The translations under genes were made by a program, and so were the position numbers. Positions 1-64,000 of a stretch of 64,000 bases of DNA are shown here, in pieces. Each line of letters opens with the position of its first letter. The stretch's first letter is position 1. This stretch comes from Polytrichum commune (taxonomy: Eukaryota; Streptophyta; Polytrichopsida; Polytrichales; Polytrichaceae), in the NCBI GenBank assembly GCA_950295325.1, contig OX485805.1, forward strand, positions 42,308,758 through 42,372,757. The letters run 5' to 3'. The notes beneath the pieces are model-generated. The model worked only from the letters and a program-made list of their open reading frames with translations, ran no database searches and had not been told where the DNA came from.

Positions 1-800
1 ACTGGCTTGCCCTAAGGCGCAAACTACACTAAATATGTTATTTAAGTCACTTACTGTTTTGAGTTACACATTCTTATATTTTTTTTCCTATTGATGTAGT
101 TTTTTACCAAGTGAAGATGTTAACGTCCTATAATGTCCAAACAATCAATTTGACCTTTGTTGGTAAAAAGAAGAAGATGTAGAGTAATATTTATAGCGTT
201 GCGCAATTCCAAATAGTAAGCGACATTGAATATTATATTTAGTGTATCATCCAAAAGATAGAATTTTAAGAATACCACATCAATTATCCCAATTAGTTCA
301 TGTTAGTATTTGGAGTTATGGAATGCAATAACGCTTTACTCATGAGTTCAAAATTTATGAACAAAAGCTCAATAGGTTGTTCGGACATCATATAACATAA
401 ATGACTTTGCTTGGTCAAATACTACATTGTCATTAGGAAGGTTCTAGCACATGCGTAACTTTGAATAATAACACACACTAATGAGGACAATGAATGTAGT
501 GTACCATAAGCTGCATATTAACCATTGTCCGCAATAGTGTAAGATAAGGTATGTGGACATTAGGTGATCATTTATGTTGAACGAACAACTATATTTGAGC
601 ATTCTATGGCGAGGCTTGTCTCTTTGAATGGCCACCAAGAAGGCACATGTGATGCTACGGTGGGACTATGTGTTCAAAACATGTAAACCATCTTAAGTTT
701 GGGGTTTAGGGTTTAGGGTTGTTGTGCTTTCTTGCAAATTTGCCACTAATGATGCAAGACAAGTTGCCTAAGAATCATATGCTTGTGGTGAGTCAACTAA
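1..800. other. AT-rich non-coding DNA, no gene seen
   Basis: Both strands hold only short open frames without recognisable motifs, splice structure or codon bias. A short telomere-like run (about two and a half TTTAGGG units) lies at 698-720. Nothing else in this stretch can be supported. Confidence 0.6.
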
Positions 801-1740
801 GGAGTTATTTACACCATGGACCATGATGTCGTCCTAGGGCCATGTAAGAGCATCGATTGGTTGTTGAACTTGTCCCAGGACCACTTCGGTTTACACCAAG
901 AAAAAGTTATCAGAGTGACCATGGAGGTTAAGGTCCCCAAAAGACATATTTTAAGGCCTACATAATTCAATGACATGGTCGAATGGGTTTTGCGGTAAGA
1001 GAGGCAAAAGATGTGGTATGGTAGAAAAAGGCCGGGGCCCATGGCAGAGAAATGCTCTTACAATAAAACTTTAATGAATTTGTTGGGGGGGCTTTACATA
1101 CAGCTCTTCCCACTAGGTAAGGCACACTTTTCAACATCTATGTGTCGTAATGAATCTTGAGAAGCAAGTTCGCCCTCTATGTGCCTTGATCATATCATAG
1201 CCCATGAGACAAACCATTTCTTCCATGCTCTACCCCTTAAACCGGCTCCCACATGTTTCACTCAACAATGTGGGACATCTAGAACTCAAGAATACAAGTA
1301 CACATGATGAAGCGGGTTGCAAATAATGCTCAATGTACAACACAAGACCTGTACATGTCACACGTAAATTACATTGAACATGTACGAATCAAATCGCTCG
1401 CTCATTTTTGTAAAAATTGTTGTGAGAAGATTTGCAAGCCACATCTTTGACACTCCTAACAAGAAGTGAAGACAAGTGAAGCCTAAGAGATGATAAGAGA
1501 ATGGTCAATCTTGATTTTTTTTTCAAAAATGTCCTTTTTGGGCATATATCAAAAAAATTAGTACGTTCACTTTCTGGTGCATGGTCATTCTTCTTGGTCC
1601 ACATTCAGTTTACACCTAGTGTAGGGCCCATAGGCTTCGTATATTGATTTTTTAAGAAATCATACTATGGAAGTTAGACAACCATGAAAAAAGGCCATCT
1701 TCCATGGTCCGACTTCATGGTCCATGTTGTAAACCGACCC
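801..1740. mobile_element. Harbinger/Tourist-like MITE, long copy
   Basis: The two ends are inverted copies of each other. The left end reads GGAGTTATTTACACCATGG and the complement of the right end reads GGGTCGGTTTACAACATGG; both continue into the shared ACCATGAAGTC-type block. The element is flanked by TAA on the left (798-800) and by TTAA on the right (from 1741), which fits the TWA target of PIF/Harbinger elements. A shorter relative sits in ZIFL intron 4 (38968-39508) and shares subterminal sequence, for example 1560-1625 with 39070-39140 inverted. No transposase frame is visible, so it is non-autonomous. Family assignment rests on end sequence and target only. Confidence 0.7.
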
Positions 1741-2342
1741 TTAATGGAGATGGCATTTGTGTATATTTAAATACAAAGATAACCTTCACTTTTGAGAACT
1801 TAAAGATTCGACATCTCAACTACGAACATCACGAGACTTTAAATGTCAATATGAGTGATGGGCAATTGCCAATATTATGAGACGATTCCCAATTCAATGA
1901 ACAACCAAAATTGTAAGTGCCCACAAGAGGCATGCCACATAAGGTATGTGGGTGTTATTCGTTATTTATCATTTTATCATTTTTTGGGTTTATACTCCAA
2001 CTTCTACCAATTAGGTTTAAAATAAAACCTTGTGTTGCATTAGCAGATCTATGATGAAGCATTAGCCAATCCCATGATAAAGTTATAGCTATCGGAAATG
2101 CATGTTTATTGATTTCTTAATCAACTACATAAGTTCTCCTAATTATGTTCACTATTGAGTATGGAGTAGTTGATGAGGTTTGAAGATATGGTCAAACATA
2201 TGTCTTTACAACATTTGATCTTTAATCTTTATCGAATCACACACCAATCAAATGTAAGAGTTCGCTTAAGAAAAATAACTGAACAACACCCACAAACCTT
2301 AAGTTAGATGTGCCTAATTGATTACATGCCTTAATGAGATAC
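1741..2342 (-). repeat. Fragment of dispersed repeat, inverted
   Basis: The stretch has no gene. About 2020-2310 resembles, in reverse orientation, the repeat at 32440-32740 and 51715-52010, sharing the reverse complement of a GTGTGNGGGTGCTATT-type block near 2275-2300 and the caccaatcaaat block near 2240. It appears to be an old diverged copy. Confidence 0.45.
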
Positions 2343-3880
2343 CTAATTTGAGTGGTATAAGGTTAAGGGTGACTCCAAGAGCAGACACCAAAAAGACACG
2401 CGTTCAAAAGAGATTGGACTACATGCTCGTAATATGATAACCATTATAGGCTTCATAGTCAACCTAATTGGGAGGGAGGGACATGTATAACCATTTATGA
2501 GCACAAGAATCTTCACTTTCATATCAATTAAGATACTCATGTGAGCTTTGAAAACGATGAGGAAAGTGACTACAACCTCAATTTGGAGTTGCTAGCCATC
2601 TTATACTAATTGCGTATTTCATATCCTAGGAGAAGTGGGCTAACACAAAAAATTGACAAACCACTTAAGACTCATCTCCCTTACTTACCTTAAAAATCTT
2701 CAAGTGGTACGTGTACAACTTCGTCATGCTTACAAACTTACCACAACCATGATAATATCACATGCTTAAAGCCACAAAGAGGGTCCCGGGGGATGCCCAA
2801 ATGGGAGCACAAAGTGGCTTCAAAAAGAGAGTGATATTGATTGGGTGTGTCTTCCTTCATTGCCACAAATGCATGGCAATGGATATCAAAACAACACGTC
2901 ATTCCCTAAACTCCGAGAAGATCCTATGGTTGCAAAGTTGGACTTCCTATACACAGGCAGCTTGTGAAAAGGTAACCATTCCTATGTTTGGATGACGGGA
3001 TTAGATAGACTCAATTATAATATAGTTGGATATAGTAGATATAGTAGATATAGTAGATATATATATATATATATAATTTTTATGTATCATATTACATTAG
3101 TATATATTACAATATTATGTATAATATGAATATTCATAGTCCAATTACACATTACTACAAACTTAAATGACTTAAATTAGACATTTTATGCATTTTGTGG
3201 AGGTGGTCAAAGGCTGTTTATGAAAAATTAAAGAAATTGAAACGGGAAGAGATCTTCGCCATGAGGGACGCATGTGTTTAAGTCAAGTTTCAAATGATAG
3301 CAAAAATCATCATGTTCAAGCACTCTATATGGGAAGCATATTTGAGAACATCTTGCCATAGTGAAAATGGATGCTATTGACACCTCCTTTAGATGGCTAG
3401 GTTCATGTTGTCATCAAAAAAAATAGAATAGAAACTCCAGTCCCTTTTTGGCAAGGGGTCGGCGTGAATAAAGTGTCCGTTCGTAATGTCAATGACCTGA
3501 TGCCCACCGGACAAGGTTGTCATCAATCATAAAGGTGTGACAAACGAAGAGCACGTGTCAACCTACATCATGGATGCAATTGTCCAAACAACCATGACAT
3601 AAACTTTGTCAATATTGGGAGAACATGGGAGTATGTATCTTACAATCATTTGTCTTACGTGATCCCAGTGAGTTTGTTTTGTTTGCTTTTGTTTGCTTTT
3701 TTGCTTTTTTTGAATTTATAGTAATTATAGACAAAGTTCCATGAGTCTCCAAGTAGATGCTCAACTTGATATTGACATCCAAGCACAAGTAGAAAACTAT
3801 GCCAAAAGGACCCGAAGCCAAAATCGGTTGCATTTCCTCTAACCGGCTTGATCTACAGTCACTAAACGACTACAAATTTG
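2343..3880 (+). repeat. Dispersed repeat, copy alpha
   Basis: This stretch aligns along its length with 49490-50765 (copy beta), with many substitutions and a few indels. Shared landmarks are the gactccaagagcagacacc start, the AAAGAGGGTCCCGGGGGATG block (2775 and 49840) and the gcttgatctacagt end (3846 and 50737). Short open frames in it (2762-2995; the part around 3520-3650) are partly conserved as protein between alpha and beta, notably a segment containing EEHVSTYIMDA. It may therefore descend from coding DNA captured or encoded by a transposon. I do not recognise the protein, and both copies are broken by stops. Confidence 0.65.
3023..3078. repeat. TAGATA / TA microsatellite
   Basis: Several copies of a TATAGTAGA-like unit are followed by an uninterrupted TA run. 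The corresponding place in copy beta (50097-50118) is also a TA run but lacks the longer unit. Confidence 0.85.
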
Positions 3881-5079
3881 TTTTTTTTGTTTTTTGTTTA
3901 GCAACTCAAAGTTTAGGAATTTGGGGGCATGTAATATACCGTTTAGCGACTTCAGGTCGGGTTGGCCAAAAGTACCGTAGTTGATTTTGTCTACGGTTCT
4001 TTCTGGCATAGTCTTCTACCTGTGAGAATTCCTCTTTTTGTAAACAAACAAGAAGGAAAATCGCTCTTTGGAGCATTGCCCTTGAGTTAACATTGAGCCT
4101 TGAAGCCACATATTGTTGGTGGACATAACTGGGATTCAAGAAAATATGGACAAAAGACTTGTCCAAATTTATTAATGCATATGAGAGTATTTTTTTTGCA
4201 CAATTGAGACATGCATATTGGAGGGAAATATTTTTTGGGGGAAATTATCTAAAAGAATAAAACATCCAACTAAATGTGTCACAACAAGAGATGCAATCCA
4301 CATCTAAGATTAATTTATGTCATCTTTGTCATAGGCGTTGTTGATAGAAATCCACGTACATAATTTCATTATGTTATTGAAAACACATTCACATTTGCCA
4401 GTGAATTTAACTTTATCCCACAAATTTCATGAACTCCATTCAAACTCCACCCAATTCCGATCCCCAACCCAAACCTAAATTACAATGCATACACAATGAG
4501 AATGTAAGGTATATGCATGGAAAATGATGAAAATAAGTTGATTCAGCCATAAAGAGTGGCTTGAAATTTGTACGATATTTTTCAGAGATGGAATAGAGGA
4601 CATGCTGAGGAATGCAAGTCGTTTTGTGACTTTATCCCATGTACATAATTGGTTATATTTTCCCAAAGAGGCAAATAAGTCAAACCCCTTATTTGTGCAC
4701 TAGAGTCTCCCTAATTTGAGCATCAAAATATCCTACTACGCATATGAATGCACACAACATAGTCAATTCAATGGCACCCAAAAGTGATTGCAAGTGATGT
4801 GAAGCAACACGTATCCAACCACTAATTGCATGGCACCTATCACGACATCCTTTTCAGGCCACCACTTTTTACAATTAGCCATTTTGGTCCTTACAATAAT
4901 CATTGTACCCCTAGTCCAATGCACCAATAGTAGTTATCCATCGTTTTCAAATCTTCTACCTTATAATGTTACTTCGTAGTCTTTGCAAATGTATGTTGCT
5001 CTCAACGATTTTTTAAAATCATGGATTCTAATATCTAATGGAATTGGCAGCCATCCTCATCTATCATGTAGTGTATTAC
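3881..5079. other. Non-coding stretch, no feature recognised
   Basis: There is no gene-like frame, no paired ends and no match to another part of the window that I could see. Homopolymer T runs occur at the start (3880-3900) and near 4190. Confidence 0.5.
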
Positions 5080-5082
5080 TTA

Positions 5083-5691
5083 TGGGCACTTTATATTAGG
5101 GCCCATTTCTAGGGCCCATTTCCAAACCCTAGGCATCAACCAATCAGAGTGCTTAGATTGCCCAAATGGGCCCTAATATGGGCCCAAGGGCTTTATATTG
5201 AGAGTCGGCCCACTTCTCCTAAAGCTTGCGTGGTGGGTGACATGGCGGCGTTTTGGAGGGAAAAAACCGGGCCGAAGGCAAAAAAATGAGTCGAGGGTTT
5301 ATGGAGACCCACTTCGCACCTACGGCCCACTTCACCCAACTTCCGTCATATAGTCATTTATGACTTTATGACTTTATGGTTCTATGACTTTATGACTTTA
5401 TGACTTTATGGTTCTATGACTTTATGACTTTATGACTTTAGTTCAAGCAAGGGCATAATTCATTTAAGCCCAAGTGGACCGTGGATTGGGCCTTACAATA
5501 TAAAGTCCCTAGGCCCATTTGGAAGGCCCACTTTAAAGTAGAATTTCCAATTTGGACCCTACAAGTGGGCCTATGGACTATATATTGCAAGGCCCACTCA
5601 ACGGCCCACTTTGTAAAGTAGGGCTAAAGTTAAGGCCCACTTAAGGTAGCAGTGGTCTCAACTCCAAATGGGCCCTAATATAAAGTGCCCC
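5083..5691. mobile_element. TTA-flanked MITE (Harbinger-like), copy 1
   Basis: The terminal inverted repeats are essentially perfect over more than 20 bp; the element ends in GCACTTTATATTAGGGCCCA, preceded by GGG or GGGG. It is flanked by the trinucleotide TTA on both sides (5080-5082 and 5692-5694). The interior is rich in GGCCCA-type motifs and contains a short tandem array of tatgacttta units around 5350-5440. A second copy at 15823-17722 has the same ends and the same TTA duplication. No transposase is encoded. The TTA target favours PIF/Harbinger, but the end sequence is not classical. Confidence 0.85.
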
Positions 5692-5697
5692 TTATTA

Positions 5698-5726
5698 GTC
5701 TCTCTCTCTCTCTCTCTCTCTCTCTA
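5698..5726. repeat. TC microsatellite
   Basis: About 14 uninterrupted TC units lie immediately downstream of the MITE. Confidence 0.95.
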
Positions 5727-6832
5727 TTGTTCAATACCATGATTTTAAGTTTTATAAATATGAACCTTCAAAATATTCACTTAGCAAAAGTCATCTTTAC
5801 AAAAAGACGACTATAAGCACATAATATCCTTAATATACATGTATGGAAGTGATCATGCTTACCATACTAAAAAGGTAATAAGGTTATGGAGGAATAGGGT
5901 AATGTAACCACAGTTATTGATGTAACTCACATCTTTAACTCATGGTTAAAATAGGGTTTAGAAGAACTTACCGCAAGTAAGAACTCCAATATAAACCCTT
6001 AACCCTAAAATGAGCCTCTCTTCTACCATTCATACAAACGCAAGGTGAGGTAACTCTTGGAGTACTCACCAAAGGGGTAGATACGTGAGGAAGGTGAAGG
6101 AAACTTGGGCTAATCACCAAGAGGAGTATTCTACTTGGGGTGACTCAATCATGGCTAAGGAATAGGTTTGAACACCCATTTGTCATTTTGCAATGAGTGT
6201 TACATTTTGAAAAACTACTATGCATTTGATGAAACATAAAGGTGTGTGACATGGATAACAACTGGGTCCTGCTGTTATTTACCTCGTGTACGTAACTAAT
6301 CCTCAAATGTTTGTTGGTTGGTTGCATGGGCACATGTGAGGCAGGCCCTTCACACTTACAATACGATGGTGTATTGGGATTATGACATTTTATGCATATC
6401 TTGTGGTTGATGTTACTAGGAATGTTTCCCTTGTAAGCACTCCATATATAGAGCATATGAGGTATACATACCCTAGGGTAAAAGCACGAGGATAGTAGGT
6501 TAAACTTGCAAGGTATGGGGTAGTCAAGAACAATGGTTTGGTATAGGATACAATTAGATGATAGAAACCCTAAGTATGGCATATACTCTTGCAAAGCAAA
6601 ATAAGTTGTGGTACAACAAGTCTATACTATACAACATATTGTGTTAGACTTCATCATGCAAAAATGATACTGTGTAAATCAATAAGGAAATGCATTAGTG
6701 GTAGAAAGAGTTATGTCAAAGTTCCCACCCACCCACCCTTGTATGGCAATAAGGAAGATTTTGAAGGATTTGGCCTCTGAAAAGAGGAAGTTCAAGCTTT
6801 GCAAAAAGTTTTGAAAAGTCAGCTATATATAT

Positions 6833-6863
<31 letters not shown>

Positions 6864-7564
6864 TTATATATATATATAATGTCAATTTAGTGTATTCATT
6901 GCCAAGCATAGGCACGAGGTTGCACGTAAGCAATATCTCAAATAGTCCTCTTACTGTGGGCCACAATACATTTCTAGAGCCTTTGATAATTTTCAACCCA
7001 CGCTAAATTTCTAGTAGAAAATGAGCGTGGGCCACGATGATTGCTCTTCTAGAAAAGCAACGTGGTTGGTTATTTTATTTTGTGCTAGATTTGTCTTCTA
7101 ACTAATTTTGAGAGCAGAAGTCTTCATAAAGGTTGAGGGGAACATCCAAGGTCTTGGATCCACGTCATTTCCACCATGACTAGAACATAAGTGTGGCTCG
7201 TATCATTCCGTGCTAATTTTACACCCATATTACTAGGAATAGCTTCAATGAGCTTGTGCATGGGCATAAATATTCAATCCCTCTCCCTCTTTTTTTTGTT
7301 GTTCATAATTACTACAATAACCAAAGATATTGTTTATCTGTTGATTGTGTTGTTTAGACTAAAGATTCATTCACTAAATGTGTGCTTTATATAATGCCCT
7401 TATTATTTGCTAACAATGCTAGTCTTGAAATAGATGATCATATAGAGTGGGATTTTTTCTACTATATACTAGGTGTCAATTATACGCATAATTATATTGG
7501 CGAATACATTTTATAGCATGGTTGCAAAGTATGTTGTACTACTATAATGCCATAGGGTTATTAT
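5727..7564. other. Non-coding stretch with one microsatellite
   Basis: No gene is supported. The longest open frame (6145-6594, minus) has a composition expected of translated AT-rich DNA and no motif. A CT run followed by a TA run is at 6835-6879. Confidence 0.55.
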
Positions 7565-7724
7565 TAGCCCACCCACACTTACTGGTGCAGGCCACCAGTG
7601 AAACGTTCTTACCCGCAGGAGCCTCACTTTTAGAGTTGGTTTAGCCATTGAGAGCCACTGAATGTAACCAATGGTGGTACTCACTATTCACTAGTAATCC
7701 GCACCAGTAAGTGTGAGTGGGCTA
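7565..7724. mobile_element. Small foldback MITE, 160 bp
   Basis: The left end TAGCCCACCCACACTTACTG and the inverted right end TAGCCCACTCACACTTACTG match with one difference, and the match continues for a few more bases (GGTGC). The flanks allow a TA or TAT duplication, so the superfamily is not settled. It has no coding content. Confidence 0.7.
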
Positions 7725-7955
7725 TATGTCGAATTGTAGTTATAAAAAATGTATTCCCACTAAAACCAACATGCCCACAAATAAAAATTGATCATGGTGA
7801 CATGCTACTCCATGGCAAAATGAATGCTCGAATATGATGAGGACCACACGAGCTTGCTCACGAAATTGTGTTCTTTGTCGACGTTCTTGCATGCACGTGT
7901 AGGAGAGACATGCACATTTTGGAGATATTTTATTTGACTAGTTGATTGATCTCTG

Positions 7956-8943
7956 AACAAGAAAACGGTAGAACCATGAGGCTCTGTCCTTTGCTATGAA
8001 AGACTATAATTATAGTTGTCCACTTTGCTCATGCCAATCCATGGCTATTTACTATACCAAACCTTTCTTGGATTTTGTGCACCTTCTTCTCAAATGCATG
8101 TCAAGGATTTTGATATCACCCGAAATGTTTAGAATAAATAATCAAGAACTGCCGAAATAACTATAGTTAACTAGATTTCTTTCAATGCATTTTAGGGAAC
8201 AATTATAGTTCTATATATACATATACATATACACACACATATACATATATAATTATAGTTAACATCCACATTAAATAAAGTGGACCAAAAATAACAGGAT
8301 CAAGTAACGTTCAAGTGTGAACGCAAAGTGGTTAGGAAATTTACTCTTGAAACGAAGAAGTTGATGCATAGTCTCTGTCCTACAGACAGAGCCAATAAAT
8401 TAAATTCATCACTGTAGTCAAGTTCTAACACTTAACAGTTCCCAACACGTAATATACACCTTCCCATGCACCCACCCAACTAGTTTGTGACAAAAAAGAA
8501 GAAAGGAAGGCTTTGTTGAAAGCTTACTTTATTGGCTTTGTCTGTAGGACAAAGATTATGCATCAACTTCTTCGTTTCAAGAGCAAATTTCCTAACCACT
8601 TTGCGTTCACACTTGGATGTTACTTGTTCTTGTTGTTTTTGGTCCACTTTATTTAATGTGGGCTCTCTCTCTATATAAAAATATATATATAATTGCTCCC
8701 TAAAATGCATTGAAAGAAATCTAGTTAACTATAGTTATTTTGGCAATTCTTGATAAAAATTTCGAGTGATAAATGAGTAGCTTCAATCCTTGACCCGCAT
8801 TTGAGAAGAAGGTGCCCAAAATCCAAGAGAGGTTTGGTATAGTGAATAACCATGGATTGGCATGAGCAAAGTGGACAACTACAATTGTAGTCTTTCATAG
8901 TAAAGGACATAGCCTCACGGTTTTCTACCATTTTCTTGTTAAA
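7956..8943. repeat. Long inverted repeat (two arms of about 430-450 bp)
   Basis: The arm at 7956-8404 is the reverse complement of 8526-8943 along nearly its whole length, with a spacer of about 120 bp. Paired landmarks are AAGACTATAATTATAGTTGT (8001) with the complement near 8875, TTGATGCAT (8362) with the complement near 8560, and CTAGATTTCTTTCAATGCAT (8172) with the complement near 8706. The arms differ by scattered substitutions and by the length of a TA-rich tract. No target duplication or transposase was found. One arm keeps a longer open frame (8725-9075, minus) containing CPLCSCQS, which I cannot assign. Confidence 0.8.
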
Positions 8944-8981
8944 AGATAATAGAAAACCTATAGAGTTGTAGGTGTTTAGTT

Positions 8982-9774
8982 CACTGCTTGGGGAGAACCG
9001 GTGATTAGTTACAGATGAACCCGGTTGAGTTTGAGAAATAATCGGTTGAAGTTTGACACTCGAGGAGTGTAACATATCTCGTTAAATTGTTCATAAACAA
9101 TCAATGATCAGGGAGAATCGGTAGTTAGTTACAGATGAACCGGTTGAGTTTGAGAAATAACCGGTTGAAGTTCAAGACTGTAGGAAAATTACCGATCATT
9201 TTCAAGGAATTTATAGAATATACCCCAATTTAATATAGGAAAACCGGAGGATGTCAACATGTAGCCGGTTGGACTAGCAAACACTAGGATCTCAACCGAT
9301 TATGCCCAAAAATCTCCCTGATCACTGTAAACAATCCTTTATTGAGTAAATGTTCACCTCCCAACCTAGAGACACACACAAAACATGACGTGTGTTCCTT
9401 CCCCCCGAGTCTTGTCTTTACATAGTATCCATGAGATACTTTTAGAAGTGTAAAGTCTTTCTATATATAGATTGACGTGTATATCATTTTCACTTTACTT
9501 TATATAGATAACAATCATCCAACTTCTCATCCATCGACTTTCCATTCATCCACACTCCTTAGTCTTGGACATTCATCCCTGCAATTTGCCCCCATCCTCA
9601 ATGATACATTTCCCAATTAGTCCGTTACAAGGAGAAATATTGATCATTTTACAAGAATCTATAGAATGTACCTAAAATGAATCAAGCAAACCCGGAAGAT
9701 GTCAATGTGTAACCGGTTGTATTTAGAATCACTAAGATCTTGACCGACTATGCCCAAAAACTTCTTGGGCACTG
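8982..9774. mobile_element. hAT-type MITE, older full-length copy
   Basis: It starts CACTGCTTGGGGAGAACCGG and ends CTTCTTGGGCACTG. It is flanked by GTTTAGTT (8974-8981) and GTTTAGAT (9775-9782), a 7 of 8 match that fits a hAT 8-bp duplication. Its left and right parts (8982-9055 and 9630-9774) match the two halves of the 226-bp copy nested inside it at 9102-9327. That smaller copy is therefore an internal-deletion relative. Confidence 0.75.
9102..9327. mobile_element. hAT-type MITE, 226 bp, nested copy
   Basis: The ends are CAATGATCAGGGAGA and the inverse of CAGTGATCAGGGAGA. A perfect 8-bp duplication TAAACAAT flanks it (9094-9101 and 9328-9335). The interior has repeated AACCGGTTGA-type motifs, as expected of subterminal transposase-binding sites. 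It sits inside the older copy at 8982-9774. Confidence 0.85.
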
Positions 9775-9782
9775 GTTTAGAT

Positions 9783-10296
9783 ATAAAAAGTTGGATTCAA
9801 TTGGCGATTGAACCCTACATGAAGCATCTCTTAATCTCAAAGCAAAAATGGACTGAATGATTTACATGTTTTTGCAACGCTCTATTTGCAATGGAATGTG
9901 TTATACAGTGAATGGGTAATAGTACTAGGACAATAAAGTTTTCAAACATGGCTGCATACTTCTAGGACATCTCTAGTTCACAAAGTTAGTGGTGGTGCAC
10001 AAAAAATCTTCGCGCATCAAGAATGTTGCCATGGATATTTTTGATGATTGAGCTTCCCAAAATTTTAAGTTTTTTTTAATACTAAATTTTTTGTTTGAAG
10101 GATAGTAGACACTTGCCAATGTTTTCACTTCTCATCCATTGGCGGTTTGTGGGCCTTATGAGGTCACTTTTCTCAATCAAATGGTTGCATTTAAATGGTA
10201 CATGCCAAGGCTCGTAGTTTTTTAAGAGACACCAAAAGGACATGCACACATATCAACCCTTCGTTATGGGGATTATCTAAAGGTGACATGTGCACC
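9783..10296. other. Non-coding stretch, no feature recognised
   Basis: No open frame, paired ends or repeat match stands out here. Confidence 0.5.
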
Positions 10297-10425
10297 TTCC
10301 ACAAAGGTACGATTCTCTTTTATATTGATGGAGGTCGGACACCCAAATAGAATAGAAAATTTCATAAAGGTATGACTCTATTTTATATTGATGGAGGTTG
10401 GACACCCAAACAAAATAGAAAAAGA
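10297..10425. repeat. Two-unit tandem repeat of about 66 bp
   Basis: The unit containing TTTTATATTGATGGAGG and GGACACCCAAA occurs twice in direct orientation, at about 10297-10360 and 10361-10425, with a few substitutions between units. Confidence 0.8.
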
Positions 10426-10506
10426 AGTGGCTTTTCATGTGCAAAAGTATTGTGAAGTACTATTATGAAGCTCAAAGGCATCTATTTGAGATACGTCTGC
10501 TTATAT

Positions 10507-11301
10507 GGTCTAGGATACATGTCACTCAAGTAAAGTCATTCAATAACAAATACTGGATGAATCTACCAAGAGATTTGTATGGAGTTTCATTTAGTAAGCA
10601 CCTTCGAGTTGGCATGTAAGACGACTATGTCGCTTCTTAGCTATTGTGAAGCATTTGCTATTTCGTAAACAACAAATAAGTGGGAAGGGGCGACGAGGCA
10701 TGTGAGAGTAGAAAAAATGATTGATTGTAGTGAATGCATTTACATGAAAGAAGTATCATGATTATTTTTCAATGACAAATTCTAGGAACAAAATGTGATT
10801 GTCTAGGAGAGGAGAACCCAAATGCCATCCAAATAAATAAATTCAAATGTCATATCAAGGAGAAAAATGAGCAAGATGATTTTAGAAAACAAGATGATCA
10901 ATGGGATCTTAATAATGGACATACCACCGAAATAATTGAAACAAGTTGATCTCAAAAATTAAGAGCAGTAATAAAAGTTCAAGAATGAAGATATGCAAAT
11001 AAAACATCATAGAATAGGAAAAGTGGACATATTTTAAAAAGAGAATAGTGCACATGTGATAAGTATTATAGGGGATTGCTAGACACAAGAAAAAACAAAG
11101 TGATCTCAAAGAAATAAGTTTTCCTCTATAAAAACATTGAAGGTCTACTAGAAAATGTGAAATAAAACTTACAAAGAAGAAGAAAAAGAAGAAGATACTT
11201 TCATGATGAATAATAAAAAATAAGAAGAGTACGAAGATCCCATAAGAAAGGATGAAAAATCAATGTTTGCAAGATGAAGGGGTTGATTGTTTATCCCATC
11301 G
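10507..11301. mobile_element. Left part of a split Mutator-like element
   Basis: The start (GGTCTAGGATACATGTCACT) aligns with the left end of the complete element at 60562 (GGCAGGGGATTCGTGGCACT). The match continues for several hundred bases (CAAGTAAAGTCATT, then TTAGCTATT near 10640 and 60700, then AAGTATCATGAT near 10750 and 61622). It then stops at a foldback and LINE sequence. The probable right part is 28481-28883, on the far side of the LINE nest. Left flank TGCTTATAT and right flank CTCTTGTAT agree at 6 of 9 positions, so the target duplication is only suggestive. Confidence 0.55.
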
Positions 11302-11405
11302 TATGAGAGCATTTGTGTGAGATTTTAAAGGTTCCTTTGGGGAACTCCGTTGGAAAATAAGGGAACCCTCTGGGAACCTTCAAAATCCCACACAATGCTC
11401 TCATA
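11302..11405. mobile_element. Foldback MITE, 104 bp
   Basis: The left arm TATGAGAGCATTTGTGTGAG and the inverted right arm TATGAGAGCATTGTGTGGGA continue to match through GATTTT(A/G)AAGGTTCC, so nearly the whole element can form a hairpin. Superfamily is undetermined. Confidence 0.75.
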
Positions 11406-13434
11406 CAACCGGTTAAATTTCATTTCATTTCAAGGTTGGTCATCATATGGGGCTTGGTGTTGATGGCTAGTACCCTTGGTTCTACTGGTCAAGGAAAAAT
11501 GACGAAGGCGAGTAGAGCTTCGTAAAAATCGGGTGAGATCTGGTTTTCCAGGAAGATCACAAAAATGCAAAATTTATAGTGTACAATGATGTATCAATGA
11601 TCGACATTACTACCACGGGATTCTCTTGTGAATCGCACATCCAATGACACCCAACATTAGCTTGTCGGAGTTCTCAAGCCGCATCGTTTGGAGGCGGAAG
11701 GCAGCCAAAGCAATGGGTCGGACCACATCAATTGTGTCGATTGGAACCACAAACATGCAGCGAAGGAGCGGCCACGAATCGAGCAATGTCAGCCGATGCA
11801 ACATCAGGCCCCATGCGCACCTCTATACACCCACAATAGCAAACCACTTGCGTAGGTAGGAGAGATAACTCCTCCAAAACTAGCTGTAGGATCGTCTGAC
11901 TCATCCCAGATACTCACTTCCATACCCTTCATGCCACACCCACCAATCAATACAATGGACCACCCATCGCTTGACGATTTGGTGTTAGCAGCACCCACCC
12001 ACCAGGGTGCGTCGCGCAAACTGGTAGCAACGATTCCGGAGGCACTATTGGAAACTTTACGCTCCACCTGTGCAACCAAAGCAAAAGTATCATTACTAGG
12101 TATGATTCAAGGTAAGCACATTGGGCTCAAAGCTCTCATAGTTTGGGCCCGATAAACCCTTCACCCATCTCTTTCTCTCTATTATCCTAAAAAACTAATG
12201 ATTTGTTTGAGGTTATATACCTTCAAACAACCACAAGAAAAATTCACGCATTGACACAAGCTGGCCTTACGTGCAAAACGACTGCAATTCACTTCTCCAG
12301 GTGACGACCGCATTTTGATTCCAAAACACCACATGCAACAAACAAGTTTGACTACTCAGTTTGGGTACAAACAATAGATCTCTGCCAAATACTAAGGGAG
12401 GAAAGGTTCCTCACAATCATTGGCGAACATATTGGACAAGTGGTCTCCATTGACAACGTACTCGGAGGTGTACTGAGCCAAGCTCTTTGGACTGCACATT
12501 TGCCTCCTCGTCCGAGACCTAAACACGTTACCACACACGGTGGTTATCCCACAATTAGATGGAGATGGAAGGGTGGAGTACAACTTGGAATTCATTGGCA
12601 TGCCCAATCAATGTGGGCGTTGCCGCTCCCTAGACCATCAGGTGAAATACTGCCCAAAGAAAGTCCCCAATTTGAGCAAGAGGGATTTGTCAAACATGTA
12701 CATGGTAGTAGGAACATGAAAAGACGCACTGAAGATACCTGAGCCAATGGACACAATTGTCGAGCAAAATACGCATCCAATGACCCACCACAAGTAGGAC
12801 GCCATGACGAAGATCGTCGCAGAGTTGGGAGTAAGCATTGCCATAACACACACAGGGGATAAACCTCACACATAGATGCAAACACAAGCCCCATAGGTTA
12901 TTGACAACACTACCAACTCGATTCCAAAATCACATGCAATTGCACAACCACCAACTCCTGCTTGCAACCCTACACAAGTAGCTGATTTAACTTTAGAACC
13001 AGAGCCCAACCCGAACATCATCCCAACCTTCCAGCCACACAACACCAACTTTCCCAAACTACAGTCACATGTCTAGGAGGCCAAAGATAGTCATCTCAAC
13101 CAAGAGCCAATTCCACCAAGCCTAGCCACAACTCCAACCTTCATTTGGCTTTCTAAAACAACTTCGAAAGGATCATTGCCTGCCAAAAACTACACAAACA
13201 GGGGTAAGAACAAGGTTATACACACCGAATCAACTCCTATCACTAGACAAGGGTACTGAACATGTTGACTTGCAGAGGACCTTTGGTTCACCCTAGGTAT
13301 GGCCAACACACCCCAGTCCAACCCAAAAATGCTTAGGGGTATCCCCTTTCTTACAAAGGACTGACAATTTGATCAAGTCGGGTATTTGGTCAACATAAAT
13401 GTTTAGCCCTGCAATACAATATCAAATGTCCATA
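11406..13434 (+). pseudogene. LINE 5' region with degenerate ORF1 (DUF4283 / CCHC)
   Basis: About 12355-12470 translates to a DUF4283-like stretch containing REERFLTIIG and IGQVVSIDN. After a frameshift, the frame holds LVRDLNTLPHTVVIPQLDG and then a CX2CX4HX4C zinc knuckle at 12612-12653 (C-GR-C-RSLD-H-QVKY-C). This order is typical of ORF1 of plant L1-type LINEs, the RNA-binding protein of the retrotransposition particle. Stops and frameshifts run throughout, so it is dead. The 5' limit is not visible; 11580 is a rough guess, and 11406-11580 could be LINE leader or flank. The ORF1 tail is cut by the element at 13435. Confidence 0.7.
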
Positions 13435-14378
13435 TACCTTAGTTTAATAGCAGGTTCAGCACAAAATAATCATAAAAATAGATGCCTAAAATTTTGAAAT
13501 ATTATTGGCATTTTTTGCCGAATATAAAATTATTTATTTTTCAAAATTGCCGAAAAGTAAGAAATTTTTACTTCTCACTAAGTTTTACTTACAGTGGAAG
13601 AATATGTGAATTTTGAAGGAGAGAAGGTGCTCCTTTTGTAATCAAGCTCACTTACATTAGTCCACAAAGAATATGGGTTAAGAAGTAGCAAGACTCTAGG
13701 TGAGGCTTTTCAAATGTGTTGTACACAATTTTTTGGAGTCCAATTGAGCATAGAAGATGAAGTTTTATAGAATTTTGTCCAACTAACAAAAGTTGAGAAA
13801 TCAATCCTTCTTCCACCTCCAACAAGTTTGTGTCAAAATAAGTCTTAATGCAAAAGATATGGACAAAACATTGCAGCCGTGTAAAGATCAAAAAATTAAA
13901 ATGCGTTCATAACAGTTTTTCGGAGCTCATTTGTGCATAGAAGATCACTTTTTTGGAATTTTGTTGGTCTAAGAAAAGTTTAGAAATCAAGTAATCTTTC
14001 ACCTCCAACAAATTTGATGTCATTTGAAGACTCTATGCAAAAGTTATGCGTGTTATAAAAATGAAGTCTAACTAGGTGCTTCACCTCAAAGTTTACATAT
14101 CCCATATGCATTGTTGAACACAACTCCACTCTACTTGCATAAAGCACATAGCATTCTCAACTCTTCACTAACATCTTACTTGTCATTCAATGCAAGAGAG
14201 ATGTACAATATATAAGCTTAAATAGAAAATTAAAAATGAATTTAAGCTGAATTTTTAAAAATTAAAAGAGAAAATTGCCGAAAATATGAATATACTATTT
14301 AAAGGTGCCGAACCTACTTTTTGAACTTTAATTAAATATTAGGCAACAAGTTGCCGAACCTGCTAGTAAACTACGGTA
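13435..14378. mobile_element. Foldback element of 944 bp inside the LINE
   Basis: The left end TACCTTAGTTTAATAGCAGG and the inverse of the right end TACCGTAGTTTACTAGCAGG match over about 26 bp and continue as TTC(A/G)GCA. The interior has two diverged direct repeats of about 140-170 bp (13735-13870 and 13918-14050, both with the CACCTCCAACAA block) and several TTGCCGAA motifs near each end. No target duplication is certain and no protein is encoded. It separates LINE ORF1 from the LINE endonuclease. Confidence 0.65.
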
Positions 14379-15819
14379 GTTGAACTACCTGTTGGAATAC
14401 CATGGACAACAACCAGAGCAAGACAACATGTAGTAAACAATGTTTCGTAAACACTACATAAATTCTCATTTTCAGCAACAAATTGTCCAATCCCTTCCAT
14501 ATCTAGACCTAAGGTCGATGGTACGCACAACGGGCACGGGAGCATGAAGGGGAACACATCTGCACATTATTCATAAGTGTAGCCGTCCCATAACACAAAG
14601 TGAAAACCTAGGAAATGAACGAACTTGGGATGGTGCAGGGTACCAACATACATTACTCACCTCACATGAGATGGACGACATTCAAGCTGAAGCTATATGG
14701 CACTCCTAGTGGTAGAATATAGCAGGCAACTTGTCCAGCCCCAACACCACCTCCCAAGCTCCCTTAGAATCCCACAACTGGTTCGCAACCCTGATCAAGG
14801 AGGAAGTCCTCTCCGCCTTATAACTCTCTTATCATGAATGAAAGGTGACAAACTCACCATTGCAACCCAGAACACCCAAGGACTAGGCCAAGGATTATTA
14901 GGATGCAACAAACGCAAAGAGATCAAAAACCTCTTCAAACTCACCACAATAAGCACAACTATCCTTTTATTGCAGGAAACTAATTTACCTAAAGCAATTT
15001 GCCTCAAACAAACAACATTTATTGAATTCAGAGGAGGTTCCAACCTATGGAATGAAGGCTTCTTCTGTGCACGATGAGGAAGATTCAAGGGAGGAACCGA
15101 CACAGTTCTTTCCGAGCGAATGGCCTCCTCCGTCACCCACCATGGCATCATGTACCTAGGCAGAGCACAATCTGTCGTACTCAAACATAGCCCCCACTTC
15201 CAAATTGGTACCATCAACGTCTATGGTTTTAGCCATACTGGCCCACGTGCAATGTTGTGAAACCACCTGGCACACATTGAATTACCTGAGGCAAAATGGT
15301 TAATCATGGGGGACTTCAACAATATCGAACACCCTAGAGATAAACAAGGTGGTTCGACCAAAACAAACATTAATACGCGAGAATTGGAAACATGGAACAA
15401 ACTACTCACAAGGTTGGGAGTTAGGGATGCTTTTAACTTGGGAGCCTTCTTCCGGAAGTCAAACAATGTTTACACGTGAATGAATGCACACAATGATGAA
15501 ACAATGAGTCAATCAAGAATAGATTGGATATATGTCTTGGTCCACGTTGAAAGTATAGGGGGCATCACGGGGATCCTACCAACCTTACCGGATATATCCG
15601 ATCATGCGGGATTTATGAACGATAAAGGAACATGAAAACAAAACCGCCCTCCATTCAACCAAAAAAATTTCTTACCATCATGCCGATGCAAGACAACCTA
15701 TCGCTATCACTCAAATGTTGGACGGGGATAGACTCCTTTCCACTCAAGTGGAGTTGGAAGCACACATATTAACCTTCTACAAAAAGTTGTACACTAGGGA
15801 TGAATAGGTTGAAGACAAC
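14379..15819 (+). pseudogene. LINE ORF2, endonuclease domain (degenerate)
   Basis: The frame from 14838 gives an AP-endonuclease-like domain, which nicks target DNA to prime reverse transcription. Visible motifs are TIATQNTQGL at the start, LLLQET near 14970, TINVYG near 15210, MGDFNN near 15310, SRIDWIY near 15515 and SDH near 15600. These are the conserved blocks of the L1 endonuclease. Stop codons interrupt it (for example at 15075, 15260 and 15478). The reading continues past the MITE at 15823 into reverse transcriptase sequence at 17726. The part 14379-14837 shows no clear motif and is probably LINE linker. Confidence 0.8.
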
Positions 15820-16032
15820 TTAGGGGCACTTTATATTAGGGCCCATTTCCAAACCCTAGGCATCAACCAATGAGAGTGCTTAGATTGCCCAAATGGGCCC
15901 TAATATGGGCCCAAGGGCTTTATATTGAGAGTCGGCCCACTTCTCCTAAAGCTTACGTGGCGGGTGACATGGCGGTGTTTTGGAGGGAAAGAAATGGGCC
16001 GATGCCAAAAAATTGGGTCGAGGGTTTATGGA

Positions 16033-17376
16033 CAGGGGTGTTTTTTCACAAAGTTTTTACCCATCCACGTCCAAAAACCTCAAATTGAAAGGCAAAAAAA
16101 ATTTGCAACCCGTCTCAAAACCGGTAATTTCAAAACCAACCCGTCCATGGAAAGGTTAAAGAAAAAAACAACCTGTCCCAAAACCGGTAATTTCTAAACC
16201 AACCTGTCCATGAAAAGGTTAAAGAAAAAACAAATTGATAAAGATAACCCGAAAGATGTCGGCATGTGATTGGTTGCACTTGGAAACAATAGTATCTTCC
16301 TTCAATTCTGCTTTATTTATTTTAGCTGCCACCTACCCCATTTCGTCCACATAGACTAGTTCAGAGAAACAGACTCATATCCTTCACAACAGCTTGTTGT
16401 CTCCTTCATCATTTTCTCTCTGGTGGATGCATTGAATAACAAGTTTTTAGACTTAGGCATCTTCAATGCATGCAAGCTCTCTAGTCCCAATCTCTATCCA
16501 ACAAATGATGATGAGAGAACTCGTATTACTGAAGAGTGGTTGGAAAGGTTGTTTGTGAAGTTTCAGACTTCTAAAGAAAAACAAGATCGGTGTCAGGGTG
16601 AGTGTTTGGAGATGGTGGAGACCATGAGAGAGATGATCCCAAATAAGTTTTTATTTGAAGCTTGGGAGTTTGCATGTACCACTCCAGAGTGGTCAATCAA
16701 TTGGTCTGGTTTGAGTAACTTGTGGAGAACAGTTATGGTGATTCCAGTGAGCACTGCAATATGTGAGAGGGGTTTCTCTAAACAAAACCTTATCAAAAGT
16801 CATTTACGTACTAGGTTGAAATTAGAAACTTTAGATGCTTTGATGCGCATTTCATGTGCAAATATTATAGTTGAAAACATCAATTGGAATGCAGTGATGC
16901 TTGTTTGGAGAAACACAAAGGATAGGAGAATTCATCCACTTCTTTAAAGGGTAAGTAGCTATTTGTTTTTAAATTTTTGAACATATTTATATATAATACT
17001 TCATATTCAATTACTAAGTTTACCTTCAATTATAATCTTTGACATTATGTTAAAAAGGTTCTAAATTTTGTGATTGATGAATTAATGTATGCAGGTGAAT
17101 CATGCACTTCAAGATTGATATTTTGATTGGGTATTAGTGGTTTGATTGCATTATGCTTATAGTCACATGTCATATATGACATAATGTAATTGATATTTGT
17201 ACCATTTATTTTTTAAGGATTTTTTATATTTAAAAATGTTATTTTTAGAACCCGTCCAAAGTGAATTTGACATGTCCCAAAACCGGTTCATTTTCTAAGA
17301 ACCCGTCCACTGGAAATTTGTTTTTTTATGAACATGTCCCTAGACATGTTAGGGACCTTGTGAAAAATCACCACTG
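16033..17376. mobile_element. hAT element derivative, copy 1
   Basis: The left end CAGGGGTGTTTTTTCACAAA and the inverse of the right end CAGTGGTGATTTTTCACAAG pair well. A perfect 8-bp duplication TTTATGGA lies at 16025-16032 and 17377-17384. Repeated CCCGTCC / AAAACCGGT motifs fill the subterminal zones. It keeps only the C-terminal part of a hAT transposase (16423-16947), so it is a deletion derivative. A related copy is at 34982-36088. It is nested in the TTA MITE. Confidence 0.93.
16423..16947 (+). pseudogene. hAT transposase C-terminal fragment
   Basis: The open frame of 174 codons ends in the hAT dimerisation region. Recognisable blocks are PVSTAICERGFS, KSHLRTRLKLETLDALMRI and WRNTKDRRIHPLL, resembling the hAT families that also gave rise to ZNF862-like genes. 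The catalytic DDE core and the BED finger are absent, so it cannot transpose. The start methionine is just the first ATG of the open stretch. The frame is intact to its natural stop, and its last 55 codons are also kept open in the second copy (to 35656). Confidence 0.85.
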
Positions 17377-17725
17377 TTTATGGAGACCCACTTTGCACCT
17401 TCGGCCCACTTCACCCAACTTCCGTCATATAGTCATTTATGACTTTATGACTTTATGACTTTATGACTTTAGTTCAAGCAAGGGCATAATTCATTTAAGC
17501 CCAAGCGGGCCGTGGATTGGGCCTTACAATATAAAGCCCCTAGGCCCATTTGGAAGGCCCACTTTAAAGTAGAATTTCCAATTTGGGCCCTACAAGTGGG
17601 CCTATGGACTTTATATTGCAAGGCCCACTCTACGGCCCACTTTGTAAAGTAGGGCTAAAGTTAAGGCCCACTTCAACTCCAAATGGGCCCAACTCCAAAT
17701 GGGCCCTAATATAAAGTGCCCCTTA

Positions 17726-18562
17726 GTTGCACAAAATGACTGCCCCCAACACATTAAGCATATGGTGGGACCAAGGACCACAATGTTGATCTTCTACATC
17801 CTCTCACCATGGAGAAAGTGTCCAATGCCATAAAAGAACTCCCAGTAGGCAAATCACCAGGTGTGGATTCCATACCAGTAGTGTTTTACCAGGAGAGGTG
17901 GGAAGACATCGAGTTTGATATCTTCAACTTTGTATAGGAATCGATCAACCAATCCTTCCTCACCGAGGAACTTAATGTTAGTAAAATTGCACTACTACCC
18001 AAATCACAGGACATACTTTGGATTCAAAACTTTAGACCTATTTCACTGCTTAACACAATGTACAGAATAATTGCCAAAGTCTATGCCAATAGAATGAAAC
18101 CATTTTTACATAATTGAATACTATTGTCCCAAACAAGATTCATCCCGAATAGATGCATCCTTGATAATATATTCCTTGCATTTGAAGCCATTGAATGGAC
18201 ACATGAAAACAATCAAGATCTTAACATGCTATTCTTAGACTTGAAAAAACATATCACAGGGTGAATTGGACCTTCCTACGCCAAACTATGGAGCAGATGG
18301 GATTTCACCTCACGTGGATCAATCAAGTGATGTTGCTGAACGAGAACGCCTCAACCTTAATCATTGTAAACGGTGAGCAGTCTAAAACTTTTCACCTCCA
18401 ACGTTCAGTGAGATAAGGTTGCCCGTTTGTTCCATACCTCTTCCTAACTCACAGTGGACGTCCTCGGACAATTGTAACAACACTCGAGGTGCGGAGTTCA
18501 AATGCCTCCGCCTACCTAACAACACAACAATTACTAAACAAATGTTTGTTGATGACACAATC
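17726..18562 (+). pseudogene. LINE ORF2, reverse transcriptase part 1
   Basis: The frame contains KSPGVDSIPVVFYQ, NFRPISLLNTMYRIIAK, and the catalytic FVDD at 18545-18556. The block around LEKTYHRVNW near 18240 carries a one-base frameshift, and stops occur at about 17938 and 18115. This is the palm and fingers of a plant L1-type reverse transcriptase. The copia element begins two codons after FVDD (18563), and the LINE continues at 25986. Confidence 0.88.
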
Positions 18563-18960
18563 TGTTAAGAGTGAGGAAACCATGTGCATAATGAAACAGA
18601 GTAACGGTGCTAACTCAAACTCTTGAATTATTTTGATCAAAGGGGGAACTGCCCTTATATACAATCTAGCTCGACACTTGGACTAGGTCCAAGTGTCGGC
18701 ACCTGGCTACACCGTGGACTAGCTACTTCGGTGGGAATATTCTAGCTCGGCCTCGGTCTTATATACCAAGATTGAGGCCCTTAACTAATTGTTTGCTCAT
18801 AAGTTGAGATACCTTGGACTTGTGTGCACGGCCTCCTACCGGCGGCCGCCACTTTACTTAAGGTGGCTAATGCCCATGTGAGACTAATTAATACCGATTA
18901 GCTTCCATGCTAGATGACGGTTAACCTAGGTTGCATAGGTGCTTATCCATTATCTTAACA
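18563..18960 (-). repeat. Copia 3' LTR
   Basis: It is 398 bp long and ends in TGTTAAG and CTTAACA. It is the 3' LTR because the coding strand is minus. By eye it differs from the other LTR at 14 of 398 positions (3.5%), 12 of them transitions. Confidence 0.95.
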
Positions 18961-18975
18961 CTCCTCCTCAACCTA
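18961..18975 (-). promoter_or_regulatory. Copia polypurine tract
   Basis: On the minus strand TTGAGGAGGAG lies directly against the 3' LTR start. This is the expected plus-strand primer of an LTR retrotransposon. Confidence 0.75.
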
Positions 18976-20917
18976 AGATTAACCTCATTAAAAATTTCTC
19001 AAATAAAACCCATTGCGGGATAAAACCTTGAGGAAGAAAATAGTGATAATCTTTCGGTGAGTCTAGTTCTTGGAGTGACCTCATCCCGGCGGCATCTAAC
19101 AACTTCTTATGCTTATATGCCGGGAAAGCTTTGGTAAACATATCGGCAATGTTGTGCTCCGATTCTATCTTTCTAATTTCAAGTTGATCCTTGCTAATCA
19201 AGTCTTGAGAGAAATTAAAGATATGTGGATTAATGTGTTTAGTCCGGTCGGCTTTGATGAAGCCCGAGGACATTTGTTGTATACAGGCTGCATTGTCCTC
19301 GAAGATGATCATTGGTTTCTCCTCCTCCTGGATTTAACATTGTTGTCATATGATCTTCTCGATGGTTCGTAGCCAAACACTCTCATGGGCCGCTTCGTGG
19401 AAGGCCAGCAACTCGGCATGATTTGTCGATATTGCGGTCACGGTCTGTTTCATGGATTTCCACAAGATGGGTGCTCCGCATTTAAGGAAGATGTATCCCG
19501 TTTGTGATTTCCCGGCGTTCGGGTCGGTTCGGAAACCTGAATCTGCAAAACCTATCACCTCGGTTTTGTTAGTTCTTTGATAGTATAATCCGAGGTCGGA
19601 TGTACCTCGTAGGTACCTCAGCAGGTGCTTGACCCCGTTCCAATGTCGCATCGTTGGATTTTGGCTATGCCTAGCCAATATGCTCGTTGCGAATGCGATG
19701 TCGGGTCTTGTGTGAGTTGTGAGGTAGGTGAATGAACCAACCGCGGTGAGGTACTTCTGTTTGTCTATTACCTCCTCCTCCTCCTCACGAGGTTGGTACG
19801 GGTCTTCATTCGTCTTGCTCCGGCCGATCATTGGCGCAGCCAATGGGTTGGCGTCCTCCATCTAAAACATTTTGAGTACTTTCTACACGTATGTCTGTTG
19901 GTGTAAGAATATGCCGTTCGGCATATGGTGGACTTGAAATCCGAGGCAAAATATAGTTGGTCCAAGGCATTTCATGTCGAACTTGCTTGTTAGAATGTCT
20001 TGAGCATATTTGCACATCTCGGGATTCCCGATGATGTTCAAATCATCTACATATGCGGCAATGATTACAAAACCATGCTTAGTGCAATATGTAAAAATGC
20101 AAGGTAAGGTAAAGTTGTGTACAAAACCTTGTGATACCAAAAAGTTGCAAAGATGGTGGCACCAGGCTCGGCCTGATTGCTTAAGGCCGTAGAGGGCCTT
20201 ACATATCCTCAAGCCCACAAACCGTCCCGGTTTGGGCTTAGAAACGGATTCTAGGAATCCGGGTGGGGGGTTGATGTGTAGGATTGAATCCAATGTACTA
20301 TGGAGGTATGCGGTTACCACATCCAGTAGATATATCTTTAGAGCAAGATGAATTGTTAGTGCCAGTAGGTACCTAAAGGAGACACAGTCCATCACAAGTG
20401 AGTACGTTTGGTCAAAATCAACTTCGGGTCTTTGAGTGCAACCTTGGGCTACTAGCCTTACCTTATACCTTAGGACTCGAGTTTTCGGGTGAAGATTAGC
20501 TTGTGGCCGATTGGTGGCTTCTCAAGGTCATCCGCAATGTCCGAGAATACCTCGTGTTTCCGAAAAGAGGTATATTCGGCTTCTATGGCCGATTGCCACT
20601 GAGGCCAATCCTTCCTCTTCCTAGCTTGGTTTAAGGTAGTTGGATCGGTGTTGGGACTCGAGTCTAAGGACTCGATAGTGTAATGAACCTTGAGTGTCTG
20701 TTTGGGTGTCCATTTGGTAGGTGGTTTGGTAGGTGGGTGTTTGTTAGGGAGGATGTTGCTGGTGCCAGGGATGGCACCTCGAATCACCCTTTCCTCGGTT
20801 GAGAATCCGTCGGGCACGTTTTTGGCTAAGGCCTTGAGGTTTAGAAGCTTAGATGTCTCGGTGTTGGTTAACGATGTAGGTGGGTCTGGATTCATGGTTA
20901 ACGTCTCCGGTGCACCA
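18968..20917 (-). pseudogene. Copia pol: reverse transcriptase and RNase H
   Basis: RVT_2-type reverse transcriptase is seen with DVVTAYLHSTLDS, INPPPGF and the catalytic YVDDLN (near 20055). RNase H follows with GFADSGF, TNHAELLAFHEAA and FEDNAACI, which carry the three expected acidic residues. The frame is broken by a frameshift near 20470, stops at 19883 and 19865, and further stops just below 19346. The terminal tail runs to a stop at 18968. Upstream it is separated from integrase by the solo LTR. Confidence 0.92.
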
Positions 20918-20922
20918 AAGTT

Positions 20923-22375
20923 TGTGAGGCCAAACCCCCCACCCTTAAGCGTCCGTAGTCCGAGTAGTGGGTTTGGGCTCACATTCCTCCGCGGTATTGG
21001 ATTTGGACTTGGATGAGTCCATAGTGCAAGGTTCACCCTTCAAGTGGTCTTGGATTTAACTAGCTCCTTCATAAACCCAGCTCCTTCATAAACCCAGCTT
21101 CTTAGCTTCTAACTAAACAAACCCAGCTCCTTCATAAACCCAGCTCCTTCATAAACCCACAACTTTGTAGTTGTAATCCCCAACTACCTCACTAATTATT
21201 CAAGCCCTTAACTAATCTTCCTACCTAATTTCCCTAATTCTACTAACAACCCCTTTCTAATCACACAATTCTTCTCTAATCCTAAAATCCTAAAATCCTA
21301 GAGAGGAGAGGGGGAGAGAGAATTTCCTAACTTCACTAAGACTAACTAATCCACACAAGTATATTTTTGCACTCATCACAACATCAAGTGCTCAACTCTT
21401 AAACATGGAACTTGCAACCACGTGTATTCAAAACATGAACTTTAAGTACCACAAATTGGAATCATGAATTAACTTTAAAATCCTTCACGTCAACACTAAT
21501 TCTACCAAGAGGTCAAGCCCTCTTCAAGGCTAACAAGCCTTGGCTCTCAAACTAAAAACTAAGCACACACATGTGCTCCAATATGGCTTCCCACACCCAC
21601 ACTTATAACTCGTGGGGTGCCTTGGAGCACAAAGGAAAGAGAGGATGAGTGAGGGAAGAATGAGGGATTATATAGTAAGCTTGAGGGGGTGAGCACCCTC
21701 AAGGCTCACGATAAGCCCTTGAGATTTCCTCCTACTTAGTAGGCGCCAATCCTATCTTCTAAGCCTTCCTCCCTCAAATGATCAACAAGGATCCTAATTC
21801 GAACATTTAACTAGCCTTGGCTTTCTACCTACCACACTTTACCAAACTTGGGATGCTTCAACCCAAACTTAGCCTCCTTCGCTTTCCGCCGCCATAACTT
21901 TCTCCCCTTACTTTTCCAAATCGTCGCTCACCACTTAATTCAAACCACGATGCTTAACTCGTGATTTGATTGGTGCTTTGAGAATTTGCTTATCCTCCAC
22001 CTTGCATTCTTCCTTGGGCCTTCCCCATTAAGTGGCCATGATGAGGTGGTCCACTTGTGCGCTCCATGTGATCCTCCATTCATCCCAATTCGAATGCACT
22101 TGCCTCTTGAGTCACTTTGGTTGTCTCCATCCATTTGTACTAGCCTACTCACTAACTACTCAATCCAAGTTCTCCTTACCTATCCTCATTCACTCAAATC
22201 CTTCCGAAGGTAAAAACACAATAACAACTCACATCCTAGCCTCTTACAACATGGTACTTCTAAGACTAACATTTCACTCTTTTTATATTTTTGTGAAGTA
22301 ACATGCTACTTCAAAGTGCATCAACTAACGTTTCAAGGGTCTAAGACTAAATGTGGGCACCCTTTTGGGCTCACA
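20923..22375. mobile_element. Solo LTR (copy A) inserted in the copia element
   Basis: The insert begins TGTGAGGCC and ends GGGCTCACA, with a perfect 5-bp duplication AAGTT at 20918-20922 and 22376-22380. Copia coding sequence stops at one edge and resumes at the other. About 21505-21855 is closely similar to 30205-30545 in copy B. Near 21060-21165 a short AGCTCCTTCATAAACCC unit is repeated about five times. No internal retrotransposon domain or second LTR is present, so a solo LTR, probably of a Gypsy or unclassified element, is the best reading. Confidence 0.85.
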
Positions 22376-22380
22376 AAGTT

Positions 22381-23913
22381 CAAAGGTGAGCTTGGCTTGT
22401 TTGAGGATAGTGTCGGGAATACTTGCTCTAGGAACTTACAGTTAGCGAATCGGGCTTTAAGGAGGTTCCCGGTTGCGGGTTCTAGATATCTGATTATCGA
22501 GGATGAATCGTATCCAACATAGATTCCCTCGTGTCTTTGTGGGCCTATTTTGTGCCGTTTTGGGTCCGGGAGAGGGACCCAAACTTGGCAACCAAAGGTT
22601 CTGATATGGGCCACATTTGGTGGCCTTCCGGATAGGAGTTCGTGAGGTGTTTGTGTGTTGAGGAGGGTGGGTCGTAACTTAAGGAAGGCCGCGGCGTGGA
22701 AGACCGCATGGCCCCACATATTGGGTGGTAATCGGGAATGTAGTAACAAAGGTCTTGCTACTAGTTGGATTTTCTTCACAAATGCCTCTGCGAGGCCATT
22801 TTGTGAGTGTTCGTAAGGTACTGAGTAGGTTAGGTTGATCCCAGAGGCGTTACAATAGTCCTCGAAAGCGTGAGATCAGAATTCCTGGGCATTGTCCATC
22901 CTTAGGTGCTTAATCGGGTTGTCAGGGAAGTGGTTTTTGTACCTGATAAGGATGGATAAGAGTTTTGGGAAGGCTAGGTTTCGGGTCGGGAGTAAGGCGA
23001 CCTCGAGGTGGCTTCCCGATGCGTCCACAAGTACGAAGTAGTAGCGAAAGGTCCCTGAAGGTGGGCTTATTGGCCCGCGTATATCCCCGTGTATCCTGAA
23101 TAGTGGTGGAGGTAGTTCCGTGGGTAGTGTCCAATGTAATGGCCTCCGGATTAGTTTTCCTTGGATACAGGCTACGCATTCTAGTGTCTTCCCGGCGTCT
23201 ACCGTTGTAAGGGCGTGACCTTGGGTCAATGGGATCATCCTCCGGAATATGGTCGTTCCCGAATGTCCCAGTCTAGAATGCCAAATATTTGGCTTGGCGG
23301 CTTTAGTGTCTATAGACACCCCCTGCGCCAGGTTGCGCTCTGTCGTGGGACCTCTCTCCCACGCGGCTATGCAAACCTCTTCCTCACCTAGGGTGGGGCT
23401 AGATGCCAAGGGTTTTATGGCAACCTTGTAAAGTCCATCGAGGCCCGCGTTAGCGGTGGCAATGACCTGGGGTCCTTGCCTAAGCTCAATTACTTCTTCA
23501 TCGCCTTGCATCGCCGTGTAGAGGTGGATATTCCTCGCCCTCAGATCACGATAGTTGATCAGGCTCCTCGGCGCATCTGGGGCGTACATTGCCTTCTCGC
23601 AATTGAGGGGGAATCCCCCGGGCAAGATAATTGTTGCCCGGCCCTCCCGGAACCTTAGCGTCCGGCTTCCGGCCATTGTAAGTATTTTACAAGTGGACCA
23701 GGACTTCTCACTTTGGAAGTGGAAGAATTGTGCCTTAATTAGGATTGTGTGAGTTGATGCGCTATCCAGGAGGGCAACATCTTGGGTTGACGTGCCTCCT
23801 TCCCGGATAGCCATAAAATTTTCCACATCAAAATCAAGATCGGGCATGTCTGAGGGTTCAAAGTTGTAATTCTGCCTTGGTTTATTACGTAGCTCTTGCA
23901 ATTCCCTGAACAT
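22381..23913 (-). pseudogene. Copia pol: protease and integrase
   Basis: The protease motif LLDSASTHTI is near 23770. The integrase HHCC finger (WHSRLGHSG ... CVACIQGK) lies around 23275-23160, followed by the catalytic core with HGDIRGP (first D), LRMDNAQEF (second D) and NGLAEAF (E). A stop directly after AQEF (22876) interrupts the core. The C-terminal integrase part (FGCQVWVPL) runs to the solo LTR insertion. Confidence 0.92.
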
Positions 23914-24999
23914 ATCTACAATATACTGTGATGCCCTACAATCCTTTGCAAAATGTCATTTTCTCCCACATTTGTGACAATTTCCCGAGGTTGTCCTAGC
24001 ATGTTCCTGCTTAGGTGGGAAGTATCTAGGTCTGTGTGGGTTCCTTGTTGTAGGTTTATTATGCCATTGAGGTGGAGTTTTGCGAAAAGAACCTCTTGGT
24101 GGCCTACGGGAGGCCTCTGTAGTGTGAACTTCCGCGTGGTGGTGAACTGGTGAGTCGTCCCGCCGCGGTCCCGCTCCCGGTCCGGCTCTGGCTCCGCGCG
24201 TTGCTCCCGCTCCGCGTCCCGTCCCCGGCATCGGTGCGAGTGCTCCCGTGGTTCCGTTTAGCTCCTCCGGCTCGACGTCCTCAATCTTGGCGATGGTCGT
24301 ATGCACCTCCCTCGCTGGTCGGGACTCCGCGTTTCGTAGCAGGATTTGGTGATGCTTCTCGGCGAGCAATAGGTGATACATGAGCTTCGAGTGCTTCTTA
24401 AACTTCATATTCATGTATTGTTGTGAGATGATGGCCATTGCAGGTGGGAATGTCGAGAGGGTCTTCTCGATTAGCTCCTCGTCCGTGATGACTTGCCCGC
24501 ACAACCGAAGTTGAGCTGTAATCCGGTGCAGCTCCGAGTTGAATGCAGCGAAGTCCGGGAAATCGAGTACTCGGATGTTGGTCCAGTCCGCTCGAGCTTG
24601 TGGCAGGAACAACGTCTATTCGTGGTCAAACCGGGCGTGAAGTTCCGCCCATAGCTCGGCGGGGTCCTCGATCTGCAAGTATTGAAGTCGTAATGCATGG
24701 TCGAGGTGGCGTCGAAGTATCATCAGTGTATGCCATTTGGCTGCTGGCGGGATCGGTGGTGTGTCGTCCGTTGGGGTGGTACTTGTGCTTGGAGGTGGTG
24801 ATGTTAGAGTCTTGGCGAGGTCCTCAGCACTCAGTAACACTTTAACATCGTTAACCCATTCTAAGAAGTTTGACCCGTCGGAACTCAGAGGTGCAAACAT
24901 TAAGGCATGCATTTTGGATTCCGTAAATCTAGGTTTTGTAGACATTGATATTATGGTGTGTATGTCATCAGTTGATGAAGTAAACATCTGTGAAATCAA
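23914..24999 (-). pseudogene. Copia gag with zinc knuckle (interrupted)
   Basis: It opens at 24999 and has DGSNFLEW, typical of UBN2-type copia gag. The nucleocapsid zinc knuckle near 23940-23970 reads C-HK-C-GRK-stop-H-FAKD-C, so a TGA replaces the usual glycine. A second nonsense codon (TAG) lies at 24616-24618. Both lie in the same frame as pol, so the element used one continuous gag-pol frame. An Arg/Gly/Pro-rich stretch near 24180-24260 precedes the knuckle. Confidence 0.9.
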
Positions 25000-25005
25000 A
25001 CACTA

Positions 25006-25587
25006 GTAACACATGCCAGTGTCTACTCCTTAGTTTAGGTAGAAGAGCTTAAAACAGATTGGTTAGAATCTCAAAGTGGAAGTTTCCAAGTAAATTTCGG
25101 CAGCATAACATTTCTGAGGGTGGAAAATTCAGAGAAAAGAATCTGTAGCGTAACTTTTCTTGTGACTTGGTAAAAGCAGGAGGTATATCTGATTTGCTAC
25201 TAATTATTGGACAGTAGTTCGGTATTGTAACAATGTATGACTTTTCTACATGAAAATCTGGGGAAAAATTTGGCAGCACTTCGGTACTATCACAACTATC
25301 CAAAATGTGAAAAATGGGATAAAAAAGATAGTAATGCTTTCAAATATAGTAGCTGTCATGGAATGACAAAGAGCTATATCTGATCCTAGACAAACTGTGC
25401 TTTCTAATAGTAGTCCAATGGTAAAACTATCTGTCTAGTAGTAAAAATGACTTTCTGATGCCTTAAACAAGCTAAACATGCATGTCTATCTAGTGATCTC
25501 TTAAAAGTGACCACTCAAGTGTTCTCAAAGGTGATTGACTAACAATCTAAAGTGAACAATGAGGTGCTAGGAGCAGTGATGATAACG
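25006..25587 (-). other. Copia leader between 5' LTR and gag
   Basis: This stretch lies between the 5' LTR and the gag start and has no open frame. Directly next to the LTR, the minus strand reads CGTTATCATCACTGC. It is not the usual plant match to initiator methionine tRNA (TGGTATCAGAGC), so the primer tRNA is uncertain. Confidence 0.7.
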
Positions 25588-25985
25588 TGTTAAGAATGAG
25601 GAAACCAGGTGCATAATGAAACAGAGTAACGGTGCTAACTCAAACTCTTGAACTATCTTAATCAAAGGGGGAACTGCCCTTATATACAATCTGGCTCGAC
25701 ACTTGGACTAGGTCCAAGTGTCGGCACCTGGTTACACCGTGGACTAGCTACCTCGGTGGAAATATTCTAGCTCGGCCTCGGTCTCCTATACCAAGACCGA
25801 GGCCCTTAACTAATTGTTTGCTCATAAGTTGAGATACCTTGGACTTGTGTGCACGGCCTCCTACCGGCGGCCGCCACTTTACTTAAGGTGGCTAATGCCC
25901 ATGTGGGACTAATTAATACCGATTAGCTTCCATGCTAGATGACGGTTAACCTAGGTTGCATAGGTGCTTATCCATTATCTTAACA
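25588..25985 (-). repeat. Copia 5' LTR
   Basis: It has the same length and ends as 18563-18960. As the 5' LTR it should carry the element promoter; a TATATAC-like stretch is present near 25680, but transcription start is not provable from sequence. Confidence 0.95.
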
Positions 25986-28480
25986 TGATCCTACTCCTAG
26001 ATGGAACTCATGATTATTTGGATAGGGCCCTCAATGTCATCAACCGTTTTGGGGCAAAGTGAAACTTGCATAAATCAATAGGATTATGGTTATCCCAAAC
26101 GGCACGAGCATGGCAATGGGGTGAAGAGGTTGTGCTCAACTGGTTAGCCCTAAGTGAGGTTACAATATATCTAGGCTATTCATTTGGATTAAACATTGTA
26201 CAAAAAAAAAAGACGACAAGATGCTAAGTTAAAATAGAAAACACCTTCTCCGATGGTCGGGGAATAAACTTCCCTAGTGAGATGAATAATGGTCTCAAAC
26301 TAGATAGTACTTTCTTCAATTTGGTACTTGGCATCTTGCACCGACCTCTCCGGCAAAACACTCAAGTTGGCAAGGGCAACAATTCAAAACTACATGTGGT
26401 CCAGCAAACAAGAATCATGTGCAAGGGCAAGTGTTAAATGGGCCACCGCCATCTTACCCATAACGCGAGGTGGGGTAAAAATCCTAAACCCCAAATGCCA
26501 GGCCTCAACACTTCTGGTGAAACTATTCATTCGAGGTTTGTTAGTGGGGTATGAACCTTGGAAGGTACTAGTTCGATACATAGTGGCTCAAACCAAGCAG
26601 TCACGACGAGGAAGGTGGCCAACTCACGCAAACTAGATCATGAACGCCCCACACCTGGTGAAACAAGGCTCCTCAATGTGGCAAGGGGTTGTGAAGGCCT
26701 GGAGCACCATCCAATCAGGATTGGAGCAACAAGACCCCACAAGCTAGTAAAAAATTGCGAGGCAACCCCTCTTTGGTAATTACTTTCTCACCAACAAAAT
26801 CGGGGTACAATGGGGCACTAAACTACGTTCAAACATGAAATGGTGGTCAAAAAATGACTTCAAATCCCTCAAAGACATTGTCAGACCTAACGGCTATGGT
26901 TGGAGAGCATTCGCCAAACTCCTACATCTAAGAAAGAAACGAGTGTCACCCCACCACTTTACACTTGGGTCGTTAACAATATCCCCTAGGACGCAGGACC
27001 ATGCCCACACCATCCGTTGGTTAGTGGTTAGCAACAGAAGAGGACAGGTGAATACAAACAATTTACCACTTCCAAAACACAACACCGATGGAAGCTCAAA
27101 ATTACCAAAATAAAAGTACAAAAATGCTCAAGCTCCTTGATCAATGACAATCATTATTAGTCGAGCCACCATATCACATCTCATTTGCTACATTGTACAA
27201 TCATCTTAGGGACCTTGCGCAGAGAAATGAGGCGCCATCCAATGTTGATCGACAACCCCACATCTTCCCGGATTGCCCGATGCTAATGAATCACGCGGTT
27301 GTTAAGTAGTCTCCGCTTGGTCACTATAAGGTTTCTCTTGCTCTTGACGTAGGACCCAACCCATACAGGTTCGTGTAGAGACGCCTTGGGTTTTTTGAAA
27401 CCATGCTTGAAGGAAATCTTATTTTGGAGATTAACGCCACTCTACAAGAATCGGAGGACAGTTGGAGGCAAGCAAGGTCTTTGCCCAACGAAGCATCGAC
27501 CTCCTCTATGGAGCCTTCTTTCGCGTTTTCCAAAGCTGACAATCTTTGTGGCTTCCGGGCCAAGGGCCACCCCACCATTGGTGCTCTCCTTGGTGTGTAT
27601 TGATGGGCTACGTACCAATCTCGACAATGTTTGTTTCAACTTTGAGACGGCCTTTGATCCTTAGAGCCTCAACATATTGGACACGTATGATTAGAGGGCT
27701 TGGTGTCTGGCCCTAAGCTCCCCAATCTGTTGATCACTCAAGATTCCACCCTCCTTCCCTGCCACTGAGAACTTCCGTCCCAAGGATTTATCCTTCGGCA
27801 TGTTATCTTTTCAAAAGGTTTTTGTGGGGTGTTGATCATCAAGGCTTCGTTTCCTGGTCTTGACACCTTTCCCCCTACGCCTTTCCCCCTTCGATGCTCC
27901 CTGAATGCTCATGTGTTTGCTTGGAGGCACTTCTTCTTCCTGTATGCCACCTCGAGGCAATTTGCACCGACTCCTTGACGCGTCAGATGACCATTCCGGC
28001 ATGCCTTGCTCCGCATTGGGAACCCCCCTGCCATCTGGCGCTCCGGCTTCGCCCTGCCTTTCTTCCTCCAAGCCGTTGGACTGGTGGATGGTCTCAACTG
28101 TTGTTGGCGGGAAGTTTCGCCCCTCCTCGGGGCCCCACATGGCCATCTTCTCTCCCACCCTTGTTTTTTGTTCTTTGCTTCTCTTTGCGGTTTGGTTTTG
28201 TTCTTTTAGTCTTTGCAACCTTAGTACTACTCCGCCTGCGGCAACCCGTTGGGATTGGTTGTTGGGTTGCCACATCTGGCCCTGATTCGGCCTAACTTCC
28301 CTTCTGTTTTGGTTGGGAAGTCCGGGACCGGTGGTCCCCTCGGGGAATTGTAATTTTTTACCTCTTTTTAAACCTCGGTGAGGTCTTCACAATACCCTTG
28401 GTTCTACCTTTTAGAAGGAAGAGGGAGGAGTTCAAACCACCCCATTGGCATCATCTCCTCCACATGTTTTTTTTAATGAA
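25986..28480 (+). pseudogene. LINE ORF2, C-terminal part and 3' tail
   Basis: The reading frame of the LINE resumes with LLLDGTHDYLDRALNVINRF right after the copia LTR. Further on are LARATIQNYMWSS, GGVKILNPKCQ and KVLVRYIVAQTK, which are typical of the LINE thumb and linker. Later frames around 26840-27110 and 27400-27600 continue in a degenerate way. A GC-richer segment (27.8-28.3 kb) has long open frames on both strands but no motif. The 3' end is not sharp; T/A-rich sequence near 28466-28495 is a plausible tail. Confidence 0.75.
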
Positions 28481-28883
28481 GGACTTAATTTTAAAATTTT
28501 CATCCAAGATTTGCGAGTGGATGGAGGTGTAGATTTCATCCAATGTAAAGTTTTTCAAGCTCTACTTGAGATGAAGAAGAGCTAGAAGCTAGGGCAGCAT
28601 AGGAGCCTTTAGATCTGTTAGATCACACTCAATGGCCGAGATCTTCTTGGTTGCCGACCACACGGAAGGTGTTCACAATGCCTCAATGATGCAGATCAAC
28701 AACCTAGTGTGCTTAGATTTATTTAGAATTTGCCCACATGGATGTATATTATTTTGCTTGAGACATGAGATCATTGTATTACCTACATTGCTTGTAATAA
28801 AATTGGCATTATCATCGATGAGATGAAAGCGAATGAAGAAAACTATAGCTATAAAAATACTTCATTGCCACGAATCCTTGGCC
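28481..28883. mobile_element. Right part of the split Mutator-like element
   Basis: About 28690-28883 matches 62365-62559 at the right end of the complete element at 60562-62559. Shared blocks are CAACAACCTAGTGTG, AAAATTGGCA/AAAATTAGCA and AAAATACTT, ending GCCACGAATCCTTGGCC versus CCATGAATCCCCAACC. With 10507-11301 it would make one element of about 1.2 kb split by the LINE nest. Confidence 0.55.
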
Positions 28884-29039
28884 CTCTTGTATAATTAGGG
28901 TGAATTTCTATGTACACCACTCGCCCATCATATTATAGTGGGAATAAGGACAAACTCACCCAAATGTTGGATGGAATTTGATGGGGTAGGGTTTGTATGT
29001 GCCCATTAGATACTCTCATCTTCTAAAATTTAGGCCCAC
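28884..29039 (-). repeat. Inverted copy of the 31.0-kb repeat (delta), left piece
   Basis: About 28900-29035 is the reverse complement of 31050-31160 and of 50810-50925 (shared GGGAATAAGGACAAACTCA and GGAATTTGATGGGGTAGGG). It is interrupted by solo LTR copy B and resumes at 30718-30766. Confidence 0.7.
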
Positions 29040-30717
29040 TGTCACCAAAAAGCCTCCACCCTTCAATTTCGTCCTAGCCCGAATGGAGAAGTTTATAATG
29101 ACATGTAGAGATTTCTCTCTTTGTAACACAATGTATGATTCCAATCTATCGTTGGAATATACACAACTTAGCCAAATCTATATTATGTCTTCTTACACTC
29201 CTTAATCTCGGGTAATGTCACATCCTTGTACTTCTCTAAAGTCCACCTGGCCGCTTTGGCCACGCATGCCTTCAAAGATATCCCTCTTGTAAAGCGAGTT
29301 CTTGCCGTCGACTCCACACTACTACATGAGTTCTCGCTTATTGATTCCATGAATTATACAAGTTTAAGTATTGATAAATACTTGTCACTTATTGTAGTTT
29401 TCTCCTCATGCTTCAACCACTATATTGGTTTAATGAACTAATGATTATCCCTAATGGAACCAAGTAAACTTCTTTTGCTCCCCTAGACTTTACTAGCTAA
29501 TAGTGTAACTTTCCCATTACTTCTCGGAATGTCCTGAAATTTTATCTGTAACTAGGGAGACAAAGAAAAAAAAAACATCTCACCAATTTGTGAGCCTATC
29601 CCATTTTTTGTCCGACAGTTATGACCATTTTAGTGTGTCAGTTTATCCAGATTTCAGAATGTCATAACTTCCTCTCACAGGCTCCAAAGAACTTCAAATT
29701 TTGGGAGCAATCACAAAAAACTAATTGTTTATGACCCCCTGAAATTTCAAACTATTTTCATTTTCTGCCAAAACGTTATGATATTTTTAGTCTGCAACTC
29801 TTGAAAACACTTCAGAATGATATATCTCCTTCTCATCTACTCGGAATGACTTGAAATTTGTACCACAACTAGGAAACCTAAGAACAAAGCATCCCTCAAA
29901 ATTTCATGCGTTTCCAAGCCTCTGTCCAGGAGTTATGCCCATTTCAGCTTGAAAATGTAGGCGAAGTTCAGAATGCCATAACTGCTGCTTCAGTACTCCA
30001 AACATCCTCAGATTTTGACCATGTTCATATAAACAAGTTGTTTACTAACCCTTTAAATTTGAACGAAGTGTCTTCTTCTGCTCGGAAGTTATGCCCCTTA
30101 CAACCTAGACTACTCAAGAAATACCCAAGAAATATGAACTCAAGTACTACAACTTGAAGCCATAAAATATCTTAAAATTATTCACACCAAAACTAATTCT
30201 AACAAGAGGTCAAGCCCTTTTCAAGGCCAACTAGCCTTGGCTCTCCAACTAAAAACTAAGCACACACATGTGCTCCAATCTTGCTTCCAACACACCCACA
30301 CTTATAACACGTGGGGTACCTTGGAGCACGAAGGGAAGAGAGGATGAGAGAAGGAAGAATGAGGGATTATATAGTGAGTTTGAGGGGGTGAGCACCCTCA
30401 AGGCTCACGATAAGCCCTCGAGATCTCCTCCTACTTTGTAGGCTTTAATCCTATCTCCTAAGCCTTCCTCCCTCAAATGATCAACAAGGATCCTAATTCA
30501 AACATTTAACTAACCTTGGCTTTCTACCTACCACATTTTACCAAGGTTTGTCCTTCTCCTACTTAAATCCACTCCACAAAAGCCTAATGTTTCAAACTAA
30601 ACTTTCTTCAAGCTTCACTATTTTTATATTTTTGTGAATAATCATAAATCACCAAAACACCACTTGTAATATTTTACAAGTGTTAACAACCAATGTGGGC
30701 ATTAATTTGGGCTCACA
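29040..30717. mobile_element. Solo LTR (copy B)
   Basis: It begins TGTCACC and ends GGGCTCACA, flanked by a perfect 5-bp duplication CCCAC (29035-29039 and 30718-30722). The first 50 bp and the region 30205-30545 align with copy A at 20923 and 21505-21855. The middle (about 29510-30115) holds about four loosely repeated units of roughly 150 bp, each with a CATAACT / CTC(G/C)GAA / GAAATTT pattern; copy A lacks these. It has no coding capacity, so the short open frames inside are ignored. Confidence 0.82.
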
Positions 30718-30798
30718 CCCACCTACTAAGCAACTCCTCCTTTTAAAATTGGTCTCCAAACCTTAAGTACAAACATTTGTAGGTTAAAAAATGCTTTT

Positions 30799-31346
30799 GG
30801 GTGATTTTACATGTAGGCCGCACGGCCACTAGATTCTAGATAATAATGGGTTGGAGGTGTTCCCATGTAGATAAGCACAAGCTACCAACCAATCACATTC
30901 TAGTGGCCTACTAGAATGTGGAGGGTCATGGACATGTACTGCTAGACTACCATGCACCCACTAAAGCACTTTCTAATCTACAAGTGCCAATCACTGAAGG
31001 TTTGAAGACATATTTTGGGAGGAGGAGGAGTAGGAGCAGGAGGGCCCAAATTTGAGAAGACGAGAGTAGCTAGTTGGCACATACGAACCCTACCCCACCA
31101 AATTTCATCTACATTTGGGCGAGTTTGTCTTTACTCCCATTGGGATTTGGTGGGCGAGAGGCTTACATGGAAACTCATCCTTAGTAGGTGCATGAAAGTC
31201 TAACAACACATGTCCACAACCCTCCACATTCTAATGAGCCGCTAGAATGTGGTTGGTTGACGGCTTGTGCTTATCTAAATGAAAACACCTCCAACACACT
31301 ACTATCTAGAATCTAGTGGACAATTGACCTACATGGAAACTCACCC
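30799..31346. mobile_element. Long-arm foldback element
   Basis: The arms 30799-30938 and 31208-31346 are reverse complements over about 140 bp (paired GTGTT/GTTGGAGGTGTT and TAGATAAGCACAAGC, ending GGGTGA). The centre (30990-31180) is the sequence also found inverted at 28.9 kb and direct at 50.78 kb. Long terminal inverted repeats suggest a Mutator-type or other foldback transposon, but no target duplication is evident. Confidence 0.65.
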
Positions 31347-31400
31347 TTAGGGGGTTACCCCCCTAAACCATAGTATGTTGGTGAGTATATATCCACAATG

Positions 31401-31594
31401 TTTGGTCCGAGATGACCTTAAACTACCGGATGATGGTGGAGAGATACCCAAATCTCAAGGAAGAGGTTGGCGGTTCGAATCCCGGCTGTGAAATCTCCTC
31501 TCTACTTGACGGAAAACTTGCCAGGTGGTCAATTGCCTCCTGTGCTTTGGCGTTGGCCTGTCAGCCTTCTGTCTCAAAAACATAAAAAATAAAA
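31401..31594 (+). mobile_element. tRNA-derived SINE
   Basis: A perfect 10-bp duplication ATCCACAATG flanks it (31391-31400 and 31595-31604). An internal pol III promoter is visible: an A-box-like TGGTGGAGAG at 31434 and a consensus B box GGTTCGAATCC at 31472, with normal spacing. It ends in an A-rich tail (AAAAACATAAAAAATAAAA). The related repeat at 50.93 kb lacks the insert, giving an empty site. Confidence 0.88.
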
Positions 31595-31604
31595 ATCCAC
31601 AATG

Positions 31605-34493
31605 ACTGGTAGGCATGGGATAGGCATGTACATAGGCTTGTGTGGCATTGCGAATAAGCCACAATTCTCTCGATCCACCTCCGCCTGCTTGAGTTTTGTT
31701 GGCGGATTTCTCACAAACTTGTAAAATACACTTCATACATGGATTAAAATTTAGATGTGATACAATCTATTATATACACTTCACGGTTATATAAATTATA
31801 GACATGATACATGATTTTATGCATGACACAATTAGCTTAAGATGAAAATATGCAACTCAAAATGCATGTATTTGAGACACGGGCTCTGATTGGAGAATGC
31901 GTTTTTAATATTCCCACTAAAATTTAGTGTAGCAGTAGCTAGAACGAATCTACACTAAATGACAGAGGGTAGAATTCATGGCAACGTGAATATGCAACTG
32001 TTAGTGTGACATGACGTCTGTTTGCTAACCAACGCTAAGAATGGCCAGCCAATGCCATTACACTAAAAAATACTAGCTGTGAGAATTGGGAAAATTCCTT
32101 AGGCTGGAGATTTTGTCCAAACCCTAAGAAGCAAATTTCACACATTCCAAATTTTAAAACCCACAAATTCGACTCGACTGGGAGGGTCGAAGGCCTCATT
32201 GTGAACTGGAACAACTTAGTTGTCACTTGGAAGGTTAGATCGCACATGAGCATTACTTCTTGATTTTCACTCGGGTTGCACTGATTCGCCTGTGTTGGTA
32301 GTATTTTGGTTCCTTTCTTGCAATTGGATTTTCACTTTGTGCCAAAAATAAAATTAAAAATCCACAACATACTATAAAATCAAGGCATTTGAATAATGAT
32401 AGCTTGCACACCTTTAAAACACACTCTTATTGTGGTTGATTAAGGTGTGAGGGTGCTATTCAGTTATGTTTCTTCATTGGACACATGTATTTGATTGGTG
32501 TGTGATTTGGTGATAATCAAAGAACAAACACCACAAGAGATTAGAATGCTTCATCAAATTTATTAATTGCTCAATAATGAACTCAATTGGAAGGACCTTC
32601 ATATCCATTTAATGAATCAACAAACATGTACTTCAAACCATCGTAACTAAATAAAGAAAAATCCGATTTTTTTCGATGCTTCATCATAGATTGCTAAATG
32701 CACGTAACATTTCATTGTGTAAATGTGATCAATAAAAGTTGGAAAGAGAGAAATAGCACATACGAGCATACCTTACATCCATCCAACATCCAAATTTGGC
32801 CCCCTATAGGTTTGTGGTTGATTCGGGGCCTTTCAAGCTAATTATGTTGCCAAATCAACTTAAAAGAAGAAGTTCCAATTCCATACTATTTTGGGGTCTT
32901 TTAATGGACAAATTAGAGGTCCGCTCTTATGTGATAATTCCATCCCTCCATAGAATCTGAACGTACGAACCAAATAACACGTGGGGCCATTCACGGTTGG
33001 GGTACTACTTTTGGCCGTCTAACGGAAAACGGACTTTTTTGGATAACTTCACATGCTTGGTATGCTTAGATTTGTATTGTAAATTTGATTCCTTAAAGGA
33101 CAATCAGGAGTGTTGTCTTAATTGTTCACCTTAGGATCAAGGAATGGAAAGGACAACAAGAATCAATCGAAACGATCCCAATTTTTTTTCCTCACACTCA
33201 TCGTTCAAGTGTGTACCAATAGAACCAAATTTGTATTGAATAGCAATTGCCCAACTTTACATGTGGCACCAAACATGTCCAAATATACATATACTCACGG
33301 CCACACGTAAAAGGAACGTCTAGTATTACAATTGCACAAAAAAATTTATATGAATGGACACATGACACTTTTACCAAGGTACCAAGATACATAACAGGAA
33401 ATAATTGACCACCAATGCACACCTAAATAGCAAAAAAATGCCACTGATGTGGCCTAGGGTTTAGGGTTTAGGGTGATTATTAAATAATAATAAAAAATTC
33501 TTGATAAAACTTATGAACTATCTACTTATTTACGTAAAATTTATTGATCAAATAATAATAAATCATGATAAAAACCAAGATCAATGCGACAAAGTCCTTA
33601 AGTTCTTTGTCCTGAAAGTAGTACCCTGATCGTGAATGGCCCCACGTGCATACCTTTGGAGAGAGGGAATTATTGTATACGAGAGTATGCCTCATCTATC
33701 CAACATTAAAAAATCAACCCCTTATAGGTTTGTTGCTGATTTATCTCAAATGAGCTCAAATAGTTAAGTATGGGGTCTTTTAAGTTGATACTAGTGTCAA
33801 ATAAACTCAAAAGGAACCTCGGATTGCATACCATTTCAAGACTTTTACGTTGGATGAATGAGGGGTATGCTCACAAACAATAGTTTCCTTTCTCCCATAC
33901 CTTACTCACTGTGGGGTTAGAGAGAATTTCTCTATATTTAGAATAGGATTTAGCACCTTGGTGGTGTGAAAAAAAGTTACTTAATACTATTTAGGCTAGA
34001 GTGCTCCTGTTCTATGAATGGGGAGAATTGACCGCTACACCAAGTTTTGTATTTAATGTCATATGATACTTTATTGTCATTGTGGTAACTTTTACCATTT
34101 TGGTAACTTGTACCAAGTAATGTCATCCCAACTTACTTTTTAATTCATCCATTGCTTAAAACTTTACTTACACTATGCAGAGCTGGTAATGTGTGGTTGT
34201 GTGCATGTTCTTGGTTACCCACTCTTTTGTGACATAATGCATGAAATCCATACCAACTATTGAAGCATAGTTTGGTCAATTTTCTATCCTAAATTTTTTG
34301 TAATGAGATATTGTCATGTTTGGATGAAAAATCACTTAGTAAATGACAAATAATTGCAACATTTTGAATCTATAATGCTCAATTTCTTTCCCACAAGAAA
34401 TGACAAATAATGCTAGGTTTACATTTAGTGTTGGTGACACTACGCGGTCGGTTTACGAATAGAATTAGTAACACTATTTGCAATATTTAGTGT
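31605..34493 (+). repeat. Dispersed repeat, copy gamma
   Basis: With two insertions excluded, this aligns with 50930-53185 (copy beta): for example GACTGGTAGGCATGGGATAG at 31606 and 50931, the GTGTGNGGGTGCTATT block at 32445 and 51725, and GACACTACGCGGTCGGTTTA at 34436 and 53107. CACTAAA and TTTAGTGTAG motifs recur near 31905-31965 and 34420-34490, which would fit the subterminal repeats of a CACTA-like non-autonomous element. A telomere-like TTTAGGG pair is at 33453-33471. No gene is present. Confidence 0.65.
32167..32357 (+). mobile_element. Probable second SINE
   Basis: It is flanked by AAACCCACAA (32157-32166) and AAATCCACAA (32358-32367), a 9 of 10 match, and ends in AAAAATAAAATTAA. Copy beta has the unoccupied site at about 51640. 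A weak B-box-like GGTTAGATCGC is at 32233. It shows no clear A box, so its class is less sure than that of the SINE at 31401. Confidence 0.6.
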
Positions 34494-34981
34494 AGTCACA
34501 GGCGAACCCGTTGAGTTTGAGAAATAACCAGTTGAAAGCTCAAGACTTCAAGAAAAATTCCGATCATTTGAGAGCAATCTATGGAACACATCTCAACTTT
34601 ATAAAGAAAAGCCGAAATATCACAATATACACACCCTAACCTCCACAATACCACCCTCCTTTAATGCCATTTCGTCTCTTGTATCCCAAAACCCTAAGGA
34701 ACAAACGTTCTCAATGAAAATCTCCCTCCTTGTTGTCACATTTCCCTCCCGTGTATAACGAGTTTCGACATTAAAGTAATCACCAAAAAGTTCAAACCAC
34801 ATGATTGCATGCACCACATTGTCGTCATCAGTAGAACCATTTGTCATTATTGCAGTGTCAACTTTATGTTATTCCACAATGTCACACGATACACTAATTC
34901 TTTATTATCACGCATCCATGTTAAGACTACAGAACTCCTTACTATCACTCTTACCATCACTCTTACTATCACTCTTACCAT

Positions 34982-36088
34982 TAGGGCTGATTTTTCACAA
35001 AGTTTTGCCCGTCCATGTCCAAAAACCTTGAATTGAAAGGCAAAAAAATTGCAAACCGTCCCAAAACCGGTAATTTCTAAATCAACCCGTCCATGGAAAG
35101 GTTAAAGAAAAAACAACCCGTCCCAAAACTAGTTTGAAAATGAAAATACCCGTCCCGCAAGAGGTATAAATAAATCTCTTACAATGTTGGTACAAATTTT
35201 AAAAACAAAAAAAAAAAACCCGAAAGATGTTGACATGTGACTGGTTGCACTTGGAAACAATAGGATCTTGACAAATTATGCCTTCAATGCCCGTTCGTTA
35301 TCTGTCCTTTGCTGTCGATTCTCATCTTTCCAATATACCCCATTTTAATTTCCTCCGCCACCATCATTTCTTTTTATTTCTTGTCCTTCAATCTCCCATT
35401 TCTTTCCCCACACTCTATCCTCAAGGTGTTTCCATCACCCGTCATTGCCCGTCCATCACCACCCGCATTCCCTCCACAAGATGGGTTTTTTTCTAAACAA
35501 AACCTAATCAAAAGTCATCTACGTACTAGTTTGAAGTTAGAGACTTTAGATGCTTTGATGCGTATTTCATGTGCAAATATTCCAGTTGAAAATTGGAATG
35601 CAGTGATGCTTGTTTGGAGAAACATGAAGGATAGGAGAATTCATCCACTTCTTTGAAGGGTGAGTAGCTCTTTATTTTTAAATTTTTGAACATGTTTATA
35701 TATACTAATTCTTATTCAATTACTAAGCTTACCTTCAATTATAATCTTTGACATTATGTTGAAAAGGTTCTAAATTTTGTGGTTGATGAATTAATGTATG
35801 CAAATGAATCAAGCACTTCAAGATTGATATTTTTATTGGGTATTAGTGGTTTGATTGCATCATTCTTATATTCACATGTCATTTATGACATAATGTAACT
35901 GATATTTGTACCATTTATTTTTCTTGGGAAAAATTATCAAACAAATTGTTTTTTTTAGAACCCGTCCAAAGTGAATTTGACACATCCAAAAACCCGTTCA
36001 TTTTCTAAGAACCCGTCCATTGGAAATGTTTTTTCTTTTATGAACATATCCCTGGACATGTTAAGGACCTTGTGAAAAATCACCACTG
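34982..36088. mobile_element. hAT element derivative, copy 2
   Basis: The ends are TAGGGCTGATTTTTCACAAA (first base changed from C) and, inverted, CAGTGGTGATTTTTCACAAG. A perfect 8-bp duplication CTTACCAT is at 34974-34981 and 36089-36096. The same subterminal CCCGTCC / AACCGG motifs as copy 1 are present. It retains only the last 55 codons of transposase, open to a stop at 35656. Confidence 0.9.
35484..35656 (+). pseudogene. hAT transposase extreme C-terminus
   Basis: The frame holds SKQNLIKSHLRTSLKLETL, LDALMRISC and MKDRRIHPLL, nearly identical to the end of 16423-16947 but lacking everything upstream. It is non-functional as a transposase. Confidence 0.8.
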
Positions 36089-36216
36089 CTTACCATCACT
36101 CTTACTATCACGTGCTCTTTGGTTGGCACGGGCGTGATATTAGGGAGGTTAGAATGTTAACCGGGTGGCCTGGGAAACAACATGACTTTAACCGATTGTG
36201 CCCAGAATTTTCGGAC

Positions 36217-37394
36217 ACTGGTCCTGATCCGCCTCCGACCGCCACTTTCCGTCGTCGTCGTCGTCGTCGTCGTCGTCCTCCTGCACTCCCGTCCTCCAGA
36301 TCTAAGTTGGTTCTCCTCCGCCACTGCTTTGATCCTGGGGCCCCGAGGACCCGCCCAAAAGCATCTTCGCCGGAAGCCAGAGCTGCGGCCGATAAGTCAG
36401 GAACAGGAATCAGACCGATCATTAATACCTCTACGTATGCGTAATGTCTTTGGCTGGGAACATGGTGGCGACCATTCATCCATGGAACTAAGCAAATGTT
36501 ATGCCTATGTGGACGATTTGATGGCAGTCAACATTACGAGTCATCAGCTGATGAGCTGTGTACTTCGAGTGCGAGTATCATTATATTGTCCAGTTTACTG
36601 TGGAGAGGATCAGTTTCCAGAGGCGAGTCTGATGAGGCCCATGAGCGTGGATTACTTTACTTACTAGTGTGAGGAATTGTATATGACGTCCAGCTAACAG
36701 ACTCTGCCATCAGGCGGCAGAAGACACATGCGGTCGGACAAATTTAACACCGCTTTCCGAATATAGGACCGCCAGGACGAAGTTGAGCAACGTAGATCAT
36801 TGCACGTTTGGAAGAAGATAGCCCCTCCCCCCGCTACGGAAAGAAGGAATCTAAAAAACTTGTTAATGCAGAGTTAGAGGACTCGCTCGCTTGAAAATAG
36901 TTCCAAGTTTACATACATAGAGGGACATTTCCGAAGAAGAGGAAGGAGATTGTTGTGGAAGTTTGAATGTCACATTCTAGGTAGAGGAATGATGTCCAGA
37001 CAGAGGCGGTAGAAACTGGTGCGTTCCGCAGAAAAGGAAGAGGAAGAGGATATTTCCGTAGAAGGTGCATTTCCGTAGGAGGTGCATTTCCCGTAGAAGG
37101 TGCATTTCCGACGAAGAAGAAGAAGAAGAAGAATTACAGGATTCTGGATTCAGCTCGAAGTTCACATAGAGGACCAGAGCCCCTACTAAGCCTGTAGAAG
37201 GTGCCATACCCACGAAGAAGGAGAAGTAAAAGGATTGAACAATTAGTTCGAAGTTCACGTAGAGAGGAACGGTTGCCGTTATAGAGCAGGTAAAATTAGG
37301 TGCAATTCCAGCCAGAGAGAGAGAGAGAGAGAGAGAGCTGAGTGGAGGCAGTGACGGAGGAAATTAAAGGGAAGGGAATTAGGAGGTTAAGAAG
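36217..37394 (+). promoter_or_regulatory. Upstream region of the ZIFL gene
   Basis: This gene-proximal, GC-richer DNA contains a GTC trinucleotide run (about 36252-36277), about four tandem units of a GTGCATTTCCGTAGAAG type (37043-37115), a GAA run (37115-37133) and a GA microsatellite ending at 37337, close to the start codon. Part (36275-36360) is also found at 53200-53275, upstream of RSP3. Long open frames on both strands here are by-products of the trinucleotide repeats. No promoter element can be fixed from sequence alone. Confidence 0.5.
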
Positions 37395-40300
37395 ATGGGA
37401 GGAACGGATCAAGACATAGAGCAGCCGCTGCTGGGGAAGAAGAAGCAGAGGGTGTATGAAAATTGTCCGGGATGCAGGGCCAGCTATCTCCAGGACCCAG
37501 ACGCCAAGCTTCCCATGAAGGAGCTCGCTATCGTTTCGGCGGTCACCCTTGTCTACAGTGCGAATTTTTCTTCTTTCCCATTTGTCCCTGCATCACCTTC
37601 CTATGATTTGCATGGTGGCAATATTTTGAATTCGTTCTGGAGATTTTACCGAAAGGTCGTCGAATTGGTGCAAGATGATTAGCAAATTTAAATGTGCCCG
37701 TAGCCATTTGCCTCATAATATTCGGAGCTCGTATTGATATCTTATTCATTATCAAAGCGAAGATTCTCGTGCTTATTGAGTGGTCATATAGGTCTCTCCA
37801 ATCATGTTGACTGTTGAATTGAACCTAGAATGTTTAGAATGTTTTGAGCACTTAGTTCATTCTCTTTTAAAGGCATGTCATTTTGGTGTCCGCTCGTAGA
37901 TCCACACCTAATCACATATCAGTCTAAATATAGGAGTCCAGATTGTTGTTGTGTTCAATTTACGCACATCTACCTTAGTGAATGATTGAAGTTTGCAATA
38001 GAATGATATCTTTTTGTTTTTTACACATGTGGGCCAATACTGAAAGACCACCAGACAATTCAGACCTAATCGACCCACTCAAGGTTTATTGGGGTTGTCT
38101 CTGTTGTTGCAGCGCTGCCCATATCGTCTCTCTTTCCATTTCTGTACTTCATGGTATGCGATCCTTTTCCATTCGGATGTGAAATGCTCTTGGATGTAAT
38201 TCTGGGCAATCTGGAATGCAATTTGTTACATGTAACAAGCGAATATTGCCCTTTCTACTGTGGGAAGTCTGGCGTTGTTGATTGTGTGGCGAAGATCTTT
38301 AATATCTATCTGCTATTCATGGTCGGTGGCTTTGTTTCTCGTTGTGTGACAGGTGCGAGATTTTAATGTCGTCTCTGAGAAGGACATAGGCTTTTACGCT
38401 GGGTATATAGGTAAGAAAGAGTTAGAGCTTTTGCAATGTTTTTAGCCAGCTGGTGTGCTTTCAGATCATCTGAATTGGTTGAGACTCCAAGTAGCTGCGA
38501 TTCAATTACTCAGAAGTACCTTGCAATGTGTAGGAGTCTAGTGCAAGATTAAATGAAAATGGTCCTTCCTTATCAACTTAATTCCAGCTCTCACCGTCAT
38601 TTCAAAATTAAGTCAATGTGTATTTTGCTCAGCTTCTCCATCAGTTGCTTGATATTCCTTGATCAACGAATGGCAACCATGAGTTAGGAAATCAAATCCC
38701 AAAACACATTGTATGTGCATGTATATATCATATAACTCTTTTATGTGCTGCTATGTTTACCTTGCAGGATCAGTTTACATGCTGGGCCGGTTCTTGACAT
38801 CAGTGCAGTGGGGAATGGTATCAGACAGATATGGGCGGAAGCCTGTGATACTCATGGGAATTCTCTCTGTGTAATTTGTCTCATCTCTTCTTTGTACTTT
38901 CTGCTCGGGCTTCAAGAAATAAGAAAATTGTTTATTGTATTATCTTTACAGATATCAAGTGTATCACGGGCTGGTTTACACCATGGACCATGAAGTCGGA
39001 CCACGCAAGATGCCTTTTTCCATGGGCTGACTTGATGGTCCGATTTCTGAAAAAATCAATTTACAAAGCCTTTGGGCCCCTCACTAGGTGGAAACTAAAT
39101 GTGGATCAAGAGGAATGACCATGCACCAAAAAGTGAATGTGCTCATTTTTTTACTATATGTTCAAAGAGGGCAATTTTGATTTTTTTTCTTTCAAGTTTG
39201 ACCATTCTTTTACTTTTTTTTTGTCTTCATATTCTCTTCACCCAAAAGAATTTCATTAAAAATTTATTATAAAAATATTTCTCTGCCATGGGCCCTTGCC
39301 TTTTCTACCAGAGCACCTCTTTTGACTCTCCCACTATAAAACCCGTTGGACTATGTTAGTGAATATTGTAGGGGATCTTGAACTCTATGGTCACTTTGAC
39401 ATTTTTGCCTTGATGTAAAGTGAAGTGGTCCCGGGACGAGTTCAATAGCCAATTAGAGATTTTACAGGGCCTTGGGATGACTTCATGGTCCATGGTGTAA
39501 ACAACCCCTAAGTAGGGTATTCAATTTCTGGATGCTGGAATCATTGTAAAGCCTGTAATCAGTGTCCCTAAGGGGAAGTGATTCTGTTGAATTTGTAGAT
39601 TATCATAAGAGCAAAAACACTAAGGATTATATTTTTTCCCTGAACCTGACATGTGGATTTCTGTGGGGGCAGCATTGTGTTCCACACGATATTTGGAGCG
39701 AGTAAACATTTCTGGACAGCATTAACTGCAAGATTTTTTATGGGTAGTATCAATGGCATGGGAACCCTCAAGGTGTGAAGTAATTTCTCTTTTATGATAG
39801 CAAGCTTTCAACATATATCAAACCTTTTATTTGACTTTGTATCAGCAAAGTATCCATCCAGTGGCTCATATACTTCAATTCTGCAGGCATATGCATCAGA
39901 GATCTGCAGCGAACACCATCAAGCAAGGTGTCTCTCCGTTGTACGCTTGTCTCTCTCCCAATACCTCCAAATATTTGTTGTGCATCACAAGATTAACATA
40001 CATGTTAAGGATCATGGGTTGTTGCCACTCGTTCTTTGCCACTACAAGGTAGATATCCAGATTTATCAGGATCTACCTTGCAGTGGCAATGACCCGTGAT
40101 CCTTGTAATGATACATGTTTTAGTCTATGTGAGGCAGTTTACTTTTGCATTGTTTGTAGACAGATTTGGACTGAGGGTGCTGATGTGGAGAGGGGTATGT
40201 GTACAGATGAGTGTCATGTGGGGATTTGGGCTCATTATTGGACCGGCTGTAGGCGGATACCTGTCTCAGGTAATTAGTGTTCGGAAGCACACTAGATGGA

Positions 40301-43300
40301 ATTTCAAGTGTTTAATTTAATTGCTCATATGTTTTATGTAATTTTAGCCTCAACTATAGCATTATTAAGCATGTGCAACGACGGTCTTTTTTCGCAAAAC
40401 AGTGTCCTTAGTACATGGATGAATGCTGACATAGTCAAGTGGCAAGCTCTCATTAATTACCACCTCATTGTTGCCTACCTTCGAATACAAAGGCTTCTTC
40501 CAACTATAAAAAATCCACTAAAGAGTTGTGTCCTACTTCTGCTTAATAGAATCATGGCTAGGTCATCTGGATTACCTAAGAACTATTCCCTTTGCACCGG
40601 AGCCTCGAATATAGGCTTCTTAAGAATGTTATAACCTGCGAAGCTGTAGAGCGTAAATTGCTCCCAGAATAGTCATCTTCAGCAAAATGCTGTTATACTA
40701 CAGAAAAGATACATACTAGCGGAGGAAGAATGGGAGTCACAACAATTTCACACTTCTCTTTTATATGTGCGAGTGGTCATCTCATTTATCATACGACGTA
40801 GGAACTCATTTTGTGCCAATGGTTCCTTTACAGCCTGCGACCAAATTTCCAACCTTATTTCCCGCAGGGTCTCTGTTCGATCGGTAACGTCTACCATTTC
40901 TCTCGTGCGCCTTTGTTGCTACCTACCTATTCATTGTTGAGGTTGCTTAGGCTGATCTGCATGAAATGTTCACTCTGTTTCTGCTTGTGTCACGAACCTA
41001 AATTTGCATGCACGGTGACAGTAATTAAAGGGCTCATTGTCAGATGGTGCTTGTCGAAAAAAACAGATACGCATACTTGTTACCATCTCTTTGCATCACT
41101 GTACCAGCGATTCTGGTTCTCTTCATCGCCTCATATCTCCCTGTAAGTGGTCTCATGCACGTCTCTATCATGTAATATTAGTGTATTGTTGTGCGTTTGA
41201 CTTATACAATATATTAGACAAAGAGATATCCATGTGTTTGGTTTGCAATGCAGTGATATCTTCTCTAGAGGTGGTAAGATAGATGTGTCTAACTCGGCAA
41301 CTTATCTTGATCAGACACCTATACTTAATGTGTGACCATTTAATGAGCATGAGAACCCTTGGATAAAGAACTCCAGAAATTATGAGAAGAAGTGGCCTCG
41401 GCCTCGATTTGGATTTGCTAATGGATTGTTTCATATTCTAGGAGATGTGGGCCAGTTGGAAAAATTAACCTTTCAAGACCAATCTACCTTATGCCTTTGT
41501 GTTGGCAGTTTGAGAAAGTGTATAAAGTGAAGTCCAATTATGTTATTAATAGTGAAAACATACCTCGCAGGAAACAGTCCACAACCACGATATTGAAGTG
41601 ACTGAGGATGGAGGAGATGTAAATCCAGAGGACTCTGTTGCAGGCCGAATTTTGCGATTGGGGAGTAGGAAGAATAGCCAGTACATGCGTAGCAAAGGGT
41701 TTGAGGACCCAATGCTAGTCCGTTCTTTTGGTAGATCTTCGAGTTACAAATCAGACACTCAAGAGGAAGAGGTGGATGCTCTTCATCCCCACTCGAAGGA
41801 CCGCGCCATTGTGGTAGGCTTGGGTGGTGCAAACGAAGTCCAAGGTACACATAACATCTCAATTCACTAGACTTACTCCTGTTAATGATTTGTGCATTTT
41901 ACTTAATCATGAGAATGGGCATGTTTAATGAGAGAGTACACTTTTACACCTTGGGCTTGAGGGCTCCTGACCATTAAAATCTAAAATTTCTCATTGGTGC
42001 AAAATGTTGACACCGCGTGAGGACCAAGGAAGCTTGAATAGATGAAACTTCCATGAAGTCCAACATGGCATTAGAGAATGTTTCATGGTCTACCGGACTT
42101 TGCGTCAAGCCCATCTCAAAGAGGTGGACCTAACACAGACCCGGAGACCAAGCCACGTCAAAATCTCACAACTTGATTTTCTACAACTTTTTGTTTAGGA
42201 GAGCTCCACATTAACAGGATGATAATGAAATAGCATTCGGTTGAGAGCCCAGTCATATATGTCTTTACGTTATACTTGAAGGCCCTTGAGCACATACAAC
42301 ACCAAATTTCTATGGTATGGCCTTCGCATGAGAGGATGAGAAAAACTATACCTGATGCACGCCAGGTTATTATTGTTCAGGAAATGGAGTGAATGTGGCA
42401 GTGACTGAGGATCACAATAAGTTGGAGGCAGGCCAGGAACATTCAAGTCTCAACAAGAACTCGTTACTGACAGGAAGAGGACTTATAGGTTCCATCAGTG
42501 CCGTCTGTATCTATTCTTTCCACGATATAGCATACACTGAGGTTAGCAAGTCTATACTACACTCAAAATTCAATCGATTTGAAAGTATATAATTTTTAAG
42601 GGTTAAGGTGACCATGCAAATGTCTAATCTCAGCTAAACCATACATGGTAGTTTCAATGCTGAGGGTGCTTAAGGGATTCCTGGTTTCACGGGTTTTAAA
42701 AAGCCTTCAGCATCTTCAAACAAGGTTCATTTCATGCACATTGTATCAAATATTTTGTTACCTTACTGTTGATCTTGATAAACTTCTAGGGCAGCAATGG
42801 CGTTCAATGTTTTTGCAGTCTGTCATGTGTCATAGTTTTATTTTACAAACATAAAATGTACAGTCTCAAGCCAATGACATACATCAGTTTGCAGGTATTT
42901 TCCTTGTGGTGCGTTAGTCCTGCTTCGGAGGGAGGACTGAACTACACTACAGATGATGTTGGTAATATACTTGCAATCTCAGGTATGTGGCTCCAAGACT
43001 ACCACAGAAATGTCAGGATTTATGATCAAAAAGTGGACAAGGTCTCTAACTCCTCCTCAGGAACACTCAATTTCCTGATGCTTGTGAGGCTGAAAAAGAG
43101 ATTTCCTTGAACAATATGTCTTTTGGGTGATGCTAACACCAACTCCAAACTCCTCTGTGCGATGTTGCATTCCAGGATTGTGTATGCTGACATTTCAACT
43201 AGTCGCTTTCAGTCCTCTTGTTGACTGCATGGGATCTATACTTGTGGTGCGCACAGGCGCGGTAAGAAATATCATCTTCCTTGTCCAACCACTGGTGAGA

Positions 43301-45969
43301 TGATTGTGGAGGAACATGCAATGAGGCTCTCCAGCATTATATCACCTAATTAAAGTATTGTTAGGGATTTCGAGCCTAATATCTGATGTGATGTGGAGTT
43401 TCCCTACTAAGTAACATTGCAGAAATACTAAGCGTTTATGGTTTTGTCGTTTAGGGTTTAGGGTTAATTTAACATACTCTCTGGCTTGCAGGCGTTGACT
43501 GTACTACTTCTGGGTGCCTACCCTTTCATGCCAATGCTCCATGGAGTCACTCTCTGGCTCCTCGTCAGTCTAGCGTGTAATCTCAAAGTCATTTTCGGGG
43601 TGAGATGCTAAGCAATTCTGAAGCTCTTCTTGTAGAAGTGCCTTGAAGCATATAAGGTGGTTCTGGTGCCCCTTGTATATACTGAAAATATAGCAACTAA
43701 AACTAATTTGATCCGAAACAATAGCAAGGTTGTCAGTTTAGATGGGACCGTTCCCCTGCTGACCGACAGGAGACGGGAAACGTGTAACTTTTGGTGGTTG
43801 ATTTGGTCGACTTTACTGCTTGATTTATTTCGTTTTGTTTTGTTTTGGTATTCCCTTCCCAGGCAGGCCGGATATTTGACTTACTGGTCGAAAGTCAATC
43901 AGGAAGCCAGTGTGGAAAAATGTAGGGATTTGTTTTTTGAATAATTCCTTTCTTTTGATGAGGTGACGGGACAGTCCACCACGTGACAAACCTGAACAAA
44001 AGTGATACGCCCAATGAGCAGTTCAAATAGTTAAATGCACCAAATTGATAGTTTGACTTGAGGTCTTACTTGATGCATCTTTCATACACACTGGGAGATC
44101 CTTTGCCTTTTTATTTATTTATTCATTTGTTTTATCTCTCTCCCCAGTGACTCTGATCATGATGACTTTGTTTGTTGCAGACTATGACATTTACTGGCAC
44201 TTTCATACTGGTGAACAATGCTGTGGTAAGTCTCCTGTAGGAAATAAATCTTCACCAGAATATCTTTGTCTACATTTCCTTCCCTTCTATCTGTCCTATC
44301 GTAGAGAGCAACTTATCCTGTTATTTCAGGTGAATTTCTTGTATGCAGGGTTGTTCAAGCTAAATACTCTACATTCTGACCCAACAAGTTTGGTTTGCAG
44401 ACAATCAAAGAAAGGGGTGCAGCAAATGGAATACTAATGAGCGCAATGTCATTGTTCAAAGCTGTGGGGCCAGCTGCAGGTGGCAGTGTGTAAGTGTCAT
44501 AAACTTATCCTCACACATATTTATCCGCCTGCTTCATTTGGTACTCTTGATGTACTACTTCACACTCTGCACCTATATCTCGTAGGATATGAAGCATGCA
44601 ATAATTGCAAGATGATCAGCAAATCCAAATTGTGCCCATAGCTGTTTTCCTTACAATTTTTAGAGCTCATATAAATATCTTGGAGTTTCATTATCAAAGT
44701 GAATATTATTGCATTGGACTTGGGCACACCTACCTTAGGTCTGCTGAGTTTTTGGAAGGATGGAATGATTCGATATTTGAATGGCTTTTGGAACCTCTTG
44801 TTGCCAAATTGCTGATTTGGAATTAAATTTTCACATGAATTACAACTTTGGACAATCCTTTCAGCATACCTACTTTGGTTGCATCATGATTTTAGTGAAA
44901 GAGGACAGTATTTCTTTATGGAACCCTAGGTTTATGATAACGCAGCATCAAGAAACCTACCCTGGAGGCTGCTCAGCATTAATTAATAAAGGTGGTTTGT
45001 GCTGTATTTGCAGTTTTGCGTGGGGGCAGAGACGGCAGGATGCGGACATCCTTCCAGGTGTGTAATTCCGACATGCCTGTTTCTTCAGCTGACACTTTTC
45101 CTTTGTCAGGTTAAAGCTTGCTATTTTTCTTGATCAATGGTGCAATTACTTTCAGACAATCACAAATCTAGAGATCAACATCTGCTACACCTTTCATTTG
45201 AATTCGTGTGGATTACCATTTGGAATTATGAAGTGCTATAAAGTCTGACATAGGATGTGAAATTTTACCATCAATTGCGTGATGTGGTCTATAAAGTGCT
45301 TTTGTAAATACCTATTTGTGTTGTACTGGTAAAGCAGTTCATTTTCGGCGTTACATTCTCCCTATGGTAGATTACAGTAATTGAAAATAAAGGTGTGAAA
45401 ATGAATTTCCACACCAAGTCTCTGGCTCTAAGGGATGTGGGTGCCATTCAGTTATGTTTTTTAAAATTGGACACCTATGTTTTGATTGGTGTTTGGTTAG
45501 GTGTGGATCATAGAATAAACACATGTTTAAAAGACATAGGACTACGTATTCAATTTCACTATTTACTCCACACTTGATAGTGAACACAAGTGGGAGGACT
45601 TTTGTATTCAGTTAAGAATCTACAAACATGCACTTCCAATAACCATAACTAAATCAGGGGTGGTCTGATCTTCAATCCAACGTCTGCTGATGCTTCAACG
45701 TAGATTTCCTAATGCAACACAAGTTTTGTTGCATAAATCCAATCAGTGCAGGTTTGAGAACATGAAAAAGTAACCAAACGACACCCACACACCTTATGAG
45801 AATTGCATGACATTCATGGAATCTGACTTTGAGGTGTTTATATTGTGGTGCAGGAAGTCAGTTTGTCTTCTTCTTCTTGGCAGCCACTGCGTTTCTAACA
45901 TTCCTCGCCACGTTCGAGCCTTTCTTGCCAAAGAAGCTCGACCGACCCATTGAATCATACACTGAATGA
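37395..45969 (+). CDS. ZIFL-type major facilitator transporter
   Basis: The protein has 572 aa from 18 exons: 37395-37557, 38113-38153, 38353-38410, 38768-38870, 39673-39772, 39887-39940, 40207-40269, 40834-40883, 41067-41142, 41571-41844, 42381-42541, 42895-42982, 43176-43261, 43492-43599, 44181-44225, 44401-44489, 45014-45057, 45854-45969. All introns are GT-AG and phases agree. It belongs to the ZINC INDUCED FACILITATOR-LIKE family, membrane antiporters linked to zinc/nicotianamine, potassium and auxin transport; substrate here is unknown. Seen features are the CPGC motif (residues 24-27), TM1 with [13 protein letters not shown], motif [12 protein letters not shown] (103-113), the antiporter-type [12 protein letters not shown] (181-192), and ERGAANG in the C-terminal half. 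The loop between TM6 and TM7 (about 237-355) is longer than the roughly 50 residues I expect. Repeat insertions lie in introns 1, 4, 9, 10, 16 and 17. The gene looks intact. Confidence 0.93.
37675..37990 (-). repeat. Alpha/beta-type repeat fragment in ZIFL intron 1
   Basis: The stretch resembles, inverted, the 2340-2640 part of repeat alpha: ATTAGCAAAT, GTGGTCATATAGG and TTCTCTTTTAAA blocks recur at 63385-63600 in the same orientation. It lies within intron 1 (37558-38112). Confidence 0.6.
38968..39508. mobile_element. Harbinger/Tourist-like MITE in ZIFL intron 4
   Basis: The left end GGGCTGGTTTACACCATGGA and the inverted right end GGGGTTGTTTACACCATGGA extend into about 30 bp of matching sequence (CCATGAAGTC). 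TAA follows the right end (39509); the left flank CAC does not match, so the duplication has decayed. It is the shorter relative of 801-1740 and lies inside intron 4 (38871-39672) without touching splice sites. Confidence 0.8.
41290..41465 (+). repeat. Alpha-type repeat fragment in ZIFL intron 9
   Basis: The blocks GATTTGCTAA and TTTCATATTCTAGGAGA match alpha at 2585-2635 and beta at 49660-49705. Only about 170 bp are retained. Confidence 0.5.
41930..42260. repeat. Dispersed repeat in ZIFL intron 10
   Basis: It shares sequence with the insert at 51280-51615, partly in inverse orientation (the CCTAACACA / CCGGAGACCA block near 42130 corresponds to 51525-51560 inverted). A related fragment is at 58515-58680 in RSP3 intron 6. 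This is probably another MITE family, but clean ends were not found. Confidence 0.4.
44600..44760 (-). repeat. Alpha-type repeat fragment in ZIFL intron 16
   Basis: The sequence GATGATCAGCAAATCCAAAT with following blocks resembles 63385-63480 and 37675-37750. It is an old fragment. Confidence 0.45.
45375..45840 (+). repeat. Gamma-type repeat fragment in ZIFL intron 17
   Basis: This matches 32440-32740 and 51720-52010 in the same orientation: GTGGGTGCCATTCAGTTATG, then GACACCTATG, then TTTGATTGGTGT, then AAACACATGTTTAAAAGA. It ends just before the last exon. Confidence 0.65.
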
Positions 45970-46808
45970 CATCATACTTGACACTGCACCATATTCATCT
46001 TATTATTTAGTAAACCCAATAATCACAATCATGTTGTAAATCATGTAGAGCTCTTACATTCAGTCGCCTCCAATTAATTTTACATCTCAGAGGCAACCAT
46101 ATGCACTGACAATTTCCGTCATTGCAACTTGGTACAAGCACACGCTCTGACTAATAGGTGGGCCTTGTTGCCATTTGGAGGTCATTTGTGTAAATAGAAA
46201 TTAAAGTATATAGGAATTCTGTAACAACGACTACCAAGAGCAAGGGGCAATTAGGGGTATGAACACTAGGAGAGAACTTGGGTAGGGACATAGAAATTCA
46301 TGTGCACATTCCTTGAAGAATTGTGACCAATCGGAACTAACTTGAAGGATGCATTGGACAATCATTGTTGTATTTCTGGTGTTGATTAGTACACTAAAGA
46401 TGACATTTAGTGTCATATGGTATTTTATTTCACTATAGTAACATTTTGGATGACATTTCTTATGAATAAGTGAACAACTATTGTCATGGATGATGGATGA
46501 GTGGTCAAAACCCTACCTTCTCTCTGTCTGCAACTTGTGATGAAATGTTGTCATAGATGATTGAAATTTGGATGAAAAATTCACTTGGTAAGTGACAGTA
46601 ATTGCAACACTATAAATCTATAATGTCCCCAAAATTTACAAGGACTGACAAATAATGTTGGGTTAACATTTTGGTGTTGGTGATGCTACACTGTGGTTTA
46701 CAATGCAGCTATTGTGTGCATGTTAAAGGACTGAAGTGAACACAAAATTCCATAGAATGTCCATGTGTGAGTTCGTAATGCTTACCAATGAATGAGGACT
46801 CTCTCTAT
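45970..46808. other. ZIFL 3' flank followed by a gamma-type repeat
   Basis: The first 200 bp probably hold the 3' UTR; no single polyadenylation signal stands out. About 46370-46720 resembles 34050-34460 (GGATGAAAAATCACTT, AATTGCAACA, GTGTTGGTGA blocks), so it is another fragment of the gamma/beta repeat. Confidence 0.5.
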
Positions 46809-48690
46809 TGAACATCCCCGGAAGGTGTTGACCATCATTCACGACAAGATGGACCATGGCAAAATTGTCTTTCTTTGCTTCGCTTACAAGAACAAAGACA
46901 CTGATATGTTCATGAAACTACCACTTTCGGAAACATGAATGATGGCCCATGGACATGAGATGAGAGATATGCTCATTATGCATTGGATTTGTATCCTGGC
47001 AATTGCAACCACACTATAGTCTCATTCGTGAGGCTTCTTTGTGATTTGGAACAAGCCCCGGTGTCTTCATTTTGCGAGCTTGTCCATGGTGCCAGACGGT
47101 CACCACTTTATCGTGTTGTTATTTATGTGAATGATATATGTTTGCAAGGATTACCAACTCCACCAACGGAGCCCATCCCGACTATTCATTTCCACCCGTT
47201 TTGCATGTTTAGCTCGATAATTGTTGGAAGGACAACAAATGTAGGTTCGTGAAGGCATTTTGGTTTATGCTCACGGCCAAAGGTATATAAACCGAGGTCC
47301 ATGTGTCTTACCTTTTAGTTGTCATACCCATGATGACATTGACGTTTCATTTGGTAGATGAAGTATGGACTTGCGTGAACATGATTACCCCACTATTCCC
47401 CTGCACATGAAATCCTACATGGACATGGAGAAGGTCCCTATCATCCCACGTATGATAGAGGAACTCTCAGATTGGAGGGCCTTTGTTATTGACTACAATC
47501 TTGATGGTCTAGACAAACTCATTGGGCATACAAAAGCCCAACAACTCAAATTTATTGTCGGGGATGATGGTTGGCATGTTGTGCATAACAAGGTGCTCAA
47601 TATGCGTGATGATTGGTTGCCCAAAGATGGCATATTGATGTGGAAATCTAATATAAAGGGGGAGTCGAATCTCCCCACATGGGACCTTTTTCCTCCAAAA
47701 CCTTGAGATATGGCCAAACTAGAAGATGTTGTGGTCAGTTTGCAAGGGTTAATTGACTATTTGGCAATCAATATGCGACCACAACATGATCGGAGCATAT
47801 AGAGGCTCACACGGACGTCTTTTACAATATTGGATTGGGGTGAAGGAGGCATTAGATGCACCCCTCACAAATGTAAACACTGCGGGATTGCCATTGAGAG
47901 AGGGATTTTGGCTGTGTAGTAGAATAAAAAATGACGCACATACTTTCCTGCATACTAGAGAACTTTGCGATGAGCACCAAACATACAGGCCGGGGATTCG
48001 TGGCACTCACTTAGAATCATCCGTGCGGATGAAAAAAACACAAGAATCATCTAAATGGCTATTTTTGGGTAATTTGATTCCGGAAATAGAGTCAAAGGCC
48101 CCGAATTAGTCAAGTGACGTCACATTCGAATGAATCGGCCCTCAACCCCATAGGGGGGCTTTTTTTTTTATTGGAGCCACTTCATCCACGATATCTTGGA
48201 TGGATGATTCTAAGTGAGTGCCACGAATCCCCAGCCAACCATACAACCAATATGTGGGGCCCTCTAACCTTCGCCCTGCACATGTTTTCAGCATTGCCGA
48301 CAATGTGCATGAAGGATATTTCCTCATACTTCGACCCCAAGAACAAGATATCAATATACCCATTTGGGTGTGCCATGTTTTGTGTCCACCTAACTTGAAC
48401 TTCACTGGGGAGAATCCCTGTCAAATTGTTGTACAATGGTTCATTTCCACTTCTACTGCTAAAGACATAACAAAGAATTCATGTTTGGGACTCAAACACC
48501 AACTTCAAGTGGAAACGTGATTCGAAATACTCCATTCCCAACTGGCAACCAATCGACTGCATCTTGGTAGCATGGCCTCTACCTGCACATGAAGATTTTG
48601 AGCCCCTTAAGATTACTATTCCATTAGAGCATATCAAATTTGCCATAGACAACCTTTGCCGTTGTTCTGCGCAAGAGCGTAGATGCAAGG
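46809..48690 (+). pseudogene. Broken transposon gene with THDDID signature
   Basis: Several frames joined by frameshifts give one recognisable protein family. Blocks in order are LTIIHDKMDHGK (46825), YAHYALDLYPGN (near 46980), HTHDDIDVSFGR (near 47340), LIGHTKAQQLKF (47520), then KEALDAPL and LREGFWLCSRI (47850-47930), YVGPSNLRPA (48250) and FAIDNL (48640). I recognise these as the large transposon-encoded proteins common in plant genomes, which databases list as DUF7869-like; the name is from memory and unverified, and a DDE-type nuclease role is only inferred. The gene is dead, with stops, frameshifts and a MITE at 47988-48236. The 47365-47706 and 48218-48520 frames are parts of it. Confidence 0.7.
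47988..48236. mobile_element. Mutator-type MITE, 249 bp
   Basis: The ends GGCCGGGGATTCGTGGCACT and, inverted, GGCTGGGGATTCGTGGCACT match for 35 bp with one difference. The 9-bp flanks AAACATACA (47979-47987) and AACCATACA (48237-48245) agree at 8 of 9, as expected for a Mutator duplication. The terminal 18 bp are shared with the 2.0-kb element at 60562. The host gene reading resumes directly after it. Confidence 0.9.
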
Positions 48691-49489
48691 CGGTTGAGGA
48701 GGACGCTTAGGGGTTTAGTGCGCGACGAGGAGGTCGTGGATGTGCAACTAGTGGACAAGGGGCTCATGGACGCCTCACCCCCTGTGGACATTCATGATGA
48801 AAGACGGGGAAAGTACTGAGGGCGGTAAGAATGAGACATCATAATTGCTTCTTGCATGTGCCTTTGTTGATAGTGCGAGCCACTACAACAAATACTACCA
48901 TTGTTATTAAATATTTTTGGGTGGTTGGTCCATAGGAGACCATCATGGCATCTCAAGGTTAGTGGGAGTTATTTTCATTGATTTCAATACTTTACATGCT
49001 AATTGTACCAATACTTCCGAGTTATCGAAAAAAGGCCGCAAGTTGTGAATCTCTAAATTGGAGCTAGTTGAACAACCTAAGCCTTGGCTATTGTCAACAC
49101 GGTGTACCCATGACGACCTTAATGGAATGCTTAAAAATAAACATTGAAGGTTTGTTGTCCTATCCAATGTGAAGTGTTGCATATTAAACTTCAAGTTAGT
49201 ACTACAAGTTCTATATGTAGTACTAGGAAGAGGTGGACACCAGGCCAACATGGAAGACCGTATAGTTCCCACAATCTGTAGTTCTCATAATTACAAATCA
49301 TCATGTTCCCATGTTCCCATGTAGACATTCCCATGTGAGCAGATGACATTCATGTGTTCCGACTTCAATGTTCCCATGTTCCCACAAGCCTGTAATATGT
49401 TCATGTGTGCAATAAATTTGTTCCCATATACATGATGTAGACATTTTTCACATTTTGAGACTCCCGAAAGTCCCGAAATGTTTAATATA
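48691..49489. other. Non-coding stretch, no feature recognised
   Basis: There is no long frame with motifs and no end pairs. A loosely repetitive GTTCCCATGT motif occurs several times at 49300-49430, a weak short tandem pattern. Confidence 0.5.
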
Positions 49490-52400
49490 GTGTTTAAGTG
49501 TGACTCCAAGAACAGTCACCAAAAAAAACACATGCTCAAAAGAGATTGGACTACATGCTTATAATATGATAACCATTAATCTTCACTATGATATTAATTG
49601 AGATACTCATGTGAGCTTTGAAAACGATGAGAAAAGTGACTACAACCTCAATTTGGATTTGCTAGCCATCTCGTACTAATCGCGTATTTCATATCCTAGG
49701 AGAAGTGGGCTAATTCAAAAAATTGATAAACCACTTAAGACCCATCTCCCTTACCCTAAAAGTCTTGAAGTGGTACGTGTACAACTTCATCATGCTTACA
49801 AACTTACCACGCCCATGATAATATCACATGCTTAAAGCCACAAAGAGGGTCCCGGGGGATGCCCCAATGGGAGCACAAAGTGGCTTCAAAAAGAGAGTGA
49901 TATTGATTGGGTGTGTCTTCCTTCATTGCCACAGATGCATGGCAATGGATATCAAAACAACACGTCATTCCCGTAAAATTCGAGAAGATCCTGTGGTTGC
50001 AAAGTTGGACTTCCTATGTACATGCAGCTTGTGAAAAGGTAACCTTTTCTATGTTTGGATGACGGGATTAGATATATGCAACTATAATATAGTTGGATAT
50101 TATATATATATATATATAAATAATAATATGAATATTTATAGTCCAATTACAAATTACTACAAACTTGAATTACTTAATTTAGACATCATATGCATTTTGT
50201 GGAGGTGGTCAAAGGTTGTTTTCGAAAAAATAATGAAATTGAAACGGGAAGAGATCTTCGCCATGAGGGACTCATGTGTTTAAGTCAAGTTTCAAATGAT
50301 AACAAAAATCATCATGTTCAAGCACTCTAGGACATATGGGAAGCATATTTGAGAACATCTTGCCATAGTGAAAATGGATGCCATTGACATCTCCTTCAGA
50401 TGGCAAGGTTTATGTTGTCACTAATCATAAAGGTGTGACTTCAAATGAAGAGCACGTGTCAACCTATATCATGGATGCAGCTGTCCAAACAATTGTGACA
50501 TACACTTTGCCAATGTTGGGAGAAAATGGGAGTATGTATCTTATAATCATTTGTCTCATCTGATCCTAGTGAGTTTGTTTTTTTGGTTTATATTTTTGTT
50601 TTTTTATAATAATTCTAGACAAAGTTCCATGTGAGTCTCTAATTAGATGCTCAACTTGATATTGACATCCGAGCACTAGTAGAAAACTATGCCAAAAGGA
50701 TCCGCAGCCGAAATCGATTGTGGTTTCTTTGACCAGCTTGATCTACAGTTGCTCAATGACTACATATTTGAAGACATGTTTTAGGAGGAGGAGGAGGTGG
50801 GTACAAAATTGAGAAGATGAGAGTAGCTAGTTGGCACATATGATCCCTACCCCATCAAATTCCATGAACATTTGGGTTGAGTTTGTCCTTATTCCCATTG
50901 GAATTTGGTGAGCGAGAAGCCTACATGACTGGTAGGCATGGGATAGGCATGTACCTTAGATTGTGTGGCATTGCGAATAAGCCACAATTCTCTTGATCCA
51001 ACTTCGCCTGCTTGAGTTTGTTGGCGCATTTCTCACCAACTTGTAAAATACAGTTCATGAATGAATTAGATTTTAGATGTGATAAAATTTATTGAATACA
51101 CGATTGAATCGTGATTATAGATGTGATACATAATTGTATGCATGACACAATTAGCTAAAGATGAAAATATGCAACTCAAAATGCATTTGTTTGGGACATG
51201 GGCTCCAATTGGAGTATGTGTTTTGAATATTCCCACTAAAAATTGGTGTAGCAGTGGCTAGAACAAATCTACACTAAGGGCCATTTCACACACAAGCCAA
51301 GAGCCGTGACCATGAAATTGTGAGAACCCAAAAGAAAGTGTCAAAAGGCTGTCCCAAGACACCTTCAAAATCATGTAATGTGGTCATGGAATCATCTTCA
51401 AGTGTAGTGTGAAGTCATATGTGACGGGCTCTCAACCAGATGCTATTTCAATGAAGTTCTATTCATGCGGGTCCTCACACATGATAAAATTAAATTAAAA
51501 AATGTGGTGAGCATTCGGAGTGCCATGGTCTCCCGGTTTTGTGTTAGGCCTACCTCCAAGAGGTGGTTTTTGAGAACAATCCAAGTGACCATGAAACATG
51601 ATCCATTGGATGCCATGTATGAATCCCTGTAAACCCACAACATATTATAATATCAGGGCATGCATTTGAATAACAATAGCTCGCACAAACCTTTGAAACA
51701 CACTCTTATTGTGGTTGATTAAGGTGTGTGGGTGCTATTTGGTTACTTTTCTTAATTGGACACCTAAATTTGATTGGTGTGTCATTTGGTGACAATCAAA
51801 GAACAAACACCAAAAAAACACATGTTTAAAAGAGATTGGACTGCTTCATCAAATTTGTTAACTGCTCAATAATGAATTCAATTGGAAGAACCTTCATATC
51901 CAGTTGACGAATCAACAAACATGTTCTTCAAACCATCATAACTAAATAAAGAGAAGTCCAATTTTTGAATTCGATTTTTTTTCAATGCTTCATCTTAGAT
52001 TGCTAATGCACCTAGAATTTCATTGTATAAATGTGATCCATACAAGTTGAAAAGAGGGAAATAGTGCCTATGAGCATACCTCACATCCATCCAACATAAA
52101 AAGTTGGCCCCCTATTCATCTCAAACGACTTGGACTAGATTAATTTGGGGCCTTTCAAGCTAATGTTGTTGTCGAATCAACTTTGAAAAAGAAGTTATGG
52201 TTGCATACTATTTTGGGGTTTTTGTTGGACAAATTAGAGGTCCGCTCTTATGTGATAATTCCATCTCTTTGTAGAATTTGAAGACATGAAAAAACAAACA
52301 AAATAACACCCGCATGCCTTTGTAGAAAGGGAAATATTGTACATACGAGTGTATATCTCTTCCATCCAACATAAAAAGTTAATCCCTTATAGGTTCATTG

Positions 52401-53280
52401 CTGATTTATCTCAAATGAGCTCAAATAGATAAATATGGGGTCATTTAAGCTAATTCCAATGTCAAAAAAACTCAAAAAGAATCTCAGATTGCTTACCATT
52501 TCAAGGCTTTTTATGTTGGGTAAATGAGGGGTACGCTCATATACGATAATTTCCTTTCCTTCATACCTTACTCATTGTGGAGTTGGAGAGAAGCTCCTAT
52601 ATTTGGAATATGATTTAGCACCTTGGCGGCGTGGAAAAAATTACTTAATACTATTTAGGCCAGAGTGCACCTGATCTACGAACGGAGAGAACCGGCCGCT
52701 ACAACAAGTTTTGTATTTAATGTCATATGATAGTTTATTGTCAATGTGGTAACTTTCATAATGAGAATTTGTATGAATAAGTTTACAAGTAATGTCATCC
52801 CAACTTTCTTTTAGTTCGTTCATTGCTTAAAATTCTGCTTGCGTTGTGCAGAGCTGCTAATGTGTGGTTGTGTGCCTACTCTTGGTTGCCCACTCTTTTG
52901 TGACATAATGCATGAAATCCATGCCAATTATTGAAGCATAGTTTGATAAATTTTGTATCCTAACATTTTTGTAATGAGATATTGTCATGTTTGGATGAAA
53001 AATCTCTTAGTAAATGACAAATAATTGCAACATTGTAAATCTATAATGCTCGGTTTTTTAACCACAAGAAACGACAAAATAATGCTAGGTTTACATTTAG
53101 TGTTGGTGACACTACGCGGTCGGTTTACAAATAGTATCGTGCAAGACAAATAGAATTGGTGACACTAAATACAATATTTAGTGTAGTCCTCCTCCTCCTC
53201 CTCCTCTCCCGTCCTCCAGATCTAAGTTGGTTCTCGTCCACCACTGCTTTGATCATGGGGCCCCAAGGACATGCGTCACT
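49490..53280 (+). repeat. Dispersed repeat, copy beta (composite)
   Basis: The first part (49490-50765) matches alpha at 2343-3880. The second part (50770-53280) matches 30990-34493 and the bit at 36275-36360. Beta is thus the only place where the two repeat halves are joined, and it serves as an empty-site reference for both SINEs, the hAT MITE and the foldback. It includes a TA run at 50097-50118 and an extra 335-bp insert at 51280-51615. Short frames with partial conservation to alpha are present (49828-50034, 50378-50563), but no functional gene. Confidence 0.7.
51280..51615. repeat. Insert in repeat beta, related to intronic repeats
   Basis: This segment has no counterpart in gamma. It shares CCAAGAGCCGTGACCATG(A/G)AATTGTG with 58540 in RSP3 intron 6 and inverted blocks with ZIFL intron 10. 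It is likely a MITE, but ends are unclear. Confidence 0.45.
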
Positions 53281-54150
53281 GAGGCGTTGTGAATGAGCCT
53301 TGTGTGGTTGTGAGCATGGTGCATCCGGGCCGTTGATCCATCAAGGCCCATCCAAGAGTCTCAATGGTCCCGCCATCAAATTGGGCACATCCAGCTTAAT
53401 CAAACACTAGTTAGGTGTGTGTAGACACATGTTATTTGAAAGGTATACAACAAGCCCATGGCAAGGTTTGTGGTTGAGAGTGGCCACCAAAAAAACATGG
53501 GTTACAACAATATTGTCCATGTGATGCAAATATAGACATCATTCTAGGTTGAACAGTGTACATCGTAATCAAGAGGGCCTAGGTGATCACCGAGCTAAGA
53601 TTTTATTTTTATTTATTTTTGTAATGCATCTTTATTGTAACCTCTTATGACTTATGCATCTCATGAAACTTTGATTTCGACATTTGAAACAACAATCTTC
53701 TTGAATTGCAATTGCTAAACAGAAGAGACAACTTGTGTTCCCATTTAACAACCAATTTTTATAGGCCCGCATACCTTAAGGTAAGGTGCCTCATGCCAAT
53801 CATTAGCCCCAAAGTGTCATGCAAGGATGTTTGAGGATACTTGTCATTGTTTTTAGTTGATGATGTTAAAAGTGAACCCATTGAAAATTCATCAATTTTA
53901 CAAATGACACTTAATTAATAAGAAATGAAACCCTTGGATGATACTTAATTAATAAGCAATTGGTATGCTGCAATGAATAATATTTCCAGTGAATAGTGTT
54001 GGGATGAACACTACTTCCTAGACCTTTCGATGGCACTAATTTCACACCGTAATGAAATTAAGTATCCCTTCACTAATCTCACCGCGTAAAGAAATTTAGT
54101 ATCCCCTTTACTAATTTCCCACACGCGCTATTAGCCCTCCCTCACTAATT
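53281..54150. other. Non-coding stretch, no feature recognised
   Basis: No gene, end pairs or internal repeat stands out, apart from short AT-rich direct repeats near 53915-53955 (ACTTAATTAATAAG twice). Confidence 0.5.
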
Positions 54151-55486
54151 GTGATAATCGGTGTAGTTGGAAAAAGTAACTATCTACCCTACCTGAGGAA
54201 ACCTTTTTCCCCTTGGCCCGGCCCCTTAGCGGGCTGCCCGCGAGAGAAAGAAGGGCAGAGGGGGCAGTCCCAAAAATTCTCTCCGGGCAGCATAACTACC
54301 TCCAATGTCCCATGGCTGGGACTTTCACCCTTCCAAACCATTGGCCCTCTCGCACCCTCTCCCTCCCTCCCTTTCCTTCCTTCTTTGTCCTGTTCATGAA
54401 GTCTTCGTCACTTGCAGGATCGTCATTGCCGCGGGGAATCAAACACGCACGCAAAAATCTTGTTGCACTCGTTGCATCCGGTGAAGGTTCAATTTGGCAC
54501 CTGGAGGGATCACCATCATCACCATCATCGACATCATTGAACCGCCAGACTTAACAGTTCCTCTCTTTATTGCACAACGGTGAGTGGGTACTGCCTTTTC
54601 TGTCAAAATCCTGGCTGTGAGCTAAAGGTAAGGTGATTGCAGAGGTTCTTACGAGAATGGCGCCTGGGAGCCTTTCTAGTCTGAGGGTGTTGAGCGACCG
54701 AAATGATGTGAGGAGATGTCGTGGAATGTATGACCAGCTCAAGAGACTCGCATTAGGGTTTCTAGCATTCTATCGTTGCTGAGTGAGGTTACCTGGTGGT
54801 GTTGCCCCTTTCTGCCAATCTCTAGGGTTAGAATTCATCGGGTTGATTGGTTTGCATCCTGGGTTTGAATGTGTCAAATGTGATGGCGATTCGATGCCAT
54901 CGTCTCCACTTCTACCCATACGTCATGCACAATGTTGAGTGTGTGTGTGTGTTTCTTTTTCCTTCTCTGTCAATTCCTGTCTTGTGACCTAAATGTAAGG
55001 TAGTTGCAGAGGACTTTGCGAGAATGGCGCCCAGCCTTTCTAGTCCGAGGGCGTTTATCGACCAAAATGATGTGAGCAGATTGTGACGGAAAGTATGAGA
55101 AGCTTAAGAGACTTGCATTAGGGTTTCTTGCATTTCCATCGTTTGCTGAGTGATTCTACCTGGTGTTGTTGTCCCTTTCTGGCGTTTCAATAAGGGTGTG
55201 AACTTATCAATTTCCATCCTCAATTTGAATTGTCAAATGTAATGGAGATCCGATGCATCGTCTCCACTTCTACCTTGAATCTTGTGACCGGGTCCGTAGT
55301 CTTAGAGTAAGACGATGTGCGTTTGTTCTTAAGGATGATGCGGCAGGATGGGGTTAAGATCAATTGAATATGCCTGACATGCCCCGTCGTTTTGTCGTTG
55401 TTTGGGAATGGTTTGATGGGAGAAATCAGCTGGTGGAGTGAAAGAGGTTGATTGATAGGAATTGGAAAAAGATTGGATTGGAGGCA
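54151..55486 (+). promoter_or_regulatory. RSP3 upstream region with tandem duplication
   Basis: Two diverged direct copies of about 310-330 bp (54590-54915 and 54965-55275) share GCGAGAATGGCGCC, CCTTTCTAGTC, GACTTGCATTAGGGTTTCT and CGTCTCCACTTCTACC. Copy one has a 41-codon open frame starting MAPGSLSSLRV; copy two keeps the start but has a stop after 18 codons. These may be leader exons or remnants of another gene. A TG run is at 54935-54950. The GC-rich segment at 54200-54560 may contain the promoter, but nothing fixes a transcription start. Confidence 0.5.
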
Positions 55487-58400
55487 ATGGCGGGAGCACG
55501 AGATCAACCTCGGCCGGGGAAGAGGGCGGCGAACGCCATCGACCCCAGGTTCAACAGGGGAAACAAATTGCGGCCCAAGTATGAGAGCCCCGTGGACCAG
55601 CAGGAGAATCTGAACCAGGAGCCTCTCAGAACAGCTCCCAAGTCGACCAGGCTTCGGCCACCGATGCAGAATTTGTCCTTTGATCCTCGTGTGCATCGTG
55701 GCAACCTCTCCCACAAATACAAGGTCCCTCTCTCTTTCCACATGCACCAACAATAATCAGCTCAGCCTCCTTCCACTTACTTCCATTTACTTCCTTCCTT
55801 TCACCGTGTGAGCCACATGTGTGCTGTATACCTTGCTCTTAAGCGCACACGGCTCTTTCGCGACGAAAGAGCATGAATATCTGTCGTCACGAAGGAGATA
55901 GTTTTTCGTTCCATTTCGGCTGGATATTTGCTCCTGTGTCGTCGTAGCTCATTGCTTTGAAAAGTCGAGACATGTGGTCACTGGAGCATGTTTAGATTTA
56001 TGTCAATTGGGGAAAGCTTCTATCCTTTCCTTTCTTTCTTTCTTTGTTTCCTTTCACCGTGTAGGCCACCATGTCTGCCACCTTGCTGTTGAGTGCACGC
56101 ACTGCTCTTTAGCATCAAACCCTGTCGCCACGAATGAGATAGTAAGTTCATTCCATTTCGGCGGAACATACACTTTTGTGTCGTAGCTCATGGGATTTCT
56201 TGTTTGAGACATCCGGTCACTGGAGCATGGTTAGGGTAATGTGAATAGGGAATACCTTCAAAATAAGCTGACGAATTAGCTGGACTTACTTCTGAGGCAG
56301 ATTCCTGAGGATGAACCTCCGCCAAAACCGAGGCGGCCGAACATCAAAGGGATGCGGTTTGGCGGCACGCCTGAGCCGGTTAAGGGTCGACAGCATATGG
56401 ATATCCAGGTCAGCAATCCGCATAATTCAGAGTAGGTATCATGTAGCAATTTCTAGGCCGCTTCCCAAGAAATGGTGATTATTGTTCCGCATCCATCCAT
56501 TCTTGGAACATATTAAAGCCTACTCTGTTCCTGAATAACTGCTTCCACACGGCCTTTCGTGTTCCTGTTTGCCATTTCGTTCTTTGTGAATGTGAGCCAC
56601 TCATCTGAGATATGTATCACAGAACTATACTCCTCATTCTCTCACTATAAGCAGTGTATTGTCTTCTACGAGTGTAGTTTTTTATGGTGCCCTAAACTTC
56701 GTAAGCGTAATCGTTGATGACAGACAGACTTGTATCTTGAAGACCAGAGTGCGAAGATAACCTATAATGACTTTGACACGCAAACAGATGAATTTCTTGA
56801 TCGGCCGGCTACACCCTTCTTCATACCTTGGAAGTCTGGCCCTGATGCTTTCACTCAGGTCACACTTCCTCTCTGCATCTCTGCATCTCTGCTCTTTGTT
56901 CAGGGTTTCTTATTAAGGTATACAGTGGCAGGCCACATAGCATTCTTAAGCATGTGTAAGGACGTTCTCTTTATTCTAGCTTCAAGTATAAATCAAGGTC
57001 CTCGATTACAAGCATGAATGCCAAGCCTTGTCAAGTGGCAAGCTCTCAGTGGTCGACGCCTCATTGTTACCTGTCTTCGGACAAGCCTTCTCCCATCCAC
57101 CAAGATTCAAGTTAAATGCCTTGCCAAAAAGGATCTATCCGAGTGTATACTCTCCAAGATCCTTACCTAGGATGTCCACTCACTGCATCACTTTTAGAAT
57201 GCTACGGTTGCAGGACATGAAATGGCAATTAGATTGCTTATTGCTAACTCCTTGTTCAGTATTTGTAGGAGGTCAATACTGTTGGGTCACACCAACGACA
57301 TCACGCTTGGACCATCACGACAATGCTATTTGAAACCATGTTTAGTGATTGACTTTCAGTGCTCTGATGAAGACAATTGACTCTTGCAGATCTTTGAGGG
57401 AGATCTATTTGATTTTGAAATGGAGGTGGAACCAATGCTGGAGGTTCTTGTAGGCCGTTGCCTCGAGCAAGGGCTAATGGAAGTCCAAGAAGAGAAGCAG
57501 CTGGAACACTTGCGGTGTCACCAGGTTTACACCTCTCGCAATCTTGTCATCCCTCACACGCTCTCCTGTCACAACGGAAAGTCAAATTTGCAAGAAATTT
57601 TGCAATTTGCATCTGCACTCTGAACAAGTAATTCTTAATCCCAAAAAGCAACCCGCATCAAGGCACTGCAGTAGCAGGATTCTCCATGCATCCTAATTCA
57701 AATTGAATATTTATGCAGGCCGGAGACGCCTGGTAATGTAGTTTTAGGGTTATGTATACAAGGTTGAATTTAAGACCTTTAGTGTCGTCAGCTTGAGTTA
57801 ATCAGTTGATCACATTACGAGGAAATGTACGATGACAGGACCAATTTGAGCAACTGAGGGTTGCGGAGCTCACAGCCACACAACGCATGGAGGCCAACGA
57901 GAGAAGAATGATGGAGGAGAAGAACAGGCGCATAGCCCAGGAGAAGGCTCGTCTTCGCGAAGAAGAGCTCTTACGTCTGAAGGTCAGCCTGCACCCACAA
58001 TAAATCAATTTCTCCTTCAAGGACTTCTACGGGAGCACAAAGTGGGATAACAAATTCCAGAAGTCACGCCACAGTGACAGTATTTTATCACGGAAGATCT
58101 GTTTCATTCCGACCCTCCCTCGTCAGTCCATACTTTAGTGTTTACTCTAACCTAAAGGCAAGCGACAGCCAGGGTATGTCCGACAACTCCAGTGACTTAA
58201 TTTCGACCACGACTGTTGCCAGTTTTTCTTGGAAATTTGAATGGGAAACTGCAGTGATTGAAGTCTAGATAGAGGTGGCAATTCTGGATAATGTGACAAC
58301 TTACTAATATGTGAAGTGGACGTCTGATTGCATTTGATTGTTTGCAGTGCGAGGCGCAAGGCATTGCGAGGCGGGTGCTCAAGCGCATCACTGATGGAGT

Positions 58401-59840
58401 TTATGACAAATTGACAAGGGAAGGATACTTTTACGATCCGGTGGAGCGTGAGGTTTGTTCCTATACACTCATCATCTCATCCTACTCCTAGTTGATATAC
58501 TGCGGTATACCCAGTTGAGAGCCAATTTGCACTATGGCCAAGCCGTGACCATGGAATTGTGGGGGCCCTTGTAATACATCCGAGGGCCATGCCATGGATA
58601 ACTGAAATTGAATTTTTTGTCGTCATGGGCCTTCAAGTGTAATTTAGTGTAAAGGCGTACCGGAACATGTAGGTGCTGTATAAAATCCTAGTGTCTTCAT
58701 CTATCCAGGGTTGAAACTTCACTCCGTTCATGTGGAATCAGTATCATGCGTCCTGCTGTCTTTCTCTAACAGATTTTTGTTGCTTGGCAATTTGCAGTTG
58801 GAGTTGGTATTTGTGCCGGTGCTGGTTAAGCAAATGCAGATCGAGGTTGGAAATATGGTCAAGTCTCGGCATGCAGTTGCTATCATGGTATGCGAAATTC
58901 TTTCATTCACCAAACTCTTTTATGTTACTAAAGATGTCGCCGCTCATCACAATAAATTTTCATAGACATACATATCGGAGGATGATCCACATGCAATGTG
59001 AACTCTAGACTTTTAACTCACTGCTACTTAAACAATAAAGAGCAACATATAACTCAATTCATTACACTAAGCTCATAATACAAAGAAGTCACATTGATTG
59101 AGTTCCTTGTAGACTTGATGTCTCTTTGCAGATTTAATGCAGGTAATTGGACACTATCTGTGATGGAGGAACCCTCTTGATCATCGTGATCTTAATTGTA
59201 ACAAAAAGGAAATAGAAAGCAAGATATGTCTGAAGTGTCTGTTAGTTGAAATTTAGAAAAAGGCAGATTCTTGTTTATGTTGGAAAATTAAGTGAATGCC
59301 ACCAAGTTATCTCTTTCTTCCAGACTTGTGCTTTCAGACACTCACATCTATTACTTTTGCAGGCTGATGAGGTGACTCCTCCACTGGATACTGCCGAAAG
59401 AGCAGCAGAGGGAATAAATCTCATCATGGGCAGACTGATGAATATCTTGGACTCATGGATTTCATTTGAGGACAATGTGATGGAGGAGTTAGATGCAAGC
59501 GAGCATGCGGCGCAGAATGTGATGAGGGGCATTGTAGGTGAGGTCGATTTGGTCGACCAAACTTCGGCTGCAATCACTGGTTCACTTGTTGACAATGTAA
59601 TGCCTCAATTCCCCAACATACACATTTCTAGTCACTTTTATACAAAGGCTTTACACTCCTATTTATCATATTTAGTGTCATGAGAGTGACATTTTGTTTC
59701 ATCGCGATATTGGTACATATGCTGATTTATTTTTATATCTGACGGATATGTGTTGATGGCAGACGGAGACGATGTCAATTGAGACAAGTACATCTGCACA
59801 GAACATAATGGATGCACTATTGGGTCGTATGCCTCAATGA
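55487..59840 (+). CDS. RSP3: Flagellar radial spoke protein 3
   Basis: The protein has 421 aa from nine exons: 55487-55723, 56301-56408, 56724-56858, 57390-57524, 57839-57982, 58348-58452, 58798-58887, 59363-59596, 59763-59840. Every exon is a multiple of three, so all eight introns are phase 0, with GT-AG borders. RSP3 is the structural core and docking subunit of the radial spoke of 9+2 axonemes and an A-kinase anchoring protein. Family blocks seen are GRQHMDIQTDLYLEDQ (from residue 107), TQTDEFLDRPATPFF (about 134-148), the predicted RII-binding amphipathic helix VEPMLEVLVGRCLEQG (173-188), a charged coiled coil (206-253), then RRVLKRITDGVYDKL and GYFYDP (about 259-281). It is shorter than the 516-aa Chlamydomonas protein, chiefly at the C-terminus. 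An in-frame ATG lies 39 bases upstream (55448); 55487 was chosen by plausibility. The gene appears intact. Confidence 0.93.
58515..58680. repeat. Repeat fragment in RSP3 intron 6
   Basis: The stretch shares GAGAGCCA, AAGCCGTGACCATGGAATTG and TTCAAGTGTA blocks with 51285-51440. It lies wholly within the intron 58453-58797. Confidence 0.5.
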
Positions 59841-60561
59841 TGCAGAAGATCTCACATTTCACATTTTTTATTTTTTTTGTATAAAAGTAATAGGTTGAAT
59901 ACTCCTTTTCCTATGGGGTTGATGTGACAGTATAAATCCATTTGTTGTTGTGTAGCTCACAATTCGCTTTCTTGCCTTGTGCGTAATTAAAAGTAGGCTC
60001 AACAGATTGAGCTGATCTATACACAGGATTGACCGATGAGTACACTGCAGTGTAATCTATGTCATCATACCACAGGATTCTTAGGCATTTTCAATTGCAA
60101 GTGGTTGTTATTGTAACGACTCAGAGATGAGTTGCTGTAATTCGCTTCTAAGCTCCTCCAGCATCAGGGCACCATTGCTGTGTCTTGATGCCATGTTGCC
60201 ACAGGCTGGGGGTGTGTGTCCAAATGTACCTATTTAACTATCTCCTCACCGTGATTTGTCAAAATTTAACTGTTAATGAACGAGCAGATTATTCTTGAGT
60301 AAATGACGCTTGCAGGCACTCTTTGTCCAGCAGTGTTACTCTCTGTACAAATAAGGTCGAGGCATAAATCTTCTCTTGGATTTATCTTTAAATGGATAAA
60401 AACCCAATCTTGGTCTGATATAGGTAAATGCATAGTTTTAATATTCAATAATGGTATCAAACAATCTACATGTGGGTTTCTAAATTGTCATACCAGTCAA
60501 ATATTGATATTTGGTGGGTATGCCAAGGTGATAGAATCTTTGCATATGTAAGTTAATATTT
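59841..60561. other. RSP3 3' flank, no other gene
   Basis: A T-rich stretch with TATAAAAGTAATAG at 59880 follows the stop codon and probably includes the 3' UTR. No further gene or element is visible up to the Mutator-like element. Confidence 0.5.
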
Positions 60562-62559
60562 GGCAGGGGATTCGTGGCACTCAAGTAAAGTCATTTGGTA
60601 ACAAGATCTGGATGAGTTTATCAAGAGGGTCAGATAGAGCTTAGTTTAGTTGAATGCCTTTGAGTTGGCGCATAAGATCTCTTGTCCCCTCTTAGCTATT
60701 ATTGAGTTCTTGCTATACTGTGAAATCGCAAATAGGTGGCATAGAACCATGATGTGGTTTGAGGATGCTCTAGCCTTATTATCTAACCTCGTGCAAGTTG
60801 TCATCAAGGCCATGATGTGACAATTGATTCCACAAATCTATTTTGATTAATAATGTAGGTGTTCACGTGTGTAACATGTGGCAAGTCACTATAATGTGTT
60901 GTTACAACCAACTTTTATTTTGATTAATCCATCACTTATATTGCACAAGTGAAAATTATAGTTTCTAATATGTCAAATGAGAATATATTTTATTATAATA
61001 ACATAAATCATTATAAATACATGTCTATCTTAATATATTAGTATGTTGATGTTGTGCAATTGTTTTTTGATGAGAAAAATATCAAAATAAAAGAAGCACA
61101 ATGATATAAAGAGGTAAAGACATGATTGTATTTTATTTCAACAAATGTATCATTCGATTTTTTTATTCATTTAAATTCATTGAAATAAGTTTCACTTGTC
61201 AATTTTTTATTTTTTATTTCAAAATATGCAACATGATTATATCATTAAACAGTTGTAAAAATCAACCATGATGGATCATATTATCATACATCTATGGATA
61301 GGACATATTCAAAAATTTCAAACTTTTTGACGATACCTTATCTATCTATCTATCTATCTATCTAGCTAGCTAGCTATCCATATATCAAGTAGATAAGAAT
61401 ATTTGTTCATGATATCTTCCATTAGGTGCATTTCAATGATAACTTCATGTTTCTCACGTAGATTAGAGTCTTTTGTGATTATCAGAAAAATTAAGTTCAT
61501 GAATAATGATGTTATTTTGTTTAAGATAAGGTATACTTAGGTAAATTTTCACCCAAAAAATCCATCTTTGCTACTCATGAAAGTAATAAAGATGGTACAT
61601 TGGTTGCATTCAGTTAAATGAAGTATCATGATAGTTTTCAAACATACAAAATAAAAACACACTATGATTGTAAGTTATAAGATGAAATAAAAGATTACCT
61701 CAAAATAAGAAGGTGAAAGGTATTAGCAAAGAGAGAGTTGAAGAAGATGAGGAAATGTTCTTCAGAATAAGAGAAGAATAGTGTTATTAAGAGGAAAGAC
61801 CATCAAGGCCATTTTCATGAAGAAAATATTACCAAATTAAGTGAAGCAATGGATCTCAAACCAAAAAATGAAGTAATTTTGAAGTAGAAAGAGAGACATG
61901 AAAAAGGCATTATGAATAGGAGTAGCAAAACCAATTTAGATAAAGAACAAATATAGTGCACGATATATAACAAGAGCAAGATGATCTCAAAGGAAAAAAA
62001 ATGACATTAAGAAATCAAAATGCAAAAAGCAAAATAAGGACAAAAACATGGAGCATATGAAGGTCTACAAATTGAGAAACAAAACACTTGAAAAAAACAA
62101 GATGCAAGTAACAAGAAGATCTTTGATGTGTAAATTAAAATGAAAAATAATGCACTATCAATGAAAAACGATAGCAAAAAACTAGAAGAACGTGAAGATC
62201 TTAGAATAAAGAAGAATGATGAAGAAGTGGAGCAAAGCTTGGGCATGTCAATCACAACGAGGAAGGGAAGGAAAACAAAATCTCATAAGTAGTTCATGGG
62301 GGATGTGAAGAAGCAAGGATGTGGAGGGTCCTACAAGGCCTCAAGTTGGCAAGTTTGCAACATCAACAACCTAGTGTGCCAGCTTAGATAATTTTAGATT
62401 TTTCCATTAGGCATAAATTACTATCCCACATTAGACAAGGAACCATCTTATTGCTTATAGCTTAAATTGTTTAAAACAAAATTAGCAATATCATTGACAA
62501 GATGAAAGCACATGAGCACTCTAGTGATGAAAATACTTGAGGTCCATGAATCCCCAACC
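60562..62559. mobile_element. Mutator-like element, 2.0 kb, non-autonomous
   Basis: The ends GGCAGGGGATTCGTGG and, inverted, GGTTGGGGATTCATGG pair, and a perfect 10-bp duplication GTTAATATTT flanks them (60552-60561 and 62560-62569). The interior is very AT-rich and has no transposase frame. Parts match 10507-11301 and 28690-28883, and the terminal sequence is shared with the 249-bp MITE at 47988. The target length of 9-10 bp and the GG-start ends favour Mutator. Confidence 0.82.
61338..61380. repeat. TATC / TAGC microsatellite
   Basis: About seven TATC units run into three CTAG units. It lies inside the Mutator-like element. Confidence 0.95.
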
Positions 62560-62819
62560 GTTAATATTTGGGTCAACACCATTCTAAATTGTATTGATAC
62601 TAGGGCAATTTTGCCTAAGCATGAAGATTCTTGCATGGTGTATAGACTTGAATTGTATCGGAAACAATAATAATGTCAAATACTCATATCCTACTAGTAT
62701 CCTCATTATAAATTTCGCAATGGTATCAAAATAAGATGATACCATATCAAAATCGGTCAAGGCCATCCTTCAACTTGTTGCCATATATTCTCAATGTCCT
62801 AGTTTAGTGTACATAACAA

Positions 62820-62971
62820 TATTCAGATCCATAACAATGTTTTATGGGACTGGCAATATTCATGTATTCTTGTATGGAATATTCTTGTATATTCTCATAC
62901 TCAATATGAATATGGGGAATATTCTATGGAATAATGTCAGTCCCAAAAAAACATTGTTATGGATTTGAATA
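62820..62971. mobile_element. Foldback MITE, 152 bp
   Basis: The left end TATTCAGATCCATAACAATG and the inverted right end TATTCAAATCCATAACAATG match over about 40 bp (continuing through GGGACTG). Its ends begin with TA, so a mariner-like origin is possible but unproved. Confidence 0.75.
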
Positions 62972-64000
62972 ATGTCATGTAGACTCCATAGCATTAGATG
63001 TCATCTTACTTGGATGAATATTTGAGAACTATAGCTGGAGAAGTCGGCAAGATGAATTTTCCACATACGAGCGTAACTCTCATTCATCCAACATAAAGTC
63101 CTTGAAATAGCATACTGACCTAGGCGTTACTTTTGGAACTTTATTTGACTCCATAAAAGTTGGCTTTAAAGACCCATGATACTGCCACAAACTTTTATGG
63201 GGTCAAGCTTTTATGTTGGATAGATGAGAGATGCACTTGTATGAGGTAATTCCCTCTTGTCAAGGTAGTTCATTCTTGTTGTGGCTAGAGCATGACTTCA
63301 TTACAAAAGATGGGTCTTAAACAATGGTTATTTTTCCGTCTAGCCCACTTCTTTAGAGGATACGAAACATGTGATTAGTATGAGATGGTTAGCAAATCCA
63401 ACCCGAGGTCATAGCCACTTTCCTCTAATTTTCAAAGCTCATGTGATTATCTCATTCATTATTGAATTGAAGATTCCCATGCTCATCAGTGGTCATATAA
63501 GTTCCCCCCCCCCTTCAAATTATGTCGATTCTTGAGTCTAGAATGGTTACCAAATTTTGAGCATGTAGTTTAATCTCTTTTAAACACATATCTTTTTGGT
63601 AATTATTCTTGGAACCACACCAAAACCACACACACCTCAAATATAGGTATCTAATTAAGATAAGTAATTGAACTATACATGTCTACCTTGATATGTCTCA
63701 TGCACAAGAAGTAACATCTTTTTCTTGCAGCAAGAGGTGTCCCTTAGAAGTAGCTATTTTCAAGTTACTAACACCAAGTAGTCTTCATCCTAGAAGGCTA
63801 TCCTACACATGCCAAAAAAATCTTGGATTAAATTACTTATTTTGTAAGGTGGAGGGTGCTAATCCCGTCCCCATTTCAAAACCCCACCTATGCATGCCTC
63901 CTAAACCTGTAACTGAAAGACACTTAAATTTGTCTAAATGTCTATGGCACAAAGCAGGGTTAGTTTTAGGCGAGCATTGGAATGTTGTTGAGGGTCTCCT
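62972..64000 (-). repeat. Inverted alpha-type repeat and non-coding DNA
   Basis: About 63340-63700 is the reverse complement of 2280-2640 (paired AGTGGGCTA, GGTTAGCAAATCCAA and GTGGTCATATAAG blocks), with a C run at 63506-63514. The rest (62972-63340 and 63700-64000) shows no gene or element. About 63050-63250 contains two inverted, gamma-like short blocks (CATCCAACATAAA and TTTATGTTGGATAGATGAG). Confidence 0.55.

Follow-up and report, generated by a model that had tools for sequence, protein, structure and literature searches.

Plant L1 elements are usually viewed as poly(A)-tailed and as exercising little target choice, and R2 is a resident of 28S rDNA that depends on co-transcription with its host gene. 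Non-LTR retrotransposons that target tRNA genes are already known. NeSL-related elements are reported to be specific for tRNA genes (NeSL-1_TV for tRNA-Pro, LIN15_SM for tRNA-Arg and LIN25_SM for tRNA-Glu; PMC4640811), and the dictyostelid elements TRE5/TRE3 and NLTR to insert either upstream (at ~50 bp or at 2 to 6 bp) or ~100 bp downstream (PMC5006619). Among plant L1s, ME1 of maize and sorghum represents a lineage, the 'stringent' type, in which a 3′ stem-loop is conserved, and poly(A) is the terminus of nearly all L1s of flowering plants; the term 'tRNA gene' is not mentioned in the examined text of that paper (Ohshima 2013, PMC3747384). Among the literature matches listed, from a search of openly accessible papers, there was neither a plant L1 inserting inside tRNA genes nor an APE-type plant L1 inside several isoacceptors.

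The LINE family described here is likewise a non-LTR retrotransposon that chooses tRNA genes. The NeSL-related elements, however, belong to the restriction-like-endonuclease group and are each given for one isoacceptor (PMC4640811), whereas this LINE is APE-type, L1-like and found in several isoacceptors; TRE5, TRE3 and NLTR insert outside the gene in a compact genome (PMC5006619), whereas this LINE inserts inside the gene. It shares with ME1 (PMC3747384) the state of a plant L1-clade LINE with a 3′-terminal hairpin and, unlike nearly all flowering-plant L1s, its copies are without a poly(A) end. Like R2 (PMC3414825) it lies inside a multicopy RNA gene, and for this LINE we infer a similar dependence on co-transcription; R2 differs in endonuclease, in reverse transcriptase clade (R2 match, E = 0.009) and in the gene occupied. 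If true, a hairpin-tailed L1 entering several isoacceptors would represent an independent origin of tRNA-gene targeting and a natural test of specificity gain by APE-type endonucleases.

One copy of this LINE lies in the window, the whole 64,000-nucleotide stretch of Polytrichum commune DNA that was analysed, within a nest of the order Mutator-like element (MULE) > X > L1-type LINE > {foldback; TTA MITE > hAT; copia > solo LTR} (Table 1). The locus is very probably an ordinary serial nest in plant-like DNA, which together with the tRNA-gene preference of the LINE family forms the best explanation. As a separate high-copy element, X, lies between the MULE and the LINE, the nest is one of eight elements stacked to five levels: the first three are MULE, X and LINE, the fourth is held by the MITE or copia and the fifth by the hAT or the solo LTR. 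X entered the MULE and the LINE entered X; foldback, MITE and copia then entered the LINE and, last, the hAT the MITE and a young LTR the copia element. The initial annotation had described a multilayer nest with a readable order, which stood, but its list amounted to seven elements at four levels, missing one layer (X) and one junction (the target site duplication [TSD] of the LINE).

Table 1. Positions of the nested elements in the window and loci of the rejoined tRNA genes
Feature	Position or loci	Strand	Evidence
MULE left part, non-autonomous, terminal repeat ~185 bp	10507..11249	+	Aligned with L001, L002, L003, L005 and window 60562-62559
X left part, own left end lost, includes LINE TSD copy 11471-11485	11250..11485	+	Contiguous with 28393-28694 in L006-L011
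L1-type LINE, including the elements nested in it; ends 3′ in ACCTC-GGT-GAGGT-CTTCACA(A) and lacks poly(A)	11486..28392	+	TSD, relatives' shared 3′ end
Foldback, 940 bp, TA/TA (13435-13436, 14377-14378)	13437..14376	.	TIR 24/27; empty site L012
LINE endonuclease-domain remnant	14838..15632	+	tblastn to relatives; Exo_endo_phos weak
MITE hosting hAT, TTA/TTA (15820-15822, 17723-17725)	15823..17722	.	Empty site in LINE L014
hAT, TSD TTTATGGA (16025-16032, 17377-17384)	16033..17376	+	Dimer_Tnp_hAT E 5.7e-6
Initial part of LINE reverse transcriptase, interrupted by copia behind FVDDT (motif by eye)	17758..18562	+	RVT_1
Copia remnant, LTRs 18563-18960 and 25588-25985, TSD CAATC/TGATC	18563..25985	-	Domains; empty site LINE L012
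Solo LTR inside copia, TSD AAGTT (20918-20922, 22376-22380)	20923..22375	.	Matches L133-L138
LINE coding sequence after copia, start overlaps 5-bp TSD copy	25986..27110	+	80% identity to C2 relative
X right part to terminus, includes LINE TSD copy 28393-28407	28393..28694	+	Homology to X copies
MULE right part, start ATCAACAACC as in relatives	28695..28883	+	Alignment with relatives
Gly-GCC empty sites	L071/L013, L077/L020, L088/L017, L032		ARAGORN
Glu-CTC empty site	L118/L038		ARAGORN
Lys-CTT empty sites	L053, L057		ARAGORN

X is a high-copy, non-autonomous DNA transposon distinct from both the MULE and the LINE, and its two parts were contiguous in six other copies. The LINE is bounded by a perfect TSD (15/15 bp, TACCCTTGGTTCTAC), both copies of which lie inside X; as the X parts form one element around the LINE, the LINE entered X. 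The initial annotation had placed the LINE straight into the MULE, and everything is indeed flanked by MULE parts that are adjacent, but 11250-11485 and 28393-28694 form one contiguous high-copy repeat elsewhere, X is absent from the aligned MULE relatives (L001, L002, L003 and L005) and the LINE TSD falls within X, which leaves a nest without X scarcely credible. The MULE/LINE boundaries formerly set at 11301 and 28481 were both misplaced, dividing X between the two elements; layer X and the perfect LINE duplication correct the reading of the nest timeline. X had no match to tRNA in Rfam, and its candidacy as a tRNA-derived element was without Rfam support.

The MULE parts corresponded to adjacent, non-overlapping portions of the element at 60562-62559 and of its relatives, although ~130 to 155 bp were absent at their junction (judged from L001 and L003) and the final ~15 bp of the left part were ambiguous with X. 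The ~185-bp end repeat was common to many copies, and the right end was, by eye, complementary to the left, as in a long TIR. This outermost layer had been called the weakest link; its 9-bp TSD is still weak by eye (6/9 in the earlier count) and one search with the joined flanks detected no place holding both sides of an empty site.

LINE pieces at 11515-13439, 14383-15604, 18304-18559, 25991-27167 and 27256-28391 all matched one LINE on contig C2 (12713455-12726272) with order and strand conserved and therefore belong to one family rather than to different ones. In this relative the post-copia piece adjoins the pre-copia piece, and LINE coding sequence resumes past copia. A 946-bp insert of the C2 relative was rejected as a copy of the foldback. 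The Exo_endo_phos domain was weak in the window piece (E = 0.077), below the Pfam cut-off in the relative L014 (0.0013) and clear in L118 (6.6e-9), and the L014 endonuclease piece had no match among solved structures up to an E value of 0.1. RVT_1 was under the Pfam cut-off in the window reverse transcriptase piece (E = 6.2e-4). For L014 the match to LINE-1 ORF2 protein had an E value of 9e-22, with 5e-22 for a chain annotated as RNA-directed DNA polymerase, and R2 reached just 0.009, so that by database matches the reverse transcriptase is closest to L1 ORF2p. Among the relatives zf-RVT was above the Pfam cut-off and DUF4283 below it. The APE-type domain of L118 agrees with the L1 clade and not with a NeSL/R2-type element, which has a restriction-like endonuclease and no APE domain; variable-length TSDs, as in the window and further copies, are also L1-like. 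A hairpin 3′ end was common to the copies and, in place of the poly(A) usual in flowering-plant L1s, CACA(A) lay directly before the target, the 68 copies having been selected by this type of ending.

The junctions initially reported for the inserts were reproduced, namely TTA/TTA for the MITE, TTTATGGA/TTTATGGA for the hAT, AAGTT/AAGTT for the solo LTR (ends 20923-22375) and the imperfect CAATC/TGATC, matching at 3/5 only, for copia; the foldback of 944 bp consists of 940 bp plus TA/TA. The hAT has the 8-bp TSD and dimerisation domain (PF05699, E = 5.7e-6) of its class, and its empty site was present in a related MITE copy at ~5200-5400 of the window. Copia assignment was based on the LTRs, which differ at 14/398 sites, the TSD and RVT_2; gag_pre-integrs and SH3_retrovirus domains were also present. 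The solo LTR (21073-22375) was 99.2 to 99.5% identical to L133-L138, and its 21380-21900 part was 100% identical at at least 40 places; by these identities, the family is a recently amplified one. A window self-match at 21431-21845 was rejected as the solo LTR, as L133-L138 set its ends at 20923-22375 with AAGTT correct.

The LINE had been treated as an ordinary L1, but its family homes to tRNA genes: copies lay in or beside these genes above chance, with enrichment at both ends. The copy set, from one species, comprised 69 matches to the 3′-end pattern (2 with the reversed control) in 68 places including the window. A strict B-box was present ≤70 nt downstream in 17/68 copies (12/58 distinct flanks) against a background of 0.115%, with 0/68 upstream and 0/58 at +100-170 (58 having enough sequence); L019, one of these 17, sits in X. 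An A-box was present ≤110 nt upstream in 11/22 scorable loci, as compared to 0/22 at -330..-220 and a background of 1.3%, 12/34 loci without the LINE 5′ motif having been left out of the scoring. GTA occupied +1 to +3 in 27/68 copies versus ~1.2% in the window. Seven empty sites rejoined to tRNA genes, which had been interrupted close to where the anticodon stem begins; one pairing, L088/L017, was assumed and spans ~32 kb. tRNA 3′ halves were found at 13 of the 68 junctions (Gly, 8; Lys, 3; Glu, 1; and a single Pro-like half that we take to be Pro). Eight further junctions had tRNA-derived-looking repeats (n = 4) or other B-box sequences (n = 4), two, those of the window copy and of L019, fell at homologous positions in X, and the majority of the 68 were outside any recognisable tRNA gene.

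Whole-locus cmscan found little, with 3/60 sources (L032, L048 and L038) exceeding the gathering score for tRNA, and the scan was therefore repeated with halves cut at the junction. This truncation-aware scan placed RF00005 on 8/20 hand-picked halves, with E values of up to 5.1; five 3′ halves started at model position 21 or 25 and three 5′ halves ended at 31-32. The L038 match begins within the LINE tail, and the implied tRNA 5′ half of L048 was not found on re-examination (L132). Very short tail-only insertions (L018, L045, L051 and L052) had TSDs at non-tRNA sites, and 5/10 flank pairs had a duplication yet no tRNA; the L081/L019 pairing was a wrong guess and L080/L061 had no TSD. The conserved LINE 5′ motif was not found in L047, L053, L057 or L030, and L053 and L057 were resolved through tRNA-Lys halves instead. 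By blastn, the similarity of these two to the window LINE is confined to the 3′ tail, and L057 gave one weak protein match (E = 0.002). They exhibited little or no duplication and an intact tRNA-Lys gene lies near L053, which makes recombination between tRNA genes a possibility at these two loci.

Recognition of a short DNA motif (TAGTACCC-like) that happens to lie in tRNA-Gly genes, with the other tRNA matches coincidental, would explain why 10/68 flanks begin [GA]TACCC (seven in tRNA-Gly, two in X, namely the window copy and L019, and L124). This is unlikely, as the motif is missing from the sites in Lys (GCAAGG), in Glu (GGATAC) and in the Pro-like sequence (GTATGATT), the Lys and Glu sites are cut at similar tRNA positions and several other tRNA-like halves occur in 5′ flanks. 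The presence of a tRNA 5′ piece at the 5′ end of many copies could also indicate that the tRNA pieces belong to the element, as a composite tRNA-LINE-tRNA unit, rather than to the target. Against this very improbable arrangement, the LINE 3′ end is constant while the 3′ flanks vary (Gly, Lys, Glu, Pro-like and non-tRNA), and five of the paired copies, each with a duplication, give a single tRNA on rejoining.

The family also appears to carry tRNA-gene pieces along. In three non-tRNA insertions (L076/L028, L078/L026 and L079/L046) a Gly-CCC-like donor piece followed the TSD, and in L085/L128, also at a non-tRNA site, an 8-nt leader, a tRNA-Trp-like 5′ half and then a Pro-like piece did so. These off-target insertions, as read from their 5′ ends alone, suggest that transcripts begin within the donor tRNA gene or a few bases before it, so that the promoter or 5′ end probably comes from the invaded gene. 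Such a family would suggest a route by which a LINE could borrow a host promoter. By the mechanism of known L1s, this APE-type family would undergo target-primed reverse transcription at (T)A|GTA-like sites, preferentially inside tRNA genes at about model positions 21 to 32, where the anticodon stem begins. Recognition of its RNA would go through the 3′ hairpin instead of poly(A), and the mode of tRNA-gene recognition is one that we infer. The window copy is off target, in the tRNA-Gly-like TAGTACCCT of X, which has the same sequence as the core of the tRNA-Gly(GCC) site and probably served as a decoy; the LINE's own 5′ end had no tRNA piece. If each jump took along the 5′ half of the tRNA invaded most recently, the 5′ leader would be a stacked record of previous targets, and a plant L1 lineage using tRNA genes as both landing sites and promoters is a proposal to which we give even chances. 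Candidate stacked leaders were those of L085 (Trp-like and then Pro-like), L118 (three Glu anticodon-arm pieces) and L083 (Gln-like and then Leu-like).

The window occupies C3:42308758-42372757 in a genome of 407.8 Mb, which was searched with the 3′-terminal 22 bases of the LINE, in its hairpin tail, allowing up to three mismatches. This pattern gave 69 matches versus 2 for the reversed pattern, and all of them were read, representing 68 loci including the window (one locus had two matches). No A-run followed the LINE end at any of the 68 loci, the ending itself having been selected by the pattern. The LINE end was often followed directly by the 3′ half of a tRNA, which was of Gly-GCC type at 8 of the 68 loci, Lys at 3, Glu in L038 and, presumably, Pro in L131. 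A strict B-box, one of the tRNA-gene internal promoter boxes, was present within 70 nt downstream at 17 loci (12 of 58 once similar flanks were merged), against a background of 0.115% in 20,000 random stretches of the window and L001 to L011. Strict B-boxes were absent just upstream (0 of 68) and at +100 to +170 (0 of the 58 loci with enough sequence). A looser T-arm test was positive at 20 of the 68 loci versus 4.4% for background, and GTA was favoured as the first flank bases (27/68 versus ~1.2%). Eight more flanks had tRNA-derived-looking repeats or a B-box without an identified tRNA; the remaining flanks, a majority of the 68, contained no recognisable tRNA. Tail-only insertions (L018, L045, L051 and L052) were also seen, having ~20 to 34 bp of the LINE 3′ end and duplications of 14 to 21 bp, with an A|GTA-like site visible in most. 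In L049 (C6:28115794-28116204), two tail units stand in tandem with ATAAAAGCAAACATTAC after both, an arrangement that would fit the insertion of one tail beside another.

Empty sites were reconstructed by joining flanks without the LINE and were scored by ARAGORN. tRNA genes were restored at seven loci (four Gly-GCC, one Glu-CTC and two Lys-CTT), with an 11-nt intron in three of the four Gly-GCC genes. In one set of 10 flank pairs, three gave a tRNA and five a duplication without a tRNA (L078/L026, L079/L046, L082/L070, L076/L028 and L092/L027); no duplication was seen for L080/L061, and the pairing of L081 with L019 was rejected as wrong. A scan of 70 rows yielded 11 with duplications and tRNAs from two, both representing the same locus (L032 and L116). 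The Lys cases are weaker because there was little or no duplication, the blastn similarity to the window LINE was limited to the 3′ tail and an intact tRNA-Lys lies close to one of them, L053. Of 20 halves picked by hand and trimmed precisely to the junction, 8 matched the Rfam tRNA model RF00005 (E values of 2.3e-4 to 5.1). The 3′ halves started at model position 21 (Glu) or 25 (Lys and Gly) and the 5′ halves ended at 31 to 32, and hence the duplication is located at the base of the anticodon stem.

Among plant tRNA genes, introns are mostly recorded for Tyr and elongator Met. An insert of 11 to 12 nt after position 37 was found in 12 of 15 matches to an exact tRNA-Gly(GCC) pattern permitting inserts of up to 12 nt; ARAGORN classed this insert as an intron in L113 (107-188) and L114 (110-191). 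L112 (C3:50005500-50008200) contains two intronless plus-strand tRNA-Gly genes 1.83 kb apart, with a minus-strand fragment matching the LINE endonuclease region between them.

A recognisable LINE start was present in 22 of 34 loci examined, including the window. An A-box was detected within 110 nt upstream in 11 of these 22 (background, 1.3%), the window LINE not being among them, and in none at −330 to −220. The 5′ halves, identified by eye, were Gly-GCC, Gly-CCC, Pro, Val, Ser, Gln, Leu, Trp and Glu; isoacceptor names beyond Gly-GCC, Lys-CTT and Glu-CTC are presumptive. In several insertions outside tRNA genes, a donor tRNA piece separated the LINE from the duplication: L076, L078 and L079 carried Gly-CCC-like pieces, and L085 had eight extra bases, a Trp-like 5′ half and then a Pro-like piece. 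L083 had a Gln-like and then a Leu-like half, and L118, in a tRNA-Glu, stacked Glu anticodon-arm pieces. We interpret these carried pieces as a sign that the LINE RNA may start within the tRNA gene it has invaded or a short way upstream of it.

By its sequence, the LINE is L1-like: the reverse transcriptase of L014, a relative, matched LINE-1 ORF2 protein with an E value of 9e-22 versus 0.009 for R2. Exo_endo_phos and zf-RVT domains scored above the Pfam cut-off in relatives and DUF4283 below it; the window pieces were too decayed for good domain scores. tRNA-gene-specific non-LTR elements related to NeSL have been described (Kojima and Jurka 2015, PMC4640811), as have dictyostelid elements inserting beside tRNA genes (PMC5006619). 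One lineage of plant L1s has been described as having a 3′ stem-loop, with no mention of tRNA genes as a target in the text consulted (PMC3747384). No plant L1 inside tRNA genes was found in the open-access literature searched. The family is a new variant among tRNA-gene-targeting retrotransposons and merits a census.

The window copy is off target. It lies in a high-copy nonautonomous DNA transposon, element X, which was not a tRNA by comparison with Rfam and contains TAGTACCCT, a nine-base sequence identical to that of the tRNA-Gly site. Another LINE tail, L019 (one of the 17 B-box loci), occupies the equivalent position in a further X copy (flank, 133 identities in 177 alignment columns). 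Six X copies without the LINE were uninterrupted across the insertion point.

Layers of the transposon nest, with positions in the window
Layer	Position	Flanking duplication
Mutator-like element	10507-~11249, 28695-28883	
Element X	11250-11485, 28393-28694	
LINE	11486-28392	TACCCTTGGTTCTAC, 15/15, at 11471-11485 and 28393-28407
Foldback	13437-14376	TA/TA
MITE	15823-17722	TTA
hAT	16033-17376	TTTATGGA
Copia	18563-25985	CAATC/TGATC
Solo LTR	20923-22375	AAGTT

The initial annotation placed the LINE directly in the Mutator-like element, a step that is not upheld, as it had missed element X, which stands between them and is an unbroken high-copy repeat in L006 to L011. Copies L008, L010 and L011 had inverted ends (..GTCACTGAGG../..CCTCAGTGAC..) and, on our own reading, flanking repeats of ~9 bp matching at 7/9, 8/9 and 8/9; the window copy has lost its left end. 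The two Mutator parts do belong to one element, as had been proposed, being colinear with L001, L002, L003, L005 and window positions 60562-62559. Gauged against L001 and L003, ~130 to 155 bp is missing at their junction, indicating a deletion during or after insertion. A separate high-copy repeat (~28893-29037) begins no more than ~10 bp past the Mutator-like element on its right side.

The annotated junctions of the MITE, hAT, solo LTR and, imperfectly, copia were all recovered, and the LINE pieces proved to be of one family, colinear with C2:12713455-12726272 at 69 to 81% identity. In this relative, both the foldback and copia sites are empty; for the hAT, a related MITE within the window provides a clean empty site. 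The closest LINE relative has inserts of its own, of ~946 bp (L012 1529-2475) and ~5.7 kb (C2:12719452-12725180), the former of which was ruled out as the foldback. The nest is an ordinary one, now better resolved.

The two copia LTRs showed 14 differences over 398 sites (K, 0.036), corresponding to ~1.4 to 2.6 million years under assumed substitution rates. The solo LTR was 99.2 to 99.5% identical to six retrieved copies, and a 521-bp part was 100% identical at 40 listed places (40 scored of 1,372 candidates); it is, therefore, the youngest dated layer. Its family represents a very recent burst. Several of the 40 listed places were paired, ~9.4 kb apart.
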